A stretch of DNA of 64,000 nt, from NCBI RefSeq assembly GCF_011397635.1, contig NC_064769.1:21903207-21967206 (forward strand), given 5' to 3'. The translations under genes and the position numbers were made by a program. This document shows, piece after piece, positions 1 through 64,000 of the stretch (its first letter is position 1; each line of letters begins with the position of its first letter). Below the pieces are notes generated by a model, which ran no database searches, was not told the DNA's origin, and worked only from the letters and a program-made list of their open reading frames with translations. The DNA comes from Epinephelus fuscoguttatus. Lineage: Eukaryota; Chordata; Actinopteri; Perciformes; Serranidae.

Positions 1-587
1 CTGTTTACCAACTCTCATACATCTCGTGCAGTATAATCAAAGTCTCATTTATCCAGTTGTATGCTCAGTACCTCCCAAACAGCTCTTTATGATGTGGAAC
101 TGAAATGAAAGTGAAACTTATATATTCTCTCTTCAAAGCCAGACTCCATTGACAAAATTTTATATACTTTGATGAATCCAAACTAACGTATTTATATAAA
201 AATGGTCATCTGGGCAGTGAAGTATTCCTTTTGGAAGATTATAAAATGTGAAGAGTCATTATCATTATAGCACTACTCTGGGCACACTGCAGTTGTTTTT
301 CTGGGCATTTTAACATATAATGTTACTGGCTGAGCAAGTAGGTTGAACACTCAGTTTATAGGTTAACAGACTCACAACAGGGCTTCAGTGAACTCCTTCA
401 AGATTGCGTAGCATTGTGTTTATCACATAAGTGTTGTGGACATACTGTCATGCACAGACACACCTGGTCCCTTCTGAAACCCCTGAAGAAGCTCAAACAC
501 TCCACTTTGTGTGTGGAAACAGTAATGTGATTTGCCACTATAATCGCCAGTCATACATTAATAAATTGTTTTGTTCTTCCTCTCTAG
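1..587. other. slc27a4: intron sequence of slc27a4 (upstream part)
   Basis: AT-rich sequence with no recognisable coding exon. It ends in a pyrimidine-rich acceptor (tcttcctctctag) directly before the first slc27a4 exon in the window, so it is read as intron. The open frame starting at 431 only becomes protein-like after position 588. Confidence 0.6.
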
Positions 588-733
588 GTGAACCTGGGCA
601 GCTAGTCGGCAGGATCATTCAGAATGATCCCCTTCGGAGGTTTGACGGATATGTCAACCAATCAGCAACCAGCAAGAAGATTGCTCATAGTGTTTTCAAG
701 AAGGGAGACAGTGCCTATCTCTCTGGTTAGTGT

Positions 734-764
<31 letters not shown>

Positions 765-3700
765 TGTGGTATTCACCATATTCTTTGCTGACTGACTGAA
801 TAAATACAATCTGTCACCCTCTTCTCACCAGGCGATGTGTTGATCATGGATGAGTGCGGCCACATGTACTTCAAGGACCGCACAGGAGACACTTTCCGCT
901 GGAAAGGAGAGAACGTCTCAACAACCGAGGTGGAGGGAACTCTCAGCAGGCTGCTAGACATGAAAGATGTAGTTGTCTATGGAGTGGAAGTACCAGGTAA
1001 AAATCTGTCAACATACTTGCTTGATTTTCTTCAATTTTCCTCCCAAAGAAAGTTGTCATTTCAGTTTAGTTTAGAGCTGGGCAAACAACATGTCTGCAGC
1101 CTGTGTGTGTCTTTAAAATAGGTCACTGCTGTGTGTACAGAAAGATGAATGGAATGCTGAACAGATATTTCACAAGAGCCATACTGCGTTAAATACTAGT
1201 TATCACAGCTGCAGTGTCTCGGCTTACTCTTGACTTATTGTGACATTAAATGATTTATAGCATTGTAAAGTGCCATTACATGTAAAGCTGAGCTGCCGCT
1301 GAGGCTCTTTAGACAAATCACAGATGCCACTTTATAGTTGCTGTGATTAGATTAGATATGGGATGACTTTATTAATCTCCAAATCTAGTCTGACATGCAC
1401 GGTGACGAATAACAGAAGATACACAAGTCAGACAGATCACAGCAGACAACATATGAAAGACAAACTGCCACAACAGTAATAACACTAAAGGCCCAAATGC
1501 ACTTAAGTTTTAAAGTACAGCTATTCTTTTAAATGGTCAAACACGCACTTTAAGTGCTACGAGGTGCGTCAAACCGCTTTGACATCATGCCCCTACTGCG
1601 ATCTTGTCAAAGAAGGACCCAGCAACCAATGCGGTTATTTTCTGCAGCTGTAAAACGTCTTTGGAGAGAGCTAAAAGAAATAAAAAGGTAAGTATGTTTT
1701 CCCCAGAGGACAATATTTTTTTTTTTTGAAAGATGAACTGGGATGTCTGGTCTTTAGTGGCTTTACTGGTGTTCTACTGCCAACTAACAGACAAACGCAG
1801 CAGCACACACCCAACAGCTGCCCTCCTTCCTTATGTAACGTTGTAGGTTACTAGCATAGAAATGTACAGAAAATCAGTGGGAGTATCTGTAATATGAAAA
1901 ATTGGCCTAGATAGCGACCTTTTCCTAAAATACCGCTGGTTCTGTGGTGTTGCTATTTCAAATCTGATGCCTGCAGTGCACCCAAAGGTGTTGGTTTTGT
2001 GTCAGCATCGGGACACATATGAAGCAGGGGGTTTGGGGGTCCTCTGCCAGAAAATTTTGAACATCAAACACTTCATTTCCTGCATTTTTGTGCCTTTTTT
2101 GTGTCAATTTTTTTAAGTAAATGTCTTCAATCGTTTCAAAATAAAAGTCTTCTGCAACTCAATGTTTTTATCAGGGAGACATTATCTAAATATTGAGGGG
2201 GACATTTCCCCTGCTTCCCCCTGAAATCTATACCAATAAATGAGCCATAGGAGCATCTATTTACTCGCGATAACAGATATTCCAAGAGGATAGTAGTGTT
2301 GCTCAGGAGCTCGCACTAAATAAAAAGGCAGTATCTTAATACAATCATTTTTATAGAGAGAGGTATCAAGAAGTGTCTTTTTCAATACAAGCAGTATATG
2401 AGGGGAGCACAAGTGAGATGTTGTGTGAAGTCACAAGAAGAGTTCTGCACAGCATTCATGACCTCGTTGCACAAACACAGGCATCCGTCTGACCTTATAA
2501 CTTAGCCGTCTGACATGCCCATTTCTGTGTGCACAGGAGCAGAGGGAAAGGCTGGAATGGCAGCCATCGCTGATCCGTCTCACTCCACTGACCTGGAGAA
2601 GTTTGTGAAGGACATGGAGAAGGCTCTGCCTCCATATGCCAGACCTGTATTCCTCCGCTTCCTTCCGGAGGTCAACAAGACAGGTAAATGCTCTTTTCGC
2701 TGCAATAGGTGTCAGAGTATAATTGTAAAAAGATTTTTAGAAGCAGAGCAATTTTATTTCTGTGCAATTGAAACAAAACAACAGGTATTAGACCACAATC
2801 CATCGTAGCTGGCCTCTGATGTGTCCTAGGTGTATTTTATGTTTTTTGATAAGACTGTACGTCAGACAGTGATGACTGTTATGTGGAAATCTTAAAGGAG
2901 TCAAAGTACAGTGTCCATCCATCTGTTTTCTGCTGCTTATATGAGGTTAAGCAAGGTAGTCCAGAAGTCCTTCTCCCCGGCAGTGTTTCCTGAGGCATCC
3001 CCAATTCAGATGAGATAATTACTCCACAGTGTTCTGCGTCTCCTACCAGTATGGCGTGCCCAGAAAACCTCCAAAGGAAAAGCACCCGGGTAGTCATCCT
3101 CATTAGTTTTATCAGGCTATCAGCCCATAACCCCCAAATATTTGTATTACTTTCATATAATAATACAAATGAAAAATAAAAACAGGAAGTCCTCACACGT
3201 AAGAGGCTAAGACCAGAAAATGTTCGTCTTTTTTCCATTGACACATAGTTGGGATTAATTTTCTGTGATGATAAATTGACTAATGCTATGTTCAGACTGC
3301 CAGCCCAAATTATTATTATTGGGTTTTTTTTTGTTGTTGTTTTTTTGGCATATCCAGCTTGCAGCCAGATTGATTCTCAGAAGTCTGGACAGTAAAAAAA
3401 ACACATGAAATGCAAACCACATTTGATGTTGGTTGGAAATGCAATTCCAATCAGATTACTACAGATGCATGTCAGTCTGGACGCTCAAATTGGATTTCAA
3501 AGTGTCTTTGAACACGACACACAGCGACAACATCATATCCAGGGTGACAGAAGTGCTGAGCAGATTCATGCTGCTACTAGCAGAGCTCTGTGAGGGACAA
3601 CATGAGGAACAAGAGTCTGTGGATAGATGCCAAAGAAATTGTTTGGAGGACAAAATGATGGACCTCCATTTGTCAGGCTTCCACTTTGAAGAGCTGCGTC

Positions 3701-5789
3701 ACCGGCATTGCCACGTAGTTACTGACTCATACATCATTACCATAGCAACCCCTGCAGATAGGTTGTGTATGTCTAGACATGCAAATCTGATCCAATAATA
3801 ATAATAATAATAATAATAATGCATTTTATTTAAAGGCACCTTTCAAAACACTCAAGGACACCTTAAAAGGCACAGTAAAAAAACAAGCAGCAATGTATTC
3901 ATACATCATAAAGTCAATCAAATCAGTAATGTACAGTAATAAGTCAATAAAATAACTAGACAAAAATCATAATCATAAAAACTAGGTGTAAAATCGTCGT
4001 CATAAAGTCATCATCAGTGCAAATCTCAATGTGTGTGTCAACATTAGCTCAAACCAAATATGCCTGAATAAGCTTGAAATGATTTGCCTGCACTTTAAAT
4101 GTAGCCTTATTGTTTCAGCTCTATAATATTGTTTGACTGACATTGCTTTGCAGAGGAAGGCATTAAAGGGGCAATAAGCGAAATCGTCCCCCGTGAGGAG
4201 GAAGCACCGGTTAGCCCCCGCTTTCACTACAGGCAGATTCACTCACCACAGGGGCGAGGAAATAAAACCTAAACAGCCAGCTTAGTTTAGCAGATAGCAA
4301 TGTCTTTCACTCACTCTCAGTCTCTGCTGTGTTTAGTTATTTCCCTGCTTTCCTGTTAGCATTAGCACTTACTCGGCTGCCACGCTAACGCTCCAACTGA
4401 GCCAGGAGCCGGGCTCACGCTTCTCCGCCAGGCTCAGTGAGTCAGAGCTGAGAAGCGTGGGGACGTTAGCGTTAGCCGGCTGCTATGCTAACGTTCCGGG
4501 AGCCTGCTTCTCAGCTCCGGCGAGCTCTGGCGTGGGGACGTTAGCCTGCACTAGTCGGCTGCTATGCTAACGTTCCAACCCAGGCTCACAGGCTCACGGC
4601 TCCCGGAGAAGAGAGGAATGTTAGCTTTAGCTCCCACAGTTAGCACTAGAGCTACTACGGCTACTGGAGTAGCTTGCAGCTATAGAGCGCTTCTGCCAGC
4701 TCTTCTAGTCACTGAGCCTCGCCTCCATTTCAGCAAATATATTACATTTATTACAGGTACCATCATCATTGAAGTAGGCAGGGGAATAGCTAAACACAGC
4801 CGCCAGACTGCCCGCCGGGCTACATTTTACAATGCTAATTGCAAATTAGCTGGGCTGCTGAGCTACTCACCTAACACAACCGAAACGCCTGACCCATTGC
4901 TGGGACTGAAGCTCCGGACATTAACCCATGCTACGATTGTAACATTAAATTTAATTGAATTGACATAGCGATATGTGCCTAACGTTACTGTAACACTAAT
5001 TAAAACAGACATTTGACTTTATGTTGTACCTGTCCAGGAGAAGAAGAGCTAGCTCCGAGTCAGACTGTAGCCCCTTTAGCTCTCGTAGTGCTCTCCACCT
5101 TGGAAATGCAAGGCCAATGTTAATCCGAGTTCTGTCCCTTTCTTTATCCGACAACTTCTTCGCCAACAACCGTTGTTTCTTTAGAGGTAAAGTCAGATCC
5201 TGGTCTTCTTCAGGTGGACATTCTGCTCCCTGCCATTTCATTTCGAAAATAACCGCTGCCATTGCTCACTGGCTGTAGCGTTTTATAGGGAGGGAGGGCC
5301 AAGGGCTCCGAGAGGAGGGGGGGGGGGGTTCACATGAACGTGCAGCAGGGGACCGGCTTGTAAACAATGGGCTGGAGATCAACACAGAGAGAGGGTGTGT
5401 GAGGTCATGCTATACTCCAGATGAAATTACACCTCTAGTTCTTCACATAGCAATTTTTTAATTCCTTCAATCTAGAAATGATGAATTTCGCTTATTGCCC
5501 CTTTAACGCTGTGTTTCTATATTTTTTAAAGCAGTAAAGACAGTGAAGTACGGTTATTCTAAGACATGTTAATGGCAACTTAATTGGGAAAATGAAACAC
5601 CAACATATTTCTCTTTCTCTTTCTTTCACAGGAACGTTTAAGTTTCAGAAGACGGACTTGCGCCGGGAAAGCTTCGACCCCACTGTGGTGTCAGACAGAC
5701 TGTACTTTATGGATTCCAAAAGAGGATGCTATGTGCAGCTGGACGAGGAGCTTTACCGTTCCATACTGTCAGGGAAACACAAATTGTGA
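588..5789 (+). CDS. slc27a4: long-chain fatty acid transport protein 4 (FATP4/SLC27A4), last four coding exons, 5' partial
   Basis: Coding exons are 588-725, 832-996, 2537-2683 and 5632-5789 (stop TGA), all with GT..AG borders and phase-1 joins. They give about 202 C-terminal residues of a family usually near 640 aa. FATPs are membrane acyl-CoA synthetases that activate and take up long- and very-long-chain fatty acids at the plasma membrane and ER. The block containing [20 protein letters not shown] is the FATP/VLACS signature of the AMP-binding enzyme. The C-terminal subdomain includes [13 protein letters not shown] and TGTFKFQKT. The ATP-binding P-loop-like motif would lie upstream, outside the window. 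Some stretches ([18 protein letters not shown]) resemble FATP1, others (LSRLLDM, YGVEVPG, FKFQKT) FATP4. Linkage to ambp, ptgds-like and exd3, all human 9q genes, favours slc27a4. The paralogue call is an inference; membership of the family is firm. Confidence 0.82.
734..761. repeat. (CA)n microsatellite
   Basis: An uninterrupted run of CA dinucleotides a few bases after the donor of the first slc27a4 exon. It is intronic. Confidence 0.9.
997..2536. other. slc27a4: slc27a4 intron, no gene seen
   Basis: About 1.5 kb between exons ending at 996 and beginning at 2537. It is AT-rich with no protein-like frame. The acceptor is tgtgtgcacag just before 2537. Confidence 0.6.
2912..3120 (-). mobile_element. 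LINE 3'-end remnant, antisense
   Basis: Read on the minus strand, this matches by eye the 3' end of the same fish non-LTR retrotransposon found at 52414-52830. Shared features are the CATCCATC tail, the 'ctgctgcttat' segment, gaagtccttctcccc, and the 'cgtgccc..aaacctccaaagg' segment. It is frame-broken and lies in the last intron of slc27a4. Family assignment is from pattern memory, without a library search. Confidence 0.5.
3405..3798 (+). other. intronic stretch with open frames, no recognisable product
   Basis: Two overlapping plus-strand frames of 62 and 121 codons stay open here inside the slc27a4 intron. Neither has a motif I recognise or splice signals that join it to the slc27a4 frame, so it is listed as non-coding. 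Confidence 0.4.
3793..3821. repeat. (AAT)n microsatellite
   Basis: About nine AAT/ATA trinucleotides in tandem, followed by gcattttatttaaaggc, a start common to several fish dispersed repeats. Confidence 0.85.
4167..5502. mobile_element. TTAA-flanked terminal-inverted-repeat DNA transposon
   Basis: The left end AGGGGCAATAAGCGAAAT at 4167 is an exact 18-bp inverted copy of the right end that finishes at 5502. Both ends are flanked by TTAA (4163-4166 and 5503-5506), the target duplication typical of piggyBac-type and Kolobok-type elements. The 1,336-bp body includes GC-rich internal repeats around 4380-4590 (recurring ctgctatgctaacgttcc and gtggggacgttagc) and a minus-strand coding remnant near the right end. 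It sits in the last slc27a4 intron. With only one short conserved frame it looks non-autonomous. Superfamily choice between piggyBac and Kolobok is open. Confidence 0.8.
4996..5262 (-). pseudogene. transposon-encoded protein fragment
   Basis: An 88-codon minus-strand frame near the right end of the TTAA element. The lysine-rich segment [12 protein letters not shown] is followed by a domain around [12 protein letters not shown] and [12 protein letters not shown]. In my recollection this pattern (RWR.LR.LKG...D.E.A..LLD.Y) recurs at the N-terminus of fish proteins of transposon origin. The frame stops after that domain and no nuclease follows, so it is probably the first exon or remnant of a longer protein. 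Not tested by search. Confidence 0.45.
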
Positions 5790-7450
5790 TGAGCAGGCTG
5801 ACCACTACATCTACACATGTACACATAGACACACACGCATACAGAAAAGACATTAATGTGTGACCAGGATAGCAGAATGCAGGACCTCGCCCCAGTATAC
5901 AATGCATTTAAAGTAATAGCCATACACACTCCATGCATCCGTACTCATATGCCAACACATACACACACATTATATTCCCCAAACCCACTTTGCTCTTTGT
6001 AATCCCGAAAAACACACACACACACACACACACACACATAGCACCACTCCATCCATCCCCGGCTACTCCTCTCGCTACCTCAGCAAACACAGAGAGAGGC
6101 ACAAACCTAGTAACCAGGTCGATTTGGTAACTTGAAACCACCCTTCATAGCCATACACTCCCTGCCCACACAGGCCTCAAGACAGCCACGTCTGGCCATC
6201 CTGGTCCATCAAACCACGTGTTGCTGGGGGACACTCCTTGGGGGGACACAGAGTTCAGGCTCCCTGGAAACCAGAATGCAAAACTTGAAACTGCAGATAA
6301 CCACAGACTTAAAAGGATGCTGAGAAGAATGTGGATTCAGTACAGAAACTGTGCACAACAGAGGGACCTACGAGGACCTAAACTGTCACTCGGTTCGTTG
6401 TATCGTCAGCGAGATTGTTTTGTGAAAGACTGAAGGCTCTACCGTCGACTCAACCTGCACAATTAGCCCGCAGTGATAACCCTGTGTGACAGCTTTACTC
6501 TATCTGAGGTTAACTGTGTCCTCCTTTCTGCCCTTGAGATGAAATGAGTAAAGGACACCAAGTTTTTTTTAAAAAAGGGAACAACAGAAGGATGTGAGGG
6601 ATTTTGGAAAGCATTGGACGTGTAACCCACGGTTACAGAAGTTAAATTTAGACCAGTGGTTGAGGCGGAAAGATCTACTAAAGTGCAATAGGGCTCCAGC
6701 GTTTGCAGTGCAATAATCAGCCGCACCACAGGAGAGCTGATATAAAAAACAAAGCTTTGTATTTAAATATGTCACACCAAATATATTTAAGTTGTAGTGC
6801 TTGTTTACATATTTAAGAAAATATGGAAGTTTTAGTAATTTATGTTTAAGCTTTCTCTTTTGTTATAGTGCAGGTTATTTTTGCTTTACGTGTATCCAAA
6901 TCTTCAGTAACTTTTGAAGTCCTCAAAAATGAAGCTGCAGTATGCATTTTATATCAGCTGCTGGAACACAAAGTCAAGTGGTCTGACTGATCCAGCCCTG
7001 GGCTAAATCAATGGGGCTATTTCTGTAAACACATGCTGACATGCAGTGTGTTTGCGTGGCTGTGTTGTGCAGGTTTTGTCCGAAAAGGTAGACTGTCGTA
7101 CGGTGTGTGTATATTCTTCTGAAACTGAAAGAGGACTTTACTGGAGATAAAGAAGCACCAAATCGCACCATCAGCGAGGACTTGTGTTTTCAACAATACT
7201 CTGGTGCTAAAGACGGATGTTCTGCCAGACACAACAGAGCCGAAAGATCCAAAGATTCAAAGGCGGGAGTGGGGACGTTGTGACGGAGGGGGTTGCGTCG
7301 AAATGGAACAGTAGAAGAAGAAGAAGAAACCGTGCTTTGTCATCGATGTTTTGTCTGTTGCTTGCACTAGCTGTCATCAGAGGTTGTAGCAGCATGAATG
7401 AGCATCATTATCCACGCAAGCAGAGCACTGTGCCTTACTGTGAGTTCACC
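5790..7450 (+). other. slc27a4: slc27a4 3' UTR and downstream sequence
   Basis: This follows the slc27a4 stop directly. It holds a (CA)n run at about 6011-6037 and several short frames with no recognisable domains. I see no canonical AATAAA within the first 1.6 kb, so the 3' UTR end is undefined. Confidence 0.4.
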
Positions 7451-7458
7451 TCCCAGAT

Positions 7459-7704
7459 TCACAGGCCCTGGCCCACATCATAGTACCTGTCTCGTCTGTC
7501 TTCAAATTCCCCGTCATAGTAGCCTCGCAAAGCTGGCCTAAATCGTGGGAGCTCATACTTCTTCTTAAAAATGATCTGCGTAGAATCCCTGGCAGCACAG
7601 CGACTGGCGCCTTCGTCCTGCCAGGTGCAGGAAGAGGTTGTGATAATGTCTAAGTGGGCAAGAGTCCAAATTTTGCAAGCAGTGGTGCCCCCAGGGTGGG
7701 GCAT
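7459..7704 (-). other. unidentified 81-codon open frame
   Basis: This minus-strand frame has protein-like composition, with a charged C-terminus (KKKYELPRFRPALRGYYDG, then EFEDRRDRYYDVG). I do not recognise it. No splice partners or polyA signal were identified. It could be a fragment of a retrocopy or of a transposon protein, or chance. Confidence 0.2.
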
Positions 7705-8035
7705 GGCCTCCCTGATAAAACAGCTATCCCCAACACTTGCGAAAATAATAGGAGGCCAGTATCATCATCTTTGAGAGGCTTTGTCTCACTCATTTTTTAA
7801 GCTAGCCCAAGGTATTGGTATCTTGTGAAACTAGACAACCTTAGGCATCAGTTGGTACCGACCACATTGGCAAGGCGGGGCGGGGGCTGAATGAAGCCTT
7901 GCAATAAGGTTAAATTTTGGTGAGGGAACAACTGGCACATTTTCAAAGGGGTCCCTTAAAATGTCACGTCAAGATATCTCAGTCTTTTTTCACGAAAAGG
8001 ACATCCACCCTGTTTGAAGAACAAAGAATCCTTTA

Positions 8036-8662
8036 AAAGGCTTGGATGGTATCTAATTTTTAATACCTTCATAAGTTCCTGAAATTTCACCAGGGTATAC
8101 ATTATAAGACAGTATTATTGTGCGGCACTAACCCAACCCCACGACTAGCAAGACTTAGCTTTTGCAGTATAATAAATAGTAAGTATATTTTCCTTATTTA
8201 ACAACAGAATACAACAATTCAAGTTTCTCTCTTTAAGCACACAAAGACAAAGACAACGTAGTTGACCTATTAACCCACAATTAAACATACTTCATTCAAA
8301 CATGACAGAAACAAAATTAAACTTACCAAAACTGACTTGGTTAGTCTTGTTAGTCCTTCAGGTAGTTAGTCCACTGTCCCAACAATGAGCAGCTCTGATT
8401 TGGTCGAAATAAACCATTAATTTACCGAGTTAGATGTAAAAATGTGCCATTTACAGTAGTGTAATGTTATCCCCACAACCACCAGCTGCCTGTTCCACCA
8501 GTGGAGAGTAGAGACTGACCTCTGGTGGTGAGTGCTGTTCACTACACACAATAAGTTTAATAGAAAGAGGACTGACTGAATTTTTGTCGGTATTGAAAAT
8601 CATAAAGTCAGGATTTTTTAATACCCTGGTATACCGTAATACCATGATCTTGCCCAAGCCTA
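8036..8662. mobile_element. possible degraded TIR element
   Basis: The left end (ggcttggatggtat, then ttaatacc) and the inverted right end (ggtatt..accatgatcttgcccaagcc) are imperfect inverted repeats of the GGCTTGG..TGGTAT type. No clean target duplication is seen and the interior is non-coding. Confidence 0.35.
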
Positions 8663-10601
8663 TCAGCAAACATGCATTGATACTTACTACATTTGTTCCA
8701 CTATCAGTCTGCGCACATCAGATCTTTAGTAACGTTAACTGTAAAATAAGAAACCAAAGTACTATGTGATTCCTTAAGTCTCTTATTGACCTAGTTTTCA
8801 ACAAGCCTACATACTTTAACAGCATAATCAAATTCCTGAAATTCAGTTATGGTTTTTTAATGTGCCACCCCAAGATTGTCAGTGGCCCTTTCCGGGGCAA
8901 AATACAAAATATTTCTGGGGGCGCCACTGTTTGCGAGACTGCTGTCACAGCGTCTTGTCTTCCTTTGAGTCTCTTCCGGTCTTAGTCCAAACTGTAACCT
9001 TAATTTATCTTCTAGATATTCGTTACTTGTTTGGGTTTTTTTTTCCCTTCTTTTTTTTGGGGGGGGGGGGGGGGGTCTTATAGATATTGTATGCCCGAGA
9101 CTCCGTTTGCTCAGCACCTTTACTTGACGCCTTCATCATCTGTCTGCCAACCACTGGTCCTTTCCCTTCATCCATCTCTATTCTCTTCCCTCCCTGTCCT
9201 TGGCCTTCCATCCCTCTGAGCTGGCACTGCCGTTTGATCCTTTCTGTCTGCGTCAGGTACCGAGCCTCCATTCTCTGCCATGTCTGCTTCATCTTGTTGT
9301 GCTGATGTTCAGACAATGGTTTAAACTGTAGTTATATTCATTCCTAATTGGAGTTTGTTTAGTGTTTGATGGGGCGGGCTTTTTTAAGATTGTTCTGGTG
9401 ACCTAAAGCTCCAACTACACACTCAGAATTGTTCGCAAATATCTTTTGCCGATGTGTGTTGTGCGTAGTCTGCCATTACCCTGTGACTTCTTGTCTTACT
9501 TTTGCAACTGACCACATCCCAGGCCACCTACAGTACAGCCAGGCTGGCCGTCGCCAACAGTGGTTGTGTAACTGGCTGTAGTGTAGAGGACTTATTCATC
9601 ATTAGTTTTCTTGCAGCAACGCTTTGTTGTTCTCCACGGACTGATTCTCGATATCTTTAAACGGCTTTTCTTAGTTGGTACTTTGCACTGACTGACACAT
9701 TTGACCTTGGCGGCTGCAGTCTGTTGACAGTGATCGTCAAAGTTGCTCTCACCTATTACTTCCCTGTTTCGGGGGAAAGACCAACAAAGCCATTTGACAG
9801 AAATTGAGATTCATCCCTGCCTCCTCTGTGGCTCAAAGAGTCTCGCTCTCACTTATATTTATTCTTTAATGAGTGTGTAATGTTCTCATGAATGTCTGAA
9901 ATAGCAAATGAGTGACCAATGACGATGATGATGATGTAAAGTGTAATTTACGTATCTAAGGGAACACAGTTTGGCTGTTATGATGCTTGTGGCTGAGGGG
10001 TTTGTTAATCCCTACCAATCAGTCCCACGGCAGAGCACTCTCAATACGATGTTTCCATTTTTCACTTCTTCTTTTTTTTTTTAATAAGTTTAAATTATTA
10101 TTTTTTTGAAGGAACTGTTAATTATACTTCGATTGTTTATACTTTGATTGCTGTATGTGTTAACTTTTGTTTTCTTTGTGTGAAGTCAGAGCTTTTGTGA
10201 TTTTGGTATAAAACGGGATTCATGCATGAGTGTAAGACAATCGAATGGCAGTTTTTGTTTTTGTTTCTTCTTTTATTTTTACCTTTTTATAAAAGACACT
10301 AGGAACCAGCCAGGGAGGAACTTTTTTTGGATTCAGTTGGTGTAGTAATAGATGTTGACCAGGAGCCAATTTGCTGTTTCTCAGCTCATAAATATTGTTT
10401 CAAATGTAGATTGTTAAACCGGATATGTCAACTGAAGGCCTGCAGGGAGTGAGGCAGGGTGTATAGAAGTTTTGAGACACCTGTTTGACCACTGGGGGGC
10501 GCTATGTCCTTTCTCATGAAAGGGAGAGTGAAGGAGGCACCATGTCATCATTTTATCATTGCAGCAGAGGACTAATGAACAGACCTAATGATTACAACTT
10601 T
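8663..10601. other. intergenic, no gene seen
   Basis: Low-complexity T/G tracts (9036-9078) are followed by AT-rich sequence. The open frames at 8857-9316 overlap one another on both strands across the homopolymer tracts and have no domain. Confidence 0.5.
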
Positions 10602-11034
10602 AAGGAACAGTGTGTAGGATTTAAGGGGATTTATTGGCAGAAATGAACTATAATAAGTATGTTTTCTTTAGTATATGATCACCTGAAAATAAGAATTGTG
10701 TAGAATGAGGCGTTTTATATCTACATAGGGAGTGGGTCCTTGTCCATGGAGATTACCATGTGGCACCACCATGTTTTTACAGCAGCCCAGAGTGGACAAA
10801 CCAAACACTGGCTCTAGTTCAGCCCTCTGCGACGAGCCAAACAGTGTTGGAAAAACTCCGATTTATAGTGTGAAACTGCTGTAGTCAGTGTTTTTACCTG
10901 TTTTAATCACCTGGTCCGTTTGTTACGTCTCCGAATAAAACCCCCCTGAACCCCGAAAACCAAAGGAATCCTAATTGGGAGATTCTTCAGCTTCTTCACC
11001 ACTAGATGCCACTAAATCCTACACACTGCTCCTT
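10602..11034. mobile_element. MITE with 22-bp terminal inverted repeats
   Basis: The left end AAGGAACAGTGTGTAGGATTT and the inverted right end AAGGAGCAGTGTGTAGGATTT differ at one base. The interior (catgtttttacagcagccc, ggacaaaccaaacactggct) resembles a fish MITE that I recall as abundant. A related but partial copy is in exd3 at 46655-46915. No transposase is encoded. Target duplication is unclear. Confidence 0.7.
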
Positions 11035-12857
11035 CAAACTACTGTAGAAATATGTTTATGAAAATGAAACTTTATTTATATGTTAAACAAATTTAAAACA
11101 TCTAAATGGTTTAGTTGGCCTGCTGATATTTTTATTTTCTTCCTCATTTTTTTTTTCAGCTCAGAAACAAATGACCATTTTCCAGGTCCTCTGCCTGTTT
11201 TAACGTTATGTGACCAATTAAACTGATTTATTTCAGCCCCCTAACACACTCCAACTACAAATTTGGTGAACATACGTTTATTGGGTTGAGCTCCAAAGTG
11301 ACCAATCTTGTGAAAAAGCCTCAGAGGCATCAAACTGTCACCACCAGTCTTCCCAGCTCTTCGTTAGATCAATCAACTTGATCAGAGTCTCTGATTGTAA
11401 AAGCACTGTAAAAAACACTGGTGATCAAAAAACAAGACACTTCTAAAATCCTAGTTAAGTTTGTAATGTGGAGATCATTACAGGCCTTATAGTGATTCAG
11501 GAGACCTGGCTGAAGAATTGTAACATTTCTGTGTCTCTGGTCTCGCTGTCCCTCATGCCTCTGATCAACATCTTCCCACGCTGCTTTTTGCACTTATTGT
11601 TTGTCTGTTTTTCCCCGTCGTGGTCCTCAGGAACATCGAGCATTGCTAGAGAAGGAAACGAGTTTGTACACGTCTGCCTATGTGTGTGAAAGTTTTTATT
11701 GTTTTTATTTTGTCGTCTCGTCGCACAGGTGGCAGCTTGTGCGGAGTGTGTAGGGGGAGGTCTGTGAGGTGTGCTGTGTGTGTGACACACTGATGTCCTC
11801 TTGTCCACTGAAGGCTAGCTGTATACATCGTGCATTTCAAGAGAATGAGATAAAAGCTGCAAATGGAAAATCATTATTAATAAAAACTATTTAAATTGTT
11901 CACTTTGACTCAGGTTGTTGTAACACTTGATTTGATTGATGCCTGCTGCATGTAGCTCAACCACACAGATTTTGACTATTAAAAACCCAAAACATGGCAG
12001 TGATATTGTAACAAGTTAACAGCACAGCCATTTACCCTAGAAACGCTGTGCTCAATGTACCAAACACTGGGTCAGGCAGTTTACTTTGGGTCATACTCGA
12101 ACAATTTCCTGTTAGATAACTTCCAGTAAAACTGACCTAAAAAGCGTTTGTTTGTCTTTTTTTTTTTTTTTTTTTTAATAAACTGTGTTTTTTTTGTTAT
12201 GAATTAATAAACAGTATGAATGGCCCCTTTAGGTAGTCTAACAATCAAACTATTCTGTCCAATGTCACATGTAGTACATATACTTAAAGGACTACTGTAT
12301 TAAATCAGGAAAAAACAGCTTGCTCATCCAGTACCTCTCATGCTGTTGCATCACAGAGTTTAGTATTGGAAGGCTAAATATCATTTTATATCACTGATTT
12401 GAATGGAAAAACAAAAACAGATTTTTGCTTTGCTTTTTTCCTCACTGATTGAAGTTTTCATTTATGAAAATATTGTGTCATGCAGCTTGTGTGAGCCAAC
12501 ATTGTATCATCATACTGTATATGTTTATCAAAGAAAACACAAATTATGAGTTTGAGCTTATTAACATTCATGCTCACAGTTATGAAATAGGTGCAGAGTT
12601 TATGTTAAGAAAAGTTTAAAAATAAACATAATATTTTACATTAAAAAATGTAAAACTACATGTAAATATACACACATGCATCCATACCTTCATACTCATA
12701 CACACATCGTACATCACACACCTCCGTACAATCATACATTCATTTGAAATGACATAAAAGTGTATGAGTATCAGGAAAGCAAAGAAGTTACACTGATAAA
12801 TAAATGTTTATATATAGTTATATCTTGTTTTTTAATGGTTTGTGTCGTTTGGTTTGC
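11035..12857. other. intergenic, no gene seen
   Basis: AT-rich sequence with several AATAAA words (for example near 11878, 12177 and 12207) and a T18-type homopolymer near 12158-12176. No coding exon is recognised. The AATAAA words could belong to a very long slc27a4 3' UTR, but nothing ties them to it. Confidence 0.4.
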
Positions 12858-13212
12858 CCAGTTGAAGTGGGCTGCAAAGGCTTCGTAGGCAAGTCAACCA
12901 CCAGGCTGCTTAAAGAACTGGGAATTCGAGGCCAAGCCCAGCATCAGGCCATCAAAGATCTCTGGCACAACCGAACAGGCAAGCCGGTGGCTATGGATTA
13001 AGAGGAAAGATGCCACCTGGGCCCCGAAATACCACTCACAACAGCAGGGTGCAGGGGAGTAAAAGCAGAGGGGGGCGCACCTGGGAGGCCAGGTGTTGCC
13101 GAAGAGCCCTTTGGAGGTGTTGTGGGTCTATCATTGAAACACCAGTGGGGGCTACCCACCTCATGACCCCAGTGAAGCTTTTACCCTCGACCAGTCAAAC
13201 TCCACCTTGATT
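12858..13212 (+). pseudogene. non-LTR retrotransposon C-terminal fragment and 3' tail
   Basis: The frame from 12861 to the stop at 12999-13001 reads VEVGCKGFVGKSTTRLLKEL and then GIRGQAQHQAIKDL, which resembles the very C-terminus of reverse-transcriptase polyproteins in fish non-LTR elements. About 210 bp of non-coding tail follow. The rest of the polyprotein is absent upstream, consistent with a 5'-truncated insertion. Confidence 0.55.
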
Positions 13213-14032
13213 GAAGTTAGGTATGTTTTTCTCCTGTTAGTTTTTTCTTCCCTTATCAAAATGAGGGAGCACTGGGAGGTAGAGTGTACGGCTCGGTCCA
13301 GCAGGGGAAGTTCAGTCCGTACAGAGGTCTCTCCTTTGCTCTGCCTCCCCTATGCTCCTTCTTACTTTCCTATCTACTTTGCTCTTTCCTACTTTTCTGT
13401 CCATCTAAGCCTTTGGCTCCCACTCAGATCCCCAGATGACACTATTATTCCCACTTTATTACCCCCACTCATAGTCTCATGTATGTGCATCTGGGACTGT
13501 AACATCTAGTCCTTAACTGAACTTTCTCTTCAGATAGCATGAGTTACCTGTTGTGGACTGGTGACACAACCTACTTTCATAATAATGTAATAATCTTTGC
13601 TACAAATTTATTTTCACGTTCCTTACTTAATAAGACATATTTATCTGGTGTGTGGGGAAATTAGTACAGCATAGTTTTGCAATATCCTGCATGACAATGT
13701 TGAATAGATTTTTTTCATGATATGAATTATCAATTTGAAAAAATACAAATTAAACTTTTGGTATCGTTTTAGAGCCACAAAATCTGTTGCTTTCAGGTTT
13801 ACTTGATACATTTTGCTTCAATAAAACTCACTGAAGTGAGTTGAACAGACTGAATACTTCATCTTATCAGATAAAACAAATGTTGGAAACATTTTCAAGT
13901 AGGGACATACTTTGCAGCTGGAAAAAAAGTAATAAATGGCTAAATAAGTTATTGCAATACTCACTATGTCACAAAATGTAAAAAATAAATAAATAAATCA
14001 CAATGATATTGTATCGTATTGTATATTGTATC
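13213..14032. other. intergenic, no gene seen
   Basis: AT-rich sequence without a recognisable gene. A short (AAAT)n run occurs at about 13980-13999. Confidence 0.45.
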
Positions 14033-14034
14033 CT

Positions 14035-14405
14035 AGTCTCGCCAGACCTTTCTCAAGAAAAGAAAGGTCTGGCTGGGCCGACTCTCACTTTGAGATTGGA
14101 GAAAAAAACGCCCCGGCTGCTTGTATTTCTTTCAACCAATCACAATCGTTCTTGGCGGTGCCACAGCAACGGTGCGCTTGCAAAAATATTGCCGGGGGGA
14201 AACAGGTTTTGGTGTAACACACCCACAAAAATATCGCCTACAGGACGCGAACCATGGCAGAAAAATGGCTACATCCCCGCAAGATCAAACACCGCAAAAG
14301 TTAGTAAAGGACGTGTTGAAAACTGCAGCCGGAGGTGGTAGTGCGGGACTTCAGCAGGTGGCTCGTTCCGCCCAATGAGAGGCTGATCTTTGCAGCAAAC
14401 TTCCA
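14035..14405. repeat. dispersed fish-type repeat with an internal hairpin
   Basis: This block begins with a perfect hairpin at 14042-14072, CCAGACCTTTCTT pairing with AAGAAAGGTCTGG. It is GC-richer than its surroundings. The overlapping open frames at 14003-14378 have no recognisable domain. I recall similar 'tctcgccagacc' blocks as dispersed repeats in fish genomes. Confidence 0.45.
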
Positions 14406-15563
14406 CCCACTCAGACTAATTGTATCCTGACCTGACCTCGCACCAAATCTCCCATTATTGGGAGCTTGTGATTCAAAGTATCAAAATTGAAATCGTTCAA
14501 GTAAAGTTTGAAGGATTTCGGAGTTCTTGACATAGCAGAGGTGACTATTCATTCACTCTTGTGCAATATTAACCAAGGCAGGTTTGCCTGACCGTGTGAT
14601 CAGTCACGACAAAGACAAAGGAGATGAAGCGGCAACTTTGAGTTCCCTCTTTGGGTGTAGCTATGTTGAAAGCCAATGTGTGAGTGAGTATATATGTGGG
14701 TGTGATACGTGTCGCAAAGGGTCTGGGTTGTTACAGAGGATGTTTAGTCGCATGCGAGACTCTGTCTGTGTAAAGCAGCAGCAAACTAACATCTTTTAGC
14801 TTTGGTGAAGCCAAGTGATCAATAACTGCAACAGTCACAACAATAATTTGTTGAAAACACTTTATCAATACATGTAACACATAGAGTGATAAAGGCTATC
14901 AGTCCTGCTCAGCTTGTACTGCTGCCCTAGCTTGCTCTGCCCAGTGGTTACATTACCAGTCCATGGTTGAAGGGGAAAAAGAGATGCTGTGTCATGCTGC
15001 TTTGCCAGCAGTTGAAGGCTGGAAAGAACTGTGGTTCCCAATGCTATCTCTGCTGTCTCCTTGTTCCAAAGGTGCAGATCAGAGGTCACCATTCACTCGG
15101 GTATCCTTGCAGAGTTAGAAGTCTGGTGCTAACTTGACTTGGTTCTCGTTCTTGGAAAGTTAGTTGCAAACCTCGTGTCTGGCATACTAACATCTCTGAT
15201 CTTCAGGTTCTGTGTCTGCTGGGAGAAGGCCACATTCAGAGCGAATCTGCAGCTCTTGATATGAGCCAAGGAGAGAGAATCGATGAAGGGTGTAGCAGGA
15301 CCTCTCGCCTCCATTCTCCCTTTATGAAGGTTCAGGAGAGGAGAGTCTTTGGAGGTCTGGGAGCAAGAGCCCCCTTCAGTGGTTGAGGGGCCGGAGCGTA
15401 AGTTCGGGGCAAGCAGGAGATGGAAACAGAAACTTCTCCTTAAGTTGGCTCGGTGACATCACAGAGTCACATGTCACTGTGACAGTAGTGCCCAATCAAG
15501 TTTGAAGACTGGTCTCTTACTCAGGTGTGACAATGAGGCATCCTGTGGAGATGAGAGCCAAAT
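14406..15563. other. intergenic, no gene seen
   Basis: Short frames on both strands without domains. No repeat boundary could be defined. Confidence 0.4.
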
Positions 15564-15868
15564 GGTAAATGGACCTGCACTTGTATAGCGCCTTTCTAGT
15601 CATTTGACCACTCAAAGCACTTTTTACACCATGAGTCACATTCACCCATTCACACACAGGTGGTTGTCGCTACCATATAATGTGCCACCTGCTACTCAGT
15701 CTTCTTTTAACACACTCACACACCAATGGAACAGCTATCGGGAGCAATTTGGGGTTCAGTATCTTGCTCAAGGACACATCGATATGTGGACCGGAGGAGC
15801 CACAGATTGAGCAGCTGATCTTCTGATTAGTGGACGACCCGCTCTACCTCTGAGCCACAACCACCCCA
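15564..15868 (+). repeat. dispersed repeat, copy 1 (tggacctgcacttgtatagcgcc family)
   Basis: This copy shares its order of blocks with 23358-23632: tatagcgcctttctag, cacattcacccattcacacac, tgccacctgctactcag, gagcaatttggggttcag, and a closing gaacg/gacgacc..ctctacctc..gagccacaa. It is the common fish repeat that ends in 'ctacctctgagccac'. It is non-coding. Confidence 0.65.
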
Positions 15869-16699
15869 AATGGCTATCGTTTGTTTGATGAACAAAGAAC
15901 ATGTGGTCTCAGCCACCATTTCAGATGGCAGTAAAATAGTTTTATACAACCATCCATTTCAATAACTAGATATTTTAATGCTACAAGCATGGTTGTGCTT
16001 CACTCTACCTCAAAACCAAAAGCCCCTTTGTGGATTTGTTCCACTACTATATCTTGCTGTTGAATTCAAGACATTTATTGACTCAACTCATACTCTGTGG
16101 GGATCTATTTTTTTCTTTAGAATATAATTTACTACACCATAAAAAAATCTTTTAGAGGAAACAGAAATTGAATTACACCCATGATGCCTCTGAAGGACTT
16201 CACAGTGACTTCTTGTGTCCTGCAAACACACCTCCCTCCAAACCCACTTTCAACATCGATTGTATGTTCTGTACACTCATTTACTCACTGCTGGCCCACA
16301 ACATCCATTACAGCCTCAGGCCTAATTTTAGCAATGTCAAGCTGCTTGACCCGACCTCAGTAATACAAATTAGACCTTAAAGCTTCTACAGTTACTTTTA
16401 TTGTTTAGCTTTAACAGCGTTAGTATATGCCCCTTTCTCTTTTGCTTTCTGGGAAATTAAGTCAACAAGACAGAAACCCTGAAATGGAGGATTGTGAAAC
16501 TGAACCTTGAAAAGGAGTTTCAAAATGAACCTGGGAACCTTTCTACAGAAATGTATGACTGCTTTCTCTTGTCATGACATGAGCGGTAATTATGAGTAAC
16601 ATTTCAGACTGCAGTTGTGCAAACTTGTCCTGTTTTATAATGTCATTATCAAACTGCAAATCAAGCCAAGTGTTAAGAAGGTATTTGTGGCAGTGATGG
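15869..16699. other. intergenic, no gene seen
   Basis: No coding exon or repeat boundary is recognised in this stretch. Confidence 0.4.
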
Positions 16700-17300
16700 A
16701 AATGTTTTGTACTTCAGTACACAAGTATTTTGGTTTGCTGCCACTTTATAAAAAGTGATGGAATGTAACTAAGTACATTTACTCCAGTACTGTATTTAAG
16801 TTCAAAATTGAGGTACTTTTACTTTACATGAGTGTTTAAATTTAATACCACATATGACTTCTTCCCACTACACTTCAGAGAGTAGTATTGTTCTTTCAGC
16901 TCCAGTTATTTTGATAACTTAAAGTACGGCACTTTACAGATGAAGAGTTTTTACATAGTGCAGCAGAAACCTTTTGTTGACTGATTAAAAATTGAATTAG
17001 CAACTTTTCCCTTTAATCGTTTAAGTAATTTTTTCATGCAAAAAAAATGTAATGTTTTTTCTGCATTGAGTATTTTTACTTTTAATATTTAAATTCATTT
17101 TCCTGATTGTACTTAAACACTTTTACTTAAGTAACATTTTTAATGCAGGACTTTTATTAGTAACATAGTTTTTTTAAGTGTATTAGTACTCTTACTTAAG
17201 CACAGGATTTGAGTATGTCCTCCTCCACTGTTTATAATTCTACTCAAGATATTGTATTTGTATTACTCCACTACTAATATTTTAAAGTTATAGCTACAAG
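16700..17300. repeat. dispersed repeat ('taactaagtacatttact' family)
   Basis: The sequence contains tggaatgtaactaagtacat, ttgaggtacttttacttta, and 'cccactacacttcagagagtagtattg'. These blocks recur in the order expected of a common fish dispersed repeat. A second, partial copy lies at 34822-35060 inside ambp. Confidence 0.55.
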
Positions 17301-18476
17301 ATACTTTACATGCTAAGATTTTACACACAAGACACAATCAGCTTCTAAAATATGATGCATTGTTACAGATTAATCAATAAAATAGTTCCACTTCGACCAA
17401 AGTTAAAGCACTACTTACATGCCAGCCTCTTCTCATTCCCAGCTGGCGATAGATACAGATGTATAGAGGCACCTTTTGGGGTGGTATGATACATAATGAC
17501 CGGCGTTTTTTTCTGACAGCGCCTGTTAGTGGATCAGACATCGATGCAGCAGACACCAACACGGCAAAGTGCGTAGTAAGGATATTTTGTAAAACACTGA
17601 ACGCATGTAACGAGCAGACACTGTGAAAAGAAGAAATGCTATTTTCGAAAAGACACAATGCATGTAACAAGCCTCAATTAAGGCGCCATCCGTGAATGTC
17701 TAAAACTGATGCAGGAGTCTAGTGCGTCATACTTTGACGTTAGGGTCCACTGACAAAGCGTCAGTATTGGACGAGTTGGGATGAAAATGTGTTGAAATGA
17801 TCCAGAAAAGATTTATTACTAAGTAGGTTTTCACTTACAAGGTATTTGCTTTGGTCTTTGGTGCATACATTAACATACAATGAACATGTTAAGGGGAAAT
17901 AAAATAAAGGCAAAGTACCGCGACAGTCAAGAGCATAAATACGGAATAGAAAAAGTTTTGTGCAGGGTGTGCAAAATATTCATCAGGGGATGTGCACAAG
18001 TTCATAATCTAATAATGTAACATAGCACTGACCAGAGCCATTCTGCATAATGAATACTTGACTTAAAGACATCTTCTACTATGTAAAAGTCTCTTGAGAT
18101 GCTGAACCGTCTAACCTTTTTCTTGTGAGACAAAGTCTTGTGAAACCAGTGTGTCTTTGCTTGTGAGGGCAGCACATGAACTTCAGCTGATGTCAAGAGA
18201 CTGCAAGCATGATAAACTGCTGCACCTATGGGAAGTGAGACTACTCAGGGCTGTTTTTGGAACCACACATCCTCAACACTTGGCTAGTGTTCCCTGATCC
18301 CCAACGATGATTGGCTGACAACCAGGTGGGTGGATCAGGAGAAAAACAAACATTGCCACAGGCTTTGCCACTCTGTACCTGCCTGAACTGCCTACAGTTC
18401 ACTTTAGGCTCGGGTCCGATACTCTCTTTCAACCTTTCAGCCCATTCACTTGGCCGCTTCCTTGCTCCACTCAGCC
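17301..18476. other. upstream region of the ptgds-like gene
   Basis: No gene is seen. The 98-codon minus-strand frame at 17374-17670 has no domain. A clear TATA box was not found close to the ptgds-like start codon. Confidence 0.4.
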
Positions 18477-21400
18477 ATGAGGACCACTGGGGTCGCCGTT
18501 GTCATGGTGATGTTGTGCGGGATGATGGTGGACGCAGAAGTGAAGCCGCAGAAAGATTTCAACCTGCAGGAGGTAAGATGGACACACACACACATCCACG
18601 CTACTTTTTTAGAATGCTTGTTTAAAGCATCAAAGTGTTTGATTTGTTAAAGGTTCTTCTCTCATTATGTGTCATGTATCAAGATATGATGAGGGAACGC
18701 TGTGTCCTGTGCGTGTGTGTGTGTGTGTTTGCATAAGAGAAGAATAGCAAGAGTGAGAGTGACAACGTGTCCATACGTGTGTGGCTATGAGTAAGACAGT
18801 CAAAGTTTAGGAACAGTGACCCAAAACAAACATTATGGGATTAAGTCTCGCCTCAGGACAAATTGTTATGATTAATAAATTTGTGAATCCTTATTTTCCT
18901 GGTTTCCTCACACACGAGAGGTTGAGAGAGGTCAATCTGACATTTCCCAGGGTAAACACATCATGAGAAATGCCTTCATTTGTTTCCTGTGGCTGATTTG
19001 ATTCTCAATTTATCCCAGAAGCATTTTAAAGATCTCTGTGGTGAGATTTTTTCATCTTCATCAGAGGGTCAGTCACTTGCCAATCTGTTGTGGGTTAATG
19101 TTGAATATTGGACAACATCCAGCCGGTGAGCCAGTAACTTACGCTATGATTTCCCTTTTGTACAAAGCCTGAAGCAGCTCAAAGACAATAAAGCAGCATA
19201 CAGACAGTATATCCCATCTGAATCCAACATTCACACTCGTTCCGTCCAGTCAGTGTTTAACAGGATCTATGTACAGATATGAGGAAATGCTGTGGTTAGC
19301 GGCAGTGTTTGCAGCAGGGTACAAATACAGCTCACTTGTTTTCCCAGTGGGGCCATTTATGCTAAAAATATCGACACCACACTTGTATGTGTATGTATGC
19401 GTAAAAAACTGTTTTGTAAATATTGCAATGCACATTAAAGGATAAGTCTAATTAACAAGAACTGCTTGCAAAGCCTGATGCACTTTATTCCTCTGTGTCA
19501 TATAACTCCATTTTGGTCCAAAACTATTAAATACAGATGAGCTACACAGCTGCACCATGGGACATGTTCCTTCATCATGATGAATATGGGCACTGTATTT
19601 TATTTTGAGTCACTCCCACACACACCTTATTGCTTCCTTAAAGTGAAAAGTTTTTAAGACAGTTTTATTGCTTTAACTTATCATTATGAAGCAAATGTTA
19701 ATTGCACAATGCAATGGCTAGAGAATAATAATTTTGTCTGCCTCCAGGTACATTCTTTCGGTAAATTGAAGGCTCAATTTATGACACAGAGGAAGTGCGT
19801 CGACCACTGCTGTATCAAAAACAGGACGTTTCCATTCAAATGCAGCACAAATTTTAACTTAATGGACAGGAAATTGAAAAAAAAAAAAAGCAGGTTTATG
19901 TGCTTTTTTCCAACCACTACTGTACTACTATTGTTGTGCCAATTTTCCAGTCAGGTGCCACAGTAGAAGATGTAATAAAGCACCAGCCAAACCTCAAATA
20001 TAAAAGAAAATAATGAATTATAATAATAGCGAGCACACTGGACAATGGAAATAGAGAGTTTTGAGCAACTAACAATACAACTCTGTGCTCTTCGAAGGGT
20101 TCTGGCAACAACCCTTATTATTGGTCTTAGTGTTTTCCAAGGATGTGTTGACAATGACAAAATATATGCACAGGTGCAACAGTGAAATTAATGTTCAGAA
20201 ACTCAAGATTGTTAATATGTCCACTTGATTTTGTGTTTGTGTTTAGTTCACAGGGAGATGGTACCGGGTGGGCCTGGCCTATGACTCTCCGGGTTTTGCC
20301 CCCTACAGAGACAAACTGAAGGCCTCCATGGGCATCGTCACAGCTCTGCCAAACGGAAACGTTAACCTCACAATGTGGGATGCAACGTGAGTCTGTCTGT
20401 GCACAAAAATAAACACAAGTGTATGCGCTGGTCAAATAAGAGAGAGGACAAGGGGATGCATGGAGGGAGGTTCAGAAAAGATAAAGACACATTGTGTTTC
20501 CTCTGTGTGCTGCAGACCATTAGGTTGTCAGATGAAGGTGTATCACTATGAGAAGACCAATGTACCTGGACAGTTCACCTACTTCAGCACACGTAAGTTT
20601 CTGCTCACTTTTAATCTGACTCATCAACCTTCCCAGGAATGAGGAGACAGGTTTACTTAGTTACAATGTAAATATTTGACTGGCACTGAGTGAGTGTTCG
20701 CAGCAGTAGAGCAAAAAAAATGTATGTCTGGACCTGCAACATTGCGAGCAAATAACTGCAACCACAGATGGATCACTGACCAGGCCTCAGGGCCCAAAGT
20801 ATCAGGGCTCCCCTCTGGCCTTCATCGGCAAAATGTCACTGAAATTAACAAGTATTGACCAGGAAGAGACTCAAAATGACTACAAAGAGACACAAGAAGA
20901 CTAAAAGGAGATGCAAAGACACACAGAATAGCTAAAAAAATGTGGATAAACATCCCCAAAGAGAAACAAAAAAAAACCAAGAAGATGCAAAGAGACACAA
21001 ATTAACTATGAATCAGGGTAAAACAACCACAAAGAGACACAAAAAGACCACAAGGAGATGCAAAGAGACACAAAAAAGCTACAAAATGGGGAAAAACATT
21101 CCCAAAGAGACACAAAAGGAACACAAGAAGATGCAAAGACACAGACATTATCTACCAAAAAAGGTAGGACAGCCACAAAGAGACACAAAAAGACTGCAAG
21201 AGGATGCAAAGAGACACAAAATAGCTACAAAATGGGGGAAAACGTCCTCAAAGAGACACAAAAAACTACAAGAAGATGCAAAAAGACACAAATTAACAAC
21301 AGAACGGGGCAAAACAACCTCAAAGAGACACAAAAAGACCACAAGGAGATGCAAAGAGACACAAAAAAGCTACAAAATGGGGAAAAACATTCCCAAAGAG

Positions 21401-22507
21401 ACACAAAGGGAACACAAGAGGATGCAAAGAGACACAAAAAGACTGCAAGAAGATGCAAAGATACACAAAATAGCTACAAAATGGGGCAAAACAACAAAAG
21501 AAGACACAAAATCATAAAAAAGAGCCAATACAGGAGTAGGAGAGGTGATGGGGTCTTTTGCAGAAATGTGCCCAGGTTCCTATCGTCTATTGATCGTCTC
21601 ACGATCCACCCATGGCGCCAGGCTGTAGATATGTGATGCAGTTTCACATTTTTTTATTGGATTTGATTTGCTTACTCAATCTGATTACAGCTGGGGAATG
21701 TAAGAATCATTTAAGGCCTATAAATAAATATTCTTGTCAAGTGACCCACATGACCACACATGATCACATATGACCACAACGAGCACATGAATAAAAGCCA
21801 TAGTGCCCAGGCAAGACATGTGACAATCATTACAGTCAATATGTATTTATAAGTGCCGTAAAAATGATTTATGATAAACGTTGCAAGAATGAGAATGAAA
21901 GCAAAGCAGAAATATATTATATTATATTATCCTATAGAGAACATTACAATGTCACTTACATGGATTTCCATTCATTCTCACATGCCTCTGGTTAGGTTAA
22001 TATGTCCTACTGAATGACAGAAAGTCTCTGTCCCTCACTTCTGTGTTGTGTTTTCTCTCAGGCCACAACATGGTGAAGGACATCACCGTGGTGGAAACAA
22101 ACTACACTAGCTACGCTCTGGTGGTCAAACACAAAGTTTTTAACAGAGAGTACACACAGGTGGCACTTTACGGTGAGACACACACACACATTTTTACATC
22201 ATGCTAAACCTGTGAGCTGCAGAGTCAACACCGACTGTATGTGTCTCTGTACTTGTCTGCAGGTCGCACTCAAACGGTCAGAACTGATGTAATTCAGAAG
22301 TTTAAAGTCTTCGCTATACACCAGGGTTTCCCCAGAGAGTCTATCTTGACTCCACCTCCAGCAGGTAAAGTGAGGAATGCACACATATCTACATATAAAG
22401 AGTTTACACACGCACACACAGGGATAATGAGGAGAATTAAGTGACCCTAAAGTTTCCCTTATGTTTTCTGCCCAACAGAAAATTGCCCAGCATCAAGATC
22501 TGGTTAG
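18477..22507 (+). CDS. ptgds-like lipocalin (prostaglandin D synthase family, catalytic Cys replaced)
   Basis: Coding exons are 18477-18572, 20247-20386, 20516-20592, 22062-22172, 22263-22364 and 22479-22507, giving 184 aa with stop TAG. The start ATG has context tcagccATGA; the upstream in-frame TTG is not needed. Residues 1-20 form a hydrophobic signal peptide ending near VDA. The lipocalin GxW motif is at 35-37 (TGRWYRVGLA), and the conserved block RTQTVRTDVIQKF lies in exon 5. C83 and C178 match the lipocalin disulphide. By alignment in mind, the L-PGDS catalytic Cys (SMC in mammals) corresponds to G61 (SMG), so PGD2 synthesis is unlikely and small-lipophile transport more likely. N72-L-T is a glycosylation sequon. 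It lies first in a tandem lipocalin cluster with two ambp genes. Family membership is firm; orthology to ptgds is inferred. Confidence 0.85.
18573..20246. other. intron 1 of the ptgds-like gene
   Basis: It holds short CA/GT runs (18580-18592, 18712-18728) and no recognisable exon. The T/A-rich frame at 19709-19966 contains no lipocalin motif. Confidence 0.55.
20868..21515 (+). repeat. A-rich minisatellite in intron 3 of the ptgds-like gene
   Basis: Tandem, imperfect units are built from acaaagagacacaaaaagac, aagatgcaaagagacac and 'agctacaaaatgggg'. The array stays open in two plus-strand frames (191 and 192 codons), yielding KETQK/KRHKK-type repeats, but shows no codon preference or splice signals. 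It lies between exons 3 and 4 and appears to sit inside a larger dispersed repeat, since sequence after it (21530-21715) recurs at 24000-24175. Confidence 0.85.
21530..21715 (+). repeat. dispersed repeat segment, copy 1
   Basis: This segment shares ggggtcttttgcagaaatgt, 'gcccag', 'tgatcgtctca', ccatggcgccaggctgtag and 'gtaagaatcatttaa' with 24000-24175 in the same orientation. It appears to be the end of the repeat that carries the minisatellite. Confidence 0.6.
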
Positions 22508-22994
22508 GTGAGTCTTATTTTTTATATTTCAAATGCAAAAACCAGGGGAATTACTTGTACATTCAGGTGTATGAGTGTAAATGACCTTCTGTTACTTCCT
22601 CTAGGGTCCCTGATGTACCTGAGATGACGGTGGCAAGCATTTTCTGACATATCGCTCCAGCTCTGTGCTCACTGGTTTCGGTTTCCTGGGATTTTGTATA
22701 AAGAACTTTAAAGAACTCTCTCAGCAAGCATCATCATTCAAGCTACAAAAATAACAAAAGCAATGAAATGTATGCATCTTCCTCTTTTATGTGGTGTTTT
22801 ACATTATTTCCAAGGTTTTGCTGCGCTGACATAGATAAACATACTAATATTAACCCCCAGGCTATTTAAATCATTTCTGTTTTTTCCAAGTCACCAAGCT
22901 TTTTTTTCAGCCAAATTATATTATGAGTTTTTAATGTTAACCACCTAAATATAATCAGTTGTACTGTTCCACATTGCTGACAGAGTTAAATAAA
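22508..22994 (+). other. 3' UTR and polyadenylation signal of the ptgds-like gene
   Basis: A possible non-coding splice follows the stop (donor gtgagt at 22507-22512). AATAAA at 22989-22994 is followed by a GT-rich stretch (gtttgagtgtgtgtttattc), a plausible cleavage site near 23015. Confidence 0.6.
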
Positions 22995-23357
22995 CAATAT
23001 TAACCTCCAGCTTGATTGCAAATGCATGTTTGAGTGTGTGTTTATTCTAGTTTGTGCAGGTGGTGTTGTTCACATATAAACACCAGGGGGCAGATAGTAC
23101 ATATCACTGCACATCAGTGTTTTACTGCTGTGAATCAGACCTCACAGCTCTACAATGTGCCATCTTGTGCTAGCTAATGCTAAAGCTAGCAAGATAATAT
23201 GATATCATACAGCCTATAATGCACATTTAACAATCAAGTCAAAGCCACTATGTTGAGTTTGGTGCCCCCTGTGGTAGTTTCAGAAAAGACACAGTGGCAG
23301 ACAGTAATCAGCCTTTTACTGGTAAAGGTTGTCGGAAACCTTTACTACTACAAGAAT
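22995..23357. other. intergenic between ptgds-like and first ambp copy
   Basis: No gene is seen. A GT-rich tract follows the polyadenylation signal. Confidence 0.5.
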
Positions 23358-23632
23358 AATGGACTTGCACCTGTATTGTGCCTTTTTTGCCTTTAGCGCT
23401 ACATGTCACATTCACCCTTTCACACACACATTCACACACTAATGGCCGAAGCTAAAAGGGTGCCACCTGCTACTCAGTTTAAATGTGCTCACATACTGAT
23501 GGCACAGCCATCAGGAGCATTTTGGGGTTCAGTTTTCTTGACCAAGGAGACTTTGACATGTGAAGCTGGGGATCAGATCAGTGATCTTCCAATTAGAGAA
23601 CGACCTGCTCTACCTCCTGACCCACAGCTGCC
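23358..23632 (+). repeat. dispersed repeat, copy 2 (same family as 15564-15868)
   Basis: It retains tggacttgcacctgtattg, cacattcaccctttcacac, gtgccacctgctactcag, ttttggggttcag and a closing 'gacctgctctacctcctgacccac'. The 114-codon frame crossing it is incidental. Confidence 0.65.
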
Positions 23633-23999
23633 CCTACAGAAGCCATTTTGGGCCAAAAAGAATAAATACATATTTAAACCTTATAATGAAGGTAACAGGC
23701 TATTAAGTCTAAATTATTTTATCAACTCCACTAATAGGGCTAATTGAGCACTCAGTATCTTTTACGGAAACCTAGCTACTCTGTTGTGGGCTATTTGTGA
23801 TTATTTGGTTCTTTAATCTTACACTACTATTAAATTCTTTATTTTGCTTCAAGACTTTTGCTTTTTTGGATTTGTAATCTATAGTCTGCCAACCTAGGGA
23901 GATTCAAGACTAGCCAACGCTAGGGAGGTTTGGCAGAACTCACTTTTTACTGACTAGAGCTTTAATGCAAAACCACCAAAAGGTCTGTGTGTCTTGCTC

Positions 24000-24250
24000 C
24001 TGTGTAAGAGAGGTGGTGGGGCCTTTTGCATAAATGTGCCCATGGGCTCATTGTCTCATAATCCATCCATGGTGCCAGGCTGTAGGCATGTAATGCACAT
24101 TTTAGGTGGAGAAATGTTTTTAATTCAGTGGTGACACATTTTTGCAGTTGAATAGTGTAAGAATCAGTTTAGACTTTGAAAGCCACAGGGAGGCACTGGA
24201 GAGGGGCTGAAGAGCCACATGCAGCACTGCAGGTTGTCTACTCCTGCTGT
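24000..24250 (+). repeat. dispersed repeat segment, copy 2
   Basis: This is the counterpart of 21530-21715, with ggggccttttgcataaatgt and ccatggtgccaggctgtag. It continues into gagccacatgcagcactgc and 'ctactcctgctg', which look like the repeat end. The minisatellite of copy 1 is not present here. Confidence 0.6.
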
Positions 24251-24632
24251 ACTAACAGGGTTATCCTACAGCAGACATTTTGACTTGTCATAGCAGGAAA
24301 AGCACAGGTGTTATTAATAACAGTAATGATGCCTCTATTCTGTTGAAGTGTTCCAGTGAGAGTGACAGCGAGCAACCATGCACAATACCATGAACCTGAA
24401 ATCAAAGCAAAGCAAATAAATGGATTTCAGCCATCATTAATTTCATTATTTACACCTGAGCTTTTCCTACCGTGACGAGCCAAAATGTCTCCTGTGAAGA
24501 GGGCGATTATCTGTTCACATGTATTGATTGGCTGTTTGTTTGCCTATAATTCTGAGGTCCAGTGATTCATTGCTGATTAAATGGATCGCCCCCACTCATG
24601 CAAACACACACACACAAAGAAGAGATAAAGAG

Positions 24633-24646
24633 ACTTTGCTCTTTTA
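24633..24646 (-). promoter_or_regulatory. HNF4-like site upstream of ambp copy 1
   Basis: ACTTTGCTCTTTTA lies about 90 bp before the start codon and is identical to a word upstream of the second ambp gene (32629-32642). Read on the minus strand it gives agagcaaagtct, close to the HNF4 direct-repeat consensus AGGNCAAAGTCCA. Liver-type expression of ambp under HNF factors is established in mammals; function here is inferred. Confidence 0.4.
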
Positions 24647-24733
24647 GTTTTGTGTTTCCTGTAGTGTTGTGGGAGGGAATTTACAAAATCCAAAACAGGC
24701 AGTGAGTCAGTTTGACTTACAGGGGCTGACAGG

Positions 24734-26331
24734 ATGCAGAGAGCCGTGATTCTGGTGCGTCTGGTGGTCATGGGGTCGGCCTGGATTGGGCAAGCGGTCC
24801 CAGTGCTCCCAGACCCTCTTATTCTCACACAAGAGAACTTTGATCTGGGCCGGGTGAGTAGGCTAAAACATAAGTTCTGGTATTTTCTTTATAAATCATG
24901 TCATATTTTTCTCTTTCCCCCTCCATCTTGTTGTCATGCACAAAGCTTTGCTGCACAAATATTTCTGTGTCCCTTGCAGTTCATGGGCAGGTGGTATGAG
25001 GTAGCTGTGGTGTCTACTTGCCCTCACTTCATGCAGCGCAAGAGGGGAAACCCTGTCATTGTCCCACTGGAGCTGCAACATGTTGACTCTGAAGGCAACT
25101 TCACAATGACAGCCACTAGTTTCAGGTCAGACTTACATGCCATGTGGTAGTGTAAAGTATGTTCCATTTAGTATAACCTGTGCTGTGTTTACATGTGTGC
25201 CTGCATGTAGGAATGGCACATGTAAGCAGATGTCCACAAATTACGCTTTGACCAACACTCCAGGACGATTCTTCCACCATGTTGCGAGTATGTTTCTCCA
25301 ACTTCCTTCCTCTCCTCATACTTGTGAATATAACTCTAAGTTCTGCCCTTGGTTATGCTAAACTAAATCTGTCATGCAATGCACATAGCGTGATTTTGCC
25401 AAGTGCTCCTGGATCAACATCCCACATTGCATTCTGACCAACATTGCAATCAACTAATCATCACAGCCCTAGCTAGCTCCCCATAATTAAGTTGGTAAAA
25501 TTGAACAAAATCCTCAGTAACATTAAACTTGCAATTAGGCTAGAATTTTAGCAAGCTAGCTTGCTAACTAGGAAGGCTAGGCTAAAGAGTAATATTGCCC
25601 ATAGGCACTAGGAAGGCTATGCTAACTAGTAAACTTGCCAATAGGCTAGAATATTAGCAAGTTAGCTTGCTGACTAGGAAGACTATGCTAACGAGTAAGC
25701 TTGCGATTAGGCTAGAATTTTTGGCAAGTTAGCTCGCTAACTAGGAAGGCTAAGCTAACGAGTAATATTGCCCATAGGCTAGAATTTTAGCGAGTTAATC
25801 TGCTAACTAGGAAGGTTATGCTAACTAGTAAACTTGCCAATAGGCTAAAATATTAGCGAGTTAGCTTGCTAACTAGGAAGGCTATGCTAACTAGTAAACT
25901 TGCCAATAGGCTAAAATATTAGCGAGTTAGCTTGCTAACTAGGAAGGCTATGCTAACGACTAAGCTTGCCAATAGGCGAGAACATAGACATATATACATA
26001 GACGCCGCATCGAGCGCTGAGCTGTACTTCAGCGTCATATTGGATGTGGCAAGGCTGCGCTGTAAACTAATACAAGTGAATGGACTTAATTTCATAAAGC
26101 GCCTTTCCACAAAGAAATTTACGTTAATGCCTCTCGTTTATTCATTCACACACACACTAATATACTTGGGAAACAGTTAGGCACCAAAAACAATGTATTT
26201 GATCTTCTCAGATGGCTAAGATAAGAACTTTATTGATCCCACACAGGAGTAATTCACCTTACATCAGCTATAGAGAAGGAGGTAGTGCCGAAAAACAATA
26301 CACAGTACACAGTACACATATACACACACAC

Positions 26332-26383
<52 letters not shown>

Positions 26384-26428
26384 ATATATATATATATATA
26401 TATAACAGAACATTTACTGCAGGGTCGC

Positions 26429-26480
<52 letters not shown>

Positions 26481-26799
26481 GCGACCCTGCAGTAAATGTT
26501 CTGTTATAATGTCAGTGTTCTGTGAGTTAATGGCATGTTTGGGATTGAATGAGTATAGGTAGGGGGGTGGGGTACAAGTATGATGGGAATGAGCAATGTG
26601 TGAGGGGGCTGGTGTGTGTAGGAGCGAGCTGGAGGAGAGAGCAGGAGTGCACAGTTGGAGTTACAGCTAAGTTCTTGTTTGTTGGTTGTTCTGGCGTGGT
26701 TACGGCCAACAGTAACCTGTACTGTTCAGTAATAAACAGTGGTTTACCGAATAACTGCGTCATCCTTTCTACACGTCCTGGTGGACGCTACAGTAGGCC

Positions 26800-26833
<34 letters not shown>

Positions 26834-28965
26834 TAGTGCCGAAAAAATTCACAGTATATACTGTGTATTGTTTTTCGGCACCACCTTCTCTATGGCTGAT
26901 GTACGGTGAATTACTCCTGTGTAGGATCAATAAAGTTCTTATCTTAGCCATCTGAGAAGATCAAATACATTGTTTTTGGTGCCTAACTGTTTCCCAAGTA
27001 TATTAGTGTGTGTGTGAATGAATAAACGAGAGGCATTAACGTAAATTTCTTTGTGGAAAGGCGCTTTATGAAATTAAGTCCATTCACTTGTATTAGTTTA
27101 CAGCGCAGCCTTGCCACATCCAATATGGCGGCGACGTTGACGTATCGCAGCAGCGGGCAAACCCACTCGATGCACTGTCTACGTATACATACTTATATGT
27201 CTGTGGGCGAGAATATTAGCAAGTTAGCTTGATAACTAGGAAGGCTAGGCTAACAAGTAAGCTTACCAATAGATTAGAATATTAGCGTGTTAGCTTGCTA
27301 ACTAGGAAGGATATATGCTAATGACTAAGCTTGCCAATAGGCGAGAATAGCAAGTTAGCTTGCTTACTAGGAAGGCTAGGCTAACAAGTAAGCTTGCTAA
27401 AAGGCTAGAATATTGGCAAGTTAGCTTGCTAACTAGGAAGGCTATGCTAGCATGTAAGCTTGCCAATTGGCTAAAATATTGTACACTAATGAAGAGTGTG
27501 GATAATATCATTTTTCAGTTGCAAATACCCACAATTAACACATTTTCCCTCTTTTTTATAGCCTTTTTTTTTTTTTTGCAAGTGCAGTGCTTGTGTTGAC
27601 CCAGGACCACAATGTCAAATAAAAACAGTTTTAAATAGGCAAGGAAAAAACTGCAAAATGACAAATGATCCAGAAACATGTCCTAACCCTAACCCTGTGT
27701 TCCTGTCTGCAGGGTTCGGAGTGGATGTTGATTCCTTCGTGGTTCACTCCAGCTATGATGAGTACGCAATGATGCTGATACTGAGCACAGAAAAAGCATC
27801 AGGAAATAAAACCATCATAGTCAAGCTTTATAGTGAGTGACAATTGAATCTATATTAATTTGTAGCATTTTTTTGTATGAATGTATTGTTTTTAATTGAA
27901 TTTATGGATGACTCTGTGTGATGGTAATAATGTCCTCAGGTCGAACTATGAGTGTGAGAGCAGCTGTGTTGGAGGACTTCAAAACTCTGGTCAGACAACA
28001 TGGAGTGAGTGATGAAACCATCATCATGAATCAGAATAAAGGTGATGCACACTAACATTAAGGACTCTCCTTAAAACCCTCCCTAGAGTATAAAACATTT
28101 CATTTTCTCTGGCGTTTTTTTTTTTTTTTTTTTTTACAAGAGGCAACAAATGTTGTCTAAATGAAAGACAGACACCCCCCTTTCCATCTTACTGTCGTTC
28201 CAGGTGAGTGTGTTCCAGATGAGCAGGTGACAAAGGCCATCACGACTCAGCCTCAGGTAGGTGCCTCACACCGTGATGTGCTGAAGTGACATTTGCATAA
28301 TGAAACCAGAGATGTGTGTTTAATCAGTCACCAGTTAAACCTTGTATGTCTGTCATTAAGAGTTCTGATCCCAAGAGGAGGAAAAGAAATTCGGTGCTAC
28401 CTATGGTTCCTGCACAGGAGGAGGATGCTGGCAACGTTTGGCCAGGTGAGAGCACACCTGAATAAAAACAATCAATCAGGGAGAAGGAGTCTCTAATGCT
28501 GCTGTCAATCATGTCAGTCGTTGTTGGTGAACTGTGGTCAAACTGTTTAACTAGGCAGCGTTGATCAAATGAACCAAGATTCTGTTTATTCTAACAGTGA
28601 CTGACATGACTGGCAGCTGTTAGAGACTCTTCAGCTCTGACTGGTTGTTGGCGCGTCATGAATGCCATTAGAAGCAGTAGGAAGAGGAGACAGTGCAGAC
28701 TAATTGCCTCATATACCCCTTTAAAATATAGTGACAGTTTCAGCAATTATGATATTTTCATAAATGTTACAAATTGTAGCTTTACAGGTTACAAAAAACC
28801 GAATTGTGCTCAGTGTTAAATTCCTCTCATTATACACTCACTCTGACTACCACAGATCACATGTGGTAGCCCATGGGATCAGTAATCCTCACATATTCAA
28901 TGTCATCAACATTTTATTCAATTTCATGTCTACATGTTTTGCCTTTATCAGACAGTGTGGAGTGA
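24734..28965 (+). CDS. ambp: ambp-like alpha-1-microglobulin gene lacking the bikunin Kunitz domains
   Basis: Exons are 24734-24853, 24980-25125, 25211-25287, 27713-27832, 27940-28041, 28204-28256 and 28361-28445 (acceptor could also be at 28376), plus a proposed terminal exon 28952-28965 ending in TGA. This predicts about 238 aa. It has a signal peptide (MQRAVILVRLVVMGS), GRWYEVAV as the GxW motif, C54 at the radical-scavenging Cys34 position (STCP), and the C93/C191 disulphide pair (GTCK, ECVP). Residues 212-215, RRKR, are a furin site. In the complete ambp, bikunin follows this site; here only about 20 residues follow and no Kunitz exon exists before the next gene. The bikunin glycosaminoglycan serine is also replaced (EEDAG). 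The last exon is a prediction; an alternative acceptor at about 29608 would end in TAA. It is a tandem duplicate of ambp. Confidence 0.8.
25540..25982 (+). repeat. minisatellite, about 60-66 bp unit, left part
   Basis: Tandem units read roughly as gttagcttgctaactaggaa, ggctatgctaac, gagtaagcttgccaatagg and ctagaatattagcaa. The array lies in intron 3 of the first ambp copy and continues at 27206, being split by an inserted element. Confidence 0.85.
26320..26401. repeat. (CA)n/(GT)n(TA)n microsatellite
   Basis: Runs of ca, then tg, then ta dinucleotides. Additional (TA)n tracts lie at 26432-26477 and 26803-26831, on both sides of the LTR. Confidence 0.9.
26402..26507. repeat. perfect 30-bp inverted repeat around (TA)n
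   Basis: Positions 26402-26431 are the exact reverse complement of 26478-26507, separated by 46 bp of TA repeats. The right arm is the first 30 bp of the solo LTR, so the left arm is an inverted copy of the LTR start. Confidence 0.85.
26478..26792 (+). mobile_element. solo LTR, probably Ty3/gypsy-type
   Basis: About 315 bp bounded by GTAGCGACC at the start and GGACGCTACA at the end, near-inverted termini like TGTAGCG...CGCTACA LTRs. AATAAA at 26731-26736 lies in the second half as in an LTR R region. No internal retroelement sequence adjoins either side. The first base pair of the canonical TG appears lost into the TA tract. Target duplication cannot be seen because both flanks are TA repeats. 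Confidence 0.55.
27206..27480 (+). repeat. minisatellite, right part
   Basis: Continuation of the array at 25540-25982, with aggaaggctaggctaacaag and gttagcttgctaactagg units. It ends near 27480 before exon 4 of the first ambp copy. Confidence 0.85.
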
Positions 28966-28995
28966 AGAGATGACCGAGAGGACAGAAATGTTGAA

Positions 28996-29001
28996 AATAA
29001 A
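28996..29001 (+). other. polyadenylation signal of ambp copy 1 (candidate)
   Basis: AATAAA 30 bp after the TGA of the proposed terminal exon, followed by tttttacttcac. A second AATAAA at 29874-29879 would serve the alternative last exon near 29608. Confidence 0.5.
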
Positions 29002-29049
29002 CTGCAGCAGGCATTTTCATGCCAAGCCTTTTTACTTCACATCCTCACA

Positions 29050-29490
29050 CACACTCTAAAGCAGGGATAGCCTGCTTGCTTTTCCCAGAGGCCTTGTTGG
29101 CAAAATGACAGGAGGCCAGGGGGTAGTCAATAGAAAAATATTGGTGATATTTATCAGTATATAATAAATAAATTGCCTGTTTCCAACCTTTAAGTGTTTG
29201 TATCCTCACTCATTCTGCCAAGAGGCAAATCCAGTCCCAGCAGCCCTGCACAGGTCAGGTGTATGCAGGGGGTGTTTCTAGGATTTGAGGACTGGGGGGA
29301 TCCTCCACTGGCACTTTTCAAAATTAATAAACAAGCTCTGTTTTGCTGATTTTTGTGCACTCTGGCCCCTTATTCAAATTCAAAGCATAATTTATTTTCA
29401 CTGAGAATTAGAAAATGGCTGGCTGGCCACCCAACACTGGGCCAGATTTGGCCTGTAGGCAGTAGGTTGAGTATCACTGCTCTAAAGTAT
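29050..29490. repeat. dispersed hAT-like repeat
   Basis: This block starts 'gcagggatagcctgcttgc' and ends ggttgagtatcactgctct. It shares tataataaataaattgcctg, ggggtgtttctaggattt and 'tgcactctggc(c/a)cctta' with 54925-55190 in exd3. Ends of the 'agtgatactcaac' type suggest a hAT-derived element. Confidence 0.5.
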
Positions 29491-29992
29491 TCAGTTGTGT
29501 GCATACAAATATCAAATCTAAAAAAAAAAAAGAAATAAAGAAAAACATGACACATATTGTATTTCTATCCAGTTTGAGCATATTAATATTTAGTTTACTG
29601 TTACAGGGTGGACAGATCATGTGGAATAACTGAAGAGGAGAATCGTCACACAAACCAGACTATCATGTTGTCACACTACTATGCTGAGTGTAAAAAAAAA
29701 AAAAAACTCAATTACTCAATGGATAAAATGACCCTGTTTTGTTGGTACTGACTTCTGTAGATCGGAACATACTGTATGATTACCATATGTTACACTATAA
29801 CTATTGTCTTGTATTTTCATATTCATAATATGCTTGATAAAATTGAAAGTCAATTTATAATGGCACCTTGCAAATAAAATGATTCCGTTTTTATCAGTGT
29901 GAACCTGATCTTTCGGAGCTCTGAACTCTGTAAGAAGTTAAATTTAACTCCCCTTGCTGATGAAATAAATACTTGGGAGCAATATTTACTGT

Positions 29993-30383
29993 AGGGCGGC
30001 ACGGTGGTGTGGTGGTTAGCACTCTCGCCTCACAGCAAGAGGGTTGCCGGTTCGATCCCGGGCGTGGGAGCCCTTCTGTGCGGAGTTTGCATGTTCTCCC
30101 CGTGTCAGCGTGGGTTCTCTCCGGGCACTCCGGCTTCCTCCCACAGTCCAAAGACATGCAGATTGGGGACTAGGTTAATTGATAACTCTAAATTGTCCAT
30201 AGGTGTGAATGTGAGCGTGAATGGTTGTCTGTCTCTATGTGTCAGCCCTGCGATAGTCTGGCGACCTGTCCAGGGTGTACCCTGCCTCGTACCCTGCCTC
30301 TCGCCCGATGTCAGCTGGGATAGGCTCCAGCCCCCCCGCGACCCTCAAGAGGATGAAGCGGTTAGAAGATGAATGAATGAATG
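29993..30383 (+). mobile_element. tRNA-derived SINE with 12-bp target duplication
   Basis: The sequence starts AGGGCGGCACGGTGG. It has a pol III A-box-like TGGTGTGGTGG (30005-30015) and B box GGTTCGATCCC (30049-30059), spaced as in tRNA genes. It ends in (GAAT)n. AATATTTACTGT flanks it on both sides (29981-29992 and 30384-30395) without mismatch, so the insertion looks fairly recent. It lies between the two ambp copies. Confidence 0.85.
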
Positions 30384-30899
30384 AATATTTACTGTTTAGA
30401 TATACTGGTTAGCACTCTAACTCCAAATACTATATTGTTTTAAATCTATTGATTATCTATGTTCAATTCTTTATCATGAAGGGAACTCTGCTGTGGGTCC
30501 TTCTAATGCAGAATGAATAAATGCTCTTTGAATGAAAGCAATAGCTGAGGCCTAAAAAGAAAAACATGTGCGGGAAGCCTTGTTATATAATGCCATTTAA
30601 AGAGGACCTGTTATACTTAATTACAGGTTCACACTTGTATTAAGGTTTCTACTAGAACAAGTTGTTTACATGCCTCAATGTCTGTGCTGAAACACCTGTA
30701 TTCATCCTCTGTTTAAACGTTTGTCTCTTAAATTTGAATGACTAATGGAGAACAGTGGCACTTTTTACCATTTAAAAAAATCACCAATAAAAGTTTTATT
30801 AACACAACCAGACATGTACTATCAGGAACATGATCTGAAATCAAGGAAAAATTACCAACATGTTTCATAGTTTGCACTTTCTACCTGCCATACATGCCT

Positions 30900-31546
30900 T
30901 TCTCTCAATTCACCATGTAAATTTCCACTAGCCCGCCTCTCCACTACACCTACCTGTCAGTCTATCACCTGTCCATACATCTCCTGCTCCTGTTGATCCA
31001 CCACATACACCTCATTAAGCCAGCTCTGCTCACCTGTTGCTCATTACTCCCTGCCACTATAAATATCCCAGCTTTACAGACTCTCGTGGCCAGATTGGTC
31101 TTTGTCATATTCATGCAAGACTTTTGAGTCTGTGTTCCTGGACTGCTTTCTTGTTGCTGACCTTACCTGTCACTGACTCTCCTGCTTCGTCTGCTCCCTG
31201 GTAAACCACTTAGCCTTCTATCCCCAACCAAGAGCTCACCTGGTATCTGACCCTCTGTTCTTCTGACTTTGCCTCCTGATTGCTCTGTCACAGAACCACT
31301 GCACATGTTGGAACTGTTTGTGTGCATCCAGCAGACACCTGTGACTCACCTGCTCTCTGCTTCGGTGTGCTAGGCCAAGTACTCAGTACTGAACCTGTAT
31401 CTTGGAAGGCTCTGAGCCAAGAAATTGTCTCACTCTGTTATTTCACCTGCCTGCCCATTCTGTGTTTGACAAGCAAACACAGGACATTACAAACTTTCCT
31501 GTCTGCCTTTGGTGCTGCAATTTGGTTCTTACCATACCCGTGACAA
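30900..31546 (+). mobile_element. LTR-like sequence
   Basis: This C/T-rich block has a TATA box (ctataaat at about 31057), followed by text typical of fish gypsy LTRs. It ends 'ctgcaatttggttcttacca' then tacccgtgaca. A matching TGT start could not be placed and no target duplication was seen, so boundaries are approximate. Confidence 0.4.
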
Positions 31547-31786
31547 TGTCAGCAACCAACATTACATGTTTCCATGATGCTTGCATGTAGCTTCATGTGG
31601 CAGTGTAGGCTACATAAAGTTAACACTTGCATAACGTTCAGATTGGTAGGTTTTTGCTCACAGGGATTACTTTTATGTACGTTTGCCTTATAATGTGAAA
31701 CTTTGGTGAAGATTAATATGAGCATCCTTTATTACAACATGACACAAATAGAGAAAAGTGTAATAGCTCCCCTTTAAATGTTGATT

Positions 31787-32091
31787 ATTCATTCTTAATG
31801 CGTAACCGCTTATCCTGTTAAGGGTCACAGGAGGGCTGGAGCCTATCCCAGCTGACACTGGGCAAGAGGCGGGGTACATCCTGGACAGGTCACCAGACTA
31901 TCACAGGAGTGACACATAGAGACTGACAACCATTCACACTCACATTCACATCTATGGGCAACTTGGAGTCACCAGTTAACCTAACCTGCATGTCTTTAAG
32001 ACATGTCCAATGGGCCCAAGTCGATGGATTCGAACCCACAATCCTTTAGCAGTGAGGCAACAGTACTAACCCATGCACCACTATGTCACCC
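31787..32091 (-). mobile_element. tRNA-derived SINE, older inverted copy
   Basis: On the minus strand it follows the element at 29993 block by block (for example ggctggagcctatcccagct, acaaccattcacactcacat, ggattcgaaccc as the B box). Imperfect 9-bp flanks atgttgatt (31778-31786) and atgtttatt (32092-32100) match at 8 of 9 positions. Confidence 0.75.
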
Positions 32092-32175
32092 ATGTTTATT
32101 GGATTTTTGTAAATAACTTTCATTTCATTTGATGTACAGAGCTTCTAAAAAATGGTGCATGTAAATAGCCTAACA

Positions 32176-32484
32176 TAGTGGTTCTCAACCCTTATCATGT
32201 CAAGGACCCCTCAATTAATACACATAGTTCAAGTGCCCCCATTTCTCTGTCTGAAACAGTTATGATTGTTAGATATGGTTAAGATCAGAATTCCATACTG
32301 GTCAACATCAGTTGAGTTGATAATCGTGAAAGTAAGTAAAACCTATCAGAATATTTTCTCTTAAGAGTCTTACTAACACTTGACTCACTTCTATAGCGAA
32401 TTAAATAGTAAAAATAAACCATTACCCATTTATCTGGGTACTCAAGGAGCTCTGGAGGCCTTGACCCCTGGTTGAGAACCACTG
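32176..32484. mobile_element. hAT-type MITE
   Basis: The terminal inverted repeats are TAGTGGTTCTCAACC and, inverted from the right end, CAGTGGTTCTCAACC. The flanks gcctaaca (32168-32175) and gcctacca (32485-32492) match at 7 of 8 bases, as for a hAT target duplication. Non-coding, 309 bp. Confidence 0.75.
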
Positions 32485-32628
32485 GCCTACCATATAGAAT
32501 ACAGGATACAATATCACGTTACTCATGAGTCTCTCAGATCATGGTTCGTATCGATTTACTGTTACCAAAACTCTGGAGTCCAACGTTCAAATGATCAGCC
32601 GCTCAGGCAAGTCAAAGCACAAAGCAGA

Positions 32629-32642
32629 ACTTTGCTCTTTTA
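32629..32642 (-). promoter_or_regulatory. ambp: HNF4-like site upstream of ambp
   Basis: ACTTTGCTCTTTTA lies about 190 bp before the start codon and is identical to 24633-24646. On the minus strand it reads agagcaaagttctg, close to the HNF4 motif. A second candidate half, gtcaaagcacaaag, lies just upstream at 32611-32624. Confidence 0.4.
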
Positions 32643-32832
32643 CTTGTTTGTTTTTTACTTGGCTAAGGGAGCGGGTGCATGCACAGTACACAAAACACAG
32701 GTCAATGCCCTGTCCCCATTTGAAGAGTTGAGTGGGGGGTGTAAGAAACAATGAGGAGGTGGCCCTTTCTGGGGGATTCAGTGCCTCAGGCATCACTCCT
32801 CTCAGAGACGAGTGGACACACAGGCTGTCAGG

Positions 32833-35800
32833 ATGCAGAAGGCAGTGATTCTGGTTTCCTTGCTGGTCCTGGGTTGGTCCCAGACCCTTCAGGGACTCCC
32901 TACACTTCCAGAGCCTCTCTATCCTACGCAGGAGAACTTTGACCTGAACAGGGTGAGTTTTGAGTTTTTCCTCTCTTTTATGTTTGTCATTCTGTCTTTT
33001 TTTAATGCATACATTCAGCATACAAGGTAAAAGGCAGAAGCACAATTCTTATGTGTTTTCTTTTCTATCCTTCACTTTCAGTTATTAGATTAATATCCTT
33101 TGATATTTTGGGGATAAAATGTGTCATCCTGCCAGCTGTGGAAACTTTCATATATTAAAAACATTAAAATCATGAATAGAAAATAAAACCTCTGATGATC
33201 TTCACCTGTGAAATGTTGAAACTGTGAAAGCAATTTGGGCCAGAGGCGATAGTTTATATTGTCTGTGTTAAGTGAGACTTTGTGTTCAGAAGTTTTTCAT
33301 CGTGAGAACTATTATCATGAGCTCTTCAAAGGGCTTGATATCTTGCAATTGGTTGAGTATGCGTCCTTTATTAGTGCCTCTTACAAGTGTTAATGCAGCT
33401 AAAAGAAACTTTCATTTTGTGTTGATTTTGGCGGCCTCTGTGGATGAAAGCAGTAGTGTTTTCAAAATGAAGACTGCATTTCCCATTAGCACCACCGCCT
33501 TGTAAGACCTTAATAGGGTTCCAGTAATATAACTGGATGTTGGACTTCCCCTTTAGTTTCAATATTTTCAAAGGGCAGACTTTTTACACATACTTCCATT
33601 TACAAAATGGTTTCAAGCTTCAGTTATCATAATAAAACATTTGTTCAACCAACAATAACCCTTCCATTTTCATTCCTTTAAAGGTCATTCTGACTGATAA
33701 TGATACAAATTCAGTAATGGCGTGTTACCGTGGCTCCGCGATATTTCTGAGATGGTTACTGTACCATGAAAATCTCATACCATTGCAACCCTAGATCTTA
33801 ATTTGGCTAGTGTGGGCGTTTATTTTTGGAAGTGATTGAAAAACAGACACGATAGCTTGGCTATGTTTTAGCCACCAAAAGAAATTCACATATTGATGTC
33901 GAACCTTGTCTCGCAATGTATTACATAAATAAAATAGACATATTAGCTGTCTAGTAGGAAGCAATAGTAGGAATTTGTTTGCCTGATTTACAGAGAATCA
34001 CGCCCGGGGACAGGCATTTAGAATAACTATATAGAAATAGCTAATCTTCTCGCTGATTGCCTCATTTGCTTAGGTAGGTCATATGAGGACATCAGTATTG
34101 AGTTGAGACTGTTTCATAACCAGTTAAAAAAATCTTTGTAGCTGCTTTAAAGTGTCATGAGAAGTATCTTTAAAACAAATACAGTACAATAAATATATCA
34201 AAATCTAGAAATATAATTAATACTTTAAACTTAAAACTTTATGTAGTTTTAGTTGGGAAGGTTGTAGTGATGGGATATGCAGTACTAGTCTCAGTTGCGC
34301 GAAATATTTTCATTTTGTAACAACTTTATTTTTATAGTACTCAGTAAATGTGTATTTTAATAAAGTGAGATGAACAAAATTATTTTGGTGTTTTTGATCT
34401 GAGCTTATAGTTTTTTTGTGTATTACATCAGTAATATTTAGATAGGTAGATTATGGACCTCTTTTTCACAGTTTTTGGGAACATGGCATGACGTTGCCGT
34501 GGCGAGTTCATGTCCCTATATGCAACGTAACAGGGGAGATGCAGCCATTGGGACACTGATCCTGCAGAGCGGCACTGAAGGCAAACTCAAGACTACTCGA
34601 AGGGTACTCAGGTTTGTAGAAAAAGCACGCATTGTGCATTTACACAAACACACTACTGCACAAATACTGTGTATCAAAACATATGTTTTTGAAATTTGGA
34701 AAAAATAAGAATGTCGAAAGTGAAAATTTGGAATGTTTAATCTTAAAATTTTTGACTCTCTCTCCAAATATTTTGTACTTGCTTGATATGACAACATTTC
34801 AGTGCAAAGTTTAAAGTGTAAAATCGAGTGGTGGAAGGTCACTAACTATAAATACTAGGTCTACAGTGCTGAATTGTACATTTTTAACTTGAGTATTTCC
34901 ATTTTACACTATGTTATACTTGTTCCTCTCCGCTAAATTTCAGAGGGAAGTATTGTACTTTGTCCTTCATCAGACAGATCAGATGACACAAAATATAATA
35001 TGTGATACGATGAGTTATTATAGATTGATAGCCAACAGTATTTTAAGAGGTTAAAATTAGCACCACCTTTACCAGCTTCAACATTAGTGATGCTTACACA
35101 TTAGAACATTAAAAATAATTCAATGATATATTTTAGTGATGAGCAAGTGCTTCATTATCTGTAGCTGTATTTGTATGTGGTCAGCCAATAAAATCTGTAT
35201 CCATATCTGTACTCTGAACAGGCGGGGTTAAAACTGGACTTGGGTGGGGCCTAAGCCACATTTCACTTGGAAGATATCTGTACCCATAAAAAGTACATTA
35301 TCTGTACCGGATACTTGTTTCATCGAAGTATTAGCTCAACCCTAATATATATTCTTCCCAAACATGATTTGTGTGACAATTCATATCTAAATGTTTCGTG
35401 TATGTGCAGGCAAGGAACATGTAAGGAGATGACTGTGGACTATGAGTTGACCACCACACCAGGACGATTTACCTACCATGTTGCCAGTATGTTTCCCTCT
35501 GTGTAATCCTGCAGTGACACACCTCGCTTTGCAATTCATGTTGTCCACAAAGTTTCTTTACAGGTAATATTTTCTCTCAATGTCCTCTCAACAGGGTGGG
35601 CAGCAGACGTGGATGCCTACGTGGTTCACACAAACTACAATGAGTATGCAATAGTGATAATGGGCAAACAGAAATCGTCAGGGGATAAGAGCACCTCCGT
35701 TAAGCTTTACAGTGAGTGGACACTTTTCATACATGCCCTGGAACATTTCACTCTGTTATTTATTTGCTAATTTCAGCTTCAATTTACTAAGATAGAGCAT

Positions 35801-38636
35801 CTCATTGGGCATGAATAAATTATTAATTATTTGTTTTATTTACATCCGCTTCATCTCAATTATTCTGTCCCCTTCAGGTCGAACTATGACTGTGAGAGAC
35901 ACTGTGCTGCAGGACTTCAAAACACTGGTCAGAGAACAGGGAATGAGTGATGACACCATTATCATTAAGCAGGACAAAGGTACAACACAGATACTTGCAT
36001 AGACCTCAGGATATGAAACATTCAGACAATGTTTTAAGGAGCGATGACAAGGAAAGAGATGCTACCATTACTCTGCATGAAACAGTTATTGTCTAAAAGA
36101 GGAAATTATGCAGCAAATAATACAAATAAATAATACATGTTGACATTGAAAGAATAGCTATAGAGCGTGTGGGTGTCTACATGATATGTTTCTGTTTAAA
36201 ATCTTTGCAGGTGACTGTGTTCCTGGAGTGGTGGTGGTTGAGCCGACTGCTCAGCCTGAGCCTCAGGTACTCAAAGTATATTTAATTAATCTAACCGGAA
36301 TTATTATATGATGTATATTTAGATTGTTTTCAACCAAACACAATGAAACAAATGCACTACATTTTTAATATAATTTGGTTCTTGTTTTATTCTTCTGGTG
36401 ATTTAAATCAGCTCTGCTTTAGGCCCGTTTTTGTCATTTTTAGGGGGCACAGGGAATCTTAGGCGGAGATAGGTCAACAGGATACGCTACATAGAAGTGG
36501 TATTGATCTGAAAGCAGGGAACCTGAAGATTAATTTGAGGTGCAACAAGTTTTCTAGTTATAACTATATACAAAAAAATAATTCCAACTTTAGAATTTAG
36601 AGTGTAAAAAGGCGCCTAAGAACATTATAATGGAAGCAAATGATGGTCATTCCCATGCACAGTTAGGTCTCACAAATTGTTGCAGCAATTTTTTGTTTTG
36701 ATACCATTTGCTACACAGATTTGGCACTAAATTTAAGCACATTTGGACACTTGAGAATTGATAAAAATGGTAAAAATCCCTCTAAAATACCACATTACGA
36801 ACCAAGACCTTAAACGAGCGCCATAGAAAACTACATGCTGTGATTTGGTATCAAAACCTTTTGACATTGGTGAGCACTTTTGTACTGGAAACAATTAACA
36901 TACTTATGAAAGCCATGCATGCTCTGAATATCCAGGCTCTCTAGTTTGTGGCTGTAAAGCTTAATGAGGCTGTGGTTATTGGAGAGGTCACTATAGGTCA
37001 TTTTATACAGTCATGTCTATCAAAAATGGCCTCACTATAGTGAAATGGTTTCTGTGGGGACTAACATCATTACACATGAATAAAACTGGATCACCGAATC
37101 CACAAGAGTCTCAGCTTTGCAGCTGTACCCCATATATGCAATTCCAAGACTGTTGCAGGGACCCCAGTTTGCAGAAATATTCAAATGCAAAATGCAGCGT
37201 GGTTTTTGCCCTAAAGTGCTTTGGACTAGCATAAAGTGGACATTTCTGTAAAGGGGAGAAAAACCCATAGAACCCATTTTCATTTCGATATCTTGAGATG
37301 AGAGGTCAAGGGACCCTTCCTGATAAGATAGCATAGCATGTTTGGATTCTTCAGGCCCTCAAGTTTCACATGATACCAGTATCTTCACTCTTGCTAAAAC
37401 TCAGCCGGCTACAGCCTCTTAAAGACACAAATATCAGCCAAGCTTGTCATCAGTCCCGTGGATCTCTTCAAAAAACATAGTTTTAAGAGTTGGAATATAT
37501 AATATAGTGTTAAATAATTTTTTTAAATCTTTTTTTTAGTATTAGAAAGCATGTACATAAAAAACAATCATACTTTATATACATATTTTTCTTTTTCTTT
37601 TTTCCACCCTAACAGCATTGTTCAGTCATACAGCCACAAAAACATTTACATATTTGCAGGGAGGTAACAATGTTAAATAATTATTTAATAAATGTGGGCA
37701 GTGCATTACATGTTGTAACTTACAATGCCATTATAATTTTACTATTATGATTAAATGCTGCAACTATAATGTAGTTTGGAGTTCCTGTCTCAAAAGATTT
37801 TGAAACAGACTAATGGAACATTTAAGCAGAATATCTGGTGATCAAATGTCTTTTTATCTCTAATCTGTGATATAGCGGAGGAAGAGAGACGTGGTGCCTA
37901 CTTTGGCTCCTGCAGATGTTGAGGGTTCTGGTGATGACACACCTCTTTTCAATGGAACTGGTGAGTGATTGTCTTGCTCAGTTGAATACGCTTAGATATT
38001 ATTGTATGACATGGCACATCCTGTTTCAGCTAATGGTCTTTGTGATGTCTCTCTCCCTCTTTCTCCATATAGAGGCCTGTAATGCAGCACCAGATACAGG
38101 ACCATGCTTTGGGACGCACCAGCGTTTCTACTACAACTCCTCCTCAATGAGCTGTGAACTATTCAACTATGGAGGGTGTATGGGCAACCAGAACAAGTTT
38201 GAAACTGAGAGAGAGTGTCTGCAGAGATGTCGCACTGAGGGTGAGGAGTGAAGAAACATCTGCATATGTGTGAGCTGTGAAAAAAAAATTAAAAATGAAA
38301 CTCCTGGAAATACAGGCAAATATGAACACTGATTTGTTGTGTCTCCCTAGCTGTGTGCCGTCTGCCCTTGGCGCCCCAATCCTGCACGGGCCAGCCATCC
38401 ATCTGGGCCTTTGACTCCACCATGGGTCTGTGTGTGCCCTACAAACAGGGCTACTGCCAGGGCAATGCCAACAAGTTCTACAGCAAAGCAGAGTGTGACG
38501 AATACTGCGGGGTGATGAACGATGGTGAGATGATAAAGTAGATAAAAAAACAAACCTAATCTCCACTCAACTGTCATCAAAATGTTTCATGTCTTTTTGC
38601 TCTTTTACAGAGGGAGAGCTCCTGAGCACAAACTGA
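32833..38636 (+). CDS. ambp: alpha-1-microglobulin/bikunin precursor (AMBP), complete
   Basis: Ten exons: 32833-32952, 34472-34611, 35410-35486, 35595-35711, 35878-35979, 36211-36266, 37876-37960, 38073-38240, 38351-38524, 38611-38636. They give 354 aa, near the human length of 352. The secreted precursor is cleaved into alpha-1-microglobulin, a heme and radical scavenger, and bikunin, the Kunitz inhibitor and light chain of inter-alpha-inhibitors. A signal peptide is followed by the lipocalin domain: G43-x-W45, C54 (reactive Cys), C91 and C188 (disulphide). R205-R-K-R208 is the furin site. E220-G-S222-G is the expected chondroitin sulphate attachment. Kunitz domains occupy about 235-285 and 291-341 with all six cysteines each. 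The P1 residues are Phe245 and Thr301. The protein ends ELLSTN. It is preceded by a Kunitz-less tandem copy. Confidence 0.93.
32953..34471. other. ambp: ambp intron 1, no gene seen
   Basis: AT-rich intron. The 33700-33790 stretch (gtgttaccgtgg, accatgaaaatctcatacca) may be a decayed repeat. The acceptor is ctttttcacag. Confidence 0.6.
34822..35060. repeat. partial copy of the 16700-17300 repeat family
   Basis: It shares 'gtacatttttaacttgagta', tttccattttacac and 'ctaaatttcagagggaagtattgtac' with the canonical family. It is in intron 2 of ambp. Confidence 0.5.
36267..37875. other. ambp: ambp intron 6, no gene seen
   Basis: About 1.6 kb of AT-rich intron. The overlapping 73- and 99-codon frames at 37013-37334 lie on opposite strands and lack motifs. 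Confidence 0.6.
38073..38240 (+). CDS. ambp: ambp exon 8: bikunin Kunitz domain 1
   Basis: This exon encodes one BPTI/Kunitz unit with cysteines at residues 235, 244, 260, 268, 281 and 285, the standard spacing. The reactive loop is GPCFGTHQRF, so P1 is Phe245, where human has Met. N254-S-S is a sequon at the human bikunin N-glycan position. YGGCMGNQNKF is the canonical core. Confidence 0.92.
38351..38524 (+). CDS. ambp: ambp exon 9: bikunin Kunitz domain 2 with unusual reactive loop
   Basis: Cysteines are at residues 291, 300, 316, 324, 337 and 341. The loop reads QSCTGQPSIWAFD, making P1 Thr301, where human bikunin has Arg. The core usually written YGGC reads QGYC here, with Tyr323 in place of the second glycine. 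The fold should be retained, but trypsin-like protease inhibition by this domain is doubtful. Confidence 0.9.
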
Positions 38637-38790
38637 ATGACATCAGGAAACATCACCGCTCAAATGAACTCATCAAACAGAGACGTAGAACGAACCAGCA
38701 CCACATAAGGGGCAGATTAAGGAAATGTGACTTTGTCTCAGCAGTCACAGAATATGTGAAGTTATATCACAACAGATCAAAAATAAAATG
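38637..38790 (+). other. ambp: ambp 3' UTR with polyadenylation signal
   Basis: A short 3' UTR follows the TGA stop. AATAAA at 38782-38787 is followed by tgtctggtgtttcatgtgtttg, a typical GT-rich downstream element. Confidence 0.75.
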
Positions 38791-39066
38791 AGTGATAACT
38801 CTGTCTGGTGTTTCATGTGTTTGTTATTTTTGTTTATTATCACCATTCTTGTCTGTAGGATTCCTCTTACCTTCTGCTGATGCAGTTGCTTCTTGGTGCC
38901 CATCAATACACACAGTACAAAGGGTGTAGGTTTTGTTTTAACAATGGGGGGGATGGCGACACATACAAAACAGGGGGTTGTAGCAACTGTTTTTTCTACA
39001 GCAGCCAAGAAAATTGATCTCTACAAGTCAGAAATGTAGGAAGATGAAGATCTGATGATTTACAAG

Positions 39067-39591
39067 TTAAGTATGAATGTAGGTGTGAACAAGCTGTGAA
39101 AGAAGCCATGAACTGCTCAGGAATTTTGTACATAAAAACACATATTTGAAATATATTAATGTCAGAAATAGTGAGAATCTGAAGTCTCTGAAATAAAGGA
39201 CCAAAATTTTATGTAAAATAGTCAGAAAAGTACTTGCCCAAACTATATTATAATATGAAACATAGGGGTAAATCAGACTATATAGGGTTCGGAGACAGTT
39301 TGTGGTAACAAGATGACTGACTTTCATTATTATACCAAGAGATTTATGGATTTTCTTACTAACACAGTCAGTTTGTTCTCTCCAATTCAAACTCTCATCA
39401 ACAAAAATGCCCCCAGATTTTGTACTGGACACTTGAGGCAGCTCAACAGACTCAATTATATTTTTGGATAAATCTTGTAGTATGTTTTTGCCACTGAAAA
39501 TGATAACGTTAGATTTTCTTATAGTCAAAGGTAATCTGTTTAATCTGAACCATATGAAATAGGCAGTTAAACCAGCATTGGCATCTTTCAT
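39067..39591 (-). pseudogene. non-LTR retrotransposon reverse-transcriptase fragment
   Basis: A 174-codon minus-strand frame contains RT-family stretches: GIFVDESLNWREQTDCV, SKKIHKSLGIIMKVS and SLIYPYVSYYNIVWAS. These match the C-terminal part of the reverse transcriptase of CR1/L2-like LINEs. After IVWASTF the frame drifts into non-homologous sequence (hydrophobic tail). No upstream endonuclease or catalytic YADD is present nearby, so this is a 5'-truncated fossil. It sits between ambp and the exd3 5' end. Confidence 0.7.
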
Positions 39592-39899
39592 CAGTGAATC
39601 AACTGATGGTTATGTGGTTATGTTGAGGGGGGCAAAAACTAAATATGTAAAGAAAAACAACAGAAGATGGCAGCAGTGCAGTTTGAGCCTGCATGACAGC
39701 TTCCATTGACAAGCAAGAAGTAGATGAGAAACATGGATTTTTTTCCCCCTAAGTCAGGGCTTACAGGCAGAGAAACACACAGGGGCTTGATGCCTTTCGA
39801 TAAACTCCATCGTCAAATATCTGACAGCATGGATAGTTGTGTTTACTGGTAGAGTTATGACATGGTTCAAAGGGTCACAGTCTGTAAATCCTTACGAAA

Positions 39900-40061
39900 T
39901 AATCTGTATTTGTGCACAGTGTGAGGGCAGGAGCTGCCTGCGACGCATTACTCAGGGTGAAATTTGCACACAACATATGAGTACACTGTTCACTCAAACT
40001 CAACAAGCTAGGAAACGTTACTGTTGACTACCTGACGAGAACTGGAAGAAAGTAACACACG
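39900..40061 (+). promoter_or_regulatory. exd3: candidate exd3 promoter and 5' UTR exon
   Basis: A good donor (cacacg|gtgagt) ends at 40061 in a modestly CpG-containing stretch (tgcgacgc, gacgaga, gcgtcggcaacgtaacg nearby). The next candidate exon is the ATG-bearing exon at 40988-41033. The TSS is not defined; this is an inference from the donor and position. Confidence 0.35.
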
Positions 40062-41005
40062 GTGAGTCCATTTGCGTCGGCAACGTAACGTTACATTAGC
40101 CTAATTTAATATATTTTACTTGTCAACACGTTAAAAAATGAAGCAGACTGTATAGTGGAGAGTAACATGACAAGCTAGCACTGAGGTTTGAGCTAGCTTA
40201 AAGTGAGTAACGAGCTAACCAGTAAATTAAAGCGCCCCTGGCAAAACTACTAACATTGTTTTGGCTTTTAATTAGCTGTTATATCAGACACACTCGAGCA
40301 GTTATGATATTAACACAGACACGAGTGTCATTAGAAGGTGAGCCTGTTTTGTTTGTGTCAGACAAGCTAATGTTTGCTAACAGAAAGTGTTGAAGCTAGC
40401 ACTAAGGAAGTGCGATGTTACGTATCACCACTAGGTGGCGATAGAAGATAATTAAAAGCCATGGCGACAGGTGCTTCGCTCTCTTCATCCTCCATCCCCT
40501 GAAAAAAGTGCTGTTGCTCGGATAGTGCTGCATGCTAAGGCCGGCCTCCAAAGCCTGCAGTCATTCAGACAGGGAAAAACAACCAGACTTGAGGCCTTAA
40601 AAACATCCTTAGCCTGACATCAAGTCTCATGGCCAGCTGGCAGCTTGCCCTTTCTCAGGCTGCTGTTCCCACACGTCTCTCCCTCTCTCTCATCATTAGG
40701 TTGACACTTCAGCATGGTGTTTTCAACTGCTATATGCGTTATTTGGTTTGAGTTTCACTTCAGTTTTTTGGTTTGTTTGTGGGGGGGGGTTTCCCAAGAC
40801 ACTGCAAATGACGAAAAGCAAATGCATAATCTAAGAGACAAGTTGCACGTAGGGTATCATGTCTTGGCCTACTGGCTCAGTGCAGTTGCTTTACCATATA
40901 ACTGTATGTGATGCATGTTTTAAGTTATGATAGAGATGTGTATGAGTAATTGGGGTGCTGTGTTGCTTTGTGTGCTTTCCTCAACAGACCGACAGCACCA
41001 CCAAA

Positions 41006-44000
41006 ATGAACCATTTTACTCCAGAGGCAGTGGGTATGTGTCACAGTTTTACAACACACACATCTTTCAATATTTAACAAGAAGAACAAGATATACTTTA
41101 TTAACCTCCAAGGGGAAATTACATTTTTCACTCTGTTGTCATATACACATAGGCCTGAAATACACACACATGCTCAAACAGGACCTATACATGCATTAAA
41201 TGGAGAGATGTCAGAGTGAGGGGGCTGCCCATGGACAGGCGCCCTGAGCAGTTGGGGGGGCTTGGTGCCTTGCTCACTGGCACCTCTCCAGCTGCCAGTC
41301 TACACTCCTTATTCAGTCTGGATGGGGACTTGAGCTGCCGACCCTGAGGTTCCCAACCCAGGACCTTATGGGCTGAGCTACTGTTGCCCCAGTAATATAG
41401 AAACAACGCACATGAGAGTTAGATGTAGAGTGATGATGGGTATACAGACTTCAAAGGTAACTCATATACAGTGGTTACAAATTTACACGTTGTCCTAAAA
41501 CAATTCAGGAGAAAATAAAATGACTGGCTATCACAGGAATTGATGTAACAGCTAACAAAGCAGCGCTCTGAGCAAATCAGTCTGTTTCGATAATGTTTCG
41601 GCCAGCAGGCTGTTATGCTGAAATGAGTTTGTAACTATGTTATCACTCTTTTGGACTGTATTATCTGTGTCTTAGTTTAATAAATAAAAATCTAATCTAA
41701 TAAAAATCCCAGGTCTTTTCATAGATTAAATTATCAACTCCAACTAACAGTTTTAAACACTTGTTCAGCATTTTTATGCTATTCGCTATTGTAGTGTAGA
41801 GATCAATGTGTTGCCAGTGCCTAGGTACCGGGAGTGGGCAATATATCAATTATACTGTAGTATAATAGTAGTGTAATTATAGTGTATTGCGGCTTTTACC
41901 TCGTGGGATATACAAAATGATTATATAGCAAATATCAAGCATAAAATGTTGCATCATTTTTCTTAAGCCACCAGCACAAATACGATGTGTCACACACACT
42001 TCCCCACCCATTTAGACCACCCTCTCCTGGGTTATAGTGTGTGAGCAGGCTGAGGGTTTTTCGAATCTATAGGGCCACAGACTGAAAGCTTCCATCTTGC
42101 ACTGGTATTATTTATATGTGAACTGGGGAACTGTACATCTTTTTCGCAGTGAATAAATTCTCACATTTGTTTGGGCTGCTGTAGCTGTTTAAGTCTTCGG
42201 TAACCGAAAACATCTAACTGTTGACTGTGAGGCTTCAAGTTCACAGCAAAGACGTCAACACTTTTGGACCGAGATGAGCCGAGGCTTGAAAAGAGTTACA
42301 CTTTGATCTATTTCATTATAACAATACTTAATTTTACTTCATTATAACAGTACTTTATTAACTTTATTGCAACAGCAGTTCTTTTAGTAGTTTAGTCTTT
42401 TGTCGTAGTTTAAAGGAGGTTTTAAAATATTGAGATATATATTGTGTATGGTGATATAGCCCAAAAATATTGCACTGTTATTTATAGGCCATATCACAGA
42501 GCCCTAGTCGTAATTTAACAATGACTCATCTCTGATTTATGGCTTTATTTAGATGTGTTTCTTGGCAACATTGGTTTGAGCTCATGGGGCGTTCAGTGAT
42601 ATCAGCATCGTCAGTCCTTTTTTTCCCTGTAGAGTCTGTAGATATGTGTCAGTCCACATTTGGACAGAAACCAAGTCGTAGTAAATTCTGAAGAGGTAAT
42701 TAACATGCAAACACTCAGCGAACAAACATCAAAATCTGCAAGTGCTTGTACTCTCCTCGTTTTCAAGACTCTGTCATAGCACCTGTTGAAACGTTTTTCC
42801 AGCTCCTACAACAAAACACAAAAGGAGAGCAGTACTTGTAGAAGAATGTTGTGGCACCGTTCCAGTGGATTTGAGCCACTTGCACAACCTCTGCCAAGTC
42901 ACACTGAAGCTGTTCTGGTGGCTGTAGCGACACCAAATGCCCCATTTAGACACTTGATCTTTGTGTTTCCTTTGTTTTGGCAGCTGCCTGGCAACAGACA
43001 GTTAGACCTGCCTGTAGATTTAGTCTCTGTCTAATTTTACTGAAATTTAAGTTTGACTTAATTGTGTTGTGAGAGTGGGAGGTTGCATCGTGTCATATTA
43101 CTTGAAAATACACTTAGTGTGAACACAGAGTTTTCTCATTTCAATTGACTTGCGTCAAAATATAAAGAGAAAAAAAAATCACCCTCGGAGAGGTGAATGA
43201 GTGCATGTACTGTATGTGTGTCTGTGTATTTGTATGTGGTGATGGAGGTTATTATGTTGCAATGAATGGGGAGCCCCCAGCCCTGTCATTCATCCAGCAG
43301 CCAAGACTCTAAGGAAGCTACATGCTCCACATTCCTCTCCTCTCCTCACCTCTCCTCACACCAACAGTGAGACTGAAGTGAAGTGGATCGCGCTGTTAGT
43401 GTTTCTGTGAGCCCCTGTGCACGTACGCATGTTCGTCAGTGGGATGAATGGGCTGGAGTGGAGTGTATAACAGCAGAGGACCATGGAGAACAGAAAAAGA
43501 AAACTCTGTTGCTACTGAAATGCTTGAAATTAAAGGGCCTTTCAGTGGCTCATTGCAGTGTTTTAGCTCGTCTTAGCTCATTTATTATTCAGTCTACTTT
43601 GCTGTAGACTAGGGATGATAATGATTTATCGGTCGTTTGGAATTGAATCAAACACGTGAAATTGAATTTATCCAGTGAAGATCTGATTCTGAAATACAAA
43701 CAATATGTAGTCTCCCATTAGATTCCAGCTAAAAGTAATGGTGTATTTTGAAAGCATGTTTAGCCCCCCCCCCCCCTTTTTTTTATTTAAATAAGGGATA
43801 ATAGTATAATTGATTGCTAATGTGCTAATGTTACCAGTGATTGATGAAAGAAAGTGTGTACAGTTTGCAACCCAAAACCATAGACCGTTCTCCAAAGCAC
43901 GCTGTCATCATGTTGCTTTCAAAGATGTGGTATTATGGTGAGGTATTGAAGTGCAGGTTAATTTTAAAAGCCTGTGCTGCATGACCAAGCAACAGTTGAG

Positions 44001-47000
44001 TTTCTTTTACAAAAATTAAAGCAGATATTATAGTCAAGGAGATGTACTAAATAGCAACTTATCAGGCAACTTCTAAGTAACTGGAAATAGTTTTTAATAC
44101 TAAGTGGACACTAAAAACAATCAAAAAACACAAATCAGAACCGTGTATATTTTGAAAAGTAGCTGGCGCATAATTCAGTGAATGCATGATTTGTACTAAA
44201 TGGGCCAGAAAAGGCAAATAGCATGGCATAACTGGCATTTTGTAAAAACTCTGAGCCAAGTGACAGTGAAAAAATGATTCTGCTTTTTGTTTTGGCAAAG
44301 AGGAGATTGTTTTTTGAGTCTATGTGCTGTTATAGAATGAGAAACAAAGCCTAGAGAAATGTACAGGGAAGGAAGGCAGACTCAGATATATAATTAGCAT
44401 GTAAGTGAGATAAAATGGGTGAATCAAAGAGAAGCATAGTGACTGCAAAAACAAGCTGCAGGAGAAAGGGTGCAGCTGAAAGCTTCTCAGGCAGGTAAAG
44501 CTCTTGTGTAAGAGGCAGATTGAAAGAGACAAAAAGTGTCAGGCCAGGAGCGATGCAGTAAAGAAAGGGGCCAACACAGAGAGAGGGAGAGGCCTTTTGC
44601 TCCGCTTTCCCAGGCTATGCATCAGGAAGGTTGTATTTTTTACACCATGACCAGCGCATAGCCCTTTCCTGGGGAAATCCGAGACAAAATCGAGAGAGGC
44701 TGCTGCAGGGAGGGAGAGGAGAACAGGAAAACTAGCCCTGGGAAGGAGGCAGGGGGGCAGGTACGGTAAAGCCCACACAGCATGAGCGACCGAGAAAGAG
44801 CCGGAGCGTTTGGGAAGTCTAAGTGGAACACACGCACAGGCAGATAGACACAAAACGTGCATACATGCTTACATCTCTTGTTTCTAGGCTCTTTTACTCA
44901 CCATGACCTTCCAAAAAATGCGCCCCAAGAGTCTTCTCCGGAGTATTTTGGCTGCAGATTCGGATGGAATGCAGAGCTAATGCCGGGTTCCTCTACTATC
45001 CAACCAGTCTCAGCTGTTAATCCGATGTTATGGCTGCTCTGCTATGCCTGTTTTAAATGACAGTATTTCCAGTATATCACATTACCTATAAACTAAGATT
45101 TAGGTTGGACACAAAACAAGGGATTTCAAGACAAATTTTACATTTTATTAACATGACTGGTGTTATGACAAGTACAGCTACCCACTCAGGATGACCTGCC
45201 AGTAGCGATAAATCTATTGCAGCAGACTGCTACTGCTTAAATGTAGTTAAAATTACAGTAGCTCATTAGGTCAGGTATAACTTTTGCATATTTTTAATGA
45301 CTTATGTCCATGAAGATTCAATGTAGAGGATTTGCATCTTGAAAAAGTTTCATTTTCCCAATTCAGAGCTCGTCACTTTAAGGACCAAAAGTCCTAATAG
45401 AAAACCATCAGGTGTCTCACAAAGAAAAAAAAATCTATAAAGTCTGATAGGTTGGATTCCTTGACAGGTTGATAGAGGTCAAAGGTCAGAGTGAAACCCC
45501 ACCTCATCTATGTGTGTGTGTGTGCTCCCCCCAGGTCTTGACCCTGCCGTGCTGAGAGACCAACTCTTCGAGCTATGGAACCGGAAAGATCTGCAGACGG
45601 TGAGAGTCACTTTCACAGCGTGTGTCAATTCCACACATGGAATATTGAGTGTGTGTGTTTACAAAGGTAGAGAGATGGAGTCTTTGTGTGTGTGTGCGAG
45701 AAGCACTTGCACAGGAAGGAACCCGAGAGAGAGCTTGGATACCGGCATGTTTAAATGAAGCTCACCAGCGTGTGTGTGTGTGTGTGTGTGCGTGTGTGTG
45801 TGTGTTAATGAGGAAACCAGAGTGTCTGTCAGTAGGAAGGAAGGAATTTGCGTTGCACTGAATGAACTTGAGATCTGTGTGAGGAGGATATTGAGTGGAT
45901 GACATCTGTTTTGCAAATTAAGACGCAGGGCAAGGCATTCTCACACAGATATTATTTTCTTGTGTAGGAAGTTTCTAATGCCAGAGTTTGCATTCTTTAG
46001 CTGAGACCTAAAATCTGTCACAAGTCTCTGTGTCTGCTCTGCACAGATATTGGCTACTGTATGTCAGCCTTTTTAAAAATTCACTTGCTTGTTAACTCAT
46101 TTTACCAACAGCTGTGACTCATTTACTGGCAGTATGATTATAACTGTTTTTTTAAGTCAGGGTTCCTGCGCATCCTTAAAAAGTCTTAGGTGATTAATTC
46201 ATTAATATAAAAATAAGGCCTTAGTTGGTATCAGTGTCATGCTAATCAGAATAGCGGAACCAACAACACTCATTTTGTTTCTGGGATGCTTAACGCAGAG
46301 GATCCACTGTCTGCTAGCTAGCTGTCACTGCACCCTGGACGACATAGGGAAGTGCAAATTCAGCGAAAATTGGCTAAGTAACTAAGATTTTGTGGCATGG
46401 CTGAAACCGATACAAGGTAATGCATACAAGGCTCTGTTTATTTTGCCCCCCCACCCCTCCACAGCTACATTTGGCAGCCCATCATGGATTTTCAAAGCTG
46501 TCTGAGCCTCTGGAGTCTTTACTAACAATTCTGGAGGGCTGTCCAGGCAAACAGAAGGGCCGAAGCCACACCCTTGGTCATCACATCCTCATGGAATTCC
46601 AGACGTGGATGAAAGAACATCCTCAGGTAGACGGAATATATAAAACAAACCTTTTTAAAGGTCTAGTGTGTAGGATTTAGTGGTATCTAGTGGCGGAGTT
46701 GCAGAATTAAATATTCCTCCATGTGCCAAGCATGTAGGAGAACTACAGTGGCTGATGTGAAAATGCAAATAGCCCTGTCTGGAGCGAAAGATGATACTGG
46801 AGCACATGGATCATTTAAAGTGGTGGTGTATATGGGACATTTTTTTGTCACTGACCTCCAGATGATCTCACACTTCATGGCCACACACGTATTACCACTT
46901 CCTTTATGACAGCTATATTAGCTCCAGCAGATCCAGAGTCGTCTCATGAATAACTTTATTTTAAAATTCTCTATCAGCAGCAATTATTGCTTTATGTTTC

Positions 47001-50000
47001 AGGCTCTTATTTTTTTCTGTTGTTGGTATTTTCAGTCTTAGTGTCGAGCAAGATAATGTCTTTTTCCACATTTTAAGAATATTTTTTCTGTATAAATATT
47101 TGGTTTCTCGTCATTTTTGTCCCTCCATCAGGTGACTCTGAGCTCACTCCCAGAGCAGCAAGCAATAGCACTTCAACGGCGGGCTCTGAGCCTACTAACA
47201 GATACCCAGCCCAGCTTTGTAGACGGCCTCATAAGCATCTACCAACTCAATACCCTGGATCCAGCCACACTCCGACTGAACATCGTGAGGCTGCAGGCTC
47301 TTCACTGCTACAAAGAGGTGAGTTCCTCATTTGACATTTACATCATTTTTTTAATGCCAGAAAGATTTCACACAAAAAAAATTGACACTGAATTACACTT
47401 TGTGTTTGTCACAGGCAGCAGTGCTCAGCATAAAGCTGAACTTACAGGAAGAAGTGAATATGGAGGAGGTGTGCCAAACGTTTCTTTATTCATAAACATT
47501 GAATACATAAGCATACTTAAAATGTGTTAGATCTGATCTTTGCAAAATGGCCTCATCAAAAGCTTTCAAAATCATCACCTACAATCTTCTCCTGCAGATA
47601 TGTGTACCACTGATCTTGCAGAATAAGTTGCCACTGGCAGAGTCCTTCGTCACAGGCCACAGTCATCTAGAACAACGACTGGTCACACTGCTCGACTCGT
47701 GGTGTCACCCCAGCTTCAGTGGTGAAGAGATAAGCAGGTATTGAACATATGTGAACATGTGGGAATGTACAGCAGTGTTTCCCCTATATTAAGTTAGCAG
47801 TGGTGGTCAGTGGCGTCTTAATGATAAGCACCACTGCTAAAGATCTCCCTATACACAATTAACTCACTTCTACTACTGTTATACTTTCTATGCTTTAAGC
47901 AATAAGTGTCAGGCAGGATCAAGAATTATAAAATTAACACCATCAACAGCAGATATTCCTTCTGTATAGTTTAAGGCTGATAAGAAAAGCCGATCAGATA
48001 ACATAAAACGTGCAAGACGATCTCTCTACATGCTGCTAAAATACCTTTACTGGTCTGTTGATTCTGACTAACTGTAGTTCATACTGAACATTCACTGTTA
48101 GCTCACCTACCTGTCCCAAATGCAGACACACCGTCTCTCTTTTCTCACTCGCCACACACACATACCACACTAAACGCTTCTGTAGATGCTGCAATACATT
48201 CGTCTGTTTTCTGACCGTGTTTACAATTAGCTTTGTTTTGTCCTGTATTGTACCCACATGACCGACATGGCATCTTAATGCGTACCAGCTGTCATCTGCA
48301 TTTCTCCAGGATTTGAGTCGTTTTCTCTCTGCGACTGAAAATGCAGGGTTGGTTAGGGGAGACCGGTGTTAGAGTCACAACATTGGTAAAAACATTTCAA
48401 ATGATGCATCTGATTTGAGCATCATGATGTATAGGAGGCATTTTATTAAAAGTAAATTGACATCTACAACTGTGTACAAATGTGTCTTCTCATGTCAGCG
48501 GACACCCTGAATATCTTCAGGAAGTGCAAAAAAACTCATGCAATCCTAGGGGAATTACTGTACAGTATGTATGTAGGCATCAGTGTGCAGCTGTATGAAG
48601 TCATGTGGTTTTAACTGCATCTGTGTGTTTCCATAGGCAGTTCCCTCACTGCTCTTTGACCAAACAGTGCATGAGCCAGATCCACCCCAAGTTGCTCACC
48701 AAACATGTCTACAGACTCATGGAGAGGTTCAACATTGACCAAGGTGTGTAACCGGACACGTGCGTACATGTTCATGTATGGATGATCACCCAAAGGCAGA
48801 AATGATTGCAATCTCGTCTTTTTGACCCAGGACTGTGTCCCAATGCTCTACACAAGAGGAGGCTGGACTCTTTACGTTTCCTCATGTACAAGAGGTTTGT
48901 GGAGGTAGGTGATGCAGCAGGCTTTCTATTTCATTTAAGCATCGTAATCTTTACAAGGTATTCACATGCTACATTTTTTAATCTCCTTTGAATTAATGGC
49001 AGTGGCATTAATTTCAAGGTTGTGCTCTTCACTTTAAAAGCAGTGCATGGTCTGTCAGACTCTAATTACTTGGGAGGAATTTCCTGGATATTTCAAAATA
49101 TATGTAAAAGAGGAGTGGGGACTTGGCCTCTTGTGAATAAGTAATGTACGTATGAGAAGCAAGAGAAGACTTAAGAAATATTTTTAAACATTTAAGCGTT
49201 AAGACAAGCTTGGCACATAAATACTGCTATGAAACATGAATAGCCCATGGGTTTCGGCTCAAGTTAACTGACCACAAAATCGTCTAAAAATTAAATTAGA
49301 TGTGTTTGAATTTTGATACACTGATAAATGCTGTGTTTTTTAAACACCAAAGCAACACTAGAGGTATTTGTTTTATTAGGTTAGTGCAGTTTTATCATAG
49401 AAAAAATAAGGGAAGCAGAAGCATGTGTCTGAGAAGTATTTATTCAGATTGTTAAGTTTTTCTTCTCAGATCTCGTGTTGCCGTTTTAGTTACACATACG
49501 TCAACTTGAATCACTGATCAAAAGTCATAATCATGCGTGCTGTAGCCAATAAAAGCTTGTAAAAGATCTCAGTGGAGTTGATTTTTATGGTGTGATGGAT
49601 AGATTCAGTTCCTTAAAACATGAGCAGATGACGGCATTAGAGGTTTTCTAAAGAAATACTTTTAAGCCCAGACTTGTGGGTGCCAGAGAAAAACACTGAT
49701 TACTGTTAACATATTATTATATTATTATATTTATTCACCCAACTTTATCAATAAATAAATGCAGCAGGACCTTTCACAAAGGGTTCCAGTGGATTCTTAG
49801 AGGTCTTAAAGGGCACTGAATTCATTATTTTGTATAAAAAAAAAAAAAAAAAGTCTCATTTGGTATTAAAATGTCTTAATTCAATCTTTTAAATGTCTCA
49901 AAAGTACAAAGACCTGGGAGACAGGATTTTATGAATCTTTCTTTTCTGAGGCAGCATTGTAAAATCTTAAAATAATTGGCAGCATATATAATATGAGGGA

Positions 50001-53000
50001 ACCAACAACACTCATGTATTGTTTCTGGCCGGAATGCTCAGAGCAAAGGATCCACTGTCTGCTAGCTAGCTGTCACTGCACCCTGGACGATATCGGGAAG
50101 TGAAAATTCGACAGAAATTGGCTGTTTAATTCAGATTTTTGTGGCATGACTGAAACTGGAACAAGGCAGTGCATGAAAGGCTTGGTGTGTTTTATGCAAA
50201 AGGTTTTACAAGCCTTGCATACAGGGAATCAAAGCAGTGGAATCCCACATGCCAAGTGTTAAACGCGATCGCAATATGGACGAGGAAATATTGGAGTCAG
50301 ATTTCCCATTTATTTGTATTCTGTACTCTATTTTCTTTTAGAAAAGCATGACAGAGGAGAACTGGAGCGACCATGTACAGGTAGGTGTGTAGAGATACTA
50401 TACTGTCTTATTGTATTGGTATCAATAAGGTATTCGGGTTGTGTTTTTTAACTGCATGTATGTATAGTACGTTGTGGCAGATGACTCTGAGCTGCAGATC
50501 CTATTAGTGGAGATGTTGGTGAAGTACTGTGGTCTACAGAAAGCCTCTCAGTGGTCACTGAGATACAACATCCCCAGGAATCGACTTCCCTGTGGGGTAT
50601 GGGAAACTCAGCAGAGTCTACCGCCTGATCTACAGTGAGTTGGCCAAAATATGCATAAACATATCCTTTTATGCAACTTGCGGTATACACAGGCTGTGCT
50701 TGCTTTATATAAAGAGGCATAGCTGCAGCCTCAGAGTTTTTATCCCTGAGGTTCCATCCTGAGCATAGGTTTTATTCACTAAATACCCTGCTTACATATT
50801 GCATGTCACTCTTTTTCCTTTCTTTCATGTTTTCTGTCCACTCTCACTCTGCAATGGCTGTGTTGTGTTTTTCTTTTCTAACAAAAATACACACATTTGT
50901 CGCCTCTGCTTAGACAGATAGGTCTGAGTGGTTCAGCACAAGCTGAGGAGTGGATACCGTCTCAGTCTCACCGTCAGAAGTTCTACCAGGTGCCGCTCAC
51001 CAAGGACAAGGTTCATTTTGTGGACTCGCTGGAAACTCTTCAGAGATGTCGAAACATTGTGCTGAAGGTACAGAGAACTAAATGCTTGATTTAAAAAAGG
51101 TTTTGTGTCTCTAAATCAACCATTAATGAGAATATTTGTATCTAATGGGAAGGCAAATGTGGTTACTATTAAAAGTATTTAATATGAATCTTTTTTTATA
51201 GTTATTTTTACTGCTGTCTTGCTCACTCCTGTCTTTATCCTCTCTCAGGACGGTGGTATAGTAGGAGTTGACATGGAGTGGCAGCCCACATTTGGCTGCA
51301 TCTCAACTCAGAAAGTTGCCCTGATACAACTTGCAGTTTCGGACCAGGTTTTCTTATTAGACCTTTGTGCAAATGGATTCTGTCAACACCCAGACACTAT
51401 CAGTTTCATCAGGAGCTTGTTCTCTGACAGAAACATCCTTAAACTGGGTAAGAAACAGACTTGATGAAAGTTAAATCAAATTCGTTTTAGGCCTTTTGTC
51501 TATACTTCTGTCTCTTACATTTCTCCTTTGTTGCCGTTCAGGTTATGGTATGTCAGGGGATCTCAAGTGTCTCTTGGCCACCTGGCACCAGCTTTTAGAG
51601 GAGCCACTGCAGATGGAGGGGATGCTTGATCTTCTTAATATACACCAGAAGGTAACATTATCCTGTCATTCACATAACTTCATACAGACTACTTCTAAAT
51701 TTATTCATGCAGTTGGTCTTATGGTGACAATAGAAGAGACACTGTTAGAGCATCAGGCCTCTTTAAAGCTGTAGTTGGCAACTTTTATGATAAATAACTA
51801 ATCTGATATTTGCTAATATATTTGCACAAAATGAGACAGACCATCTGTGAAAAAATGGTGTTCCTCTGCCTACTCTTTTGTCTTGTCTTGGTTCTTATTT
51901 TTCAGCTAAACAGTACACTAAAATATGTTTCTTGATTCATATGATTGATCGGTGTTGCCTAGTTGAGTAGTTGTGATTGACATGAATGGCTGCTGTGTTA
52001 GAGACTCCTCGACTCTGATTTATTGTTTTCGGTGTGACAGATTCTAGTGAATGCTATTCAGGGTTCCTATGGTCATGGAAAACTAAAAATCTTTGAAAGT
52101 TTTGGAAAAGTCATGACATGTTTTTGGTGTGTAATGAAATCATTACACTCATGAATAAGCTTCCATGTAATGTAACAATGGCAAATTTATTTTCTGTAGC
52201 TGTTGATGTAACGTTTCATTTACTATCACGTACGTTTCTCCATTTTCTCTCAGCATTCTGTCTCTCCCCTCATGTGTGCCAGTTAGCTGAAATTATATTT
52301 GAATGGAATTTGAATCCTGTGTCTTTGAAAAAATGCAAGAAAAAAAAACAAAAACTATTAAGGATCCTTGATAAGTCATGGAAAAGTTTTTTTTGTCCAG
52401 GAGAGTGAGCTTCAGGTAGTGACCAAATACAAAGCTGTAATGAGTTTCCTACGTGGGGTGGCTGGGCTCAGCCTTAGAGATAGGGTGAGGAGCTTCAACA
52501 TCCGGAGGGAGCTCGGAGTAGAGCCGCTGCTCCTTTGCATTGAAAGTGGCCAGTTAAGGTGGTCCGGACATCTAATCAGGATGCCTCCTGGTTGCTTCCT
52601 GTTAGAGGTGTTCCATGCATGTCCAACTGGTGGGAGGCCCCGGAGCAGACCCAGAGCACACTGGAGGGATTATATATCTTGTCTGGCCTGGGAATGCCTC
52701 GGAATCCCCCAGGAGGAGCTGGAAAGTGTTGCTGGGAAGAGGGATGTCTGGAGTGCTTTGCTCAGCCTGCTGCCCCCACAACTTGGCCCTGGATAAGTGG
52801 TTGAAAATGGATGGATGGATGAATTGATGGATGGATGAAAAGTCTGTGGGAACCTTGGCTATAAGAAGCAGTCGGACTGTAGCTTCACTTAGTAGAAATG
52901 TGATCCTTTACTAAATCCACGTTTTGATTTGTTAAGTTACATCAGTATCACACTTATCTCACATACATTTTCAAGACAGCAAAAATGGCTTTATGTTACT

Positions 53001-55571
53001 ATTTTCTGTTTATTTTCAGTTTATTATAACTGTTTCATTGCATGGTCATAACTCAGGTACGCACTGCAGCTGTGGCCCAGCAGTTTGCCTGAGACATATG
53101 TAGCGAAGCTCGCAGTGTCTTAGGTGGACAGGAATGTGGAAATGGCAACATGGGTCTGTAAGTGATGAGGCTGCTTCACCATCTGCTGGAGTAGGCTGCA
53201 TGTTGCAGGATGTCAGGAATCCAAGAAATGAAAATTGCAAGGAATGTCTAGTTCAATAAGGAAGTTGTGGCAGAATGTTAAATGAGAAGGACTGTTTAAA
53301 TTTCAAAAATGTATTACCTGGAGCCTTGTATTGTCATAATTTCTAGATAATTTTAAATTGATAAAGTTGCTTATTACAACCATGAAAGCAGGTCTTAAGT
53401 GGAGGAACATTTAAAACAGGACCATGCTGTTTAATTTTCTCTGTTATGTCTGTTACGTTTTTACAGATCCAGCGTCGAAAGGTCAACAGGACACAAAATG
53501 GACCTAAAGAGGTGCTGGTAGGAGAGGACTCTGCAGAGAAGGGTCTCAGTCTGCTGGTACAACAGGTCCTTGGAAGGCCCCTCGACAAGACAGAGCAGAT
53601 GTCCAACTGGGAGAAACGGCCACTGCGCATCAGCCAAATTAGATATGCAGGTAAGGTGTTAGGGAGACAGGGAGACAGATATTTGCTGTTTTATTTACTA
53701 TAGAATATCACAGGTTATTGTCTTATCCCTGGCCAAATTGCAAACCAATAACTTTATCCCCTCTCTCTTATGTTTCTTAACCTCCGTCTAGTGGCAGATG
53801 CCCACTGTTTGCTGGATGTGTTCTCTGTCCTCTCCAGCAACCCAGTATACTTCGGGCTGCCAGCTGACTTGCGCAGCTTCTCGTCAAGCCAGTCAGAGAA
53901 AAGTGGAGACGAGAAGCAGAAGGAGAAACAAGCCAAGCAGATGAAACAGGCCCATGGCAACGAGGTCAGGAGTCAATTACTATTTTTCCAGCCGTTGCTC
54001 TTGTTGATTTGTTTAGTGATTTTTGGAAGGTTTCACTTAATACCAAATGCCTTAAGGTCTAGGATGTGAAGACAAATAAATCCATCGTGGACGTTTAGAC
54101 TTTTAGACACAGATTGGTTGGAATCAAGAGGGGGAAAATTTAATTAATGAGACTGTGGAAGCCAGAATCCATTAACTACTTGACCTGCTCTTGACCCTGA
54201 CCTTGGCATCTTCGCGTTTGACTCTGAATGAGTGTAATATGTCTTCTCAGATTTTAATACATTTTCTGGAACTTTGTCATGAATAAACTAGGAACCAGAG
54301 GAAAAACAAGCAGGTAACTTTGTACGAGAAGGTATTTTTAATAAAAGCCACATAACTGCAACTCAAAGAGGACAGTGTATATGAGATTTGTCCTTTTATT
54401 TGCCAAATTTTTGAGAATTTAAGAGCTTTGAGCTTCCATGTGACACGATAAATACAGAGAAATTACAAAAACCTGGGTTTGAGCATCCATCCTGCAGGGA
54501 GGGGACAATATGTGTTTGACCAAGACACTTCAGCAGTTCCTACCAGCTCCAGGGGTGCAGTTGTAAAGCTCACCCCCGTGCTTTGACCTCACTGCGCTGC
54601 GGTGCAAGTGAAAAGAAAATCCCCCTGTGGGGATCAATTAAGTATCACATTATTGTCTCTGTCCATTTAGGAATGTCAGGGGGCTCAAAGGGTCAGTCCC
54701 CCTCGCTCCGACACAGAGAAAGGCCTCCTGTGTGGCGAGAAGCCCTCAGAAGACAGCCCCCCGATGCCCCCCCAGCAGTTGCGGGTGGTGTGTGACAACA
54801 TGCTGCAGGGACTCGGAAGGTACCTGCGCTGTTTAGGAGTCGATGTGATCATGTTGGAGAACACTGATGATCACAGAAGAGCAGCAAAGGTCAGTTAGCT
54901 GAAGACACACACAATATTGGTCAATGTATATAATAAAAAATTGCCTGTTTTCAGCATTTTGACGTTTGCTTTACGCAGGGGTGTTTGTAGGATTCAAGGA
55001 CATTCAGGCTTGTCCCTGACCTCTGTATGGGTGTCTGGGAGATCCTCCCCGGCACTCTTTTTTATGTAAACAAAATCTGTTTAGATTTTTTGATACACTC
55101 TGGCACCTTATTTACATTAAAAGTACAAAAAAAAATCCCAGTGTTAATCAATTTTCACGGACCATAAATTGAGTATCGCTGTTTTGCATATTATAGATAA
55201 CCAATAATAACATCACTGCATTCAAGAGTTTATTGTTTCGTTCTGGTGTGTGTGTTTGTTGTGTGTCAGTTAGCACAAGCTGAAGGCCGTGTCATACTCA
55301 CATGTGGACAACCGTTCCAAAGTGTAAGTACGAACTAATGTGAACTCATGAACAAATCCGCAAGTGTGGTTACATTTGCATGTTCGTGTTTGCTCCATGT
55401 TTGCTTGTATACTCATGTTGCCTCTGTCTCCCCACATAGTTGCGGTCCCAGGTAGGCGAGGGTCGTTGTCTGTCCCTGGACTGTTCAGAAAAGGCCAGAG
55501 ACCAGGCTGTTCGGGTCCTCCGACACTTCAACATCCAGCTCACCCCCAGCGATATATTCAGCCGCTGCCAG
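41006..55571 (+). CDS. exd3: exonuclease mut-7 homolog (EXD3), 3' partial
   Basis: Eighteen exons join in one frame of 749 codons: 41006-41033, 45535-45599, 46465-46626, 47132-47317, 47415-47468, 47598-47737, 48637-48743, 48831-48904, 50342-50380, 50468-50634, 50914-51067, 51249-51447, 51542-51651, 53467-53650, 53792-53964, 54671-54889, 55270-55323, 55440-55571. EXD3 is a predicted 3'-5' RNA exonuclease related to nematode MUT-7. An alpha-helical N-terminal region (about 1-390) precedes the DEDDy nuclease: Exo I D400-M-E402, Exo II D465 (GYGMSGDL), Exo III Y555-x3-D559 (YAVAD). All catalytic residues are present. A lysine-rich linker (about 580-610) leads to the Mut7-C domain from about 652 (VVCDNMLQGLGRYLRCLG). 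The final zinc-knuckle exon(s) were not found before 64000. The 10-codon first exon is inferred from phase and ATG. Confidence 0.88.
41068..41395. repeat. dispersed repeat ('actttattaacctccaagggg' type)
   Basis: This block starts agatatactttattaacctc, continues 'ctctgttgtcat', and ends 'ggctgagctactgttgcccc', a layout seen in fish LINE/SINE 3' ends. It lies in exd3 intron 1. Confidence 0.5.
41396..45534. other. exd3: exd3 intron 1 (most of it), no gene seen
   Basis: The long first intron has short frames on both strands without domains. The 44540-44870 stretch is purine-rich and produces overlapping minus-strand frames. A GT run lies just before the next exon (45510-45524). Confidence 0.5.
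41833..42507. mobile_element. possible hAT-type element
   Basis: The left side gtgggcaatatatcaat and the right side gtgatatagcccaaaaatat, then ggccatatcacagagccct, resemble the ends of fish hAT elements of the 'agggctgtgcgatatggcc' type. Ends are diverged and no clean target duplication is seen. Confidence 0.35.
46157..46440 (+). repeat. dispersed repeat in exd3 intron, copy 1
   Basis: It begins cagggttcctgcgcatcct. It contains ggatccactgtctgctagct followed by agctgtcactgcaccctgga, which recurs at 49980-50190 in the same orientation. It ends a few tens of bases before exon 46465-46626. Confidence 0.65.
46655..46915. mobile_element. partial MITE of the 10602-11034 family
   Basis: It starts aaaggtctagtgtgtaggat with tttagtggtatctagtgg, which matches the inverted right end of the 10602 element. 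The opposite terminal repeat was not found. Confidence 0.5.
48905..50341. other. exd3: exd3 intron, repeat-bearing
   Basis: No coding sequence is seen. An A17-type run occurs near 49838. Copy 2 of the 46157 repeat occupies its 3' end. Confidence 0.55.
49980..50190 (+). repeat. dispersed repeat in exd3 intron, copy 2
   Basis: It matches 46245-46440: ggaaccaacaacactcatg, ggatccactgtctgctagct, 'agctgtcactgcaccctggacga' and tttgtggcatgactgaaac. It lies about 150 bp before the 39-bp exon. Confidence 0.65.
52062..52855. mobile_element. CAGGGTTCC-type element split by a LINE insertion
   Basis: The left end cagggttcctatggtcatgg and the right end tctgtgggaaccttg form a short inverted pair (CAGGGTTCC/GGAACCTTG). 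The interior repeats gtcatggaaaagt. At about 52414 it is interrupted by LINE 3' sequence that ends in (ATGG)n, after which the right end resumes with aaaagtctgtgg. Confidence 0.5.
52414..52830 (+). pseudogene. LINE ORF2 C-terminal fragment
   Basis: The frame ending at 52794-52796 reads GVAGLSLRDRVRSFNIRREL, then GQLRWSGHLIRMPPG, RPRSRPRAHWRDY and SALLSLLPPQLGPG. This is the familiar C-terminus of a fish non-LTR retrotransposon polyprotein. It is followed by a (GGAT/ATGG)n tail. Only the last ~120 codons are present, as usual for 5'-truncated copies. Related remnants lie at 2912-3120 and 56800-56935. Confidence 0.75.
54925..55190. repeat. dispersed repeat related to 29050-29490
   Basis: It shares aattgcctgtttt, 'gcaggggtgtttgtaggatt', 'gatcctccccggcact', 'acactctggc' and ttgagtatcgctg with the block between the ambp genes. 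Intronic in exd3. Confidence 0.55.
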
Positions 55572-57857
55572 GTAAGGAAATGGACACTGGTTCTGAATGT
55601 ATTTTTGAAATCAACTGTGTATGAACTTCAGCATCAGCTGAGTTCTGTGTGGTTGTACAAATTAAAATAATGCCAGTGCTTATCAGTACACACAGATGAG
55701 AGAACAGTGAGCATGTAGAGTCGTATAGTCACCAACAGCAGTCTAAGACAAAACAATACATTCATAAAATTAAACAATAACAACCATCTATCGTTTCACA
55801 TACAGTACAGTAAATGCATTTCTGTCTGGGCATTTAGCTGATGCATTTATACAGAACAGCGTTCATGAGAAAAGGAAAAGACTTGAGTTCCTTAATCGCG
55901 TATGAAGCAATATAAATAGCAGTGCAATATTTCTCTGGTTTTATAACACAGCTGAACTGGTTCCTGAATTCTGAGGAAAAAAGATTGTGGTGGCTGTGGT
56001 GTTTTGTGTAATACTTAGAAAGGGGAAGAAATAAATTTATGTGATAAGGGGAAATGGAGAAGAGGGGCTTTGAAAAAAACCCTTCATTTTACTTTCGTGA
56101 GAAAATGTAAGTAATGTGTGTATTGTACTGGATTGTTGTGGTGATAGTGACCAAAATAAAGAGATTGCAGATACAAGCAGCCAAATCAGGCTAACCTTTA
56201 CTGACAGGATGGAAAAAGAGCGTGAAGTTGAAAATGCTTAACTTTCACCACGTCCAATAGATTCTGGCGTATTCAAATCCGAAAAACAGAGACTGTTGAA
56301 AACGCTGCTCACTCTGTTTTGGCTTCAGCACTCTGGGATTGCATTTTAGTCTGGATGGCTGGTAACAAAGACTTTTGAAAAAGATGACAGAGACACATAT
56401 GTTCGTTTCCCAAACAAAGCATTATAGCAAGATGTACATATCTTTTGTGATTTCCACCTTTCTTGTGTGGACACTCTGTTCCCATTGCCAAGGCTTCCTC
56501 TTGCAATGGATAATGCCCCCAGTACCACTGTTAATATGCAATGACTCCTAATCTGTTTTGCCCTGCCTTGACCACCTTAAAAACTCATGTCTTACTTTTA
56601 CTAAGTCTTACTTTTCGCCATTGCTGCTCTTCCTCCATAGAATTTCTCTAACTAAGCATCCAACTGCAGAGTAGGCAATCTGCTTCCTGTTTACACCCAG
56701 CATGTGCATTCAGTTTTCGGGGGTGTTAGGATGGATGGAGATCATTTGGAGATATAAAGCTGTTTTAAAATGAATAGCCTTGAAAGGAGTGTATATCCCA
56801 TATGGCCTTAGACTGCTCGGGGACCCCAGGAGTAACTGGAGGATGTGGCTGATTAGAAAGACGTCTGGGTTACGTTGTTTAGGCTGCTGCCACCACAACC
56901 TGGGTGGAAAAAGAGGGGATAAGAAAATGAAAAATGTTGGGGATCTTATTCAGTGGGAAGAGTTAAACAAGAGGTCATTCTCTATCACAACCACGAGGGA
57001 TCCATGAAGGAAGGGAGTTGAACCTGGAGGAAAAATTAAGTCTTTCAGTACCACTATTTTCTTTCCTCAATTTCAGAAACAATGCTGACTTATGTACAGA
57101 TTATACTACTTGATCTTGTTTGTGGGGCTTGAAAAAAAAAGTTTGTTTGTTAGCCAGTCATTGTCGGATTTACGGTACCTGACCTGCAGATATCTCCATG
57201 GGTGGCTGTTTATGGAAACCTGTGTGAGCTGCGACGGCTCTATTTGTGTTGCCTGTGCTGCCAGTTGCGATTGTGAGAGGCGTCTTTGTAGGACAGTTTC
57301 TAAACTTGGGTGTTCTGGTCTGCTCCTAGTAGGAGGCCCCAAATGTGTCAAGATACACCACTGGGTGCGTTTGACTCAGCTCAAAAATGTTTAAAAAACC
57401 TGGACCACCTTGATGCTACCTCCTGATGATGACACAAACACACACACAGGCCAAATGGTCGTCAGCCTGACTCGTCTATTTACTGGTCACTCCTGACGTC
57501 ACTTAAAGGAAGGCCAAATGTGACTTTAGTGTTACACACCACCAGTAACAGCTCTGCCTCGCATCGCTCCCATCATTCAGATGGCAAACCTGGGAAAACT
57601 TTTGTCCTACAATCTCAACCAGGTTGTGGCTATTTCTCCCTAATTTAAAATCTGTTTTAAAATGAATAAATGGAAATGACAGCTACCTGAAAAGCACCTA
57701 CCTTTGCCCTTTTAATTAATCCTTGATAATTTGCTGGCATTTAATTTTTGAAGAACTGAAGAAGAACCGACCACCAATAATAAAAAATGAGTGTATACAA
57801 GCACCTCACCTTAACGACCCAGGTTGTATGATACGATATAAAGTGCATATTAAAATT

Positions 57858-57906
<49 letters not shown>

Positions 57907-58127
57907 GGAGAGAGTTTCACCCAGGGGCTTGCTCCGTGGCCCACCCAGGCGAAGTTAACCCCTTTGTTATCTGATTGTAAAGCTCTCTGATTAGCAATGG
58001 ATGGGTTAGTTTCTCTGCTTTTGTCTCTCTGTGTTTCTCTCTCATGCGCATACACCATTGATGAATGTCATGAAGAAAGAGAAGTAAAAAAAAAAAAAAG
58101 AACACAGAAGAGGAGATTAACCACAGA

Positions 58128-58176
<49 letters not shown>

Positions 58177-58490
58177 TGATTGTGCAGGGAAAGGGTTAAT
58201 GTTTGTCTCTGTGTATCAATAGGCCCAACAGAGATTTTTAGAGGCATCGGAATGTGTGTCCTCTGTGGAGACCCCAAGAGGGAATGGGAGATGGAGAAGG
58301 GCCTCATCTGTATGTGTGTCCTTGTCTGCATACTTGTGTGTACTTATAAACAATGAAGTGGTGAAAACACTGCGGTGTATATGAATCAGTCAGTGATTCA
58401 ACCTTTATTGATGGTGTTTGATGGATTTCTCTGCGACTGAATTTTCATCAGTCTGGCTTTAAAAGAATCCAACTCCAGAAAACTAAGAGT
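55572..58490. other. exd3: probable exd3 intron, no coding exon found
   Basis: It begins at a consensus donor (CAG|gtaagg) after the Mut7-C exon. I searched for the expected cysteine-rich C-terminal exon and saw none. Two GT microsatellites (57861-57904 and 58131-58173) lie about 230 bp apart. Confidence 0.5.
56800..56935 (+). mobile_element. LINE 3'-end remnant
   Basis: The segments atatggccttagactgctcg, gaccccaggagtaactgg, aggatgtggctga, aagacgtctgggttacg and 'aggctgctgccaccacaacctgg' follow the same order as the LINE C-terminus at 52690-52795, with the frame destroyed. Confidence 0.5.
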
Positions 58491-58492
58491 TG

Positions 58493-60200
58493 TTCATTAG
58501 GGATGTGCAATATATGGTTAATTTGAATCATTATGTATTGTACCGATAATGAAGCCGTTAACTTCAAAGTTGTTTGCGATTTGCCAATAAACACAGAGAA
58601 GAAGAAGCAGCGCAGTGTGCTGTTGTTGCCGATGTGTAGATTTTTTGGTTATCGAGTCCTGCAAAGATAACGAGAAGAGGGGAAAGGTCTTCAACACAAC
58701 AAAACTTCAGTCAGCTAAAAAGTCGTCATGGCAAAGAATATGTATTGAAGAAATAGAGTGCTCCAGGGATGACGTTTTTCTGTAGGCCGACGCAGAAGTT
58801 AGCATCGCTCCGGTTCCCTTGTCAAAAAGCTTACAGGATTTTCTATTGGATTTTGGATTATTGCTAAAAAAAATCAGCCCTGTCAGGCCACGTTCTGTTC
58901 AGCAAGATAATCTAAACAAATGCACACTATTTTTATGATTTTTGAAGCCTAAATGTAATAATTAGAAGTAAAAAGCTAACGTGAGGCTATAAAGGAACTA
59001 CACTGTGGTCACTTTACTCAACGTCACCACCATAACAAGACTGTAAAGCCGTGTTAAGCGTGGCTTGGCATGATGACATCCTGTAGTCTCATTTTGCCTC
59101 TTGTTAGCAGCCGCCTTTTGTAAGACACATAGAAGCTTCAAAGTTCATGAGTGGGGTATTTACTGATGTATTTTATGTCTTAGAACAAAACTTAAAAGTC
59201 TCTTAAGTTACTATTAACCACAGACCTTATTTCAGGCATCTAACACTAACTCATTTCCAGGTTTTAGGACTCATTCCTAGCACTCTCTATACGAAGCAGC
59301 AGCAGCCAGTGTAGGCACCAAAGAAAGTGCAGCATTGCCTGTTCAACAGGTATTTAACAACTTTTTGTGTTTAGAAAGTTTTCTAAAGACAGCCAAAAGG
59401 CTAAAGTAGTAATAACAAAGTCACAGAATTTATGGAACTTGATGACCAGCCTTTTTCTGTCGTAGAAGTTCAAGAATTTCCACAGCTAATGGCATATTTG
59501 GAACCCTAGTATACTCTTACAAACCTCTGCTACTTTGCAGACGTACCCCTGTCTGCTCTGTATAATATTGTCACCACACACGTCTGGTCGATATCAGCGT
59601 GAGCACCATAAGTTTTACCACGGACATATGGACTTCTGATGTTAGTCCAGCGAGTACTTGACGGCTCAGCAGCTGGAGGAAGACTCTAACATGTTGTCTT
59701 AACAACAGTAATGTCAGGTAGATTTGATTAGGTCAGAGCTATGGAACATTAAATCATCTATCTTTGCTCACTACATCTTCACCTTTCTTACCCTCAGGTG
59801 TGCATATCATGTATTCCTATTGTTCTTTTAGAAGATACATGTACTTGTGCACTCAATGTAAAAGAGGAAGAATAATTTGAATTTGAATTTTAACATCTGC
59901 CTGTAGTAAAAGTGGATTCTGTCATGTATTTAATGGCTCATCTAGAGATGGCATTGTTGCTTTTTCACTTTCCATTAAGAGTGCTTGCTTTTTTGTGCAG
60001 TTACAATTACAGACTGTCTCTCCACCTCCCTACAGTTGAATTTTGAGTGTATTTAATTTGCCAAAAAAGAGACAAAACACACAATAAACAACCTTAATTA
60101 TAAATGTGACTCATAGCAGTATTATTCTTAATTGCTGTATTCAGTTATTTTTCAAATTACCGTAGATATTGCGATAGTATAGTTATTGTGAACTTTTTTT
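58493..60200 (+). pseudogene. hAT transposase fossil
   Basis: The block begins with a hAT-like end (cattagggatgtgcaat). Near 59590-59660 a frame reads SFTTDIWTSDVSPAST, matching the conserved TTD.WTS motif of hAT/ZBED transposases, before a stop. Frameshifts and stops break the rest. The right end is not clear. Confidence 0.5.
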
Positions 60201-62977
60201 GGCCATGACAATCGTGTTATGAAAATCTGATTTTGTGCCAGTGTAGTCCTGTCCCTCTAGCCTGAGACTATGCCATATACTGCATGTGCATATAAAAAGA
60301 AATGATAATAAACATGTCGGAGGCCTGTTACACACGATGAATTGGATAACCCTAGAGAAACATTCATTGTTATAAAAAGACATAGGAAGGAAAATATAAA
60401 GATTAAATACCATCTCTCGGTGTGGCTGGAAAAACATATCAAAAAATAATTTAGATAGATAAATTATTGAGTAAGATTTTATTTTCATCCGTATTCTGTG
60501 TGGCGGTCACACATCCAAATGCACCTGTTTCTGGTTTGTAGCCATGTTCATAAATTTTTCAGCTGATAGACAGATGATACAAAAGACTCTGTTTGGTTTC
60601 TCCTAAAGGCTGTAACACATTTAAACTATTGTTATGAAAATAAAATGTTTCACATGACTAACAGAGCTCAGAAGAATGTATTTTTGTCACTCCCCTCTGG
60701 CATAAACAAAAGAAACTACAGGATGTGAACCTGTGTTTTTAATTCAAGGAACAATCTATTTATTCTTAAATAGTTTTTTCGTAAAAAAGAAAACATATTT
60801 TAGCCTCAAAATATACCAAAAATATATTAAGAAAGATCCATTTGACACGTGTCACTGTATTTCTTAGTCTGTAGTCCTTAAATTTCATCTGTGTGGATAC
60901 CAGCAAGGGGTTGGGTAAGAGGGTGGAGTTGGCTATTGGTCCATTACAGTTTCCTTATTCAGCTATATCCTATCCCTACCACTAATGCCTGCTGCGTCTA
61001 TACTTTCCATGCGCACACACACAAACACACACTTCCGTTGGGCTGTGCAGTTCCATCAGATGTCCCATACTGGCCTTTTATAGACATGTTGAGATAGCAG
61101 AGATATCCTGAGAGATAGACATGAAGCCACACACACACGTTTACAGTGATAAGCATACACTCTCAAAAACCTCAAACTGATAAACACACTCAGACACCAT
61201 CATAGACCCACACACAGTTACCTCAGCACCTTTACAGAGCATGCAGGCTCTGTCACAGATGCACACACGCTCAGAGGCAAGCGCAGACACTATTGCAGCA
61301 GAAACACTGGTTCCCACGCACCAGACTACTGGGGAAGTGAAAACAAGAGCAACAGGAACCGCCACACCGTGAGAGGGAGGGGTGGGAGAGATGTGGGGTT
61401 AGGGAGAGGAAAAGGGGGAGGGAGGGAGAGAAGTGAGAACAGAGGTGACGGCAGGGAGGTAAAAGAGACAGACAGAGAAATGGAGCGGCACTGAAAGCAA
61501 ACAAAAAGGAGCAGTCAATTAGGGAGAAAGACGAAAATAACACAGAGTCGCAGGAACGGAATTACAGAGAGATTGTGTGAGAAAGTCAGAAATAATCAGT
61601 GTGTGTGTGTGCAAGCAAGCCGAGTGTTTGTTGAGTGAGGAAGAGCAAGAGGAAGAGAGAGTGTCTGAGAAAGGTGGCATTGAAGGAAGAGGAGGGGTGG
61701 AGGAGGGCGAGCCGATAGAAAGACTTGTTGTCTGTCCTTTGATCTACAAAGAGAGCCGCGGGCTGAGAAACAGGAGGAATGTGAGAGGTTGAGACACGTT
61801 TAAAGTTACCCTTCACTGACTGTGTGTGCATGTGTGTGTGTATATCTGTGCATGTGAGTGAAGGGGGGTTAGCCAGTATCAGGATGTACGTATGCGTGAA
61901 AATGCAGTAAAAATAAACAACACATACTCATATTCTCACACCTTGATTCATATTTGACTGTTTTAAATGCAGACAGCATCTGTAGGCAACCACAGATATG
62001 CACAGTGTCATGCTGTGCTCACACACAAACCCAACACATTTTCACACACTGTATCTCTGTGCATTTTAGCTCTGTTGCTTCGTCTGCATTCGTGCGCCAC
62101 CTTTGTGCATGCACCATTTTTCACAGTGGCAAAACAGGGTTCAAATTTGTGTGTCCCGCCGTTTTCCCACTCTCCCTCCCCTCTCCGGAGACGAGAGGGG
62201 AGCGACAGCGAGAAAGGGGAGGAGGAAGAGGCAGTGGGGAGGGGGGCATTCCATAGGCACGCCAAGACATTCCGAGGGAAACCATCCCAAATATTTCCCA
62301 CTGTGTGTGGCGAGGGCTTCGCGTCTCCTGTTGCACACACACGGTTTGAGAAAGTGCTAAAAGCGAATACACACACATTGGGAGAAAGTGTTTCCCACAC
62401 GCAACACAGGTCACCCTCACAATCTCTCCGACATACACATGTAGAAAGTCAGTGGGTGCAGTTATGAGTGATGGGCACCCTGTATGTCCGTCTCCTTTGT
62501 CTGTTTTTCGTCTCGAGGGCGACGTGCTGTCGCTTCTGCGTCTGTCTTTCTGTCTGTCAGTCAGTAGAGGAGCCAATTCTGGAAAGGCCATTGTGATTGT
62601 TGTGTCACACCAACGTGTGATTTTATGAATGAGCGAGCATGTCAGACGTGACCACAAATATTAAGCTTTCACTTTGCTGTTCAGGGGTGTAACATTTTCT
62701 GTAGAGATGACTTCTTTACTGGAATGAGATGTTGACTCATCGAGTCATCGTTCATCAGAAATTCTGTATGAAAATATTCCCATGTGCTTCACTGGAGCAC
62801 AATGGAATTATTAACAAGTCGATAAAAGGGGAAACAACGGCTCACACTAATGAAGGAGTCCTTGGCAAGGATAATTATAAGTCACATTTATTATAGTATG
62901 TACAGTACAGATTCATTGATATTGGATTAACAATAGGAAAAAAGTGAATCATAAGGCCTGGGTGATGTGGTTGACAT
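60201..62977. other. probable exd3 intron or intergenic, no gene seen
   Basis: It includes a strongly purine-rich tract (about 61365-61700) and a CpG-richer segment (about 62140-62540). Long overlapping frames at 61954-62657 occur on both strands, without a domain or splice support. Confidence 0.4.
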
Positions 62978-63429
62978 TAGGGATGTATGAGTAATCTCTG
63001 TAATGTTTAAATACAGACTAGTCGATGAATCTGTAAGTAAGAACACACTCAGAAAACAGTTAAATCTATAACATTAAACATTGTCTGAAAAATATAGCAT
63101 GTATCATAAGCATATGTCATCAATTTGAAATTGTTTTTCACATATATTTTAATAGCTAAATTGTATTTCGAATGCTGCTGAAATATGTGGCACTTTGCAC
63201 CATGTATTATGAACATTGCACATTATCCCTCAAAACATAACTAACAAAACAAAAGTTTACACATTTATGGAAAACAATAGTTTTCATTAAAAAATAAACC
63301 TTTGTGTCAACGCAATTGCATAAAATAATAAGAACTTTAATGATAAGTTTAGGAGACCAGTTTTTCTGGTGCCGACTAGTGAGGGTAGCACCATTAAATC
63401 GTCTTGTCGACCAAGCATGCACATCCCTT
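62978..63429. mobile_element. hAT-type nonautonomous element
   Basis: Its ends are TAGGGATGTATGAG and, inverted, AAGGGATGTGCATG, with internal actagtcga / gccgactagtg. The flanks gttgacat (62970-62977) and gttgaaat (63430-63437) match at 7 of 8, as for a hAT target duplication. Confidence 0.6.
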
Positions 63430-63437
63430 GTTGAAAT

Positions 63438-64000
63438 CACAATCCCAGCAGAGACAGAGTTATATCATGATATAGCAAATAAATGCACAGTCACATATTA
63501 TAATTATATAGTTTACCATATTGATTTTTTTAAAACCACTCAGCTGTGTTTTGTCGCTGTACCTTACATGAGACCAAACTCTTTGTATGTGAAAATGAAA
63601 AACTTTTGGTGACCATTAAGTTCATTCTTAGTCAAAGGTTGTTGGGAAATTTGTAAAGGTGTGTCATCATAAGATCACGATATGATTCTGCTGAAAGTCG
63701 ATGAATGATGATCAGTCTGGACTGGAATTAAAAGATGCCCCGCACAGTTTTGACACATTGATAATCTGAAGAATTCAAGAAAAAGTGTTTAATGAAAATG
63801 CGTAATGCTGGAGATCACTGTGTTTTTTAATGGTTAACAATCCCTTAGATATGCACATTTAACCTGCAGTAGATGCAGCATATAATTTGTCTTGGTTAGA
63901 TGTTGAAAGTGTGAGAAATGGGTCGGCTCTTTTTCGGAAGAGGTGTAAAATTCCACAGAAACACAGGCAGTTTGTAACCTGTGTCCCTGACTCATTTTGA
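63438..64000. other. no gene seen
   Basis: AT-rich sequence to the window end, without a coding exon or a clear repeat boundary. Confidence 0.45.

Follow-up and report, generated by a model that had tools for sequence, protein, structure and literature searches.

Evidence for a tandem ambp copy in Epinephelus fuscoguttatus that retains alpha-1-microglobulin and has lost bikunin

Two ambp-type genes at one locus

A tandem ambp copy in which alpha-1-microglobulin (A1M) is kept and bikunin is lost is well supported by the DNA analysed here, a stretch of 64,000 nt (hereafter, the window) that contains no N. Two ambp-type genes lie within it, both on the + strand and arranged head to tail. The first of these, copy 1, is quite probably an old duplicate of the fused ambp gene, minus its Kunitz exons, that would make an A1M-type lipocalin. 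The structure of this gene, the missing Kunitz domains, the descent from a fused gene and the signs of purifying selection can be read from the DNA itself.

The second gene, copy 2 (32833-38636, +), is a full ambp gene of ten exons (32833-32952, 34472-34611, 35410-35486, 35595-35711, 35878-35979, 36211-36266, 37876-37960, 38073-38240, 38351-38524, and 38611-38636), settled by a border search in which no other combination of the borders tried gave an open GT-AG model. In its product of 354 residues, Pfam recognizes a lipocalin domain together with two stretches of Kunitz type, and the PDB matches include 1bik of human bikunin (E 9.1e-41) as well as 3qkg of human A1M (E 1.3e-38). The two Kunitz exons, 8 and 9, measure 168 and 174 bases, and each starts and ends in phase 1. 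A review (PMC7965949) describes an AMBP gene of ten exons, with A1M on exons 1-6 and bikunin on exons 7-10; since the ten exons of copy 2 match this layout, it is considered a normal ambp gene.

A third lipocalin gene, which is PTGDS-like (18477-22507, +), is located upstream in the same cluster. It has six exons encoding 184 residues, and prostaglandin-H2 D-isomerase is the top PDB match of its product (2czt, E 1e-21). This gene shares with copy 1 the lack of Kunitz domains and the equivalents of C72 and C169, but it is 28.7% identical to copy 1, carries a Ser at the C34 position and has no RRKR exon.

The lipocalin of copy 1 and the signs of its maintenance

Exons 1-7 of copy 1 (24734-24853, 24980-25125, 25211-25287, 27713-27832, 27940-28041, 28204-28256, and 28361 or 28376 to 28445; +) have GT-AG borders and form a single open frame. 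Together (24734-28445), they specify a signal peptide, an A1M-type lipocalin, an RRKR furin site and a remnant of the bikunin linker. The first-pass annotation had described the lipocalin exons and their splice sites as intact, and the furin exon as preserved with its phase-1 donor; the borders and frame bear out the former, while RRKR and the phase-1 donor were both found at exon 7. The acceptor of this exon is ambiguous, with two sites 15 bases apart, and the choice between them adds or skips five residues (SSDPK) ahead of RRKR; the upstream site at 28361 scores higher (3.14, compared to -3.08 for 28376), both scores being low. Within the RRKR codons, the two copies differ at two bases, both of them silent. 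The order, phase and near-equal lengths of exons 1-7 are common to both copies, which differ in the length of intron 3 (2425 bases in copy 1, 108 in copy 2).

The copy 1 lipocalin is recognized by Pfam (E 1.1e-20), and its top two PDB matches are human AMBP structures (3qkg and 4es7). Alignment to human A1M places C34, C72, C169, K130 and Y132 in copy 1, and the reactive Cys (C34) and the disulphide pair (C72/C169) are therefore retained, as had been claimed; in the PDB references themselves, position 34 is Ser in the 3qkg chain and Cys in 4es7. Mapped on human A1M, K92, H123 and Y22 are absent from both copies. K118 is lost in copy 1 (Thr in one alignment, Ser in the other), whereas copy 2 has Lys in both. 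Section 6 of PMC7965949 gives C34, C72, K118, Y132 and C169 as identical across 12 species, including plaice; of these five residues, copy 1 keeps four and copy 2 all five. The predicted product of copy 1 is thus an A1M-type lipocalin save for K118, with putative liver expression and secretion; without this Lys, it may be unlike copy 2 in its reductase chemistry.

The two copies are identical at 123 of 230 aligned residues (53.5%), while identity to human A1M is lower for each of them (63/177, or 35.6%, for copy 1 and 65/176 for copy 2), as is consistent with a duplication that took place in the ray-finned fish. The DNA of the furin/linker exon is 71% identical between the copies over 55 bases. 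We infer that a furin site and linker would be of use only where something once stood behind them, which makes copy 1 the descendant of a fused gene whose bikunin part was lost later. The lack of a Kunitz domain would also be expected of a surviving lipocalin that predates the fusion to bikunin; this explanation is scarcely credible and was rejected, as copy 1 retains the furin/linker exon, which belongs to the bikunin side, and probably exon 10 as well, and is closer to copy 2 than to human A1M.

The copies differ at 68, 56 and 99 first, second and third codon positions, respectively, in 230 codons, and the pairwise dN/dS is 0.36 (bootstrap 0.24-0.52). With human A1M as the outgroup, 19 residue changes are unique to copy 1 and 17 to copy 2; if the third lipocalin is used instead, these counts are 14 and 7, a difference that is not significant. 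When neutral change was simulated in exons 1-7 of copy 2 (1500 simulated copies), the proportion without a stop fell from 28% at 0.05 changes per site to 10% at 0.1, 1.4% at 0.2, and 0.07% at 0.45. Copy 1 could be a recently silenced pseudogene whose frame is still undecayed, and the highest of these proportions leaves room for such silencing; the bikunin part, the sugar-bearing Ser and K118 are, furthermore, all gone from copy 1. Nevertheless, we regard this as unlikely, given that the frame and all tested splice borders are intact, that an open frame is so rare among the neutral simulations at 0.45 changes per site, and that the dN/dS is low and the rates equal when measured against human A1M. 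Copy 1 therefore looks maintained, to judge by its open frame, its splice sites, its dN/dS, the near-equal rates and the upstream box described below. The exon 7 tail behind RRKR differs: of the 23 exon 7 codons compared, 13 differ in residue between the copies, and the differences by codon position (9/7/10) show no third-position excess, such that this tail bears no sign of constraint in copy 1.

Comparison of the 500 bases ahead of both genes revealed a box at 24633-24657 (+) of copy 1, of which 22 of 25 bases are identical to a copy 2 box at 32629-32653. Among 822 control comparisons, two reached its score of 17.5, and these two overlapped the query. The box resembles liver-type HNF4 and FOXA sites; in a motif scan, a core HNF4 word turned up in copy 2 alone, while FOXA words occurred in each copy, those of copy 1 lying outside the box.

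The missing bikunin part and the end of copy 1

Searches for a Kunitz exon behind copy 1 were negative, with controls that worked. A tblastn search with both Kunitz domains of copy 2 against 28446-32832 returned nothing credible (best E 0.12), while across the whole window each Kunitz exon was recovered by the other domain at 33% identity (E about 1e-5). A Kunitz profile built from four domains, two of fish and two of human origin, gave a best E of 0.4 in 28446-32832, as against 2.5e-32 and 9.1e-32 at the real exons in the whole-window control, and blastn with the DNA of the Kunitz exons produced, among the matches listed, none below E 3 in this interval. A scan for the Cys pattern returned both Kunitz domains of copy 2 and two chance matches on the minus strand that contain stops. 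The claim of the first-pass annotation that no Kunitz exon lies between 28446 and the next gene hence stands, and the glycosaminoglycan-bearing Ser of bikunin is gone, as it had also stated: this chondroitin sulphate Ser is Ala in copy 1 (EEDAG) and Ser in copy 2 (VEGSG).

With the human AMBP precursor (3qkg, 4es7, 1bik), copy 1 shares exons 1-7, the lipocalin, C34, C72/C169, K130, Y132, and a basic cleavage site before the linker, but it is without the Kunitz domains, the sugar-bearing Ser and Lys 118, and its tail is short and unrelated. Its predicted product is not a bifunctional AMBP precursor, as the two Kunitz domains and the Ser are absent, although the basic cleavage site is present. 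In copy 2, the Ser and K118 are present along with the two Kunitz exons.

A MITE-like inverted repeat (28467-28649, +) begins about 20 bases past the exon 7 donor, with arms of 30 and 25 bases that are 77% and 84% complementary; a related piece is found by blastn at 51973-52027 (80% over 55 bases). This element bears on the explanation that the Kunitz exons are missing through an error of assembly, for which the repeat-rich nature of the region might speak. We consider such an error highly improbable: the window is without N, the interval carries the diverged MITE-like element followed by the exon 10 relic in that order, and the replacement of the Ser indicates that the linker itself has diverged.

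Three candidate ends of copy 1 were found, each stopping no more than seven residues past NVWP. In the first, the exon 7 donor is read through (28446-28466, +), giving GESTPE and a TAA at 28463-28465 that lies over an AATAAA at 28461-28466. The second is the last exon proposed previously (28952-28965, +), which gives DSVE and a stop, with AATAAA at 28996. The third, preferred here as the last coding exon, is at 29607-29629 (+) and gives GWTDHVE, with a stop at 29627-29629 and AATAAA at 29873. An acceptor model placed 29607 third (score 8.79) and 28952 tenth (score 6.59) among 253 local AG sites; this model is small and does not by itself decide between the ends, as its training set, the 18 established sites of the window, spans leave-one-out scores of -10.3 to 14.0.

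By blastn, 29598-29634 aligns with the acceptor and the start of exon 10 in copy 2 (73% over 37 bases, E 0.097). In a ranking of 4335 AG sites by their likeness to exon 10 at three flank sizes, which was made after this match had already been noticed, 29607 ranks 1, 1 and 2, and 28952 ranks 311, 390 and 91; with downstream bases only, 29607 ranks 1, 14 and 7 of the 4335. Both poly(A) signals are contained in the same 11-base word, AAATAAAATGA, a match that is at chance level when taken alone (E 5.1). On balance, we lean towards reading 29607 as the remnant of exon 10. The exon proposed at 28952 is compatible with splicing, but it is probably the wrong exon, 29607 being far closer to exon 10 of copy 2. 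Owing to this resemblance, the loss seems to have taken out both phase-1 Kunitz exons while sparing exon 10.

Copy 1 would then be an old tandem duplicate of fused ambp from which exons 8 and 9, both encoding Kunitz domains, were lost. As each of these begins and ends in phase 1, their loss would leave the upstream frame unharmed, with exon 7 joined to exon 10 and the exon 10 relic presumably serving as the last exon. Such a gene would yield an A1M-type lipocalin for secretion, complete with the disulphide and the reactive thiol (C34); furin-type proteases of the Golgi would cut it at RRKR, removing a tail of ~26 residues that stands in the place of bikunin. The gene is presumably expressed in the liver, and its product may serve as an antioxidant or haem-binding A1M untied to bikunin output.

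Alternatively, transcription of copy 1 could continue into copy 2, with exon 7 spliced to the Kunitz exons there, in which case bikunin would still be made from the copy 1 promoter. Copy 1 exon 7 and copy 2 exon 8 would join in frame, as both are in phase 1 at this junction. Such splicing is nonetheless very unlikely, since 9.6 kb, along with seven copy 2 exons, would have to be skipped, eleven poly(A) signal words are present in 28446-32832, and copy 1 has an exon 10 relic of its own. The earlier suggestion that the two functions are separated is correct only in part: copy 1 sets A1M free of bikunin, but the usual fused precursor is still encoded by copy 2. It is conceivable, and we put it forward tentatively, that this fish lineage maintains a free-standing A1M gene, without bikunin, from which furin still releases a new short peptide.

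Implications and surroundings of the locus

The 2021 review (PMC7965949) calls the co-synthesis of A1M and bikunin a mystery and describes the fusion as preserved in all species described. If the present proposal is true, this rule would be broken, and the supply of A1M could be adjusted without altering that of the protease inhibitor. If copy 1 is expressed, A1M and bikunin would be made apart. The same review cites mice without the A1M exons, in which high-molecular-weight bikunin is defective, and A1M has been proposed to aid the folding of bikunin (Bergwik et al. 2020, via PMC7965949). A natural A1M-only gene beside an intact fused gene would be the reverse of these mice, with A1M regulated without bikunin.

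In a phylogenetic study of lipocalins that covered sixteen jawed vertebrates (PMC8420045), AMBP forms one monophyletic fish group, unlike APOD, RBP4 and PTGDS. Among the matches listed in a literature search, which covered few subscription journals and returned partial texts, no ambp copy without bikunin is described. The labels "AMBP-like" and ambpl in the excerpts of the fish literature, including an array table, are silent on the Kunitz part, and annotation labels such as "protein AMBP-like" may conceal A1M-only genes. No relatives turned up when viral contigs were scanned.

The flanks of the window contain other genes. The left flank (1-5790) presumably holds slc27a-type exons, with no Pfam family found in the two open frames tested. 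A 3'-5' exonuclease gene, with DNA_pol_A_exo1 in two open frames (Pfam), occupies 51183-53703 of the right flank, and we assume it to be exd3-like.

Repeats are plentiful across the cluster. Intron 3 of copy 1 (25287-27713) contains a foldback with arms of 258 bases that are 97% complementary (26026-26283 and 26880-27137) and a perfect palindrome (26401-26508), both of which are flanked by 66-base tandem arrays (25607-25982 and 27206-27480). Between the two copies lies an inverted repeat pair (30171-30354 and 31812-31983; 86% complementary), which we take to be SINE-type. Finally, an intron of the third lipocalin gene carries tandem arrays built of 73- and 146-base units (20882-21524).
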